A DNA stretch of 40,084 nt from positions 1 to 40,084 of the forward strand of contig JAHJRI010000052.1 in NCBI GenBank assembly GCA_018830885.1, read 5' to 3'. Under the pieces are notes generated by a model. It was not told the DNA's origin, ran no database searches, and saw only the letters and a program-made list of their open reading frames with translations. Positions within the stretch are counted from its first letter, which is position 1. Each line of letters opens with the position of its first letter. A program made the position numbers and the translations under genes. Positions 1 to 40,084 of this stretch are shown piece after piece. Source of the DNA: a bacterium. GTDB lineage: Bacteria > SAR324 > XYD2-FULL-50-16.

Positions 1-370
1 ATTTTTTTGGCCATGCTGTCCTCGGGAAGGGTTAAAAAAAGGATGTCAAGTACCCTTTATTTATATCCTTTCCGAGGGCTTTTGCATATGATAACAATCA
101 GTTATAAGTATTTTTGAAATCCGAAACTTGAGTTATATATATTAATTTTTATTAATTCTTTTTATTGCCTGAACTAATATTTCTTTAAAATTTTCGATAA
201 ATTTTAAGTGTTTTCAATGAAAACGAATTCTCAAATAGCTCAATATTTCCCCTTTCACTCCATTTTCAAAGATAAATTTCAAAAATTTTTGCAGTATTGA
301 GCAATTTTCAATACTGCAAAAATTACTCAAGGGCCAGTATAAACAGTATATTCATGTTTATTTTAGTAAT
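1..370. other. AT-rich gene-free stretch
   Basis: This stretch is visibly much richer in A and T than the rest of the window and has no open reading frame I would defend. It holds an imperfect inverted repeat, CCTCGGGAAGG at 20-30 against CCTTTCCGAGG at 68-78, and the long perfect hairpin at 284-324. The base composition suggests either horizontally acquired DNA or a large intergenic region belonging to a gene left of the window. Confidence 0.6.
284..324. repeat. Perfect 17-bp inverted repeat (hairpin)
   Basis: The left arm AATTTTTGCAGTATTGA (284-300) is exactly complementary to the right arm at 308-324, with a 7-nt loop (GCAATTT). No T-run follows on the plus strand (ACTCAAGGG), so it is not a clean intrinsic terminator. 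It could be an operator, a mobile-element end or a structured RNA segment. Confidence 0.85.
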
Positions 371-406
371 ATGTTTTTTTCAGGACTTTTGTGTTGTAGC
401 TTAATA

Positions 407-589
407 GGGTGGACCAAAAACATGTGGGTATCTCTGATGGCATGGTCAGTCTGTTATGGAATGGGTTGGGAGTGGGTTAAGCGAAGCCAGGATGGCGGAG
501 TCAACGACCGTCCTCGGAGACGGGCAGGATGCCCGTCGAGAATGAGTTCAGTGACAGATTGATTATGCCCACACTTATTTGGTGCACCC
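407..589 (-). mobile_element. MITE-like element, family A (copy 1)
   Basis: The 183-bp element is bounded by GGGTGGACCAAAAACATGTG on the left and, read inward from the right, GGGTGCACCAAATAAGTGTG. Its interior, read on the minus strand, is closely similar to the element at 14508-14712, including a block around GGTCGTTGACTCCGCCATCC. It has no transposase and no plausible protein. An internal hairpin has arms GACGGGC and GCCCGTC. It is presumably a non-autonomous element mobilised in trans. Confidence 0.7.
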
Positions 590-1458
590 GCTTCATACCG
601 TTAATCTAAAGAATCGGTTTGTAACCCGGATGGGAGCTTTTTCGCTGTACATTGGCTTTCAGTAGGTATTTGCACCTGGGGCGGATGGGTTCGACCGGGT
701 CAGAAAAGTTGATGTAATCGTTCGATACAGAATTCGATCAGTGACAGTGGCTCAGAAAACAGCAGGACAAAGGCAGCTTTTGTTCCGCGGATAGTACCTG
801 TATGAAATTCAACTGATCGACTTACAGTCTGTGGTTGTTCCTCTTTTTGAATTGAACCCTCAAGGGAAAGGCGATCGCGACAGTCAGATTCCTTGAACCT
901 ACCTTGGCGTGAAAATTCTGTTAGGCGGACACCGCCCTGAGGCAGCGGTGCTGGTGTAATAGCTGAGAACTCCCCCAAACCGTGATCGAAATGTCTTTTA
1001 ACAAAATCAAATATGTTCTTTAGCCAGCCAATGACAGCTTCTTTCCTATTTTTGATTGCAGAAAACCCGTCAGTCTGCCGTTTGGACTGTCAGGAATTTT
1101 TGCAGCCTGTAAAAAACTGACCATAGACCTGGATTGTCCGTCATTACCGCCGGAAGCTGGTCTCACAACAGAATCCGGGATCCAGCGCAAAACCCAGTAG
1201 AAAACTGTATTTAAATCGCAGACAGTCCGCCGGATGTCAGGCGTCGCCCCGGGAACAGGGGATGCCGGTGTCCTGAGACTAATCACTGTTTCCTGTAAAA
1301 AACCAGACAACTGCTGCGAGCTACGACATCAGGAGACGGGCACTTCCAGCAGTTATCCGAAAGAAGGACTGACCGGTGGCATAACTGTTGCTGCAGTGGA
1401 TAGTGTGAATCATATCCGGACCCCATCGGCAACAGAATAGTGCTGGAAGGAGCAGGCC
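590..1458. other. Gene-free stretch upstream of the kinase-like gene
   Basis: About 870 bp with only short open frames on both strands, for example minus-strand frames at 700-978 and 1020-1310. None has a recognisable domain or a convincing ribosome binding site. Base composition is back to that of the rest of the window. It may be decayed coding sequence. I see no repeat or RNA signature in it. Confidence 0.45.
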
Positions 1459-2415
1459 ATGAACAATGAGATTTCGACTCTCGAGCAACGAATACGTAAT
1501 GTGACGGGACAGGCGATTCCAAAAAATCTCAGGGTCTTTGACGACCTCACGGACTATAGCCGGATCGATGTTGGCCACGTGCTGCATCTGGGTGAAAACG
1601 ATTATCTGGTGAGGGGTCACGCCCGGGAAGGCCGGTTTGGGATTGATGATCAACCGAAGTTATGGGTCAAATCAGCAGTCGATCTGCAGACCGGTGAAAG
1701 GAAATTCATTAAAATGGTTTTTCTTGAAACCTTCACCTGCAGAATCGGTTCGATGGCATTCGATTGCGTGCGCAGCCCTGAAAAAGAGGCCGACGTTCTC
1801 CTGAAGATGAGGGGTCATCCGCATTTTATGCAAGGGGTATCTGTGCCGGATGTTTCAGGAAACCTTGTCAGAATCCTTGACGTTGTCCCGGGGATTTCAT
1901 GTTATGAATACTTGCGACGGTTGGATATCCCTCATGAGGAATACTATCATCATCGATTAAATGAGGTCATGGCCCCGGTTATCGAAGCTATCGCTGCAAT
2001 TTCCGAACTTCACGATCTGGGTCTCAATCACGGGGACATTCGAGCTGACCACCTGTTTGTGCAAAAAGGGAACGCACCCTTCGTCTGGATCGATTTTGAT
2101 TATGATATCAAGAGTCAGGTTTATGATGCGTACTGTCTGGGAAACATTCTGCTGCAGACCGTTGGCAAGGGTCGACATTCACTGCATGATATCCGCCTGG
2201 CCCCCTCCAACTACCCTGATCTGAAAGAAAGCCTGGACGCTGGTGACATGTCCCTGATGTTTCGACACCGGGTTGCCAACCTTCGAAAACTATTCCCCTA
2301 TATCTCTGCAGACCTGAATGATTTCTTAATGCGTTTTTCGACGCGTTCCATAAACCCCTCGCTGTCTGTCAAGGATTTAAAAACCGATCTTCTATCCCTC
2401 TTCCCGGTAGCCTGA
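1459..2415 (+). CDS. Atypical Ser/Thr protein kinase-like protein
   Basis: The 318-residue protein has a eukaryotic-type kinase fold signature. A likely ATP-binding lysine sits in KFIKMVF, a helix-C glutamate candidate in SPEKEADVL, the catalytic loop HGDIRADH at residues 191-198 (Asp193), and the metal-binding aspartate in WIDFDYD (Asp212). Two deviations stand out: the asparagine of the usual HRDxxxxN is a histidine (His198), and DFG reads DFD. It may therefore be an atypical kinase, a small-molecule phosphotransferase or a pseudokinase. There is no membrane segment or sensor domain, and the length equals a single kinase domain. The start is supported by GGAG ten bases upstream. The gene stands alone between a gene-free stretch and a repeat, so its partner is unknown. 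Confidence 0.75.
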   Translation: MNNEISTLEQRIRNVTGQAIPKNLRVFDDLTDYSRIDVGHVLHLGENDYLVRGHAREGRFGIDDQPKLWVKSAVDLQTGERKFIKMVFLETFTCRIGSMAFDCVRSPEKEADVLLKMRGHPHFMQGVSVPDVSGNLVRILDVVPGISCYEYLRRLDIPHEEYYHHRLNEVMAPVIEAIAAISELHDLGLNHGDIRADHLFVQKGNAPFVWIDFDYDIKSQVYDAYCLGNILLQTVGKGRHSLHDIRLAPSNYPDLKESLDAGDMSLMFRHRVANLRKLFPYISADLNDFLMRFSTRSINPSLSVKDLKTDLLSLFPVA

Positions 2416-2480
2416 CCCATGGGGTCAAAATGTCAAATCAGAGTCAAGTGTGTGGCAAACATTCAGTTGAATATGGCTAA

Positions 2481-2691
2481 AGGTGGCATAACCTGTATGC
2501 AATTGAACTCATTCTCGGCAGCCATCCATGTTCGAAGCTGAGAGTCTCGCTTCTCACCTCCAAGGGCGGTCGTTGACTTCGCCCTCCTGGCTTCGTTTAA
2601 CCACTCCCAACCCGCTCATGAGAAGCGAGACTGGCAGCTTCGAAAAGACCGATCACACCTTCAATGGTGCCCACAGGTTTTTGGTGCACCC
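2481..2691 (+). mobile_element. MITE-like element, family A (copy 2)
   Basis: About 210 bp shares most of its length with the element at 14508-14712, in the same orientation, including the block from GGGCGGTCGTTGACTTCGCC to the right end GGTGCACCC. The left terminus is degraded, so that boundary is approximate. The internal hairpin region differs from the other copies. A 64-codon open frame through it is an artefact of the repeat. Confidence 0.65.
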
Positions 2692-2707
2692 TTTAACATT
2701 GTTGAAA

Positions 2708-2736
2708 TTTACATTTCAATGAATTGTGTTTATAAT
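2708..2736 (+). promoter_or_regulatory. Predicted sigma-70 promoter of the mntA-like gene
   Basis: TTTACA at 2708-2713, 17 bases, then a consensus TATAAT at 2731-2736. It starts 17 bp beyond the right end of the repeat element and about 80 bp before the nucleotidyltransferase start codon. Confidence 0.55.
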
Positions 2737-2816
2737 CAGGCTAGAAAACTGACAAGATTCGTATGGAAAAAAGCTGGTTGCCAGCATGCTCTTTACGACC
2801 GACCCTATTCGCCATT

Positions 2817-3113
2817 ATGAAAAAGACAATATCTGAAATAAAAGACGAGTTGAGAAGTCAAATGCCGCTATTGTCGAAGCAATATGGGGTTAAGTCCATA
2901 TCCTTATTTGGCTCCTACATAAAAGGGCAGGAGAAAAGTGAGAGTGACTTGGATATTTTGGTTGAATATACCGAGTTGCCTGGCCTGATCAAATATATTG
3001 AGCTCGAAAATCGATTATCGGACCTGTTGGGGATCAAAGTCGATCTTGTTATTCGTGACTCGTTAAAACCTCGCATAGCAGATAACGTTCTATTGGATGC
3101 CGTTCAAATATGA
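2817..3113 (+). CDS. MntA-type nucleotidyltransferase antitoxin
   Basis: A 98-residue minimal nucleotidyltransferase carrying the GS-x10-DxD motif: Gly32-Ser33 and Asp44/Asp46 in GSYIKGQEKSESDLDI. Members of this family (MNT domain, PF01909/PF18765) are antitoxins that AMPylate a HEPN RNase toxin (HepT) encoded next to them. I chose ATG 2817 over the in-frame ATG at 2763 because family members start near MKK and the extra 18 residues look non-homologous. The stop overlaps the next start (ATGA at 3110-3113), the usual coupling of an MNT-HEPN pair. All catalytic residues appear intact even though the partner toxin is broken. Confidence 0.85.
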   Translation: MKKTISEIKDELRSQMPLLSKQYGVKSISLFGSYIKGQEKSESDLDILVEYTELPGLIKYIELENRLSDLLGIKVDLVIRDSLKPRIADNVLLDAVQI

Positions 3114-3265
3114 CGATCAAACGGAAACATCGAGATTACCTTGAGGATATTGCAGAAGAGATTCGAAAAGTTGCTCAATTCGTCAAGGAGTATCGCTTCG
3201 AACAATTCAAGGTTGATGAAAAGACTGTTTAGGCCGTTATTCGTGCAATTGAAATTATCGGCGTG
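3110..3265 (+). pseudogene. Broken HepT-like HEPN toxin
   Basis: Translation from ATG 3110 starts like the HEPN toxin of an MNT-HEPN pair (acidic helical N-terminus, DYLEDIAEEIRKVAQFV). It runs 40 codons to an in-frame TAG at 3230-3232. The same frame continues after the stop with AVIRAIEIIG, the sequence expected next in HepT proteins (AVxRxLEIIGEA). Homology stops around 3264, just before the end of the convergent Nudix gene at 3276. The gene thus has both a nonsense codon and a deletion of the C-terminal half, where the catalytic Rx4-6H RNase motif normally lies. It should be inactive as an RNase. Confidence 0.75.
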
Positions 3266-3275
3266 GGAAACGGGC

Positions 3276-4259
3276 TCAGTTCGGTTGCCTCTCCTTTCGG
3301 GCTAACGCATTCACCCATTTCTGCTCGGTGTTCCGGAGGGGCATGGTGTGAGACCAGATATCAATCACCGATAAATCAGTCACATCCGCCAGCAGAGCCG
3401 CCAGAGAATCTTCCGTGTAATTGTTAAAATAACGCCCTTTCTCATCCACTGTTTCACGATCGCCCCATTTGAAGGACATATAGACAACGCCCCTGTCCTT
3501 CAGCGCCTGGGTAATCCGCGCCAGAACATCACGCATTTGCCCCTTTGAACAATGCAATAAACTGGCGCAGGCCCAGACACCTTCGAATGCATGGCTGAAC
3601 TGGATCTCTTGAATCGGTGCCACGATAACAGGTTGCCCGATCCACTTTTCTGCGCAGGCTGCTATTTCAGCGCTGCCATCCAAGGCGGTAACAGAGTAGC
3701 CTTTTTCGATAAATATCCTGCTGTCGCGCCCCGAACCGCAGCCAAGATCGAGGATATGGGCGCCTGCAGGCAACCGGTCCTGGAAAGGACGATACAGGCC
3801 CTGCATGTCAAAAGCGATTGTTTCATCGCAGTAATCCTCCGCATTGTCCGCATAAAATCTTGTCGTACGGATAAGCGCCTGATACAGGTCGACCAGGGGA
3901 ACGTCGGCTGGCGCCCATTCAACCGTGTGCAGATCTTCGACGGTCAGCCAGCAGATGTCATCGTGATCGATCAATTTGAACGCACCCGTGTAGTGCTCAA
4001 CCACATAAGCCATCAGCCGGACAATTGTTGATCCGTATTCATAGGTACTTTCGCCAAAAAACGGGCCAATCGTTGCGGTAATGCTGAACTCTTCCTGAAG
4101 TTCCCTTATGAGACAATTTTCAGGGGTCTCACCCTCTTTGATTTTTCCGCCTGGGAATTCCCAATAACCGGCGAGGTGCACCCCCGGTTTTCGTCGGGCT
4201 GCAAGGACTTTATCGGAATCGACGATAATAGCGGCCGTAACATCAATCTTCTTTTTCAT
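3276..4259 (-). CDS. Nudix hydrolase fused to a SAM-dependent methyltransferase
   Basis: The 327-residue protein has two domains. Residues 1-130 are a MutT-type Nudix domain (CTP/8-oxo-dGTP diphosphatase-like) with GYWEFPGGKIKEGE and a Nudix box whose core is Gly38, Glu44, Arg52-Glu53 and Glu56-Glu57. Residues 134-327 are a class I methyltransferase with the SAM-binding loop ILDLGCGSGRDS (169-180) and the acidic residue in VTALDGS. The second half resembles TehB/UbiE-like methyltransferases. Nudix and methyltransferase domains are normally separate genes, so the fusion is unusual. It may sanitise or modify a nucleotide or nucleic acid, but the substrate is unknown. It is convergent with the broken toxin gene and has 440 bp of non-coding DNA upstream. 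Confidence 0.85.
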   Translation of the reverse strand: MKKKIDVTAAIIVDSDKVLAARRKPGVHLAGYWEFPGGKIKEGETPENCLIRELQEEFSITATIGPFFGESTYEYGSTIVRLMAYVVEHYTGAFKLIDHDDICWLTVEDLHTVEWAPADVPLVDLYQALIRTTRFYADNAEDYCDETIAFDMQGLYRPFQDRLPAGAHILDLGCGSGRDSRIFIEKGYSVTALDGSAEIAACAEKWIGQPVIVAPIQEIQFSHAFEGVWACASLLHCSKGQMRDVLARITQALKDRGVVYMSFKWGDRETVDEKGRYFNNYTEDSLAALLADVTDLSVIDIWSHTMPLRNTEQKWVNALARKERQPN

Positions 4260-4607
4260 ATTTTGTTCTTCTTAAAAACACCCATGACCAGCAGGTCACA
4301 ACGAAGCATGAGAATGATATCTCGGTGTTCACCCGCTCCATTTCGCCAAGATCATCTAGAAACGCGTCTAATCAACTGAAACGGCTTCACACCAGTCTCT
4401 TCCGGGGTCCTATTCTCATACAAACACCCATGACCAGCAGGGTACAAATACGCAATCGACTCCAGGTATCGTATCATCAACTTTTTGACCCGAAAGGGGT
4501 ACTTACATATTTCCATATCTGTCAGTAAAGCTATCAAGAAATGACTTCGTGTCAAGGTATTCTGCATAAAAAATCGCATGGGAATGATTCGTCCCCTGTT
4601 TGGTTGC
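4260..4607. other. Intergenic region with a short direct repeat
   Basis: The region separates the divergent Nudix-methyltransferase gene and the TrmB operon. It contains a direct repeat with the core AAACACCCATGACCAGCAGG, at about 4276-4295 and again at about 4422-4441, 146 bp apart. The bases after it (TCACAACGAAGC against GTACAAATACGC) are also similar. No gene is evident. Confidence 0.5.
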
Positions 4608-4637
4608 TTGACAGAACTCGAAACTTGGATCTATAAA
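4608..4637 (+). promoter_or_regulatory. Predicted promoter of the TrmB catabolic operon
   Basis: A consensus -35 box TTGACA at 4608-4613 is followed after 18 bases by TATAAA at 4632-4637 (17 bases to CTATAA). The expected start of transcription near 4644 falls inside the inverted repeat at 4639-4662. A second weaker promoter, TTGTAC-N17-TTATAA (4642-4670), overlaps it. Confidence 0.6.
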
Positions 4638-4638
4638 G

Positions 4639-4662
4639 ATGTTGTACATTATATGACAACAT
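4639..4662 (+). promoter_or_regulatory. Candidate operator of the TrmB-family regulator
   Basis: A perfect inverted repeat ATGTTGT-N10-ACAACAT covers the predicted transcription start. The position suits repression by blocking promoter clearance. Because the first gene downstream encodes a DNA-binding regulator, autoregulation is the simplest reading. No protein-DNA data support this; it is inferred from symmetry and position. Confidence 0.5.
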
Positions 4663-4699
4663 TGTTATAAACATTACAAAATCTCTCTTTCTGGTATCC

Positions 4700-5488
4700 A
4701 TGGCACTTTCAAAAAAGCAACAGATCCTGGGGATGTCGGATTCGGAAATGACGGTCTATCTGGCGTTGTTCAAGAACAACCCGATCAACGGATCTCAGCT
4801 CAGTAAGCTCAGTTCGATTCCCCGAACCCGGATTTATGATGTTTTGCGGGACATGAAGCGCAAAGGGATGGTTATGGAGCTGGCGAACGGGCAGTTTGTT
4901 CCGCTGCCACCGGAGGAGCTGATCAAGCGGATGCGCAGCCGGTATGAATCGGAGTTGGAGGCGTTTGAAGAAATGCTGCAAAACTCGACCCAGCCGGAAA
5001 CCTATGACTACTTCTGGACGCTTCACGGGTACCGGGATGTTATGACCAAATCGAAGGAGATGATCGCAACGGCTCAGCAGGAGCTATATGTGCTGCTGTT
5101 TCCGGAGGAGGCGCTGGAGCTGGATGCGCATCTTCAGGCCGCGGAGAAAAGTGGCGTGGTCATCAAGTATGTATCCATGGGGGTTCCCCGGACAGTGTTT
5201 GCGCTGCAGGTCGTCCATCCAGACTCGGACGCGGTCAGAAAGCGGCAGCAGGGGAGGGTATTCGATATCGTCAAGGATAAGGAGGAGATCCTGGTCGGTC
5301 TGTTTAAAAAAGGGCAGGAGGACCGTTCGCCGATCAACTGGGCGCGGAATCACTGGTTTGTGATGGCCATCCGGGAAGGGGTCCGGCATGACTTTTTTCA
5401 CTGTTTTATGGAGAAGATGGTTGACCGGGGAGAGGCGCTGACGGCTGACGAGAAATCAATTTATAACATTATCAAGAACGATGTCTGA
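4700..5488 (+). CDS. TrmB-family transcriptional regulator
   Basis: The 262-residue protein starts with a winged helix-turn-helix of the TrmB family (PF01978) at about residues 10-80, with NGSQLSKLSSIPRTRIYDVL as the helix-turn-helix and GMVMELANGQFVPLPPEEL as the wing and linker. A short coiled segment and an effector-binding-like C-terminal domain follow. TrmB proteins are mostly archaeal regulators of sugar and other metabolic genes, and bacterial members also occur. The Shine-Dalgarno is weak (no clear GGAG), in contrast with the strong promoter upstream. It leads a run of five same-strand genes and probably controls them in response to their substrate or a pathway intermediate. Confidence 0.88.
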   Translation: MALSKKQQILGMSDSEMTVYLALFKNNPINGSQLSKLSSIPRTRIYDVLRDMKRKGMVMELANGQFVPLPPEELIKRMRSRYESELEAFEEMLQNSTQPETYDYFWTLHGYRDVMTKSKEMIATAQQELYVLLFPEEALELDAHLQAAEKSGVVIKYVSMGVPRTVFALQVVHPDSDAVRKRQQGRVFDIVKDKEEILVGLFKKGQEDRSPINWARNHWFVMAIREGVRHDFFHCFMEKMVDRGEALTADEKSIYNIIKNDV

Positions 5489-5544
5489 GCTGAACAAAGC
5501 CGGTGGCATCGCCTACCGGGAAACGACCCTGACATGATGCCAGC

Positions 5545-6318
5545 ATGAAACCGATTCTCAACGATCATGAACCGCGTCCGGCAACCTGCACCAATGCTGA
5601 CGGGAGCTCGCCCTTTCTTTTCATCTGTGAACATGCCTGCAATCGTATTCCCGAGTCGCTGGACGGCTTGGGGCTCACTCACCCGGACCTTAACCGTCAC
5701 ATTGCCTGGGATATCGGGGCACTGGCAGTTGCCCGGCTGCTGGCCGACAGGCTTGATGCGGCGCTGATCTTTCAGAATTACTCGCGCCTGGTTATTGACT
5801 GCAACCGGAACCTCCGGGCTGAATCACTGGTTCCGGCAGTCAGTGACGGTACCGTGATCCCCGGCAATCAGGACCTTTCCCAGGCGGCCGTCGCAGACCG
5901 AATAGAGGCGATATGGAAGCCGCTTCAAAACGAGATTATGAACCATCTGGATCAACGGGCGGCAGACGGGCGCAAGACGATCATCATCCCGGTCCACAGT
6001 TTTACCCCTGTTCTGGCTGGCCGAGAGCGGCCCTGGCAGGTTGGACTTCTGTTTCACCATGATCCGTCGCTGGCAGCGGCATTTCAAATGATCCTGGCCG
6101 ATCGGGATGCATCATTGCGCATCGGTATGAATCAGCCCTATCGCGTTATGGATGAAGAGGATCAGACGATCCCCGTATTTGGTGAACAAATGGGATTCAG
6201 ACATGTCGCTGTGGAAATCCGTCAGGACCTTATTTCAGATGTGGCAGGCCGGGAAAAATGGGGGCGTTCCCTGGCGTCTGCCTGTCACACGTATCTTACT
6301 CAACACAAGGAAGACTAA
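5545..6318 (+). CDS. N-formylglutamate amidohydrolase family protein
   Basis: The 257-residue protein matches the N-formylglutamate amidohydrolase family (PF05013). It shows FICEHACNRIPESL near the N-terminus, HIAWDIGALAVARLLADRL, the conserved YSRLVIDCNR segment, and IIPVHSFTP in the middle. Classic members release formate from N-formylglutamate in histidine degradation. No histidine-utilisation gene is nearby, so the real substrate here may be another N-acyl or gamma-glutamyl amino compound. It lies 56 bp after the regulator and 15 bp before the isochorismatase-like gene. Confidence 0.85.
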   Translation: MKPILNDHEPRPATCTNADGSSPFLFICEHACNRIPESLDGLGLTHPDLNRHIAWDIGALAVARLLADRLDAALIFQNYSRLVIDCNRNLRAESLVPAVSDGTVIPGNQDLSQAAVADRIEAIWKPLQNEIMNHLDQRAADGRKTIIIPVHSFTPVLAGRERPWQVGLLFHHDPSLAAAFQMILADRDASLRIGMNQPYRVMDEEDQTIPVFGEQMGFRHVAVEIRQDLISDVAGREKWGRSLASACHTYLTQHKED

Positions 6319-6333
6319 CCTGAAGGGCGGATC

Positions 6334-6993
6334 ATGGCGGCGTTTTTGTCGAGGGAAATTGCACTGGTACCGGAGCAGACTGTTTTCCTGATTGTTGATG
6401 TTCAACAATACAGCTGCAGCCGGCAGGGGGGGATGTTCAGAGGAAGAAAACCGGTGGCGATGGCAGCCTTTGATTATTATTTTGAGCGCCTGGACCAGAT
6501 GGTTCTGCCCAATATTGTTCGTCTTCAGGCTGCCTGCAGAGCCACCGGGATTGAAGTGATGTTCACGGTGATTGAAAGCCTGACACAGGACGGCCGGGAC
6601 CGCGGACTGGACTACAAGATATCCGGATTTAACATCCCAAGGGGGTCTGCGGATGCGAAGATCCCCGATGCAGTGCAGCCACTGGGGGATGAGATGACCA
6701 TTCCAAAAACCTCTTCCAGTGTCTTCAACTCAACCTGTATCGATTATATCCTGCGCAACCTTGGCTGCAGGCAACTGGTGATCTGCGGGGTATTGAGCGA
6801 TCAGTGCGTGGAAAGCGCCGTGCGCGATGCCTGCGATTTGAACTATCTGGTGACGCTGGTTCCGGATGCCTGTGCCACTTACACCGCAGAACGGCAACTG
6901 GCATCCTTGAATACCATCACCGGCTATTGCCGCCAAAGGGATACCGATGCGCTGATCCAGGAAATCAACCGTAAACCGGAGATGATTGGATGA
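6334..6993 (+). CDS. Isochorismatase-family cysteine hydrolase
   Basis: The 219-residue alpha/beta protein has the catalytic triad of this family: Asp22 in FLIVDVQQ, Lys125 in TIPKTSSSVF, and Cys158 in GVLSDQCVESAVRDA. The family includes nicotinamidase, ureidoacrylate amidohydrolase, N-carbamoylsarcosine amidase and biuret hydrolase. Exact activity cannot be read from the motifs, but an amidase releasing ammonia or a carboxylic acid fits the operon. Its stop overlaps the next start in ATGA (6990-6993), so translation is probably coupled to the ligase that follows. Confidence 0.85.
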   Translation: MAAFLSREIALVPEQTVFLIVDVQQYSCSRQGGMFRGRKPVAMAAFDYYFERLDQMVLPNIVRLQAACRATGIEVMFTVIESLTQDGRDRGLDYKISGFNIPRGSADAKIPDAVQPLGDEMTIPKTSSSVFNSTCIDYILRNLGCRQLVICGVLSDQCVESAVRDACDLNYLVTLVPDACATYTAERQLASLNTITGYCRQRDTDALIQEINRKPEMIG

Positions 6994-8303
6994 TCAGAGA
7001 AGAGTTGATTGTGGCCGTGTGCAATGACGTGTCCGGTCAGACGAGGGGAAAGGGGTTTCCCGCGTCTGAGCGGGAAAAGCGATTTAAAACGGGTGTGGGC
7101 TGGGTCCCCACCAACGTTCAGATCACCTGCTTCAATACAATCGCAGACAGTATTTACGGATCCCTGGATGACCTGATACTGGTTCCGGACGAAAGCACAG
7201 AGGTGAGGGTTGATTTTGAAGATGACCATCCTGTCGAGCATTTTGTGATCGGGGACATTTTACACCTGGACGGGGCCCCCTGGGAATGCTGTACCCGTGC
7301 CCTGGCGAAAAAGGCACTCGCTTCCCTGGAAGAAGAGACCGGCCTGACACTGCTTTCCACCTTTGAACAGGAGTTCTTTTATTCGGGAGCTGACTGTGAA
7401 ACCTGGTGCGGTTTTGGGCTGAACAGTTTCAGGGGGGGTGCCAGGTTCGGGGAAACACTCATCGCCGCTTTAACAGCAGCGAATATCAAGCCGGACACCT
7501 TTCTGGCGGAATACGGCCCCGGTCAGTTCGAAGCGACATTGTCACCGACCCCTGGCATCCGCTCGGCGGACGAATGTATCATTCTGAGAGAACTGGCTCG
7601 ATCCACAGCAACCCGTCTGGGGGAACGTGTCAGTTTTTCTCCGCTGGTCACTCCGGAGGCGGTGGGCAACGGGGTGCATATTCATTTCAGTTTTCTGGAT
7701 AAAAATGAAACGCCGGTCACCTACGACGAAAACAGCGCCACCGGCATGAGCAGGCTTGCGGGACAGTTTTGTGCGGGCGTACTGACATATATGCCGGCCA
7801 TCACAGCCTTTACAGCACCGAGTGTGATTTCATACGAACGGCTGGTGCCCCATCGCTGGAGTGCCGCGTATAACAACCTGGCCCTCAGGGACAGGGAGGC
7901 AGGGCTGAGAGTATGTCCAGCCAGTAACGTGGGGGGTACCCCGATTGATTCCCAGTTTAATATTGAATACCGGCCTGCGGATGCTACCGGGAGTCCTTAC
8001 CTCCAGATCGCAGCCCTTGTCTCAGCCGGTCTGCAGGGGATCAGGGAGGGGCTGGATCAGCCGCTCCCGACAACCGGTGACCTGAGCCGGCTTTCTGAAG
8101 CGGAGCTCAAAAAGCTGAATACCAGGCGTCTGCCGACCACCCTGGAAGCAGCCCTGCGGGAAATGGAAGCGGAACCCCAAATCAGATCCTGGTTCTCCGA
8201 GAATTTTGTCGACATCTACCTGAAACATAAAAGAAAGGAAATCGATACCGTCAATCATCTGCAGCCGGGGGAGGTCTTTCGAAAGTACATTGCCCTCTAT
8301 TAG
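6990..8303 (+). CDS. Glutamine synthetase-like ligase (gamma-glutamyl-amine ligase type)
   Basis: The 437-residue protein has an N-terminal beta-grasp part (about 1-105) and the glutamine synthetase catalytic domain (PF00120). Visible motifs are the metal-binding FEQEFF near residue 127, AEYGPGQFE, the ATP/metal loop NGVHIHFS, and EYRPADATGSPYL near the end. It resembles the divergent GS-like ligases that attach glutamate to amines (PuuA for putrescine, IpuC for isopropylamine) more than housekeeping GlnA: there is no adenylylation-site region and the protein is short. Its place between two amide hydrolases suggests gamma-glutamylation of an amine intermediate. That is inferred, not shown. 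Confidence 0.82.
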   Translation: MIREELIVAVCNDVSGQTRGKGFPASEREKRFKTGVGWVPTNVQITCFNTIADSIYGSLDDLILVPDESTEVRVDFEDDHPVEHFVIGDILHLDGAPWECCTRALAKKALASLEEETGLTLLSTFEQEFFYSGADCETWCGFGLNSFRGGARFGETLIAALTAANIKPDTFLAEYGPGQFEATLSPTPGIRSADECIILRELARSTATRLGERVSFSPLVTPEAVGNGVHIHFSFLDKNETPVTYDENSATGMSRLAGQFCAGVLTYMPAITAFTAPSVISYERLVPHRWSAAYNNLALRDREAGLRVCPASNVGGTPIDSQFNIEYRPADATGSPYLQIAALVSAGLQGIREGLDQPLPTTGDLSRLSEAELKKLNTRRLPTTLEAALREMEAEPQIRSWFSENFVDIYLKHKRKEIDTVNHLQPGEVFRKYIALY

Positions 8304-8362
8304 GGGCGCGTCTGTTTTTCAGAATAACAATTGCTCATCACATCCATCGCAGGAGGTTCACC

Positions 8363-9553
8363 ATGGCATCCACAATCATCGATTTTCACGCGCATCTCGG
8401 TGGACACAAGCCGGTTCCGTTCCGGGCGCCTTTCTATCTGCCGGAAGGATATCAACCCCCATACTGGATACGGGACCAGGCGCTCTTTCACTCCCTCTCA
8501 AATGAGGGGGGCCCGATGCTGGCGGTCATGTTTAAGATCGGCCTTTACCTCAGCTGGCTGGGGCTGGATGTCGTCAATAACAAGGGGGATATCTATAAAG
8601 AGCTCAAAGGCTCCAAAAAAATCAACAAACTGGTGGTTCTTGCCACCTCCCCCGTGGTGACTGACGGGAAAATGGACCTGACAAAAACGCCGATGTACAT
8701 CTCCAACGATGCGGTGATGGAAATGGCCCGAAACAGTGAAAAAATAATTCCGGGGATATCCATCAACCCCCTGGCTGACAACGCTGAAGCGGAACTCGAC
8801 CGGCTGATATCAGCATCCAGGTCCCTGCCGAATGGTGGTAAGGCGGTTTTCAAGCTTTTTCCGTCGGTCTGCTTCTTCCATGCGGATGGAAAGGATGAAC
8901 AGGGCAATGAGCTGCCATATCGCAAAAAACTGCTGGATTTCTATGCTCAGCTGGCAGCGCTGGGGATTCCCGTTATTGTCCATACCGGCGTCGAGGAGGT
9001 GATGAAGGATGACACCTATGCCTACTTCATGGACCACGGGGGCGATGTGGCGAACCTGACGCCCTTGATAGAGACCGGTGCCACCATCATACTCGCCCAT
9101 TCCGGATATGATCCCAGCTATCAATCGGCACACAAAAACAAGCCGAATCAGTTTGTCGAAGTCAAAGCAGCGATTCGAAAATACCCCAATGTATACAGCG
9201 ATATTTCCGGGGCATTTTCAACCGGTTATAACTTCGTTGGCACCATCGCGGACTTGCTGGAAGATGATGACTGCCGTGCCAAGATGGTTCACGGCTCTGA
9301 CTTTCCGGTTGTGCTGGGAAATCCTGAAGAGATCCTGGGTATACTGCAGAAAGAGGACCAGTCCAATATATACGTTCAAAAGGCCATGACGGCGTACACA
9401 GAAATCGTGAAGGACAAAGGACTCAAGAAGCTGACGTTCCTGGACAAATGCGCCCGTATGACGGAAATCACCATGCAGTCACTGGGAGTTGATGACAGGG
9501 GTATTGACGCCTATTTTACCAATGGTGCCCGGTTGCTGGGGTATGCGGATTAA
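8363..9553 (+). CDS. Metal-dependent amidohydrolase (PF04909 type)
   Basis: The 396-residue TIM-barrel hydrolase has the HxH metal site at the N-terminus (IIDFHAHLGGH), KLFPSVCFFHADG and VIVHTG in mid-barrel, a further histidine in IILAHSGYDP, and the C-terminal catalytic aspartate in VHGSDFP. Members hydrolyse or decarboxylate cyclic amides, lactones and aromatic acids. A strong Shine-Dalgarno (AGGAGG) precedes the ATG. It is the last gene of the TrmB operon, 59 bp after the ligase, and probably performs another hydrolytic step on the same substrate. Confidence 0.82.
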   Translation: MASTIIDFHAHLGGHKPVPFRAPFYLPEGYQPPYWIRDQALFHSLSNEGGPMLAVMFKIGLYLSWLGLDVVNNKGDIYKELKGSKKINKLVVLATSPVVTDGKMDLTKTPMYISNDAVMEMARNSEKIIPGISINPLADNAEAELDRLISASRSLPNGGKAVFKLFPSVCFFHADGKDEQGNELPYRKKLLDFYAQLAALGIPVIVHTGVEEVMKDDTYAYFMDHGGDVANLTPLIETGATIILAHSGYDPSYQSAHKNKPNQFVEVKAAIRKYPNVYSDISGAFSTGYNFVGTIADLLEDDDCRAKMVHGSDFPVVLGNPEEILGILQKEDQSNIYVQKAMTAYTEIVKDKGLKKLTFLDKCARMTEITMQSLGVDDRGIDAYFTNGARLLGYAD

Positions 9554-9703
9554 CCATGGCAGGGCTCGCGTTGCTTCATTCCAGGCAGCAACGTGCCTAC
9601 CGGATGCACTTGACGACCAGGCGCGATATGATCATGTCCTGGAATTCATGCACCGCCGGTCCCGACAGCCTCACCTTCCGTTCGAACCCACGCCCTGCAC
9701 GGA

Positions 9704-10213
9704 TCATATCCACCACAGCAGATACGCCTGTATCCAGGGTCGAAACCCATAGGTGATACTGCTGACTTTTCCACTGCCATCAATGACCGCAATGGCCGGA
9801 ATGACTTGAATATTCAGCATCTGCGAGAGCGCTCCCCGATCCCTGTAAACTGGAAATGCAATCGGCGTATTCTCACGAAATTCATCGATCTGTACCTGTG
9901 ATTCGCTCTGATTCACCCCGATCAATTGTTTATTCCCTTCCAGAAGAGAGGCGTAGATGCCATTCAAGAGTGGAATTTCCACGCGACAGGGGATGCACCA
10001 GGAAGCCCAGAAATTGATAATCAGGGGTTTTCCCCTGAATCGGGACAGGTAAACGGGGCGACCCGTTTCGTCTTCGAGCTGAAGATTCGAAACATCAGTT
10101 CCCTGCAGTGTGGTTGCTTTTTCCCAGAGTGGCATCCATTTAAAAGCCACCTGGTAGACGATCACGCCCACCAGGGCGATCCAGATAAGCAGGGAGATTC
10201 GTCCAGGTTTCAT
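9704..10213 (-). CDS. Membrane-anchored thioredoxin-like protein (TlpA/ResA type)
   Basis: The 169-residue protein begins with a membrane anchor or uncleaved signal (about 7-25). A thioredoxin fold follows with the redox motif WASWCIPC (Cys73 and Cys76) and the cis-proline segment VIPAIAVID. TlpA/ResA/DsbE proteins reduce disulfides in the periplasm, often for cytochrome c maturation. No cytochrome biogenesis gene is adjacent. The C-terminus ends in aromatic residues (YLLWWI) and may be slightly altered relative to the family. It is convergent with the amidohydrolase and lies 33 bp after an oxidoreductase remnant. Confidence 0.85.
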   Translation of the reverse strand: MKPGRISLLIWIALVGVIVYQVAFKWMPLWEKATTLQGTDVSNLQLEDETGRPVYLSRFRGKPLIINFWASWCIPCRVEIPLLNGIYASLLEGNKQLIGVNQSESQVQIDEFRENTPIAFPVYRDRGALSQMLNIQVIPAIAVIDGSGKVSSITYGFRPWIQAYLLWWI

Positions 10214-10246
10214 AAGGCGCCGCCTGGCGGCGGCGGGGAGCGGTGT

Positions 10247-10516
10247 TTACTGTTTGAGGAACTTGATCATGACCTGGCAAACCGCCTCGCCTGTCATGAC
10301 CTCATCGATCTTGACCGGTTCGGCGTAGGACGGCGCATCGCTCATCCGTCCCCTCATATACGGATCAAGTGACAGATAACGGCTGCGCAGGAGGAGTTCC
10401 CCATCCCCCGGTGACGGAACGGGGACCTTCTCCAAACGAAAATCAGCTTCCGTCGGGGCCCCGACAGGCCTCGATGCAAGCACGATACGGCGGTTCAGTG
10501 TTTCATTATTTCCAAT
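10247..10516 (-). pseudogene. N-terminal remnant of a CurA/YncB-like NADP-dependent oxidoreductase
   Basis: About 78-85 residues match the start of medium-chain NADP-dependent reductases (the 2-alkenal/leukotriene B4 reductase group, normally ~335-345 aa). Visible blocks are NRRIVLASRPVGAPT, RLEKVPVPSPGDGELLLR, YLSLDPYMRGRMSD and PVKIDEVMTGEAV. Homology then stops and the frame ends after MIKFLKQ. The expected start region lacks an in-frame ATG: upstream of GTG 10483 the frame reads only ATT, AAT and similar codons. The cofactor-binding half is missing. This is a truncated gene, probably removed by a deletion that joined it to the thioredoxin-like gene. Confidence 0.75.
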
Positions 10517-10576
10517 AATTGTTCTCCCTGGTAATCATAACCTGTGATGAAAAGATCCAATAGACCAATCCCGTAA

Positions 10577-10716
10577 CTATTCACCTGTATACGCCCCAAA
10601 AGTATTGTGTTTCAAGAAACGCATGAATCCTCCTGGAGCTCCTGGAAGCCATCCATGGCTTCCAAGGTTCTTGAAACACAATACCTTCGGGGCTGAGCGG
10701 AAATCAAACTGAATAG
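10577..10716. repeat. Palindromic repeat, family B (copy 1), nested in a family C inverted repeat
   Basis: The outer boundary is CTATTCA (10577-10583) against TGAATAG (10710-10716), the ends of family C. Inside, GTATTGTGTTTCAAGAA (10602-10618) pairs with its perfect complement just after the core, and GCCCC/GGGGC extends the stem. The core includes TGGAAGCCATCCATGGCTTC, itself a hairpin. The core recurs at 24258, 32786 and 40037 with different outer arms. Confidence 0.7.
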
Positions 10717-10776
10717 ATACCCAATCCCTTCATTATAGTCATAACGACGCGTATATTCAAGGGATACCGAAATGTT

Positions 10777-10903
10777 TTTTCCCGGCAGGAGTCATTCTTT
10801 GAACTGAGAGACACCATACGCTGTCACGTTTACCGGCATCCACCGAGCTTCTCTCTAGCCGGCCGAAGAAACCGTCCTGCCAGGGCGGTGCCTGCCGGAA
10901 AAA
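10777..10903. repeat. Spaced inverted repeat
   Basis: TTTTTCCCGGCAGG at 10777-10790 is complementary, apart from one extra C, to CCTGCCGGAAAAA at 10891-10903. About 100 bp without a gene lies between. It may be another palindromic element of unknown family. Confidence 0.45.
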
Positions 10904-10988
10904 CAAGACAGGAGCGTCGACGCAGGAAGGCCTTATGGTTGCATATCCTTCCATTTATCCGATGGAACGATTCACCCCTGTCTCTGTT

Positions 10989-11133
10989 ACGTTACACACA
11001 ATGCCATTTGGTTAACTTTAAATCCCGTGTCTGCAATGGACCCGTTTCAATTGCAGATCCGTTTCAAGCAATTCAAACAGGTCCATCGCAGACATTCAGC
11101 AAGCGGCTTAACTAAATGACATTGATGTTACAC
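10989..11133. mobile_element. Nested palindromic MITE-like element
   Basis: Imperfect terminal repeats of about 24 bp (GTTACACACAATGCCATTTG on the left; GTGTAACATCAATGTCATTT read inward from the right, both continuing to GTTAA) enclose a second inverted repeat, GTCTGCAATGGACC (11029-11042) against GGTCCATCGCAGAC (11081-11094). The 145-bp unit can fold into one long hairpin and encodes nothing. No second full copy is seen in the window. Confidence 0.6.
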
Positions 11134-11339
11134 ATTCTTTCGGAGCACCTTGATTAATTAAAATTATCGAACTTACCGCACCAACGGGTTGATACTGACT
11201 GAGTTCCATTGATTCAAGGTGCCCTTAACTAACGGTAGTCACGATCGGCCGGCTATTCGACCGACTCAGGCAGGGACCTGGATATTAATCGCCCATCGAT
11301 TTGAAACACCGCACTACTGTAAAGACAATCAAGGAATCC

Positions 11340-11792
11340 ATGAACAAGCGATGTGTGTTGGTTGTGATACTGATAACCTGTTTTTCAGCTGGGGCCTATG
11401 CCCGTTCCCAGAAAGTTCCCACGGGCTATGGAAATATCCAGGGCGCGAAATACATCCGGAATTATGACGGTGATACGATTACGGACAATATTCCCGGATA
11501 CCCGCCCATTATCGGTGAGAATATCTCCATCCGGATGAACGGCATTGATACACCTGAAATCAAGGGGAAATGCGCCAGGGAAAAAGCCCTGGCAAAAAAA
11601 GCCAGACAACAGGTGCGATCGCTTCTCGTCCATGCCCGGAATATCGAACTGCGGAACATTCAACGCGGAAAATACTTCCGCATTGTCGCCGATGTCTGGA
11701 TTGACGGTCTCTCCATCAACCAGATCCTGATTCGGGAAAAACTGGCTGTCCCTTACGATGGGGGAAGGAAAACGTTTTTATGGTGCGAGTGA
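11340..11792 (+). CDS. Secreted thermonuclease-like (SNase) protein
   Basis: The 150-residue protein starts with a signal peptide (about residues 1-21, hydrophobic VLVVILITCFSAGAYA). A staphylococcal nuclease fold follows: DGDTIT, the catalytic cluster RMNGIDTPEIKGKC (Arg65, Asp70, Glu73), and RGKYFRIVADV with the second arginine. The ATG at 11340 is preferred over an in-frame ATG at 11301 because it is preceded by AAGGA and begins a clean signal sequence. SNase proteins cut DNA and RNA with Ca2+. Here it would be exported, perhaps for nutrient scavenging. It is a single-gene unit preceded by palindromic repeats. Confidence 0.85.
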   Translation: MNKRCVLVVILITCFSAGAYARSQKVPTGYGNIQGAKYIRNYDGDTITDNIPGYPPIIGENISIRMNGIDTPEIKGKCAREKALAKKARQQVRSLLVHARNIELRNIQRGKYFRIVADVWIDGLSINQILIREKLAVPYDGGRKTFLWCE

Positions 11793-11926
11793 CGGGGGTT
11801 CTCTGCTGTGCGGTGCCTGCCGGTTGGCAGTGCATCAGCCATGGAACACCGGGTGGCACCTGAAAACCGGGCTCCTGATATTTTATCGTAGCGCAAGACC
11901 GCTAAACAACCTAAAATAGGGGTAAC

Positions 11927-11960
11927 GATTCAGCACTTTTTCTAAGCAGAAGCTGAATAG
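11927..11960. repeat. Family C short hairpin repeat (copy 1)
   Basis: ATTCAGC (11928-11934) pairs with GCTGAAT (11952-11958) around CTTTTTCTAAGCAGAA. Close copies occur at 28691-28724 and about 37094-37118, and the same ends flank the element at 10577-10716. Confidence 0.7.
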
Positions 11961-12002
11961 ATACAAATAAGTCACATAGTCCTGTGAGGAGGTGGTTCGG
12001 AT

Positions 12003-12776
12003 ATGTTGAAAAGGAATATGATAAAAGCGGGTGTTTTTGTCATCTTTTGCGTGGCATTTATTTTGTTCAGTGTCATTGATTACCAGGCAAAAATAACAGA
12101 AGAGGATACGCTGCCCTATTTTTCCCAGTACAATGACACAGTGGTGCGAAAACGCCAGTTTTTTGAATTTATGCGCCCCATCATCGAGAAGGAAAACGAC
12201 CGGGTCTTGAAACAGCGCAAACAGTTCATGGCCCTGTACCAAAAACGGGCCCGCGGAGAAGACCTGTCGGTCTGGGATTTGAGGGTATTCAAGCGCTTTG
12301 CGGAATTATACCAGGTGGACCCGGCGGAATATGACAATGATAAGCTATGGGAATTGCTGAAACGACGCATCGACATCGTACCGACGGAACTGGCGTTGGC
12401 CCAGAGCGCCAACGAGTCGGCCTGGGGTCAATCCCGGTTTGCCATCCGGGGCAATGCCATGTTTGGCCAGTGGTCGTTTTCCCGGGAAAGAAAAGGGCTG
12501 GTACCGAGCCGACGGGATCCGGAGGCCAGCCACACGGTGGCCACATACCCGACGGTCAAAGCGGCCGTCAAAAGCTATATCAAGAATCTGAACACCCATC
12601 CGGCCTATACTGATTTCAGGGTATTACGATCCCAGGCACGGGAGGAGGGCGCTGAACCGGACGGTCTTTCCCTGGCAGCCGGATTGGTTAACTATTCGGA
12701 AAAACGCATGGACTACGTCCGTGAAATTCAGAGCCTCATAGAGACCAATAAATCATTAATGAATCTCGATCTGTAA
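12003..12776 (+). CDS. Bax-like glucosaminidase-domain protein
   Basis: The 257-residue protein has an N-terminal membrane anchor (about 8-25). The C-terminal half contains a Bax/glucosaminidase domain with the motif LALAQSANESAWGQSRFA (candidate catalytic Glu138) and GNAMFGQWSF. Related enzymes hydrolyse N-acetylglucosamine linkages in peptidoglycan. A strong GGAGG lies about ten bases before the ATG. The stop overlaps the start of the deacetylase gene by one base (TAATG), so the two are probably translationally coupled and act together on cell-wall or exopolysaccharide glycan. Confidence 0.85.
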   Translation: MLKRNMIKAGVFVIFCVAFILFSVIDYQAKITEEDTLPYFSQYNDTVVRKRQFFEFMRPIIEKENDRVLKQRKQFMALYQKRARGEDLSVWDLRVFKRFAELYQVDPAEYDNDKLWELLKRRIDIVPTELALAQSANESAWGQSRFAIRGNAMFGQWSFSRERKGLVPSRRDPEASHTVATYPTVKAAVKSYIKNLNTHPAYTDFRVLRSQAREEGAEPDGLSLAAGLVNYSEKRMDYVREIQSLIETNKSLMNLDL

Positions 12777-13816
12777 TGAAACGATGCCTGCTTATCGGCT
12801 GGTTCCTGCTGCTGGTACAGGCCATGGCAGTCGGTCAGGACCATGTGGTGGTGCTTCAATACCACCACTTCGGTGATACCACGCCGGCCTCAACCAGTGT
12901 CTCGCTGAAGCTGTTCCAGCAGCAGCTGGTATACCTGGAAACCCATCGCTTCACCGTGCTGCCCTTCGAGAAAGCACTGCGTCTTATCCGGGCGGGGGAA
13001 GCACTCCCGCCGCGGTCTGTCGTCATCACCATGGACGACGCCTACCTGTCGATCTACAGCCAGGCGTATCCCCTGCTGAAAGAAAAAGGATGGCCATTCA
13101 TCGTATTTGTCTCAACAGAGGCCGTCGACAAGGGGCACAAAGGGTTTCTGACATGGCCGCAGTTGCGGGAGATGATGAAAAACGGAGCTTCGGTGGGGTC
13201 CCACAGTCACACGCATCCCTACCTGGTGCGGGAACAGACCCGGATGCCGCCTGACCGTTGGAAACAGTGGGCCCGGGAAGAGATTGAAACCGCCCATCAA
13301 CGGATTAAAGAAGCACTGGGGGTGGATACCGGTCTCTTTGCCTATCCCTATGGCGAATTCAACCTGGCATTGCAGGCCATCGTTGCGGAACTCGGCCTGG
13401 TCGGTGTGGGACAGCACTCCGGGGTCATCTGGCCAGGAAGCGATTTTCTGGCCCTCCCCCGCTTTCCTGTTTCCGGAGAATATGGCGCCATCCCGGAATT
13501 TGCGGTCAAGGTCAACGCGCTGCCGCTGCCGGTGGTAGCCATAGAGCCCGCGGATCCTGTTCTTTCCGGGTCCAATATCCAGCCGGTACTGCGGTTGAGA
13601 CTGGCTCCCGGTGATTACGCGTTGGACCGCCTGCGTTGCTTTGCCTCCGGGCAGGGGGCCATGGAGATTCAATGGATCGACCGGCCAAACCTTGCCTTCG
13701 CGGTTATCCCGAAACAGGCGCTCCCCATGGGTCGCAGCAAGGTCAACTGCACCGCTCCCCTGGCAGGTTCGGGCCGCTACTACTGGTTCAGCAGGCAGTG
13801 GTTGCGTCTGAAATGA
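12776..13816 (+). CDS. Secreted polysaccharide deacetylase (NodB-type)
   Basis: The 346-residue protein has a signal peptide (about 1-20) and a NodB domain (PF01522). Motif 1 reads TMDDAY (Asp87-Asp88). Motif 2 is SHSHTH with His143 and His147 as metal ligands. Motif 3 is AYPYGEFN. The usual FDDG is changed to MDDA, a modest deviation that keeps both aspartates. The last ~90 residues form an extra domain after the barrel, as in PgaB/IcaB-like proteins, but shorter. It would remove N-acetyl groups from a GlcNAc polymer in the periplasm, matching the upstream glucosaminidase. Confidence 0.88.
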   Translation: MKRCLLIGWFLLLVQAMAVGQDHVVVLQYHHFGDTTPASTSVSLKLFQQQLVYLETHRFTVLPFEKALRLIRAGEALPPRSVVITMDDAYLSIYSQAYPLLKEKGWPFIVFVSTEAVDKGHKGFLTWPQLREMMKNGASVGSHSHTHPYLVREQTRMPPDRWKQWAREEIETAHQRIKEALGVDTGLFAYPYGEFNLALQAIVAELGLVGVGQHSGVIWPGSDFLALPRFPVSGEYGAIPEFAVKVNALPLPVVAIEPADPVLSGSNIQPVLRLRLAPGDYALDRLRCFASGQGAMEIQWIDRPNLAFAVIPKQALPMGRSKVNCTAPLAGSGRYYWFSRQWLRLK

Positions 13817-13818
13817 GA

Positions 13819-14319
13819 TCAGGAAGGCCAGAAATGGTTGTCAAACCAGATTTTTTCCCTCAAATCATTGTCCAGATCCAGCAGGATCTCGTGATGTCCT
13901 TTTTCCCAGTCGGCCAGCCATTGATAGAATTTCTTTTCATCCGGGTCCGCAGCCTGCTCCGCTCTTTCGGTATAGACGCGGATGGCGCGTGTTTCCATAT
14001 CAATCGCCGAGGAGATGGCCGCCGCTTCATAACCGGCAGCTGAAATTTTTCCCTTCGTTTTTTTGGAAAGTATCTCTGAAGCGGTGTCGCCAGTTCCCTT
14101 TGGCAGTTTAACCTCTTTAAAGCGCTGATGCTGAGTGTAATGGATAAACTGCTCGGAAAGAAACTGGATATGGTCCTCTTCCTCGTCGGCCATGATTTCA
14201 AAGACCTGTTTGACATCCGGGTCTGTCGCCTGCTCCGCCACTTTCGTGTAAAACGCCTTCCCTCTCCTTTCCAGTAAAAGTGCGGTTTTCAGTATTTCAA
14301 TCGCTTTGCTTTCTTCCAT
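13819..14319 (-). CDS. Ferritin-like (rubrerythrin-type) diiron protein
   Basis: The 166-residue helical protein consists of two ferritin-like helix pairs. The first has ALLLERRGKAFY and a glutamate/ExxH site in DEEEDHIQFL. The second has METRAIRVYTERAEQ and the matching DWEKGHHEILL. These give the carboxylate/histidine ligands of a diiron centre (COG1633, rubrerythrin-related). There is no C-terminal rubredoxin domain, so it is not a classical rubrerythrin. The family is linked to peroxide detoxification or iron handling in anaerobes. It is convergent with the deacetylase gene (2 bp gap). Confidence 0.85.
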   Translation of the reverse strand: MEESKAIEILKTALLLERRGKAFYTKVAEQATDPDVKQVFEIMADEEEDHIQFLSEQFIHYTQHQRFKEVKLPKGTGDTASEILSKKTKGKISAAGYEAAAISSAIDMETRAIRVYTERAEQAADPDEKKFYQWLADWEKGHHEILLDLDNDLREKIWFDNHFWPS

Positions 14320-14461
14320 GGGGTTCCTGTTTGAATTTGATTTCAGGGTGTCTGAGTACGAATACGGTGTGCTCCTGCCAGGACGATCCGGGTCTGCTGT
14401 CCGTTGTCATCCAGCGACAAACCCATGCAGCGGGTCAGGTCCTGGGGATGCTGTGATATCC

Positions 14462-14491
14462 ATTATCCACTGCATCCACCCTAAAAATCAA
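14462..14491 (-). promoter_or_regulatory. Predicted promoter of the ferritin-like gene
   Basis: Read on the minus strand: TTGATT (14491-14486), 18 bases, GATAAT (14467-14462). It sits about 140 bp upstream of the ATG at 14319 and next to the MITE at 14508. Confidence 0.4.
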
Positions 14492-14507
14492 GGCTTCATT
14501 GCCCCCC

Positions 14508-14712
14508 GGGTGCACCAAATTTGTGTGGGTATGATCAATCTGTCATTGAACTCATTCTCGGCAGACATCCATGTCTGACTCCGAGGGCGGTCGTTGACTT
14601 CGCCCTCCTGGCTTCGTTTAACCACTCCCAACCCGCTCATGAGAAGCGAGACTTGCAGCTTCGAAAAGACCGATCACACCTTCAATGTTGCCCACAGGTT
14701 ATTGGTGCACCC
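14508..14712 (+). mobile_element. MITE-like element, family A (copy 3, most complete)
   Basis: This 205-bp element has terminal inverted repeats GGGTGCACCAAATTTGTGTG (left) and, read inward from the right end, GGGTGCACCAATAACCTGTG. Its interior carries a hairpin CAGACAT/ATGTCTG and the block GGGCGGTCGTTGACTTCGCC shared with copies at 2481 and, inverted, 407. It has no coding capacity and lies between the ferritin-like gene and folE. Confidence 0.75.
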
Positions 14713-14820
14713 TTGCCCCCATGGAACCGATGCCCGGCGCCCGCAGTCAAGATCACCTGAAACATGAATGTCTTACATTTTATCTTCTCCGGGTGATTGA
14801 AAAATAGTGACAAACAGCGC
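14713..14820. other. Short gap between MITE and folE promoter
   Basis: No feature is visible here apart from general non-coding sequence. It separates the right end of the family A element from the folE -35 box. Confidence 0.3.
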
Positions 14821-14849
14821 TTGACTTCAAAAAACCAACTTCCTATCAT
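14821..14849 (+). promoter_or_regulatory. Predicted folE promoter
   Basis: TTGACT at 14821-14826, 17 bases, TATCAT at 14844-14849, about 100 bp before the folE ATG. The surrounding bases (TTGACTTC, CCTATCATC) recur in the promoters at 24628 and, on the minus strand, 35604. Confidence 0.6.
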
Positions 14850-14950
14850 CATTTATCATCTGTTCTCATTTCGAACCAGCATACAGGGGGCAGATACAAC
14901 AGAAAATGTGACACGGTCAGATTTCTTCTATCATCACAAAAGGACAAACC

Positions 14951-15541
14951 ATGGACAAAATCAATAAATCAATCGACAAGGAGGTCATTGAGAGATGTTT
15001 TCGGGAGCTGATGGAAAAGGGCCTGGGGCTTGACATGAGTGATCCCAACTTTCTCGAGACGCCCCAGCGGGTTGCGCGGAGCTACGAGGAGATCTTTGCC
15101 GGCCTGGACAGCGCCGATGACGAGATCCACAAGATATTCGAAACCGGTTTTCCCACCGATTACACCGGTATCGTGCTGGAAAAGGGGATCACCGTATTCT
15201 CCATGTGCCCCCACCACTTCCTGCCCATTCGCTACGAGGTCACCATCGGCTACATTCCCAACGGTAAAGCCCTCGGCCTGAGCAAACTGGCGCGGATTAT
15301 TGAACTGATGGGGAAAATGCCCTGTATCCAGGAGGATTTCACCGAACGCATCGTGAACGAGATCGATGATCACATCCGGCCGCTGGGTGTCATCTGTATT
15401 GTCAAGGGCGCCCATTACTGCATGCGTATGCGCGGGGTGAAGCAGAAGGATTCCTGGACAACCACCAGTTCGGTGCGTGGCGTATTCCTGACCAAGGAGG
15501 AGATGGAAGCGAAGTTCTACAACCTGATTAAAGGCATCTAA
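14951..15541 (+). CDS. folE: GTP cyclohydrolase I
   Basis: The 196-residue enzyme converts GTP to 7,8-dihydroneopterin triphosphate, the first step of folate (and possibly queuosine-type pterin) synthesis. The zinc and catalytic residues are visible: Cys86, His88 and His89 in SMCPHHFLP, and Cys157 in HYCMRMRGVKQ. GLSKLARI and the C-terminal TTSSVRGVF are also typical of type IA. Length is within the family range. AAGGA precedes the ATG and a strong promoter lies about 100 bp upstream. It is a single-gene unit, convergent with the YcaO gene with only 8 bp between stops. Confidence 0.97.
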   Translation: MDKINKSIDKEVIERCFRELMEKGLGLDMSDPNFLETPQRVARSYEEIFAGLDSADDEIHKIFETGFPTDYTGIVLEKGITVFSMCPHHFLPIRYEVTIGYIPNGKALGLSKLARIIELMGKMPCIQEDFTERIVNEIDDHIRPLGVICIVKGAHYCMRMRGVKQKDSWTTTSSVRGVFLTKEEMEAKFYNLIKGI

Positions 15542-15549
15542 ACATCTCC

Positions 15550-17202
15550 TTATCCCGGCTCCGGGGGTTGGGTCGGGGGAGGAAAAAAGGCGGCCTGCTT
15601 TTTGATTTCCAGTCGGTCATACAGTTTCAGCAGATTCAGATAGTCCCCATGCAGGGTGGTATTGACCAGGAATGCGTCCCCGTTCAGGATGCGCCGGGCT
15701 TGCGCCACGTTTTCCCGTCCGAATATGCTGAAGAGGGCATCTTCATACTCCTCCCAGACCAGCTGCTCCCCGTTCATGCGGATCAGTTCCGCCACAATGT
15801 GCCCCAGCCTGTTGGTCCCGAATTCCAAGCACGCCAGGGCCTCCGGCATGTTACCCTGGCGCAGATATAGATGAGCCCTGAACTCCAGGATCGTGAAGCT
15901 GGTCTCGAAAATCACCCCGATATATTTTTCCACGTTCAGGGTATCTTCCAGGGAGCCGATGGTGTCCAGGATTTCCTCAGGATCATAATCCTCGGCATGC
16001 AGCACCATGTTCCGGATCCTTTTGCCGCTGTTTTTGTTGTTGTAGATCAGATCCTCTATCGGGTAGACCTCTGAAACCCCCGGCACGATCATCTGGCAGG
16101 AGTAAAACCCAAGATACCGGTATTCCCTCAGGTAGATCTCCCGGCCCATGGTGTTCAGAATATTCGTCAGGAAGGCATATTCGGCCTCATTTCCCTCGTC
16201 CCGGTCAAGCCAGGGGGTGTAGGCAAAACTTTTTGCTGAACATAAAAATCCAAATCCCAGCTTTCCATTGGAGTCGATAAAATGGGACTCCAGGTTGAAA
16301 CTGTCTGAAACGATGTCCATGTCAAAGGTCGGGATTTCAAATCCATCCAGATTGTCCAGTCCCCGACCCTGCATCAATTCCGTCATCGTCCGCTCCAGCG
16401 CGACTTCCAGAATCGGATGGGCGCCAAATGAAACAAACAGGGAGGCGTTCTCCGGATGGATCAACGAGATCGCGGTAACGGGGTATTTCCCTCCCAATGA
16501 GGCATCCAGAACCTCTACCCGGTATCCCAGTTTTCGCAATGCGGAAACATCCGCATACAGGCGTTCAAAGGAACGAACGATTTCATCGGGGAATCTTGGC
16601 AGGGCATACCCGTTTTTAATCGTCTCAATTTTGACATACCGTTCAAATATCTCGCTGAGGGCCTGCACCTGTGCTTCCCGGGGCGTATTCCCCGTCGCCA
16701 GACCGTTGCTGACATAAAGATTGCTCAAAATATTCAGCGGGAAATAGACCGTCTCCCCGGTCGACTGGTTGGTGAAAGGCAGTGCGACGATCCTGTCTTC
16801 ATAGTCACTGTTGAAATCAACCAGGTCGTCATCATGGAGTTCCCCATCCGGATTATACACCCGGCGCAACGCCTCGTTCAGATAGGCTCCGCCATATTCG
16901 AAGGCAATTTGATCCGGATAGTATGTCCGGTCTGCCAGGTGAAAATTGATAAAGAAGTTATTGGTCTGGAGCCGCTCAATATACTCACCCAGGGCACTGG
17001 CCAGCGATGCGTCTGACACAATCCCTTTTCCGTTGGCATAGATATGGCCGGGCGCTTCAACCGAAGCGAGATTCACAGAGTAACAATGCGCCAGGGGATG
17101 CTTCTCCTGGGGGAACGTCATGTTGCAGCCAGCGTCTGCCAGAACCGCTTTCATTTTTGCGATGGACTCTTCCAGGGGGACGCTTTTGGATAACAGTTTC
17201 AT
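15550..17202 (-). CDS. ycaO: YcaO-domain protein
   Basis: The 550-residue protein is a stand-alone YcaO-family protein similar in size to E. coli YcaO (586 aa). An N-terminal part precedes the ATP-dependent YcaO domain, which includes ALGEYIERLQTNNFF, EAQVQALSEIFERYVK (the Glu-rich ATP/Mg region) and AISLIHPENASLFVSFGAHP. A helical tail follows, ending in a proline-rich PPPTQPPEPG. YcaO enzymes activate amide carbonyls with ATP, and E. coli YcaO assists RimO in ribosomal S12 methylthiolation. The proline-rich end is typical of non-azoline YcaOs. I chose ATG 17202, with GAGG just upstream, over an in-frame start at 17253. No precursor peptide or rimO gene is visible nearby. Confidence 0.85.
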   Translation of the reverse strand: MKLLSKSVPLEESIAKMKAVLADAGCNMTFPQEKHPLAHCYSVNLASVEAPGHIYANGKGIVSDASLASALGEYIERLQTNNFFINFHLADRTYYPDQIAFEYGGAYLNEALRRVYNPDGELHDDDLVDFNSDYEDRIVALPFTNQSTGETVYFPLNILSNLYVSNGLATGNTPREAQVQALSEIFERYVKIETIKNGYALPRFPDEIVRSFERLYADVSALRKLGYRVEVLDASLGGKYPVTAISLIHPENASLFVSFGAHPILEVALERTMTELMQGRGLDNLDGFEIPTFDMDIVSDSFNLESHFIDSNGKLGFGFLCSAKSFAYTPWLDRDEGNEAEYAFLTNILNTMGREIYLREYRYLGFYSCQMIVPGVSEVYPIEDLIYNNKNSGKRIRNMVLHAEDYDPEEILDTIGSLEDTLNVEKYIGVIFETSFTILEFRAHLYLRQGNMPEALACLEFGTNRLGHIVAELIRMNGEQLVWEEYEDALFSIFGRENVAQARRILNGDAFLVNTTLHGDYLNLLKLYDRLEIKKQAAFFPPPTQPPEPG

Positions 17203-17253
17203 GTTAATGCCTCGTTGTGCCGGACAGGGCTTGGTGGTTTGTATGAAAAACAC

Positions 17254-17276
17254 TCACCACAGAGACACGGAGATCG
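17254..17276. repeat. Dispersed repeat AAAACACTCACCACAGAGACAC
   Basis: The sequence TGAAAAACACTCACCACAGA, continuing GACACGGAG, at about 17243-17271 recurs identically at about 32683-32711. Variants of CACAGAGACACGGAG are widespread in many environmental bacterial genomes; the function is unknown. Confidence 0.65.
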
Positions 17277-17449
17277 CGAAGGAAAACCAGCTGAGCTGAG
17301 TGACTGTCATAGAGCTGTTTCAATTGCTTGGAGCAGTTTCTTAGATGATCTTGACGAAATGGAGCGATAGAAACCCAGCGATGTCATTCTCATGTTTCAT
17401 TGTGCCTCACCCGGGGCATGTTGGTTTATGCGGCTTACAATGCCCCGTT

Positions 17450-17683
17450 TTATATCTGCGGTGTCAGCTTCTGCGTGGCGATATACAAATCCTCGACGTT
17501 CTTTCTGGCCCAGGGATTCTTGCGCAGGAATTTCAAGCTGGACTTCACGGAGGGTTCGTTGATGAAACAACGGATCTCGATGCGTTTGCTCAGCTCCCGC
17601 CATCCATAGTGTTCAACCAGGCTGTTCAGGATCCGTTCCAGGGTAATCCCGTGCAGCGGATTGTTGGGTTGTTTCCCGGTCAT
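17450..17683 (-). CDS. DUF2132 (VF530-like) protein
   Basis: The 77-residue protein from ATG 17683 begins [19 protein letters not shown] and contains [44 protein letters not shown]. This is the highly conserved signature of the small VF530/DUF2132 family, thought to be DNA-binding from its fold; its role is unknown. An in-frame start at 17740 would add 19 residues not typical of the family. It lies upstream of the YcaO gene on the same strand with a 250-bp gap holding a dispersed repeat. Confidence 0.85.
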
Positions 17684-17847
17684 AAACAGGCGTTCTCGTT
17701 GGGGTTCGTTGTGCTGGGGTATCATGATTATAATATACAAGAGAAACAGGTTATCTGCAATCTTCTCAGCAGCGGTTGAGGATTCATCATTGACATCACA
17801 ACGTTATAGTGTTCTGATGGCAGTGACACCACATTGGAGATATCCTT

Positions 17848-18081
17848 ATGGCAATACTATCGAAACGGTCAACCATTTATCTGGATCCTGTCCTTCACCA
17901 GGCATTGCGGATTAAATCCCTTGAAACATCCCGGTCAATGTCGGAAATTATTAACGAGGCTGTGAAAGAAGCGCTTGCAGAAGATGCGGAGGATCTGGCC
18001 GCCTTTGAAGAAAGGGTTGAAGAACCCCTGATCAGCTATGAACAGATGGTCAAAAAATTGAAAAAGGATGGGCGCATATAA
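17848..18081 (+). CDS. Ribbon-helix-helix antitoxin (CopG/RelB-like)
   Basis: The 77-residue protein begins with the ribbon KRSTIYLDPVLHQALRIKS, followed by helices SMSEIINEAVKEAL, a ribbon-helix-helix DNA-binding domain. The acidic C-terminus (FEERVEEPLISYEQMVKKLK) should wrap the toxin. GGAG lies before the ATG. The gene overlaps the toxin start by 14 bp, the usual arrangement for a type II pair in which the antitoxin represses its own promoter. A promoter is not clear; TTGACA at 17790 has no correctly spaced -10 box. Confidence 0.88.
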   Translation: MAILSKRSTIYLDPVLHQALRIKSLETSRSMSEIINEAVKEALAEDAEDLAAFEERVEEPLISYEQMVKKLKKDGRI

Positions 18082-18325
18082 AATTTTTTTTAAACAATCG
18101 GTGTGGAAGGATTTTAAATCGATTCCTGACCGGGACCTATCCAGAATTCTTGATAGTATTCAATCGCTTGGTGATAATCCCCGCCAACCAGGTTGCAAAA
18201 AATTGAGTGGCCAGGAACGGTATCGGTTTCGCCAGGAACAATATCGGATTATTTACGCCATCCAGGATGAAGAACTGACCGTCTGGGTTGTCAAGGTCGG
18301 TCATCGCAAAACAGAGTATCGATGA
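18068..18325 (+). CDS. RelE/ParE-family toxin
   Basis: The 85-residue basic protein has the RelE/ParE fold sequence: KIFFKQSVWKDFKSIP, IQSLGDNPRQPGCKKLSG, RYRFRQEQYRIIYAI and VWVVKVGHRKTEYR. The pattern of arginines, the central tyrosines and the C-terminal VGHRKTEY are those of RelE mRNA interferases, which cut mRNA at the ribosome. No frame disruption is seen, so the toxin-antitoxin pair looks intact, unlike the MNT-HEPN pair at 2817-3265. Confidence 0.88.
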   Translation: MGAYKIFFKQSVWKDFKSIPDRDLSRILDSIQSLGDNPRQPGCKKLSGQERYRFRQEQYRIIYAIQDEELTVWVVKVGHRKTEYR

Positions 18326-18484
18326 CTTCTTTGCTGCCAGGGATGGATCGGGGCTTCTTTCGATGGCTGTGACCGGACTCCCCGGAGAAGGTTCAATCCG
18401 GACCGGCATGCGGATGAAATCTGTTGAAGAAACGGCTTCGTTGATATTTGATTGGAAAGATGCGGGGGCAGGCGCCGGGAGGAA

Positions 18485-19423
18485 TCAGGATATCACCTGG
18501 GAAGTGCTATGGCCCTCGCCCAGGCTCTCTTCCTCCTGCTCCAGCTGGAACCGTTTTTTTGCGTTGTGTTTGCAGTCAAGGTACAGAAATTTCACGGAAG
18601 CAAAAAAGGGGCTGTTGTCAAAATCCGCCGGTACAATCTGGCTGTAATTTTTTTTGAGGAGTTGGACCATTTTTTCAAAATCGCCAACGGTCTTCAGTGA
18701 CTTGATTTTCTTTTTTTTCCTCAGTCTCAGGGACGGGCTGACGGGATAACCCGCCTTGTGAAACCCGTGGGCAATCATCCCGGAGCAGATGTAATAGTGT
18801 TCAAAAATGGTATTCCCGCCAATATAGACCTTGATATCGGGTCGAAATTTAGTATACCAGTATTTGAAGAGCAGCTTTTCGATGTTCACCACATCATACC
18901 GGGGTTGCAATCGCACCATCTCTTCCATGTGCTGGATCACCGTTTTTTTGCCCTGCCTGGAGAGCATCACCGGCCGGCAGATACGGATATCCAGTTCCAG
19001 GTATTTGTCGATATCCCGGACAATCACCCCCTGGGGTTCCGCTTCGATGATTTTTCCATCTCCGAGATAGAATGCGGCGTGGCTGTATGGTGATTTTGTC
19101 AGGGTCTGGATAACATGGCTGATCCTTAGATTTCCTCTTACCAGGATCACATCACAGGGTTTTGCTGCTTCCAGGAATCGCATTTTTTTGTATTCCAGCA
19201 GCAGCTGTTCCTCCTCCTTCGACCCCAGAAGCGGCTGTGCAGAGTCGTACCCGGGGGCGACCTGCAACAGGTATTTCAACAGCCGGTTATACACCAGGTC
19301 ACGGGTTTTCTTACCTGCCAGGCTTTTTCCAAAATCATTCACCTCATTGAACAACCTGAAAAAAACGCGATCAATCCCGGGATTAACGCCATCCAGCAGC
19401 TTCAGATCAAAAAATCGTCTCAT
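18485..19423 (-). CDS. YiiX/YaeF-type permuted papain-like amidase
   Basis: The 312-residue protein has an N-terminal helical part and a C-terminal NlpC/P60-like domain of the circularly permuted type (PF05708). Visible are the DVILVRGN strand, the active-site histidine in SPYSHAAFYLG (His115) with GDGKIIEAEPQGV, and the cysteine in YYICSGMIAHGF (Cys213). The order His before Cys marks the permuted group. Such enzymes hydrolyse amide or thioester bonds in peptidoglycan or lipids. The last ~80 residues are charged and unique. It is 54 bp downstream of the acyl-CoA synthetase alpha-like gene and may be co-transcribed, though no functional link is obvious. Confidence 0.8.
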   Translation of the reverse strand: MRRFFDLKLLDGVNPGIDRVFFRLFNEVNDFGKSLAGKKTRDLVYNRLLKYLLQVAPGYDSAQPLLGSKEEEQLLLEYKKMRFLEAAKPCDVILVRGNLRISHVIQTLTKSPYSHAAFYLGDGKIIEAEPQGVIVRDIDKYLELDIRICRPVMLSRQGKKTVIQHMEEMVRLQPRYDVVNIEKLLFKYWYTKFRPDIKVYIGGNTIFEHYYICSGMIAHGFHKAGYPVSPSLRLRKKKKIKSLKTVGDFEKMVQLLKKNYSQIVPADFDNSPFFASVKFLYLDCKHNAKKRFQLEQEEESLGEGHSTSQVIS

Positions 19424-19477
19424 ATCAATGATTGGATCAGGTCAGAGAGAAACCCCGCAGGCCAGCCAGCCTGTCGA

Positions 19478-20923
19478 TCATCGGGCAGAAGCCAATCGTT
19501 TTCGGTAATAATCATGCATCAGGGATAAAATCCGGGCTGTCTCATCGATCCGGTTCAACATCCGGATTCCCTGCTGATTGAGATCCGAAATAACCTGGCT
19601 CTCCCAATGGGTGTGATGGCTCGCGAGGATCACCGGAAAGTCGTACTCTTTCTGCAGACCATGAAACAGCAGCATAATCTGCTTACTATAATCGTTGAAG
19701 AACCGTTCTTCAGAGGAGGAACGGTCATCTATCATCCCGCTGTTGCCGAAGCCATGCAGAACGAGGGCATCGACTTCACCCGAGGTGATGATCGCCCGTG
19801 CCATTTCGATCAGGTTTTCCATGGGAAAGCCCAATCCGGAAGCCCCGATATCAACCGGATTTCGGGTGGAGGCTCTCGGTGGCATCCCTAGCGATTTCAA
19901 TGCTTTTTGCAGGGTTTGACCCAGTTCCGGAACGAGCAGCCCTTCCTGTTCGATAAAGCCGGAAAGGATAACGCCCCACGAACCGCCTACCGTAATGATA
20001 CCGACTCTGCGGCCCCGCATCAGCGGACGCTCCGTCAAGGCATGACCAAGAGGCAGCAGGAGTTCCATGGTTGGCGACATAATGACGCCCAGCTGGTCTA
20101 GCGCCCCTTCGAAGACCTCCTTCCTTCCGGAAAGGGCCCCGGTATGGCTGCGCGCAGCCCTGGCGGAGCCCGGGGTCAGACCCGCCTTGAACACCACGAC
20201 CGGTTTTTTGCGCGTCAAGTCCCGCATCACCTCCCTGAAGCGGCTTCCGTCCCGCACGGTTTCAAGGTACATCAGAATCCCGTCTATATCCGGATCATGG
20301 TAGAAATGCGCCAGGAAATCGGTCACGGTCAAGTCGCATTCATTCCCGGTATGAACAAATTTTCCAACCCCCTGTCCCTGATACCGCCCGGACTCCAGCA
20401 GATCGTAGAACGCAAATCCACCCTGACAAATCGCGCCCAGACGGGTAGGACAGATATGGTCCGCGATACCGGCAGAGGCGTTGAAGCCCGCATGCAGGTT
20501 AAACGTGCCGCTGATATTCGGCCCCAGTATGGCAATCCCAAATGATTTGGCGAGTGCGACCAGCTTTTTTTCCTTATTGATCCCTTCCCGGTCATCAAAG
20601 ATTTCACCGAAACCTGCCGTGACCAGAGAGATGCCCTTGACCTTTTTTTCCCCGCAGGCCGCCAGAACCTTTTCCACCGATGCTTCCGGAATCGTGAAAA
20701 CGGCCAGGTCGACCGGACCCGGGATATCCCGGATATCCCTGTAGGCAGGAATATCATAGACCCGGGTGTTTTTCTGACTGACCGGGTAGATCTTCCCTGG
20801 ATACCCTGAGGAGAGCAGTCCTTTCATGATCATTGCTCCCCAGGAGGAGGGTCTCTGGGTCGCACCAATCACTGCAACAGACCCGGGATTGAGAAACACC
20901 TCCAGTTCGTCTCTTTTTTTCAA
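19478..20923 (-). CDS. ADP-forming acyl-CoA synthetase, alpha-subunit type
   Basis: The 481-residue protein has a CoA-binding Rossmann domain (VAVIGATQRPSSWG), a ligase-CoA domain, and the phosphorylated-histidine motif ARSHTGALSG. It stops where the beta (ATP-grasp) domain would start, so it corresponds to the alpha half of ADP-forming acetyl-CoA synthetase. The start appears to be TTG at 20923, with AGGAG six bases upstream. The 721-residue protein encoded 78 bp upstream carries both halves, so this second alpha subunit may use that protein's ATP-grasp domain or serve another acyl group. The enzymes convert acyl-CoA, ADP and Pi to acid, CoA and ATP. Confidence 0.87.
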   Translation of the reverse strand: MKKRDELEVFLNPGSVAVIGATQRPSSWGAMIMKGLLSSGYPGKIYPVSQKNTRVYDIPAYRDIRDIPGPVDLAVFTIPEASVEKVLAACGEKKVKGISLVTAGFGEIFDDREGINKEKKLVALAKSFGIAILGPNISGTFNLHAGFNASAGIADHICPTRLGAICQGGFAFYDLLESGRYQGQGVGKFVHTGNECDLTVTDFLAHFYHDPDIDGILMYLETVRDGSRFREVMRDLTRKKPVVVFKAGLTPGSARAARSHTGALSGRKEVFEGALDQLGVIMSPTMELLLPLGHALTERPLMRGRRVGIITVGGSWGVILSGFIEQEGLLVPELGQTLQKALKSLGMPPRASTRNPVDIGASGLGFPMENLIEMARAIITSGEVDALVLHGFGNSGMIDDRSSSEERFFNDYSKQIMLLFHGLQKEYDFPVILASHHTHWESQVISDLNQQGIRMLNRIDETARILSLMHDYYRKRLASAR

Positions 20924-21001
20924 TCAGATCTCCTGACAGCGGTTATTCTTTCAGGCACCCGTCCCATCCGGGTCAACTACAGGTTGAGAAAGGCCTGCGG
21001 T

Positions 21002-23167
21002 TCAGCCCGCATGGTTGTTTTCAGATGCCACGTTGTTTTTCAGGATGACCCGCGCATCGACCATGTGAACCCCGGTTTCATAGACAATCACCGGATTCAG
21101 ATCCATCTCGGATATCTCCGGATAGGCCTCGACAATCTCTGAACAGAGCAGCAGCAGCTTGCGGATGGCACCCTTGTCATAGGGCGCGCTGCCCCGGATA
21201 CCGTTCAGCATGGGGGCGGACCGGATTTCCGCCATCATGGTACTCGCCGAGTGGGGGGATATGGGCAGGACCCGGAAGGCGACGTCTTTCAACACCTCGA
21301 CCATGATGCCCCCCAGACCGAACATGATCACCGGCCCGAACTGGTCATCGATCTTGGTGCCAATGATCACTTCGATCCCGGGCTCGGCCATGGGTGTGAC
21401 CAGCACCCCGCGGATATTCGCATCTTTATTGTACTCCCTGGCACATTTGGTGATATCGATGAATGCGGACCGGACTGCAGCCGCTGTTTTCAGATGGAGA
21501 CGGACGCCCTTGGCGTCGCTCTTATGCAGAATGTCCGGGGAGACAATTTTCAGCACCACTTCGCCACCGATCTTTTTTGCGATCTTGACCGCCTCATCGG
21601 CCGTGGTGGCAAGCTGATCGTCTGCCACCGGGGCTCCGTGAATCTGAAAGAGCCGTTTGGCCTCCGGTTCCAGCAGGTAGTGCCGGCCTTCGGCTTGCGC
21701 CTGTTCGATGATCTGCCGGCCTTCGGGTTTTGCCTTGGCCCCCCAGTTAAAAACAAAATTGACCTTGCCGTGGTACTCCTGCAGATACCGCCCTCTTTCG
21801 GCCAGGGCGCCAAAGCAGCTGCAGGCGACATCCAGGGAGTCATGGACCGGGATACCGTAATACCGCAACAATTCCAGGGCATGGGGCTTCACCGAACTGT
21901 ACAGGCTGTGCACGATGATGGGTTTGTTCTTTTTCAGCAGCAATTTCCCCAATTGATGGGCCGCATCCTCCTCCTTCCAGATCAGGCTTTTTGCAAACCG
22001 GATCCCGTACCCGCCGAACAGCCCGACCATCAGCAGTCCGCCCACATTGGGATCCTTGAGAATCAGGTCGGCACATTCAGCAAAGAGTGACGGATCAGAG
22101 TCGGTTCCGCCGGCAACATCCACCGGATTCCTGATCGAGGCCGTAAAGGGCAGGATTTTTTTCAGTTTTTCCTGGGTTTTTTGGCTGAGTTCCGGAATCC
22201 CCACCCCCAGATCCGTCAGGATATCGGCAGCGATGGTGGCGTGTCCGCCGCCGTCTGCCAGGATGGCAACCTTGTTGTTTTTCAGGGCGGGAAGATTCGA
22301 CAGCGCCTCGGCCACCGGGAACAGGGTGTCCGACTTCTCCACCACGATAATACCCGACCGCTGGAAAGCCGTGCGCGCCACTTCCGACATGCCGGCCAGC
22401 GCCCCGGTATGGGACCCCGCCGACCGCTGCCCGGTCGACGAACGACCGCTTTTCAGCAGAATGATCGGTTTGTGCAGCGTGGTTTTGTATGCCTCCTGCA
22501 GAAAGCGCCGCCCGTCCCGCATCCCTTCCACGTAGAGCAGTACCGCCCGGGTCTGGGGATCGTTCTTGAAAAACTCGAGATATTCGTGGAACCGGATATC
22601 CAGCTCGTTTCCAACGCCCACATAGTAGGAGAATCCCCTGTTGCTTTTGAGCTTGGCTTCGGTAAACAGGCTCAGGGCCATGTTTCCGCTCTGGGAAACC
22701 AGCGCAATGTCGCCCCGGGGGGCATCCTGAAGACCCACCAGATTCAGGTTGGTACAGAGGTTCATCATCCCGGAGGTGTTCGGGCCGATCAGCCGGACCT
22801 GGTTCCTGCGTGCCGCAATCATCAGGGCTTCCTCGACCCTGCGGCCTTCTTCGCCTGTTTCTCCAAAACCGCCGGCGATAATCACCGCTCCGGCCACCCC
22901 CTTTTTCCCGCAATCTTCAAGCACGGCAGGAATGGTTTTGGCCGGGGTGGTGATCAGGGCCAGATCGACCGGCCCCTCAATATCCGAGATCTTGGCAAAA
23001 CAGTGCAAGCCCATGATGCTTTTTTCCTTCGGATTCACCGGATAGATCTTGCCCTCGTATTTCTCATCCAGCAGGATCCGGATTGCCTGAAATCCCCTTT
23101 TGGTATCCACCTTGGACGCGCCGACAATCGCCACCGATTCCGCCTGCAAAATTCTGTTCAGTGTCAT
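21002..23167 (-). CDS. ADP-forming acetyl/acyl-CoA synthetase (alpha-beta fusion)
   Basis: The 721-residue protein contains CoA-binding (ESVAIVGASKVDTKRG), succinyl-CoA ligase-like (VSQSGNMALSLFTEA) and phosphohistidine (SAGSHTGALAG) regions in the first ~460 residues. The beta ATP-grasp region follows from about residue 490 (EAVKIAKKIGGEVVLKI, DILHKSDAKGV, IGTKIDDQFGPVIMFGLGG). It forms ATP by substrate-level phosphorylation from an acyl-CoA. A good Shine-Dalgarno (GGGAGG) precedes the ATG, 14 bp after the crotonase stop, so the genes form an operon. In sulfate reducers or syntrophs such enzymes often finish fatty or aromatic acid degradation. Confidence 0.92.
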   Translation of the reverse strand: MTLNRILQAESVAIVGASKVDTKRGFQAIRILLDEKYEGKIYPVNPKEKSIMGLHCFAKISDIEGPVDLALITTPAKTIPAVLEDCGKKGVAGAVIIAGGFGETGEEGRRVEEALMIAARRNQVRLIGPNTSGMMNLCTNLNLVGLQDAPRGDIALVSQSGNMALSLFTEAKLKSNRGFSYYVGVGNELDIRFHEYLEFFKNDPQTRAVLLYVEGMRDGRRFLQEAYKTTLHKPIILLKSGRSSTGQRSAGSHTGALAGMSEVARTAFQRSGIIVVEKSDTLFPVAEALSNLPALKNNKVAILADGGGHATIAADILTDLGVGIPELSQKTQEKLKKILPFTASIRNPVDVAGGTDSDPSLFAECADLILKDPNVGGLLMVGLFGGYGIRFAKSLIWKEEDAAHQLGKLLLKKNKPIIVHSLYSSVKPHALELLRYYGIPVHDSLDVACSCFGALAERGRYLQEYHGKVNFVFNWGAKAKPEGRQIIEQAQAEGRHYLLEPEAKRLFQIHGAPVADDQLATTADEAVKIAKKIGGEVVLKIVSPDILHKSDAKGVRLHLKTAAAVRSAFIDITKCAREYNKDANIRGVLVTPMAEPGIEVIIGTKIDDQFGPVIMFGLGGIMVEVLKDVAFRVLPISPHSASTMMAEIRSAPMLNGIRGSAPYDKGAIRKLLLLCSEIVEAYPEISEMDLNPVIVYETGVHMVDARVILKNNVASENNHAG

Positions 23168-23181
23168 GGTTGTCCTCCCTG

Positions 23182-23946
23182 TTATTTTTTTTCTCTTTCC
23201 GCAAACCGCGTTAAGGAATCCTGACGCTCCTTGGTAAAGACGCAGGCCAGGCAGGCTTCGGTTTCAAAGTCCATCAAGGCATCCAGGCTGACTTCACCCG
23301 CCATCTGCAGTCCTTTTTTGATCATCTTGATGCTGAAGGAGGAGTTCCGGGCAATCTGCAGGGCCATCTCCCTGGCGGTCGCCATCAGCTTTTCTGCCGG
23401 TACGGCACGATTGACCAGCCCGATCCGTTCCGCCTCGCGACCGTCGATGTTCTGCGCGGTGAAAAGCAGCTCCTTCGCCTTTCCCGGACCGATCAAATCC
23501 TGCACCAGCCGCATGGCACCACCGGTGACCGAAGAGGTCACCCGGGCCTCCGGGGATCCGATCTGGGCATCTTCGGCGGCAATCCGGATATCACAGGCCA
23601 GCGCCAGTTCATACCCCGATCCCAGGGCATACCCGTTGATGGCGGCGATGGTGGGTTTTTCAAATTCGATAATCTTTTTCGAGGCCGCCTGCAGCTCCTC
23701 CAGGTAATCCCGATACGCCTCGGGGCTGCGATCCTTTGATTCCTTGAGATCCGCCCCCGTAGAAAACGCCCGCCCCTGTCCGGTGATAATGATGGATTTG
23801 GTGTCGGTATCTCCCGCAACATCATCAAAGGCGGTCTGCATATCGAGCCAGAGTTGCTTGTTCATGGCGTTTAACACTTTGGGCCGGTTGAGGGAGATGG
23901 TCGCGATACCTTCGGATTTTTCGTAAATGATGCATTCAAATTCCAT
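23182..23946 (-). CDS. Enoyl-CoA hydratase/isomerase (crotonase family)
   Basis: The 254-residue enzyme has the oxyanion-hole segment RAFSTGADL and the two catalytic glutamates of hydratases: Glu113 in GSGYELALACD and Glu133 in GSPEARVTS. It would hydrate an enoyl-CoA to 3-hydroxyacyl-CoA. ATG 23946 has AAGGAG upstream and is preferred to a start at 23976. It is the first gene of the operon with the two acyl-CoA synthetases. Hydratase and ligase together suggest catabolism of a short acyl-CoA. Dehydrogenase and thiolase partners are absent from the window. Confidence 0.9.
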   Translation of the reverse strand: MEFECIIYEKSEGIATISLNRPKVLNAMNKQLWLDMQTAFDDVAGDTDTKSIIITGQGRAFSTGADLKESKDRSPEAYRDYLEELQAASKKIIEFEKPTIAAINGYALGSGYELALACDIRIAAEDAQIGSPEARVTSSVTGGAMRLVQDLIGPGKAKELLFTAQNIDGREAERIGLVNRAVPAEKLMATAREMALQIARNSSFSIKMIKKGLQMAGEVSLDALMDFETEACLACVFTKERQDSLTRFAEREKK

Positions 23947-24249
23947 GATGGTCTCCTTTTCTGCCGGCCTGGACATGCTGATAATTCATGTCGGGCAGGC
24001 ACTATGATGGATTGGGTTCAGCTCATTCGTGCTTCAGGAAAAAACCAGCGTCTCCGGTGAAAGAAACCGGTTTCATGGGGATGCCTGACTCTAAAGCATT
24101 TCAGGCCGGTCAGTCAACCGCGGACGAATTTCTGGGACAGATTCCCGGGTTGGCAGGGGCATCCAAACGGCTCCTCTTATCAGTCTCATCCTTTGTCGTG
24201 CACCGGCGGACATGACACCGTGACCGAATAAACCGGCATCCGCAACGGT

Positions 24250-24330
24250 ACCTCTTTCAAACGCATAAATCCATCCTGGAATTCCGGGAAGCCGTCCATG
24301 GCTTCCAGGGTTCTTGAAATGACACCCCTA
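24250..24330. repeat. Palindromic repeat, family B (copy 2)
   Basis: The core CGCATAAATCCATCCTGGAA followed by TTCCGGGAAGCCGTCCATGG and CTTCCAGGGTTCTTGAAA matches the cores at 10619, 32788 and 40037. Outer arms are only weakly complementary here, so this copy may be decaying. Confidence 0.6.
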
Positions 24331-24535
24331 TGGTGCTCTGACAATTCAGAAAAACCCCTTCAATTAACGACAGTGAATCATAAGGGGCTGCGAATGACCG
24401 GCGCAACGCAGGCGTGTCCGATCGGTTGTTTGAAGGCTGATGATGAGACCCATATCCAAGGACCGGTCTTCAATCTCCAATACCCTTTTCAGGCTGATGA
24501 CTTGAGACGGGACTGGTTTTGGGGATAAACAGGAG

Positions 24536-24612
24536 GGGTGTACCAAAAACATGTGAGTATGTGATTATAACCTCTTTCCGCTTGCAGGTACCCACACATA
24601 TTTGGTGCACCC
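24536..24612. mobile_element. Minimal MITE-like palindrome, family A (copy 4)
   Basis: A 77-bp element made almost entirely of its terminal inverted repeats: GGGTGTACCAAAAACATGTG on the left and, from the right end inward, GGGTGCACCAAATATGTGTG. The interior has the block CCTCTTTCCGCTTGCAGGTA, which recurs inverted at the right edge of the window (39981-40024). Confidence 0.75.
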
Positions 24613-24627
24613 AACAGGAGAAGGTCC

Positions 24628-24656
24628 TTGACTTCCAAAAGGCGAATTCCTATGAT
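24628..24656 (+). promoter_or_regulatory. Predicted promoter of the CBS-domain gene
   Basis: TTGACT at 24628-24633, 17 bases, TATGAT at 24651-24656. The segment closely resembles the folE promoter (TTGACTTC, then TTCCTAT-AT) and lies just outside the family A element. Confidence 0.6.
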
Positions 24657-24746
24657 CACGGTGAATCGGTGACCAACAGATGTAAAACTGGTCACCGGTT
24701 TGTTTTTTTTTGGGAAAAAGAAACTCAATGAGAAGGAAGGAGCAAC

Positions 24747-25424
24747 ATGATCATAAAAAACTGGATGAGCAAAAATGTCATCACGGCCGATATTAATCAC
24801 TCCCTCCATACCGCCATGCGGTTAATTACCCAGCATGGCATTGGCTCACTGCCGGTGATGAAAAAAGGGAAAATGGTCGGCATGGTCAGCGCCGAAGACA
24901 TCCGGCGGGCCCTGATCACAACGACCACCTCAACAGACGGTCAGACCACCGGTGCAATCGACGGCACCAAGGTCAGTGAAATCATGAAGGAAAACATGGT
25001 TCTGGTTTCCCTGTTCAGCACCCTGGATGAAGTCGCCGAGATCCTGTTGAGAAGCAAAATCGCCAGTGCACCGGTGATGGATGAAAACGGGGATATTGCG
25101 GGAATCATCACCAAAACGGATATTTGCAAGGCATTGATTTCACTCGCTGGAAAAACCAAAAAGGAATTTGACTTCGGTCTGCAGGTGGAAGACAGTGCGG
25201 GGTCGATCAAGGTGATCACCGATATTATTCGTTCGCTGGGCGGTCGTATTGCCAGTATTCTCATATCGTATGATGAAGTCCCGGACGGTTTCCGCAACGT
25301 CTATATCCGGGTCTACAATATTGAAAGGGAGAAACTGGATGAGCTTAAAAGCAGGCTGATGCCTGCCGCGACCATGCTTTACATGTTCGACTACTTGAAA
25401 CCGTCCAGACAGATTTTTCATTGA
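24747..25424 (+). CDS. CBS-pair and ACT-like domain protein (AcuB-like)
   Basis: The 225-residue protein has two CBS motifs, residues ~1-60 (WMSKNVITADINHSLHTAM, GSLPVMKKGKMVGMVS) and ~75-135 (EIMKENMVLVSLFSTLDEVA, SAPVMDENGDIAGIIT). An ACT-like domain (~145-215) follows. This is the AcuB layout, known from acetoin utilisation genes of Bacillus and common in Desulfobacterota as a stand-alone regulator. CBS pairs bind adenosine nucleotides and so sense energy charge. The gene lies between an ATP-forming synthetase operon and the ATPase operon, which may be coincidental. AAGGAG precedes the ATG. Confidence 0.85.
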   Translation: MIIKNWMSKNVITADINHSLHTAMRLITQHGIGSLPVMKKGKMVGMVSAEDIRRALITTTTSTDGQTTGAIDGTKVSEIMKENMVLVSLFSTLDEVAEILLRSKIASAPVMDENGDIAGIITKTDICKALISLAGKTKKEFDFGLQVEDSAGSIKVITDIIRSLGGRIASILISYDEVPDGFRNVYIRVYNIEREKLDELKSRLMPAATMLYMFDYLKPSRQIFH

Positions 25425-25441
25425 CCCCGGATCACGGATGA

Positions 25442-25483
25442 CGAGGCAGGAGCACCGGTTCGCCCGGGCCTGCCGCCTCTTTA
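25442..25483 (+). terminator. Possible intrinsic terminator after the CBS gene
   Basis: GAGGCAGG can pair with CCTGCCGCCTC (with a small bulge) around an inner CCGGTTCGCCCGG hairpin, followed by TTT. It lies 17 bp after the stop codon. The T-run is short, so termination efficiency is uncertain. Confidence 0.4.
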
Positions 25484-25544
25484 CCGCCCTTCTCTTTTCC
25501 AGACGGCGGTATTGACCCTTATGCGGGTCTGGCCATCGATCGTC

Positions 25545-25991
25545 CTATTGCATCAGTCCCTGCATCAGGATGACCGCCACCAGCGCCAGAATGGCGTAAA
25601 ATTCCGGAAAGGCCGCCAGGATCATGGTGTTCCCGAAAACACTGTGACCGCTGCCCATGGCCGTAATCCCGCTGGCACAGACCTTCCCCTGGAAAATGGC
25701 GGAAACCATGGCGGCGATGCCGATAGCCAGTCCGGCTCCCAGAACCACCGCCCCATTGGCGAGGGAGAAATCAGGACGGATTGTCCCGCTGTAAATAATG
25801 AAGGCCACAAATCCGTACAATCCCTGGGTCGCAGGCAGCCCTGCCAGGACCATCCCGGTTCCGAATGCCTCCGGTTTTTTCTTGATCATGCCCAACACAG
25901 ATGATCCCCCCAGGGCCAGTCCCCAGGCCGAACCTGCACCTGACAGCCCGACCATCAGACCCAAACCGATCAACGACAAGACATATCCCAT
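25545..25991 (-). CDS. atpK: V/A-type ATPase subunit K (rotor proteolipid)
   Basis: The 148-residue protein has four membrane helices as two c-type hairpins. The ion-binding carboxylate Glu130 (AAFPEFYAIL) lies only in the second hairpin, and the first has a glutamine. Every residue that coordinates Na+ in Enterococcus hirae NtpK is present with a constant offset of nine: Leu52, Thr55, Gln56, Tyr59, Gln101 and Glu130 for Leu61, Thr64, Gln65, Tyr68, Gln110 and Glu139. This strongly suggests a Na+-translocating ring. A good Shine-Dalgarno (AAGGAG) precedes the ATG. It is the last gene of the ATPase operon. Confidence 0.95.
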   Translation of the reverse strand: MGYVLSLIGLGLMVGLSGAGSAWGLALGGSSVLGMIKKKPEAFGTGMVLAGLPATQGLYGFVAFIIYSGTIRPDFSLANGAVVLGAGLAIGIAAMVSAIFQGKVCASGITAMGSGHSVFGNTMILAAFPEFYAILALVAVILMQGLMQ

Positions 25992-26096
25992 ACTGTTTCT
26001 CCTTATGCTTCAAGTTGACTGAAATTCCGCACTGACTGGAAACGCCTTTCCTCAAAAAGGTCAAAAATATTCCGCCCGGTGGGGCGGGATGTTGGC

Positions 26097-28049
26097 TTAC
26101 GCCTTCTCTTTTAAAAACGGGGCATAGCCTTTGCCGCCGCCTTCAAAATCGAGGTTTTTGTAAAATTCCACAAATGTCAATCGCAGGGGATGAACGAACG
26201 ACCCCAGGATTGCCAGCCCAAAGTTCAAGGTATGGGCAAACAGCAGCAGGGCAACGGTCGCGATAATCCCAGGAAAAAGGTTGTTCTCGATAAACCCGAA
26301 GGCAATCCCGTTAAACGCGTGGCCCAGGAGACCGCTGGCCAGCCCGAGGGCGAAGAGCCTCAGATAGGACAAAATATCCCCGATGATCCCGGTGGCAAAT
26401 CCATAGAGCTCCCAGAGCCCGAACAGCGGCCGCATCAGGATATTTTTGTCCGGATTGTTAAAGAGGAACATCAGTATTAGTCCTGAAACAATCAGCCATA
26501 ATCCGAATTCCGGGGGCGGAATGGTCAGCCAGGAACCAATCTGAATTGTACCCAGCCTGTAGGTCGATATATCGATCCCCGTAATCCCCTTGAATCCGCT
26601 GTCGTTGCTGCCGACCCCGATTGAAAACAGAATTCCGCAGATAAGGATAAAAAACGAGGCGGGGTGAATTCCCCAGACAAAGCCGTTCTGGCGTATTCGG
26701 TTGATACATTGCAGACCAATCCCCAGCAGAACCTGCACAATCCCCAGAAAAATGGCAAACCCCATGGCCGGGAACTCCGTCATCTTTCTGCTATTGATAA
26801 AGGAGCCCAGAAAAGAGAGCATGGCACCGCTTTCGGTTCTGAAAAAATACTCCTTGTTGCCCCTTAGATAAAAAATGGACTGGCCGAAAAAGCTGTTCAG
26901 GGCAATCCCGCTGATGATCGTCATGCCGCCCAGGAGGAGGCCGATGAGATAGAGGTTGCGATATTGTCCCGGTCCTTTCCAGAGTGCGATGAGCGCAATG
27001 ACAACGGTAATGAGGCCATAGCCCAGATCCCCCAGACAGAGGCCGAAGAAGACCAGAAAGAAGGGGGCAAAAAAGGGTGTGGGATCCAGTTCCCGATAAG
27101 AAGGCAGCGCATAGATCCGGGTGATGGGTTCAAAGAGTCGGGAAAAACGATTGTTTTTCAACAGCACCGGCACGTTGTCCGTCACCGTCGGGGCGTCGAT
27201 GCGATAGTAGCAGAGATAGTCCTCCAGAAAATCATGTACCACCTTTTCCCGTCCGGCGGGGAACCATCCGGTCAGGGAATAGACCTTACTCTCCAGTTCA
27301 CTGACCATGTTCAAATCGGCGGCCGCAACAGCAGCCAGATTGCTGTTGTTGATTTTAAACGCATCCAGGGCATCCACATAGACGGTCAGGTTTTCAAAGC
27401 CCTGATCGATTTCAGCACACGCCTGCTCAAGCCGCACGGCCTCCTGGTGCAGTTTTTGAAGTGATTTCAATGGGATATTGACTTCGTTGACCCCATCGGC
27501 CTCAAATGGGCTCCCTTTTTCAAACACCAGAAACCGGACCCTTGTTTTATCGCTGTGGATGATCGCATAATAGAAACCGTCCATGTTGAGCTGTCTGAAC
27601 GTCTTTTCTGTGGACTCAAAAAAGCGAAGCTTGATCCCCCGTCTTTCAATCTGGCCGATGGTCTCCGGGTCCAATTCCCCCCAGGGTTGAAGCTGATGGA
27701 TATCCTTGCGGATATCCATCAGCTGTTGCTGGAGGGTCTCCTGTTTCTTTTCTGCCACCTCAAACGTCTCGAGGATATGCAACAGCTCTTCTTCCGAGAC
27801 CGCAGCCGGCTTTGCGAGGGAAGGACCCGGACGTTTCTCCTTCTGGATGGTCCGCAGGATCTGCACCATCCGCTCACAGGATCGGGAGAGGGCGTTCGCC
27901 TTTCGGTAGATTTCGGAAGCGGCGTCGGGTTGCTCGATGTCGGTATTTTCGACAATATGAATAATCCCGATCTCCTGCAGGGATTCCAGGAAATCCGGTT
28001 TCTCTTTATGGTAAAGCAGGACAGACAGCTTTTTCATCGGCACAATCAT
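26097..28049 (-). CDS. atpI: V/A-type ATPase subunit I (stator membrane subunit a)
   Basis: The 650-residue protein has a cytoplasmic N-terminal half (~1-320) with helical coiled stretches (VAEKKQETLQQQLMDIRKDI). A membrane half follows with several hydrophobic helices, starting near FFAPFFLVFFGLCLGDLGYG. The segment ATGIIGDILSYLRLFALGLA holds the conserved arginine that interacts with the rotor carboxylate. Subunit I forms the ion half-channels and anchors the peripheral stalks. Its start overlaps the end of subunit D by 4 bp (ATGA), indicating coupled translation. Confidence 0.95.
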   Translation of the reverse strand: MIVPMKKLSVLLYHKEKPDFLESLQEIGIIHIVENTDIEQPDAASEIYRKANALSRSCERMVQILRTIQKEKRPGPSLAKPAAVSEEELLHILETFEVAEKKQETLQQQLMDIRKDIHQLQPWGELDPETIGQIERRGIKLRFFESTEKTFRQLNMDGFYYAIIHSDKTRVRFLVFEKGSPFEADGVNEVNIPLKSLQKLHQEAVRLEQACAEIDQGFENLTVYVDALDAFKINNSNLAAVAAADLNMVSELESKVYSLTGWFPAGREKVVHDFLEDYLCYYRIDAPTVTDNVPVLLKNNRFSRLFEPITRIYALPSYRELDPTPFFAPFFLVFFGLCLGDLGYGLITVVIALIALWKGPGQYRNLYLIGLLLGGMTIISGIALNSFFGQSIFYLRGNKEYFFRTESGAMLSFLGSFINSRKMTEFPAMGFAIFLGIVQVLLGIGLQCINRIRQNGFVWGIHPASFFILICGILFSIGVGSNDSGFKGITGIDISTYRLGTIQIGSWLTIPPPEFGLWLIVSGLILMFLFNNPDKNILMRPLFGLWELYGFATGIIGDILSYLRLFALGLASGLLGHAFNGIAFGFIENNLFPGIIATVALLLFAHTLNFGLAILGSFVHPLRLTFVEFYKNLDFEGGGKGYAPFLKEKA

Positions 28050-28642
28050 GCTGCAGCCTCCCTTTCAATTTTGGCCTTGAGGATTTTCTGGGATGATTTG
28101 GCCAGGTTTTCCTCGTCTTCCAGGTATCGCTTTATTTTTAGAATGGCCTCCTCGTACTCCGGTATCTGCACTTTCTCGTACAGGTTCACCTTCTGGGTGG
28201 TTTTCTTTCTGGCGTAGTCCAGCAGGGCAAATTTTTCAGCCAGGATCTTACGCTGCATACGGAGATCAACCAGCGATTTCAATATGGTCACCCCGAATTT
28301 AAACCAGTTGGGATTCCCATGGAGGCTGAAGGGCTTCTCCTCGAACACGACCTCTTCCAGAAACGGGGTCTTGACACCGGCGATGGATTTTCTGCCCACT
28401 TTGACCGCCACAATGGTGAGCAGGTCCGGGAACTCACACCAGAATTTATTCAGGTCCGCCAGGGTTTCCAGCCGCTCCCGGAGCTCTGTCTCGACCTCCT
28501 GAATGGTTTCCTTGACGATTTTCACTTCGTTCCGCAGGGCGGACTCTTTTGCCTGCAGCGTCGGCAGGGCCTTTTTGCGGATTTCCAGCTCTTTGACCAG
28601 TTGTTGTCGGGAGGTCTTGTTATATTGAAATTTTATCGTCAT
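28046..28642 (-). CDS. atpD: V/A-type ATPase subunit D (central rotor shaft)
   Basis: The 198-residue protein is largely two long helices (KELEIRKKALPTLQAKESAL near the N-terminus; ILKSLVDLRMQRKILAEKFA and ARKKTTQKVNLYEKVQIPEY near the C-terminus), the hallmark of subunit D, the functional counterpart of F-type gamma. It transmits rotation between the A3B3 head and the K ring. The 93-bp gap after subunit B contains a family C hairpin, which could tune transcript stability inside the operon. Confidence 0.93.
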   Translation of the reverse strand: MTIKFQYNKTSRQQLVKELEIRKKALPTLQAKESALRNEVKIVKETIQEVETELRERLETLADLNKFWCEFPDLLTIVAVKVGRKSIAGVKTPFLEEVVFEEKPFSLHGNPNWFKFGVTILKSLVDLRMQRKILAEKFALLDYARKKTTQKVNLYEKVQIPEYEEAILKIKRYLEDEENLAKSSQKILKAKIEREAAA

Positions 28643-28690
28643 CGGTTCTCTGTTGGTTATTCCAATCCATCCGGTGATGAAAAACGGGTA

Positions 28691-28724
28691 CTATTCACCC
28701 TTTTTCTGAGCAGAAGCTGAATAG
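28691..28724. repeat. Family C short hairpin repeat (copy 2)
   Basis: CTATTCA (28691-28697) pairs with TGAATAG (28718-28724) around CCCTTTTTCTGAGCAGAAGC. It lies inside the ATPase operon between the B and D genes. Confidence 0.7.
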
Positions 28725-28735
28725 TTATGAAAAAT

Positions 28736-30055
28736 CTACGCTTTCCAGTAACGATCCAGATATTCCTGCTTGATGCCGACCTCTTCCCTGGAAAAAAACT
28801 GCCTCAGCAGTTTCCAGGCAGTGTCCAGCATCAGATCGACATTGATATTGATATCGATGGCCAGCAGCTCCCTGGAATACGCCCTGGCGAAATCCAGGGT
28901 TCTTTCGTCGTATTCCGTCAGGTCAAAACCGTTCTCCCGCTTGGTCATGGCGCCTGAGGCGTCCGCATAGAGTCGGATACAGGCATTCATCACCTGGGGA
29001 TGGTCTGAGCGGGTCGATGTCCCGATCACGAGTTGTTTTAAGCGGGAAAGACTTCGGAACGGGTCGATAATCACCTTCCCGATCTCCGTATCGCGACGCA
29101 GGTAGAGCTGGCCTTCGGTGATATAACCGGTATTGTCGGGAATGGCATGGGTGATATCGCCGCCGCTCAGTGTCGTTACCGCAATAATCGTAATGGAGCC
29201 CCCTTCGGGAAACTGGGCGGCCTTTTCATAGATTTTCGCCAGGTCGCTGTATAGCGAACCGGGCATACTGTCCTTGGACGGGATTTGATCCATGCGGTTG
29301 GAAACAATACTGAGGGCATCGGCATAGAGCGTCATATCCGTCAGCAGCACCAGCACCTTCATCTTTTTGCGCACGGCGAAGTACTCGGCCGCGGTCAGGC
29401 TCATATCCGGAATCAGCAGCCGCTCCACCGGTGGATCATCAGTGGTGTTCATGAAGCAGATGATCCGGTCCAGGGCGCCGGCGTTGTCAAACAGGGTCCG
29501 GTAGTAAAGATAGTCGTCATTGGACATCCCCATGCCCCCCAGGATAATAATATCGGCTTCGGCCCGCAGGGCAACATCCGCCATCACCTGGTTGAAAGGC
29601 TGATCCGGGTCGGCAAAAAAGGGAATCTTCTGTCCGGTCACCAGGGTGTTGTTCAGATCGATACCGGCGATACCGGTGGCGATCAGTTCAGATGGCTGCT
29701 TGCGTCGCACCGGATTGACAGAGGGTCCGCCTGTTTCGACCTCCTCGCCTTCAATCTCGGGTCCGTCGTCAATGGGCTGGCCATAGGCATTGAAAAACCG
29801 GCCCAGCAGCTCATCACCCACCTTTTCCGTCGGCGGTTTGCCGGTAAAAACGACCTCCGCATTGGTGGCGATTCCCTGGGTGCCGGGGAACACCTGCAGC
29901 ACGACCTTGTTGCCCATGATTTTCACCACCTGGGCCGGGCGTCCATCCACGTAGGCCATCTCTTCATTGGCGATTCCTTCCGCATAGAGGGAGCAGGTGG
30001 CCTTGGTGATATCCTCGATTTTTGTGTATATTTTCTGGAAAGCGGATGTTTTCAT
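28736..30055 (-). CDS. atpB: V/A-type ATPase subunit B (regulatory head subunit)
   Basis: The 439-residue protein has the RecA-like fold of V/A-type subunit B without a canonical P-loop: GNKVVLQVFPGTQGIATNAE early, DLNNTLVTGQKIPFFADP where the catalytic subunit has its Walker A, then TDMTLYADALSIVSNRMDQI, and the C-terminal LFRQFFSREEVGI. It alternates with A in the hexameric head. It starts immediately after the A stop codon (no gap), with the Shine-Dalgarno GAGGAGGG inside the end of the A gene. Confidence 0.96.
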   Translation of the reverse strand: MKTSAFQKIYTKIEDITKATCSLYAEGIANEEMAYVDGRPAQVVKIMGNKVVLQVFPGTQGIATNAEVVFTGKPPTEKVGDELLGRFFNAYGQPIDDGPEIEGEEVETGGPSVNPVRRKQPSELIATGIAGIDLNNTLVTGQKIPFFADPDQPFNQVMADVALRAEADIIILGGMGMSNDDYLYYRTLFDNAGALDRIICFMNTTDDPPVERLLIPDMSLTAAEYFAVRKKMKVLVLLTDMTLYADALSIVSNRMDQIPSKDSMPGSLYSDLAKIYEKAAQFPEGGSITIIAVTTLSGGDITHAIPDNTGYITEGQLYLRRDTEIGKVIIDPFRSLSRLKQLVIGTSTRSDHPQVMNACIRLYADASGAMTKRENGFDLTEYDERTLDFARAYSRELLAIDININVDLMLDTAWKLLRQFFSREEVGIKQEYLDRYWKA

Positions 30056-31813
30056 TTAGGAGGCCCTCCTCTCTGTGATTAAAAGATCCAGTTCGGATTC
30101 CCGCGCCTTGAACTCTTCACACTGAAACTCCTGGTAATTCATCTGTTTAAAGAGGTTGATGATCTTCCGGAAATAGCCGAAGACCTCTTCAAAGCGCTCA
30201 AACTGAAAATCGGTTTCACACACCTGCAGGACCTTGTTGAGCATGTATTGCTGGCGTTCCATGGGCGTTGACGCGTCAATATCGTCAAACCCGTCCTGTT
30301 GCAGGATGACAAAGTCGATCACCTCCGATTTGTTGAACAGGGTGTGGTAATCGACGGGGACCCCGTCATCTCCCAGGATGCTGATCTGGTCTTTCACCTC
30401 CTTTCCCCGGAGCAGCATGTCCTTCACCTTGTGGACCTTATCCACCCAGCCGCTTTCAATGGATTCGTTCAGGGATTGCACGATCTCGTCGTATTCCAGG
30501 TATTTGGAGTAGCTTTCGATGGGATCGATGGCCGGATACCGTTTGGCGTCGGCCCGGCTTTGTTCAAGGGCGTAAAAGGCCCGGGCGGCTTTCTTGGTGG
30601 ATTCCGTCACCGGTTCCTTCAGGTTCCCGCCAGCCGGACTGACGGTGCCGATGAAGGTGACGGACCCGCTGGCCCCGTTATTCAGGTAAACAAATCCGGC
30701 CCTGGCGTAAAAGTTGGCGATAATGGCGGACAGATCCATGGGGAATGCGTCCGGACCGGGAAGTTCCTCCAGCCGGTTGGACATCTCCCTCAACGCCTGG
30801 GCCCAGCGGGAGGTCGAATCCGCATTCAGCAGGACCTTGAGCCCCATGGCCCGATAATACTCGGCAATGGTCATGCCGGTGTATACGGACGCCTCACGGG
30901 AGGCCACCGGCATGTTCGAGGTGTTACAGATGATAATGGTCCGTTCCATCAGTTTTCGCCCGGTCCGGGGATCGTCCAGCTCGGGGAACTCGGTGAATAT
31001 TTCAACCACCTCGTTGGCCCGTTCACCGCAGGCAACGATGATAATCAGGTCCGCATCGGCATTTTTGGACAGGGCATGCTGCAGCACGGTCTTGCCGGCA
31101 CCGAAAGGCCCGGGGATAAACCCGGTCCCCCCTTCGGCGATGGGATTGAGGGTGTCAATCGTGCGGATACCGGTTTCCATGATCCGGAAGGGACGGGGTT
31201 TGTTCCGGTACCGGGTAATCGGGAGTTTGACCGGCCATTTCATGGTCATGGTCAGCGCCACCTCGTTGCCATCACCGTCAATGACCACCGCCAGCGGGTC
31301 ATCGATGGTATAGTCGCCTTCCTCGACGATGGTTTTAATCCGGCTGCTGCCTTTGAAGTTGAAAGGAACCATGATCTTATGGTCGATCCAGCCCTCCTTG
31401 ACATTGCCGATCCAGTCGGCAGCAGCAACCTCCTGGTTTTCCACCACCAGGGGGGTAAAGTGCCATTTTTTTTCCGCATCCAGTGCCGAAGTATAGTCGC
31501 CCCGTTTCAGGAAGATGCCATCCATTTTGTTCAGGTCATTCTGCAGACCGTCATAGTTTCTGGACAGCATGCCCGGTCCCAGGGTCACTTCCAGCATTCT
31601 TCCCATGAATTCAACGTCGTTGCCCACCTTTAACCCCCGGGTGCTTTCAAATACCTGGACAAAAACTGTTTTGCCCGTGATCTTAATCACTTCCGCCATA
31701 CAGCGATCGCCGCCGATATCGATATAGCAGATTTCGTTCTGGGATACCGGACCGTCAACTTCAATATTGACCAGGTTGGCAACAACACCGACCACTTTAC
31801 CACTGGTGCTCAT
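30056..31813 (-). CDS. atpA: V/A-type ATPase subunit A (catalytic)
   Basis: The 585-residue protein has the N-terminal barrel, the bulge domain characteristic of V/A types (about 115-190), and the Walker A loop GPFGAGKT at residues 235-242. It is followed by the catalytic glutamate in ACGERANEVVE and by NTSNMPVASREASVYTG and DSTSRWAQALRE. It binds and hydrolyses (or forms) ATP. I chose ATG 31813, which has GGAGG at ideal spacing, rather than the ATG at 31834 that overlaps the preceding stop. Confidence 0.97.
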   Translation of the reverse strand: MSTSGKVVGVVANLVNIEVDGPVSQNEICYIDIGGDRCMAEVIKITGKTVFVQVFESTRGLKVGNDVEFMGRMLEVTLGPGMLSRNYDGLQNDLNKMDGIFLKRGDYTSALDAEKKWHFTPLVVENQEVAAADWIGNVKEGWIDHKIMVPFNFKGSSRIKTIVEEGDYTIDDPLAVVIDGDGNEVALTMTMKWPVKLPITRYRNKPRPFRIMETGIRTIDTLNPIAEGGTGFIPGPFGAGKTVLQHALSKNADADLIIIVACGERANEVVEIFTEFPELDDPRTGRKLMERTIIICNTSNMPVASREASVYTGMTIAEYYRAMGLKVLLNADSTSRWAQALREMSNRLEELPGPDAFPMDLSAIIANFYARAGFVYLNNGASGSVTFIGTVSPAGGNLKEPVTESTKKAARAFYALEQSRADAKRYPAIDPIESYSKYLEYDEIVQSLNESIESGWVDKVHKVKDMLLRGKEVKDQISILGDDGVPVDYHTLFNKSEVIDFVILQQDGFDDIDASTPMERQQYMLNKVLQVCETDFQFERFEEVFGYFRKIINLFKQMNYQEFQCEEFKARESELDLLITERRAS

Positions 31814-31830
31814 AAGGTTCCTCCGTTCTT

Positions 31831-32637
31831 TCATTCGGCTTTAACATTCTGTTCCAGATCTTGAATGATTTTCTGCAGCATTTCTGCGCCGGTTGTATCA
31901 TCCAAAAAAGACCATCTTTCTGCAATGGACAGGGCGATCCCAACGCCCATCACGGTTTCAATATTGAACGGTTCCGGCTCTGCCATCTCTTCCAGCTGCT
32001 GAAGTCTGAATCTGGCCAGTTTTTCTTCGGATGTGGGGATATGATCAAACTCGATGGCGAGCAACTCATCTGCCCAGGGGACCCTGGCAGGCAATGAGAA
32101 ATCAGCGGCGCTGCTTTTGAACAGCAGATCCGTGACTTCGTTGCGGCCAATCAGATGCGTTTCCAGTGATTCCTTTGCTCTTCTGCAGTTCAAGGCTGCC
32201 AGAATATTCCGCAGATCCAGTTCAAACGTGAACCACTCCCTTAAAAACCGGTTCTCAACTGCGGTGGCCGCTTCGTAAAACAACCAGTTCAGCTGGTTTT
32301 CCCAGGACAGGTTCTGAATGAGCGGACTGTTTGCCTGGTAAGCCGCAATGAACACCTGCATGTATTCGGGCACCTGATCCGGATTTTTTATTTCAGCGCG
32401 CAAGGTCTCTTCCGAGAAGTTACCGGTCAGAACCAGCGGGTCGCTCTGATTGGTGAGCAGAGCGATCAGGTTCTTGTTATCGTTGGGAAAGCCAATATAA
32501 CGCAGCCAGCGGGCATCTACCGGGGGGATCTGATCCAGCAGCTCATTGATAAAAGCACCGAGACCCAGTTCGATCTTGTGCTCATCAAAAATAATGTCCG
32601 GCAATCCGGCAACAATATAGTGATAGGGAATGGTCAT
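31831..32637 (-). CDS. DUF2764 protein (ATPase operon, probable C-subunit equivalent)
   Basis: The 268-residue acidic, helical protein begins MTIPYHYIVAGLPDIIFDEH, the usual start of DUF2764 proteins. These are encoded between subunits E and A in short bacterial V-ATPase operons (spirochaetes, Bacteroidetes, Chlamydiae). It is thought to replace subunit C, the connector between stator I and the shaft; that is inference from position and size. Helices such as EEKLARFRLQQLEEMAEPEP and the absence of a membrane segment agree with a soluble connector. A 440-bp repeat-bearing gap separates it from the E gene. Confidence 0.82.
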   Translation of the reverse strand: MTIPYHYIVAGLPDIIFDEHKIELGLGAFINELLDQIPPVDARWLRYIGFPNDNKNLIALLTNQSDPLVLTGNFSEETLRAEIKNPDQVPEYMQVFIAAYQANSPLIQNLSWENQLNWLFYEAATAVENRFLREWFTFELDLRNILAALNCRRAKESLETHLIGRNEVTDLLFKSSAADFSLPARVPWADELLAIEFDHIPTSEEKLARFRLQQLEEMAEPEPFNIETVMGVGIALSIAERWSFLDDTTGAEMLQKIIQDLEQNVKAE

Positions 32638-32682
32638 GGTCTGTCACCCATCGATGTTGTACGATGCGTCATCATCATTTGT

Positions 32683-32711
32683 CTGAAAAACACTCACCAC
32701 AGAGACACGGA
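32683..32711. repeat. Dispersed repeat, second copy
   Basis: TGAAAAACACTCACCACAGAG continued by ACACGGAG is identical over about 28 bp to the copy at about 17243-17271. Confidence 0.65.
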
Positions 32712-32755
32712 GGAAAATAAGCGCTGCTGAATCGTTGTCGTTCACTTCAGCGACT

Positions 32756-32854
32756 GGTTCCGCACCAACAGTTCCGGTTTTCACGAACCGCATGAATCCT
32801 TCCTGGAGTTTCTTCCAAGGTTCTTGAAAACCGGAACCGTTGGTGCTTCGCAGG
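32756..32854. repeat. Palindromic repeat, family B (copy 3)
   Basis: The left arm (about 32761-32789, GCACCAACAGTTCCGGTTTT then CACGAACC) pairs with the right arm (32819-32847, GGTTCTTGAAAACCGGAACC then GTTGGTGC) with two or three mismatches. The core CGCATGAATCCTTCCTGGAG matches the other family B copies, but the arms are unlike theirs. Confidence 0.7.
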
Positions 32855-33060
32855 AAAAAGGTGTTTAAGTTAACGGCATTGTCTGCTTTATGACAGTCAC
32901 GGGAATGCATCGCTATTTTTCATCCTTCGTTGTGACCTGCAGGTCATGAATGCCGACCAGGCGTCAGAGGGGTGGGTGGTTCGATGAAAACCGGTTGGGT
33001 TGGTTTTTAAGGTCTCAACGTCCCTGAATCAGAATCCCCGAAGACAACAAACAGATCACA

Positions 33061-33076
33061 GGCCCCCCGGGGGGCC
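33061..33076. terminator. GC palindrome directly after subunit E
   Basis: GGCCCCCCGGGGGGCC, a perfect 16-bp palindrome touching the E stop codon. No T-run follows on the minus strand, so it may act as a transcript-stabilising 3-prime hairpin or an attenuator that sets the E to A stoichiometry rather than as a strong terminator. Confidence 0.45.
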
Positions 33077-33685
33077 TTAATCACTGAAAAGAAAGTTTCT
33101 GGTTTTGGCACTTAAATACTGTTTGAAGAATTCGTTGAAATTCTCTTCGGTCAGACTGATCTTGTAGCCGCCACTTTTAGGGCCAATCTGAAACCCGCCT
33201 TTCAGGTTTCTGGAGAAACGGAGTTCAATATTGGTGTTCACCAGCCCTGTTATTTCGGCAATAAAGCTCTCTTCCAGTTCCTTTCGTTCCTTCTCGGGCA
33301 ACAGCAATTCCAGATCCTGTTTCTCCTCCCCGGTCTGCCAGTTCTGCAGGACAATCTTGATGTATTCCTTGATACTGCTGCTGGACATGGCCTTTGACAC
33401 TTTGTCATCCAGGGCTTTGGCGGTGATGAGGTCGGTAATCTGCTGGCGTATGGCTCTGACAGATTTCAGGCCTGCCAGTTTGATTTCTGATTCGGTTATC
33501 TTGTGGAGATTCTCTGCCTCTTTCCGGGCGTTCTTCAGCAGTTCTGCCGCTTCTTCCCTCGCTTTCCCGAGGATTCTTTCCGCTTCCTCGGTGGCGTGAT
33601 CAATGATTCTTTCGGCTTCCTCCTCGCCTTTTTGAACCCCTTCCTGGTAGATGATACTCGTCAGCTCTTGAATATTTTGTGCCAT
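33077..33685 (-). CDS. atpE: V/A-type ATPase subunit E (peripheral stalk)
   Basis: The 202-residue protein has a long charged N-terminal helix (about 1-90, EEAERIIDHATEEAERILGK, REEAAELLKNARKEAENLHK) that would form the peripheral stalk coiled coil, and a globular C-terminal domain. No subunit G/H gene, its usual coiled-coil partner, is seen. ATG 33685 (GGAG upstream) is preferred over the TTG at 33703. It opens the ATPase operon, 121 bp after the stress-protein gene on the same strand. Confidence 0.85.
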   Translation of the reverse strand: MAQNIQELTSIIYQEGVQKGEEEAERIIDHATEEAERILGKAREEAAELLKNARKEAENLHKITESEIKLAGLKSVRAIRQQITDLITAKALDDKVSKAMSSSSIKEYIKIVLQNWQTGEEKQDLELLLPEKERKELEESFIAEITGLVNTNIELRFSRNLKGGFQIGPKSGGYKISLTEENFNEFFKQYLSAKTRNFLFSD

Positions 33686-33806
33686 CTTGTTCTTTCTCCG
33701 CAAAAACCATTGGTCTTGATGTTAGCGACAATATGAAACAATCTCGCGAAAGACTGCCTGTGGCGCTGGTTGATCCACCATCACTGTGCCTGCGCTGCGT
33801 GACGAT

Positions 33807-34697
33807 TTAACCCTGCTTGTACAGAAATACCGAACAGGGAGAGTCATAAATCAGCGTTTTTGCCGTTCGGCCAACGGCATTCTGCATCTTTTCATAACTG
33901 GAATTGGCCGCCACAATGATCAGAATCGCATCCGTCATCTCCTGGAGTTCAATGACTTTTTCATAGGACCGGCCAAATTCGAGGACGGTTCGATACTTGG
34001 ATATGATCTCAAACTCGGCAACATAGTGTTCCAGTTTCTCTTTCTGTTTTTCCCTTTCATCCTTCAGCTGTTCTTTTACAGCCATATCGTCTGACAACCG
34101 CTGATGCCATTCCCAGGTAAAATCCTTTTTCTCATCTTCAAGTACCGGCAAATCGGCCACATGGATGAACATCAGTTCCGCGTTGGACTTCTGGGCCCAG
34201 CGGTCTGCAAGCTCAATCAGGCCCTTGTTGGTATCGGAATAGTCGACCGGCACGATAAAAATCAGGTTGAATTTCTTGGCCGGCTTGCGATAGATGTACA
34301 CCGGGCCCTTGGCATTGTTGAGGACGTGACGCGTGGTGCTCCCCAGAAAGACCCGTTTGATCAGGGTGTGGGAGTGGGAAGGGATCAGAATAAATTCCGG
34401 ATCAATCTGGGACTCAACCTCAAGAATCACCTGCCGGGCTTCGCCGGCGCGGGAAGAGAGCTCGTAATCCACTGAAACATCCAGGGCCTTAACATATTTT
34501 TCCATCTCTTTCAGATCCTTCTTCATCAGGGTCTCATCCTGTGTAAACAGCATTTTTTTACCCTGCATGAAGTTTTTTGATCGGACATGGAGAAAATAGA
34601 GTGAGGATCCGGTAACCATACACCATCGATTCGCCAGACGGATAATTTCCTGACTGACTGCGCTGGGTGTAATCGGAACAAGAATTTGTTTTCTCAT
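33807..34697 (-). CDS. Tandem universal stress protein (UspA family)
   Basis: The 296-residue protein has two Usp-type domains (about 1-140 and 145-296). The first begins KQILVPITPSAVSQEIIRLA and ends near LIPSHSHTLIKRVFLGSTTRHVLNNAKGPV. The second begins LIFIVPVDYSDTNKGLIELA and ends near CSVFLYKQG. The first domain keeps an ATP-binding-like G-x2-x9-G pattern only approximately (GSTTRHVLNNAKGPV). Such proteins support survival under energy or oxidative stress. It lies upstream of the ATPase operon and may be co-transcribed with it. GGGGAG precedes the ATG. Confidence 0.85.
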   Translation of the reverse strand: MRKQILVPITPSAVSQEIIRLANRWCMVTGSSLYFLHVRSKNFMQGKKMLFTQDETLMKKDLKEMEKYVKALDVSVDYELSSRAGEARQVILEVESQIDPEFILIPSHSHTLIKRVFLGSTTRHVLNNAKGPVYIYRKPAKKFNLIFIVPVDYSDTNKGLIELADRWAQKSNAELMFIHVADLPVLEDEKKDFTWEWHQRLSDDMAVKEQLKDEREKQKEKLEHYVAEFEIISKYRTVLEFGRSYEKVIELQEMTDAILIIVAANSSYEKMQNAVGRTAKTLIYDSPCSVFLYKQG

Positions 34698-34809
34698 AAC
34701 TCCCCAGAAAATAGGTTTTTACAGTAACCATGATCCGCAGACCAGGGTGCAACAGAATAATACGTGACTCAAGCGATGCAGACAGGCGCTGGCTGTCATG
34801 GATGCGTTT

Positions 34810-35466
34810 CTAATGAACCGGGCTGGGAATAACAAAAAACAGATACAGGTAGACACCCAGAAAAAAACTGATCTCTTCCGCGCGCGTCGTGTCTATAACC
34901 TCCTGCAGAATCTCGTCCCTGACATGGTAGATTTTCAGTCGTTCCCGGAACATGGGACGAAAATTGGAAATCCCTTCCCGCCAGATCATATGGCCCTGGT
35001 CGATAATCACCCGGAGCATAATAATAAAATTGATCCTGTTTTTCTGGACGGTTTTTCGGACGGAATCCAATCGATCCTGATCGCTTTTTAACGTGTCCAG
35101 GTAGTCCTCCCGAAACACATCTTCGGGCTTGCTGTATAAAATTTTGAAAACGAGTTTATAGGCCAGATGCACCCCTTTTTCCAACTCCTGTTCATTCAGC
35201 GCCCCGTCCCCTTCGGAGAAGAATTCACATACCCGCTGGGTTCTCTGCAGAATCGCCATCAGGTCATGGGTGCTTTCAGGAATATAGGGATAGTGATTAA
35301 AAAGCAAACCCAGAATCTTCTTCCCCCCCGGACTGTCCTGGTAAAACCGCCTGTATTTATCGGCCACGGACGGCAGATTCCCGGGGTCTTCAATCAGCAG
35401 TTGCAGCTCCCGGGCATTTCTGAGTCCGATTTGATTTAATAGTTCGATCCCATCCGGTGTTTCCAT
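34810..35466 (-). CDS. Conserved-looking protein of unknown function
   Basis: The 218-residue, mostly helical protein begins METPDGIELLNQIGLRNARE and is rich in charged helices (DTLKSDQDRLDSVRKTVQKN). It ends in a hydrophobic stretch (FFLGVYLYLFFVIPSPVH) that could be a C-terminal membrane anchor. I do not recognise the family. ATG 35466 has GGGGAG upstream; an in-frame TTG at 35487 is less likely. It has its own promoter (35576-35604) and a long leader. The next gene on the strand is the stress protein, 112 bp away. Confidence 0.7.
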   Translation of the reverse strand: METPDGIELLNQIGLRNARELQLLIEDPGNLPSVADKYRRFYQDSPGGKKILGLLFNHYPYIPESTHDLMAILQRTQRVCEFFSEGDGALNEQELEKGVHLAYKLVFKILYSKPEDVFREDYLDTLKSDQDRLDSVRKTVQKNRINFIIMLRVIIDQGHMIWREGISNFRPMFRERLKIYHVRDEILQEVIDTTRAEEISFFLGVYLYLFFVIPSPVH

Positions 35467-35575
35467 TTTTTTCTCCCCTGCCCTCAACCATCACACGCGG
35501 TTTGCTGCCGCCCCCCTTTCGTTCTCCTGTAAAACCAGATAAATCTGCCCAGGTGGAGGGATATGCCGCCTGATG

Positions 35576-35604
35576 ATGATAGGGATTTGGTCTGACGAAG
35601 TCAA
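35576..35604 (-). promoter_or_regulatory. Predicted promoter of the unknown gene at 34810-35466
   Basis: On the minus strand: TTGACT (35604-35599), 17 bases, TATCAT (35581-35576). The extended boxes TTGACTTC and CCTATCATC match the folE promoter. The predicted start is about 100 bp before the ATG. Confidence 0.6.
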
Positions 35605-35811
35605 GTTTAGATTTTCCATGGACGTGTGATCACGCCTGACATTCTCCCCGGCGGGTCTTCCTCTCAACACCCCCTGTCACCTCCCTGAACCCCGTCAAGA
35701 AACCGAAAAACCCCGGAAGTCAGCCGTGGCTGCAGGGGGCGGCAACCAGCACGCTGCCTCCGACCGGTCACCCACAACGCGGACCCCCTCAGACAAGGGC
35801 CACGCCCATTG
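35605..35811. other. Intergenic region after rraA
   Basis: About 200 bp without a gene. It is GC-rich near the rraA stop, with no hairpin plus T-run that I would call a terminator. Confidence 0.4.
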
Positions 35812-36300
35812 CTAGAACAAGGGGGTTGCTGAGACAATGATGCCATCCTCATCAGCATAAAGAAAATCACCTGGCCGAAACTTGACACCGCAAAAATGGA
35901 CCGGTACATCTTTTTCACCGATTCCCTTCTTCACGGTTTTCAGCGGATGGACATCCAGGGCTTTGACCCCCAGTTTCATGCCCGCAATATCAGCCGAGTC
36001 GCGGATACATCCATTGATGACCATGCCACTCCAGCCGTTTTTCGCGGCCTTTTCGGCCAGCAGATCACCCAGTACAGCACAGCGCATTGAACCACCCGCA
36101 TCCACGACCAGCACCTGGCGATCCCCCGCGGTCCCGACCACTTCACGGACCAGGGAATTATCTTCGAACAGTTTCAGGGTCACTATCCGACCATAAAACT
36201 TCGTCACACCACCAAAATCACGCAACCCCGGACTTGCAATCTGGAGTTGATCACTGAATTCATCACTGAGATCGGCTGTTTTAAAATCCTTGTCAGACAT
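35812..36300 (-). CDS. rraA: RraA-family protein (RNase E regulator / HMG aldolase-like)
   Basis: The 162-residue protein starts MSDKDFKTADLSDEF. It has the RraA fold signatures GRIVTLKLFEDNSLVREVV, LVVDAGGSMRCAVLGDLLAE, NGCIRDSADIAGMKLGVKAL and GDFLYADEDGIIV. RraA trimers inhibit RNase E in enterics, and related proteins are 4-hydroxy-4-methyl-2-oxoglutarate aldolases or oxaloacetate decarboxylases that need an Arg-Asp pair (seen in CIRD). Which role applies here is unclear. ATG 36300 has GGAGG upstream, and a strong promoter lies about 100 bp further up. Confidence 0.9.
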   Translation of the reverse strand: MSDKDFKTADLSDEFSDQLQIASPGLRDFGGVTKFYGRIVTLKLFEDNSLVREVVGTAGDRQVLVVDAGGSMRCAVLGDLLAEKAAKNGWSGMVINGCIRDSADIAGMKLGVKALDVHPLKTVKKGIGEKDVPVHFCGVKFRPGDFLYADEDGIIVSATPLF

Positions 36301-36401
36301 GTTGATTGCCTCCTGCAACAGGAAGTGTCAAAGAATAAAGCTGCGCCCAATTCGGGGAAAAGCGCACTGTTTAAGTGAACTGTTAAACCGTTGACGCCCA
36401 A

Positions 36402-36430
36402 ATGATAGAAAATCGGGATTTCAGAGTCAA
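36402..36430 (-). promoter_or_regulatory. Predicted rraA promoter
   Basis: On the minus strand: TTGACT (36430-36425), 17 bases, TATCAT (36407-36402). It has the same boxes and spacing as the folE and 35576 promoters. Confidence 0.6.
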
Positions 36431-36604
36431 GGTTTCTTCTGATTTTTTTTCCCAAAGCCGGACAATGAACCCTGAACATCCGCAAAAAACCAGGCCGACA
36501 AAATCAGGGAACTGTTCCGCTCAATATGAAAGGAGGGTATCGAAATCAGGATTGGCGGGAAGAAAACCAATGGGGGACAGAAGCGATCCGGAGACTGCCT
36601 GAAA

Positions 36605-37069
36605 CTATTTCTCCGGTCGGTGCTGCAGCTGCAACCCTGTCAGGAACCGGCGCAGAATTTGATCCTGACAGTCACGGTAGTGTTTGTGCCCGGGTTTGCG
36701 GAAAAATGCACTCAGTTCATGGTTGCTGATGTTCAATTCGGTCAGCGCCATGATCTTCATGATATCATCCGACTTCAGGTTCAACGCGATTTTCAATTTC
36801 ACCAGAATCATGTTGTTTGTTAAACGCGTCTCCGGTTCAGGCTGGGCTCCCTCCTTCATCCCGCGCTGGTCAATGATCAACCCATTGAGAAACATGGCCA
36901 GTTCAGGGTCGCTGCAGATCCGGTACGCAGAATCGTCTTCTTTTTTAAGCCAGTCACAGACCTGCTCACGGGTTACCGAATGACCCGCCAGACCGAAGAT
37001 GGCTATTATTTTCGAATCACTGAAGTCAAAGATAAAGCGAATCCGCCGCAAAATATCATTGTTTGTCAT
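36605..37069 (-). CDS. DUF1456 (YehS-like) protein
   Basis: The 154-residue protein contains two copies of the DUF1456 unit: MTNNDILRRIRFIFDFSDSK near residue 1 and LTNNMILVKLKIALNLKSDD near residue 82. Each is followed by a second helix pair ending in a CDWLKKEDD-like or SAFFRKPGH-like element. These proteins are common in gamma- and deltaproteobacteria and have no assigned function. ATG 37069 has AAGGA upstream; an in-frame TTG lies two codons earlier. The gene is followed by the rraA promoter region. Confidence 0.88.
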   Translation of the reverse strand: MTNNDILRRIRFIFDFSDSKIIAIFGLAGHSVTREQVCDWLKKEDDSAYRICSDPELAMFLNGLIIDQRGMKEGAQPEPETRLTNNMILVKLKIALNLKSDDIMKIMALTELNISNHELSAFFRKPGHKHYRDCQDQILRRFLTGLQLQHRPEK

Positions 37070-37093
37070 TGGCAAGTCCTTTCTGGTTATTAC

Positions 37094-37118
37094 GATTCAC
37101 CCCTTTTTCCGATCAGAA
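37094..37118. repeat. Family C short hairpin repeat (copy 3, degraded)
   Basis: ATTCACCCCTTTTTCCGATC followed by AGAAGCTGA resembles the copies at 11927 and 28691. The right arm has diverged. Confidence 0.5.
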
Positions 37119-37266
37119 GCTGAGACCTGTGTCTGATTCAATTCACGGGACTCGCAGCGAAGAACGCCGAGATTGAGTTGTTTTAACCCGGGATGGCAGG
37201 CATCCGGCTGGGTGCAATGGACAGGGCGGATGCACTGCGGTGATCGGCGATGACCCCGCCGCCGCT

Positions 37267-37608
37267 TCAATCGGACCGGCAGAAACTGATCGAACGCGGT
37301 TTGCAGATCCGGCCATCCACCCACATGGCACCGCTGAAATCCGCACCCCGGTACTTTTCAGGTTCCGGCAGCCGCACATTCAACAGGGTGGCCTGTTTGA
37401 AATCGGCACCTCTCAGATCCGCTCCCCGCAGGTCGGCGTCCGTCAGATCAATCCGGGACAGGGGAGCCTTCACCAGGAAACAGTTGCGGCAGCATTTCGT
37501 CCGCAACAGCTGTTCCCATTGCCATCTCTTGTACGTTTCCGCGTTTTGTGCACCTGCCGGCAGACCCAGTGAGATCAGACCGATAAACACCAGCAATATC
37601 TTTTTCAT
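37267..37608 (-). CDS. Secreted short pentapeptide-repeat protein
   Basis: The 113-residue protein has a signal peptide (MKKILLVFIGLISLGLPAGA, about 1-21), a region with cysteines (RTKCCRNCFLV), and a short run of A(D/N)LxG-type repeats (LTDADLRGADLRGADFKQAT). It ends with GADFSGAMWVDGRICKP. Pentapeptide repeats fold into a right-handed quadrilateral beta-helix. This one has too few coils for a DNA-mimic such as MfpA, and its export argues against that role. Similar small periplasmic proteins are common and uncharacterised. ATG 37608 has AGGA upstream. Confidence 0.75.
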   Translation of the reverse strand: MKKILLVFIGLISLGLPAGAQNAETYKRWQWEQLLRTKCCRNCFLVKAPLSRIDLTDADLRGADLRGADFKQATLLNVRLPEPEKYRGADFSGAMWVDGRICKPRSISFCRSD

Positions 37609-37741
37609 GGTTTCCTGCAAGGTCCTGTTCAGCCGGTAATACCCGTTTCTACTCAGGCAGAGCAACCCTGGCTTGGCGGGGTGACCTCAGCCCGGATCGT
37701 GGTTCACCCGGGGATCGGTTTTCAGGCCCCCCTGCACCGCA

Positions 37742-38482
37742 CTAGACCGGGTCGGACTGGGCGGGGAGGTCCCCCCGGGACTGTTGATACGCAAAAAACC
37801 GGTTGTCCAGGGCTTCCTGGAGGCTTCTGGCCCGCCGGCTGCCCCGATCGGTATACATGCCCAACCCCTGTTCGAGGGCCTCGACGAGAAGATCGGCGGT
37901 CAACCCGAAAACAACGGATTCCTGGTATTTGATCACGGTATGGTTGAATTTGAGACCTTGCCGTTCAACCGTTTTTTCTTCGCGGTTGTTCTCGTCCAGG
38001 AGTTCCTCGATATCGGGGCTGAGGATTTTCGCAACTTCGTCCGTATTGGCTGAGAAATCGGGAATCCCGTCGTACCAGGCCACAAAAGGGACCAGGTGAA
38101 ACGCCGCGCGACTCCAGGCGTCGTCCAGTCTGCCAATCAGCATCACCTTGTCGGGGTCGATGCCGATCTCCTCCCCCGCCTCCCGGATTGCTGTCTGACC
38201 AAGGGATTCCCCCTCTTCCCGACGTCCCCCCGGGAAACTGACTTCACCTTTGTGGTTCCTCATTTTTGAGGAGCGTTCGGTCAATACCACCCGGATCGTT
38301 CCGGCTTCGTCCCAGAACAGAATCAACACGGCGGCTTCGCCAAACCAGGCAGGAATCAGTTCGGACTGGAATTGAAAGCGTTCCTGTCCTTTGATCTGCT
38401 GAATGTTTTCTTTAAACCTTGCTTTCGAAATCATGGGATGGGGGCTCAGATGGTTCACTTTAATTGGGAGAGACCGATTCAT
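37742..38482 (-). CDS. NudL-type Nudix hydrolase (CoA diphosphatase-like)
   Basis: The 246-residue protein has the NudL/CoAse motif VVLTERSSKMRNHKGEVSFP followed by the Nudix box (about 86-108, GGRREEGES...REAGEEIG). The family cleaves CoA to 3-phospho-ADP and 4-phosphopantetheine and may cleave oxidised CoA or NAD derivatives. The ATG overlaps the stop of the preceding gene (ATGA), so I keep this start although Met17 also fits the family. The ~20 C-terminal residues are atypical and rich in proline and glutamine. Confidence 0.88.
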   Translation of the reverse strand: MNRSLPIKVNHLSPHPMISKARFKENIQQIKGQERFQFQSELIPAWFGEAAVLILFWDEAGTIRVVLTERSSKMRNHKGEVSFPGGRREEGESLGQTAIREAGEEIGIDPDKVMLIGRLDDAWSRAAFHLVPFVAWYDGIPDFSANTDEVAKILSPDIEELLDENNREEKTVERQGLKFNHTVIKYQESVVFGLTADLLVEALEQGLGMYTDRGSRRARSLQEALDNRFFAYQQSRGDLPAQSDPV

Positions 38483-39237
38483 TTCGCCGAGAACCGGGCA
38501 TTGCTGATTTTAATGACGTTCTCCACAAAATTCATATCGATAAACCCTGTTTCCAGGAGCACTTTCGCGATAAAAACCTCGTTCAGGAGACTGAAATTGT
38601 ATTGGAGCCCGGTGGTGCTGATCTTTGTCGCAATATCAATCAGCTCTGTATATGAAAGCGAGAACAGGATCTCTTCCCTCAGGGCATTGTATGCGGGGTT
38701 TGTCGTATCTGCGAAGATATACCGGTAAGGATTCAGACCCGCCTGGGGCTTCGGGTTGAAAAAATCGGACGTCAGCAGCGTATACAGGTTAATGGTTTCA
38801 AAAATATCCTCATAATTGTCACAGTTGCTTTGATCTTTCAACTCCAGAAATTCAAACCCGCTGTAGGAGATGATCAGGCCGGATTTCAGTTTGATCGCCC
38901 CGGCTTCTTCCGACAGGGCATCAAAACTTCTTTCAAAGTCGTTGTTGAGCAGACTTTGGGCTTTGACGAGGGCACTTTGATAATAGCGATCCCGGTCCAG
39001 GGGATGCACATACCCGATTCGCTGCTGGAGGGTGAGGGTATCATCATCTTCAGCGGTTATAAGCGTCCCGTCAGGCTCCATAATGAGAAGATAGCCACCC
39101 AGGTACGCTTCGAAATACCGGTAGAGGGGATGTCCACTCAAAATCCCGTTTGCCTTTTCGTAAATGCTTTTCAGTGCCCAACTCAATGCGATTTCATTTT
39201 CAGCCACATTTATTGAAAATACCGACTTCCCAAGCAT
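38479..39237 (-). CDS. Protein of unknown function, coupled to NudL
   Basis: The 252-residue protein from ATG 39237 (AAGGAG upstream) has mixed alpha/beta character. Segments include GHPLYRYFEAYLGGYLLIMEPDGTL, LKLKSGLIISYSGFEFLELK-like strands and a helical C-terminus (LSYTELIDIATKISTTGLQY). No signal peptide or membrane helix is visible. I do not recognise the family. Its stop overlaps the start of the NudL gene, so their products may be needed together. Confidence 0.65.
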   Translation of the reverse strand: MLGKSVFSINVAENEIALSWALKSIYEKANGILSGHPLYRYFEAYLGGYLLIMEPDGTLITAEDDDTLTLQQRIGYVHPLDRDRYYQSALVKAQSLLNNDFERSFDALSEEAGAIKLKSGLIISYSGFEFLELKDQSNCDNYEDIFETINLYTLLTSDFFNPKPQAGLNPYRYIFADTTNPAYNALREEILFSLSYTELIDIATKISTTGLQYNFSLLNEVFIAKVLLETGFIDMNFVENVIKISNARFSAK

Positions 39238-39311
39238 TCCCTCTCCTTTAAACATTAAAGTTTCCGCCTCACCATCCTGTCCACTGTCCCGTCAAAAAAA
39301 GCATTCCTGTT

Positions 39312-39878
39312 TTACGACCCTTCTGTCACGCCTTGTTTTCTCCCAAATGAGCGATGGCACTCTCCAGGATGAGCGATGGCACTCTCCAGGATGACCTGCA
39401 GCCGCAGCGCAAGCGCCTGCTTCAGGTCTTCATCCGACAGCGTCGTCTGTTTCCGGATCAGGCTCTGATGGTGCAGATCCATCAAGGTGGCATCCAGCAT
39501 TTCCAGTTCGTCCACTTCAGCCCCGTCCTCCACCTCAAGGGAATCGGTTACCAGCGCGGATCGAACTTCGGCGTCCACCCCAAAAACGGCCCTGCGGGCG
39601 ATCAGGTAGTTGCACTCGACGTCCTTATCCAGCCGTACGTCATCACAGACCAGTGTTCCCAGGATTTCAGCACCCTCTTCGATTTCGGCCGACCGGCAGA
39701 TGAGCAACCGTTTGATCTCGGCATCTTTTTGGATGGTAACCCTTTCAGCGATCACCATCGTCGCCTCCCGGTTCCCGTGGATGGTGATCTCGGTGTCAAA
39801 ACCCGCCCAGGGAAACTGATCGATCCAATCCTTCAGATTACCGGGATGACTGGACAGGTATCTTTTCAAAGCCTCCAT
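39312..39878 (-). CDS. Beta-helix/bactofilin-like repeat protein with shifted C-terminus
   Basis: The 188-residue protein has a short N-terminal helix and then ~100 residues of regularly spaced hydrophobic/acidic repeats (ITIHGNREATMVIAERVTIQ, AEIKRLLICRSAEIEEGAEI, VECNYLIARRAVFGVDAEVR), typical of a polymer-forming cytoskeletal or hexapeptide-like beta-helix. A helix follows (LSDEDLKQALALRLQVILESA). The last residues are changed: a perfect 22-bp tandem duplication (39347-39390) shifts the frame. Removing one copy gives the short ending AIAHLGENKA and a stop at 39326. Whether the longer tail matters is unknown. Confidence 0.72.
   Translation of the reverse strand: MEALKRYLSSHPGNLKDWIDQFPWAGFDTEITIHGNREATMVIAERVTIQKDAEIKRLLICRSAEIEEGAEILGTLVCDDVRLDKDVECNYLIARRAVFGVDAEVRSALVTDSLEVEDGAEVDELEMLDATLMDLHHQSLIRKQTTLSDEDLKQALALRLQVILESAIAHPGECHRSFGRKQGVTEGS
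39347..39390. repeat. Perfect 22-bp tandem duplication
   Basis: ATGAGCGATGGCACTCTCCA plus GG at 39347-39368 is repeated exactly at 39369-39390, inside the 3-prime end of the beta-helix-like gene. Since 22 is not a multiple of three, it shifts the reading frame. Confidence 0.95.
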
Positions 39879-39935
39879 ATGGTTTCCGCCCGATGGTAGA
39901 TGATGATGACATGCCTTGCCGTTATTCTGTAATTC

Positions 39936-39965
39936 AGTCTAATGGCTGACCCGTCTTCATGTCAA
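39936..39965 (-). promoter_or_regulatory. Possible promoter of the 39878-37742 gene set
   Basis: On the minus strand: consensus TTGACA (39965-39960), 18 bases, TAGACT (39941-39936), about 60 bp before the ATG. The -10 box is weak (4 of 6). Confidence 0.4.
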
Positions 39966-39980
39966 CTTTCTCAGTATTTC

Positions 39981-40084
39981 GGGTGCACCAAATATGGGTG
40001 GGTACCTGTAAGCGGAAAGAGGTTGTTTGTTCAGAAAACCTTGGAAGCCAGGGATGGATTCCAGGAGTTCCAAGGATGGATGCA
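39981..40084. mobile_element. Composite of a family A end and a family B core (cut by the window edge)
   Basis: Positions 39981-40024 match, inverted, the right part of the 77-bp element at 24536 (GGGTGCACCAAATATGGGTG, then ACCTGTAAGCGGAAAGAGGTT). From about 40037 the sequence switches to an inverted family B core (CCTTGGAAGCCAGGGATGGA). Family B seems to have inserted into, or recombined with, a family A element. Confidence 0.6.

What the first reader, a model, noticed from the sequence alone, without database searches (positions are those of the whole stretch)
4608..9553. Candidate undescribed amine/amide catabolic operon under a TrmB regulator
Five same-strand genes (TrmB regulator, N-formylglutamate amidohydrolase-like, isochorismatase-type hydrolase, GS-like ligase, TIM-barrel amidohydrolase) follow one strong promoter with an operator-like repeat. 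Three hydrolases of C-N bonds around a glutamate ligase suggest that a compound is gamma-glutamylated, processed and released as glutamate or ammonia. I know of GS-like ligases in putrescine (PuuA) and isopropylamine (IpuC) pathways, but not of this exact set with TrmB.
Basis: partly seen in the sequence, partly recalled or inferred. Interest (0 to 1): 0.72.

Follow-up and report, generated by a model that had tools for sequence, protein, structure and literature searches.

The report
Hydrolytic gamma-glutamylation operon, undescribed module
Five neighbouring bacterial genes encode a glutamine-synthetase-like ligase, three different hydrolases and a regulator; the ligase likely tags an unknown amine with glutamate and the hydrolases would then cut the tagged product, and the ligase with two of those hydrolases recurs as a gene set in many Alphaproteobacteria, with no published function found in our searches.

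Summary
The five same-strand genes and the promoter-like site are real. The ligase is neither GlnA nor PuuA: it scores below both curated cut-offs, its best solved relative is 4hpp (299 bits; next 112), and GlnA's ammonia-site Glu327 is Trp290. The trio of ligase, PF05013 'formylglutamate amidohydrolase' and isochorismatase-type hydrolase recurs: both hydrolases lie within the fetched stretch (about 7 kb either side) in 15 of 31 alphaproteobacterial places and 9 of 9 opened plasmid loci, against 0 of 61 loci of more distant ligases. The plasmid loci add an RpiR regulator and usually a branched-chain-type importer and an aminotransferase. TrmB and the PF04909 amidohydrolase are local parts; a word-based search of 5.8 billion proteins found 9 relatives of the latter. 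A different, FluG-type PF04909 enzyme flanks related ligases. A PF05013 protein is already predicted to release glutamate in the ethanolamine gamma-glutamylation pathway. Best reading: a gamma-glutamylation module that trims and releases its product by hydrolysis, without the oxidoreductases of the Puu and ethanolamine routes. Substrate unknown; no activity tested. New variant of a known kind.

The parts
4608..4637 (+). sigma-70-type promoter-like site TTGACA-N18-TATAAA
   Evidence: only such site in the window, 0 of 100 shuffles; transcription untested
4632..4669 (.). inverted repeat over the -10 and predicted start region, candidate TrmB operator
   Evidence: 14-nt arms, 86% complementary; core dyad once in the 7.4 Mb genome, backwards control also once
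4700..5488 (+). TrmB-family regulator (HTH plus sensor domain), 262 aa
   Evidence: PF01978 54.3 bits, PF11495 25.5 bits; 280 relatives at E<=0.001 among 888 candidates
5545..6318 (+). PF05013 hydrolase, 257 aa, proposed gamma-glutamyl amide hydrolase
   Evidence: PF05013 138.9 bits; HutG model 26.5 bits against a cut-off of 278.75; 36-51% identical relatives near the ligase in 18 of 31 alphaproteobacterial places
6334..6993 (+). isochorismatase-type cysteine hydrolase, 219 aa, proposed amidase
   Evidence: PF00857 98 bits; D22, K125, C158 invariant in 10 aligned sequences
6990..8303 (+). glutamine-synthetase-like ligase of the PA5508 type, 437 aa, proposed gamma-glutamyl-amine ligase
   Evidence: 4hpp 299 bits, next best 111.8; residue comparison; tree
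8363..9553 (+). PF04909 TIM-barrel amidohydrolase of a small family, 396 aa
   Evidence: PF04909 38.5 bits; 9 relatives found in 5.8 billion proteins; DxHxH, H207, H246, D313 invariant in 10 aligned sequences

Best explanation
This predicted operon encodes a PA5508-type ligase that likely joins glutamate through its side chain to an amine, three hydrolases that would trim the tagged amine and release the glutamate, and a TrmB regulator that likely controls them. Step 1 (inferred): the ligase uses ATP to make a gamma-glutamyl phosphate; its metal and ATP residues are kept, while the ammonia site is rebuilt with Trp290, as expected if an organic amine takes ammonia's place. Step 2 (inferred): with no oxidoreductase in the operon, the tagged amine is trimmed by hydrolysis, an amide or carbamoyl group being removed by the isochorismatase-type amidase and perhaps a further bond by the PF04909 enzyme. 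Step 3 (inferred; published as a prediction for another PF05013 protein): the PF05013 enzyme hydrolyses the gamma-glutamyl amide, giving back glutamate and a simpler amino compound. The amine is unknown; one that carries an amide, such as an amino-amide, would use ligase, amidase and PF05013 in turn. Shown directly: the gene set, the residues, and the recurring company of ligase, PF05013 and isochorismatase-type hydrolase in other bacteria.
For: The ligase is below cut-off for GlnA (182.6 against 429.15), PuuA (242.4 against 650) and GS-III (148.4 against 469.6), and 4hpp is by far its best PDB match. The GlnA residues E129, E131, E212, E220, H269, R321, R339, R344, E357 and R359 are kept; E327 is W290, N264 is V225, R355 is N324 (their roles are recalled). 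W290 is invariant in 17 aligned sequences. The tree puts it in a starred 8-row clade inside a starred 25-row set made mostly of trio ligases, away from E. coli GlnA and PuuA. Both hydrolases lie near it in 15 of 31 alphaproteobacterial places and 9 of 9 opened plasmid loci, against 0 of 61 control loci. No oxidoreductase is common to the nine plasmid loci as annotated. PF05013 protein SCO1615 as predicted gamma-glutamylglycine amidohydrolase: passages of PMC6529630 and PMC9397018. PA5508 prefers bulky amines: passage of PMC6478659.
Against: No activity or substrate is shown for any of the five proteins. Of 31 alphaproteobacterial ligase places 9 have only the isochorismatase type (one weak, 28%), 3 only PF05013 and 4 neither. 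All 11 closer actinobacterial loci and 6 loci from the window's class or beyond have neither, so the ligase often works without them. Four of nine plasmid loci have an oxidoreductase annotated within 10 kb: Phyllobacterium an FAD oxidoreductase and an aldehyde dehydrogenase 2-6 kb past the ligase, NT-25 aldo/keto reductases beside it, Shinella and S. medicae one 6 kb or more away. A class-III aminotransferase in 8 of 9 leaves room for an oxidative route, though aminotransferases also occur in 21 of 61 control loci. The window's amidohydrolase was not found in 8 genomes that have the ligase with the isochorismatase type (the tool warns that an empty answer without a positive control shows nothing). 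D50 aligns to D53 in the window but to E, D or P in relatives, in a gapped stretch.
Confidence: 0.42

Rival explanations
1. The hydrolases act first: they strip formyl, carbamoyl or acyl groups from an imported compound, and the ligase then glutamylates the freed amine to detoxify or store it.
For: The isochorismatase-type protein is nearest to the RutB and biuret hydrolase models, though below their cut-offs; an importer of the branched-chain/urea type sits in related clusters; an M20 hydrolase or an amidase is found in some.
Against: PF05013 has a published predicted role after glutamylation, not before it. HutG-type activity is not supported by score (26.5 against 278.75).
Confidence: 0.25
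2. An ordinary oxidative gamma-glutamylation pathway (Puu or ethanolamine type) whose dehydrogenases lie elsewhere in the genome.
For: Shares the ligase class and PF05013 with the ethanolamine route; an aminotransferase is in 8 of 9 plasmid loci by tblastn; one plasmid locus has an FAD oxidoreductase and an aldehyde dehydrogenase 2-6 kb past the ligase.
Against: No oxidoreductase is common to the nine plasmid loci as annotated (the gene tables are incomplete) and none is in the window's operon. The rest of the genome was not searched for one.
Confidence: 0.18
3. Two modules met: a TrmB plus PF04909 pair as in Desulfobacterales, and the trio; the PF04909 enzyme does an unrelated job and only shares the regulator.
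For: By equal longest-contig length and source, TrmB and the amidohydrolase share contigs of 34820, 168364 and 11790 bases for which no ligase is among the 120 listed, while TrmB and the ligase share contigs of 13787 and 121234 bases that appear for none of the 9 amidohydrolases.
Against: A PF04909 enzyme of another lineage lies in 6 of 31 alphaproteobacterial, 5 of 11 closer actinobacterial and 16 of 61 control loci, and FluG joins the two activities in one protein.
Confidence: 0.35
4. The ligase is a housekeeping or accessory glutamine synthetase.
For: Shares the family and the metal residues.
Against: Below the GlnA cut-off, E327 replaced by Trp, far from GlnA in the tree, and the genome has two other glutamine-synthetase-like genes.
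Confidence: 0.03

Closest known systems
PA5508 (PauA7) and the GoaS class of glutamyl organic amine synthetases
   Same: best solved relative, 4hpp, at 299 bits (that this entry is PA5508 is recalled); Trp in place of the ammonia-site Glu, as the 4hpp alignment also shows
   Different: the gene company of PA5508 was not retrieved here; the substrate of the window's enzyme is unknown
Gamma-glutamylation ethanolamine pathway (GlnA4/SCO1613 with SCO1615; Chromohalobacter salexigens)
   Same: a GS-like ligase plus a PF05013 hydrolase, predicted there to release glutamate (passages of PMC6529630, PMC9397018)
   Different: that pathway lists PF00465 and PF00171 dehydrogenases, absent from this operon, and no isochorismatase-type hydrolase
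FluG of Aspergillus and SCO6961/SCO6962 of Streptomyces
   Same: an amidohydrolase joined to or paired with a gamma-glutamyl ligase (passages of PMC6478659)
   Different: the FluG-type bacterial amidohydrolase matches 2qpx; the window's shows no PDB sequence match
Puu pathway of E. coli (PuuA, B, C, D)
   Same: glutamate is attached to an amine and later released
   Different: score below the PuuA cut-off; PuuB oxidase, PuuC dehydrogenase and PuuD hydrolase (annotated) have no counterpart in the operon

Membership tests
GlnA glutamine synthetase | NCBIfam TIGR00653 cut-off 429.15 bits | tested here: not met
   182.6 bits
GlnA glutamine synthetase | ammonia-site Glu327 (role recalled) | tested here: not met
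   Trp290 in the window, invariant in 17 aligned sequences
PuuA gamma-glutamylputrescine synthetase | NF045547 cut-off 650 bits | tested here: not met
   242.4 bits
GoaS / PA5508-type ligase | closest relative, with metal/ATP residues kept and the ammonia site altered | tested here: met
   the tree holds no PA5508, IpuC or aniline ligase
GoaS / PA5508-type ligase | glutamylates an organic amine and not ammonia | not testable with these tools
   needs purified enzyme
Ethanolamine gamma-glutamylation pathway | PF05013 hydrolase with the ligase | tested here: met
Ethanolamine gamma-glutamylation pathway | adjacent PF00465 and PF00171 dehydrogenases | tested here: not met
   absent among the ten window proteins scanned; the rest of the genome was not searched
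HutG N-formylglutamate deformylase | TIGR02017 cut-off 278.75 bits | tested here: not met
   26.5 bits
RutB / biuret hydrolase | TIGR03614 cut-off 377.95 and NF050097 cut-off 370 bits | tested here: not met
   66.6 and 51 bits
Isochorismatase-type cysteine hydrolases | Asp, Lys, Cys catalytic triad (motif recalled) | tested here: met
   D22, K125, C158 invariant in 10 aligned sequences
FluG-type (2qpx) amidohydrolase | sequence match to 2qpx | tested here: not met
   profile of the window's family has no PDB match at E<=1; the FluG-type profile matches 2qpx at 3.3e-85
FluG-type (2qpx) amidohydrolase | same superfamily and fold | tested here: inconclusive
   profile-profile match over 94 columns only, probability 83.7, E 8e-06; model pLDDT 80.5, many amidohydrolase-superfamily chains close in score
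TrmB sugar-sensing regulators | PF01978 HTH domain and PF11495 sensor domain | tested here: met
   54.3 and 25.5 bits, both over cut-off
TrmB sugar-sensing regulators | NCBIfam TrmB equivalogs | tested here: not met
   best 60.2 against 650

The most novel reading that the evidence does not exclude
A widespread, undescribed gamma-glutamylation pathway that runs by hydrolysis and not by oxidation: import, glutamylation, amidase trimming, release by a PF05013 gamma-glutamyl hydrolase. In some Alphaproteobacteria it includes the FluG-type amidohydrolase, so the unknown substrate of fungal FluG could be found by bacterial genetics on this module.
Probability: 0.25. Interest if true: 0.75.

Novelty: new variant of a known kind. 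Interest (0 to 1): 0.5.

Why it matters
A ligase with two hydrolases recurs in many Alphaproteobacteria, including rhizobia and a marine roseobacter, and our searches found no function in print. If right, it adds a non-oxidative branch to gamma-glutamylation metabolism and gives a route to the substrate in named strains. Six of 31 alphaproteobacterial loci pair a related ligase with the FluG-type amidohydrolase, five of these six with at least one of the two hydrolases as well, which could make the old question of what FluG makes testable in bacteria.

Tried and rejected
Housekeeping GlnA and PuuA were rejected on score, residues and tree. Anti-phage defence: no PADLOC match for the five proteins. 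No tRNA and no Rfam match at gathering threshold in the window. A binning error of the window's contig was considered, because the genome is large (7.4 Mb) with 6.43% contamination: the V-type ATPase A subunit of the contig is 91% identical in the same-genus genome, and blocks of 76-83% identity run through 24.6-35.5 kb in the same order, so the contig likely belongs; the operon itself is not covered by that relative. The 'Anaerolineae' trio (L005) is 94% identical to an alphaproteobacterial bin (L006) and is not counted as a separate phylum. A Gammaproteobacteria sample gave 0 of 274 ligases at E<=1e-60 (at most six candidates a genome scored, no positive control), so the gene company of PA5508 was not seen; a search for PA5507 and PA5509 listed 7 papers, none opened for this. 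Two more PF05013 genes of the genome lie on contig C14, where no glutamine-synthetase-like gene was found. Structure comparison of the amidohydrolase could not separate decarboxylase, lactonase and amidase relatives; 2qpx is not in the rows shown there.
Full report
What is there. Five + strand genes lie at 4700-5488, 5545-6318, 6334-6993, 6990-8303 and 8363-9553. They carry TrmB, PF05013, PF00857, Gln-synt and PF04909 domains above cut-off. Spacing is 56 bp, 15 bp, a 4 bp overlap and 59 bp, which suits one transcript. Upstream is TTGACA-N18-TATAAA at 4608-4637, the only such site in the window and in none of 100 shuffles. A 14-nt inverted repeat spans 4632-4669; its core dyad occurs once in the genome, as does the backwards control.

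The ligase. Scores are under the curated cut-offs for GlnA, PuuA and GS-III. Its best solved relative, 4hpp, scores 299 bits, the next 111.8. Against E. coli GlnA, metal and ATP residues are kept, Glu327 is Trp290, Asn264 is Val225 and Arg355 is Asn324 (residue roles recalled). In a 52-row tree (quick method, SH-aLRT only; four rows partial) it sits in a starred 8-row clade with metagenome sequences and Desulfospira. That lies in a starred 25-row set made mostly of trio ligases, which also holds three long-branched ligases of the window's own class that lack the hydrolases (L157, L158, L161). E. coli GlnA and PuuA lie outside. Papers describe PA5508 as favouring bulky amines (passages of PMC6478659) and name the class GoaS (passages of PMC11335346). 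The original PA5508 paper was not held. That 4hpp is PA5508 is recalled.

The module. A scan of genome contigs kept 80 of 213 related loci. Of the nine best (L004-L012), seven have both hydrolases near the ligase, L011 the isochorismatase type alone, and L010, a 3.6 kb contig, neither. In a sample of 385 genomes of the class of Cohaesibacter (which includes that genome, chosen for its ligase; at most four candidates a genome were scored, so this is a lower bound), 27 have 31 ligase places at E<=1e-80. All 31 were examined: 15 have both hydrolases, 9 only the isochorismatase type (L129 at 28%), 3 only PF05013, 4 neither. Controls in the same call: of 61 loci with more distant ligases (L023-L083), 0 have PF05013 and 1 has a weak isochorismatase match; all 11 closer actinobacterial loci have neither; 6 loci from the window's class (five) or beyond (one) have neither. 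Some stretches end at contig ends, so absences are upper bounds. The other companions are less specific: among the 31, the importer's binding protein is in 12, RpiR in 10, a class-III aminotransferase in 8; among the 61 controls, in 6, 4 and 21.

Named examples. The window's ligase matched 212 plasmid records; 40 were listed, and I opened 9, picking annotated ones: Sinorhizobium fredii, Sulfitobacter D7, Phyllobacterium zundukense, Nitratireductor kimnyeongensis, Shinella HZN7, Paracoccus seriniphilus, Sinorhizobium medicae, strain NT-25 and Maritalea myrionectae. By tblastn all 9 have both hydrolases and an RpiR regulator, 8 the importer's binding protein, 8 a class-III aminotransferase. No oxidoreductase is common to them as annotated, and the gene tables are incomplete. 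Against the hydrolytic reading, Phyllobacterium has an FAD oxidoreductase and an aldehyde dehydrogenase 2-6 kb past the ligase, NT-25 has aldo/keto reductases beside it, and Shinella and S. medicae have oxidoreductases 6 kb or more away.

What is local. TrmB and the window's PF04909 enzyme were found in none of the 118 loci. The PF04909 family has 9 relatives at E<=0.001 in 5.8 billion proteins (word-based search, so distant kin are missed). Among 382 other genomes, 16 have weak partial matches, 27-38% identical. It was not found in the 8 genomes of L004-L009, L011 and L012 (no positive control in that call). TrmB has 280 relatives. Equal longest-contig length and source suggest, without proving it, that TrmB, ligase and amidohydrolase share a 7817-base contig (95% identical copies), TrmB and ligase share contigs of 13787 and 121234 bases, and TrmB and amidohydrolase share contigs of 34820, 168364 and 11790 bases. 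The five-gene set may therefore be a merger of two units.

The FluG link. Another PF04909 lineage lies in 6 of 31 alphaproteobacterial loci, 5 of the 11 closer actinobacterial loci (L013-L017) and 16 of 61 control loci. A profile of ten of its members matches 2qpx at 3.3e-85, the structure whose protein, in PMC6478659, resembles the N-terminal half of FluG and could replace it (passages). The window's enzyme has no PDB sequence match and only a partial profile match to that lineage (94 columns, probability 83.7, E 8e-06). Its model (pLDDT 80.5, weak at 15-39, 49-53, 63-71 and 210-216) has the amidohydrolase fold, without singling out a chemistry.

Mechanism. Shown: gene set, residues, recurring company. 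Inferred: amine glutamylation, hydrolytic trimming by the amidase (and perhaps the PF04909 enzyme), glutamate release by PF05013. The last step has a published prediction for a PF05013 protein, SCO1615, as gamma-glutamylglycine amidohydrolase (passages of PMC6529630, and PMC9397018); similarity of the window's protein to SCO1615 beyond the shared family was not tested. The substrate stays open.

Origin. The first relatives named to a group below 'bacterium' are Desulfobacterales for the amidohydrolase and Desulfospira for the ligase; for TrmB they are 'Pseudomonadota bacterium', then Deltaproteobacteria, Thermodesulfobacteriota and Desulfobacterales. Ligases in the rest of the genome's own phylum reach only 35%. 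Other parts of the contig are shared with the same genus. Transfer from a Desulfobacterota-like donor is therefore plausible, not shown.

Literature. Five term searches for the trio returned no paper; a search on formylglutamate amidohydrolase with glutamylation returned only the two ethanolamine papers. The library lacks most subscription papers, so absence there is not absence in print.

Noticed in passing
15550-17253, - strand: YcaO-domain protein, best model the S12 methylthiotransferase accessory YcaO (489 bits, below its cut-off of 700); only one weak match in the 51 other genomes of its phylum.
   Followed up: partly
26097-33703, - strand: Looks like a V/A-type ATPase gene cluster (named by eye, not by a family search); the protein at 30056-31834 is 91% identical in the same-genus genome and 46-48% in four others of the phylum.
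   Followed up: partly
19478-23167, - strand: Two neighbouring proteins similar to NDP-forming acyl-CoA synthetases, below the cut-offs of the exact models, beside a gene that looks by eye like an enoyl-CoA hydratase.
   Followed up: partly
3276-4259, - strand: One protein joins a NUDIX domain to a methyltransferase domain.
   Followed up: no
L122 (G000 C14), 4366-9395: Two more PF05013 genes follow a gene that joins a methyltransferase domain to a D-Ala-D-Ala-ligase-type domain.
   Followed up: no
L142 10623-13664 and L147 2720-5764: A 1014-aa fusion of phosphotransferase, M23 peptidase and class-III aminotransferase domains (shown for L142; L147 is 93% identical) sits next to the ligase cluster.
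   Followed up: no
L005 and L006: Bins labelled Anaerolineae and Alphaproteobacteria carry 94%-identical copies of this region, so one label is likely wrong.
   Followed up: yes
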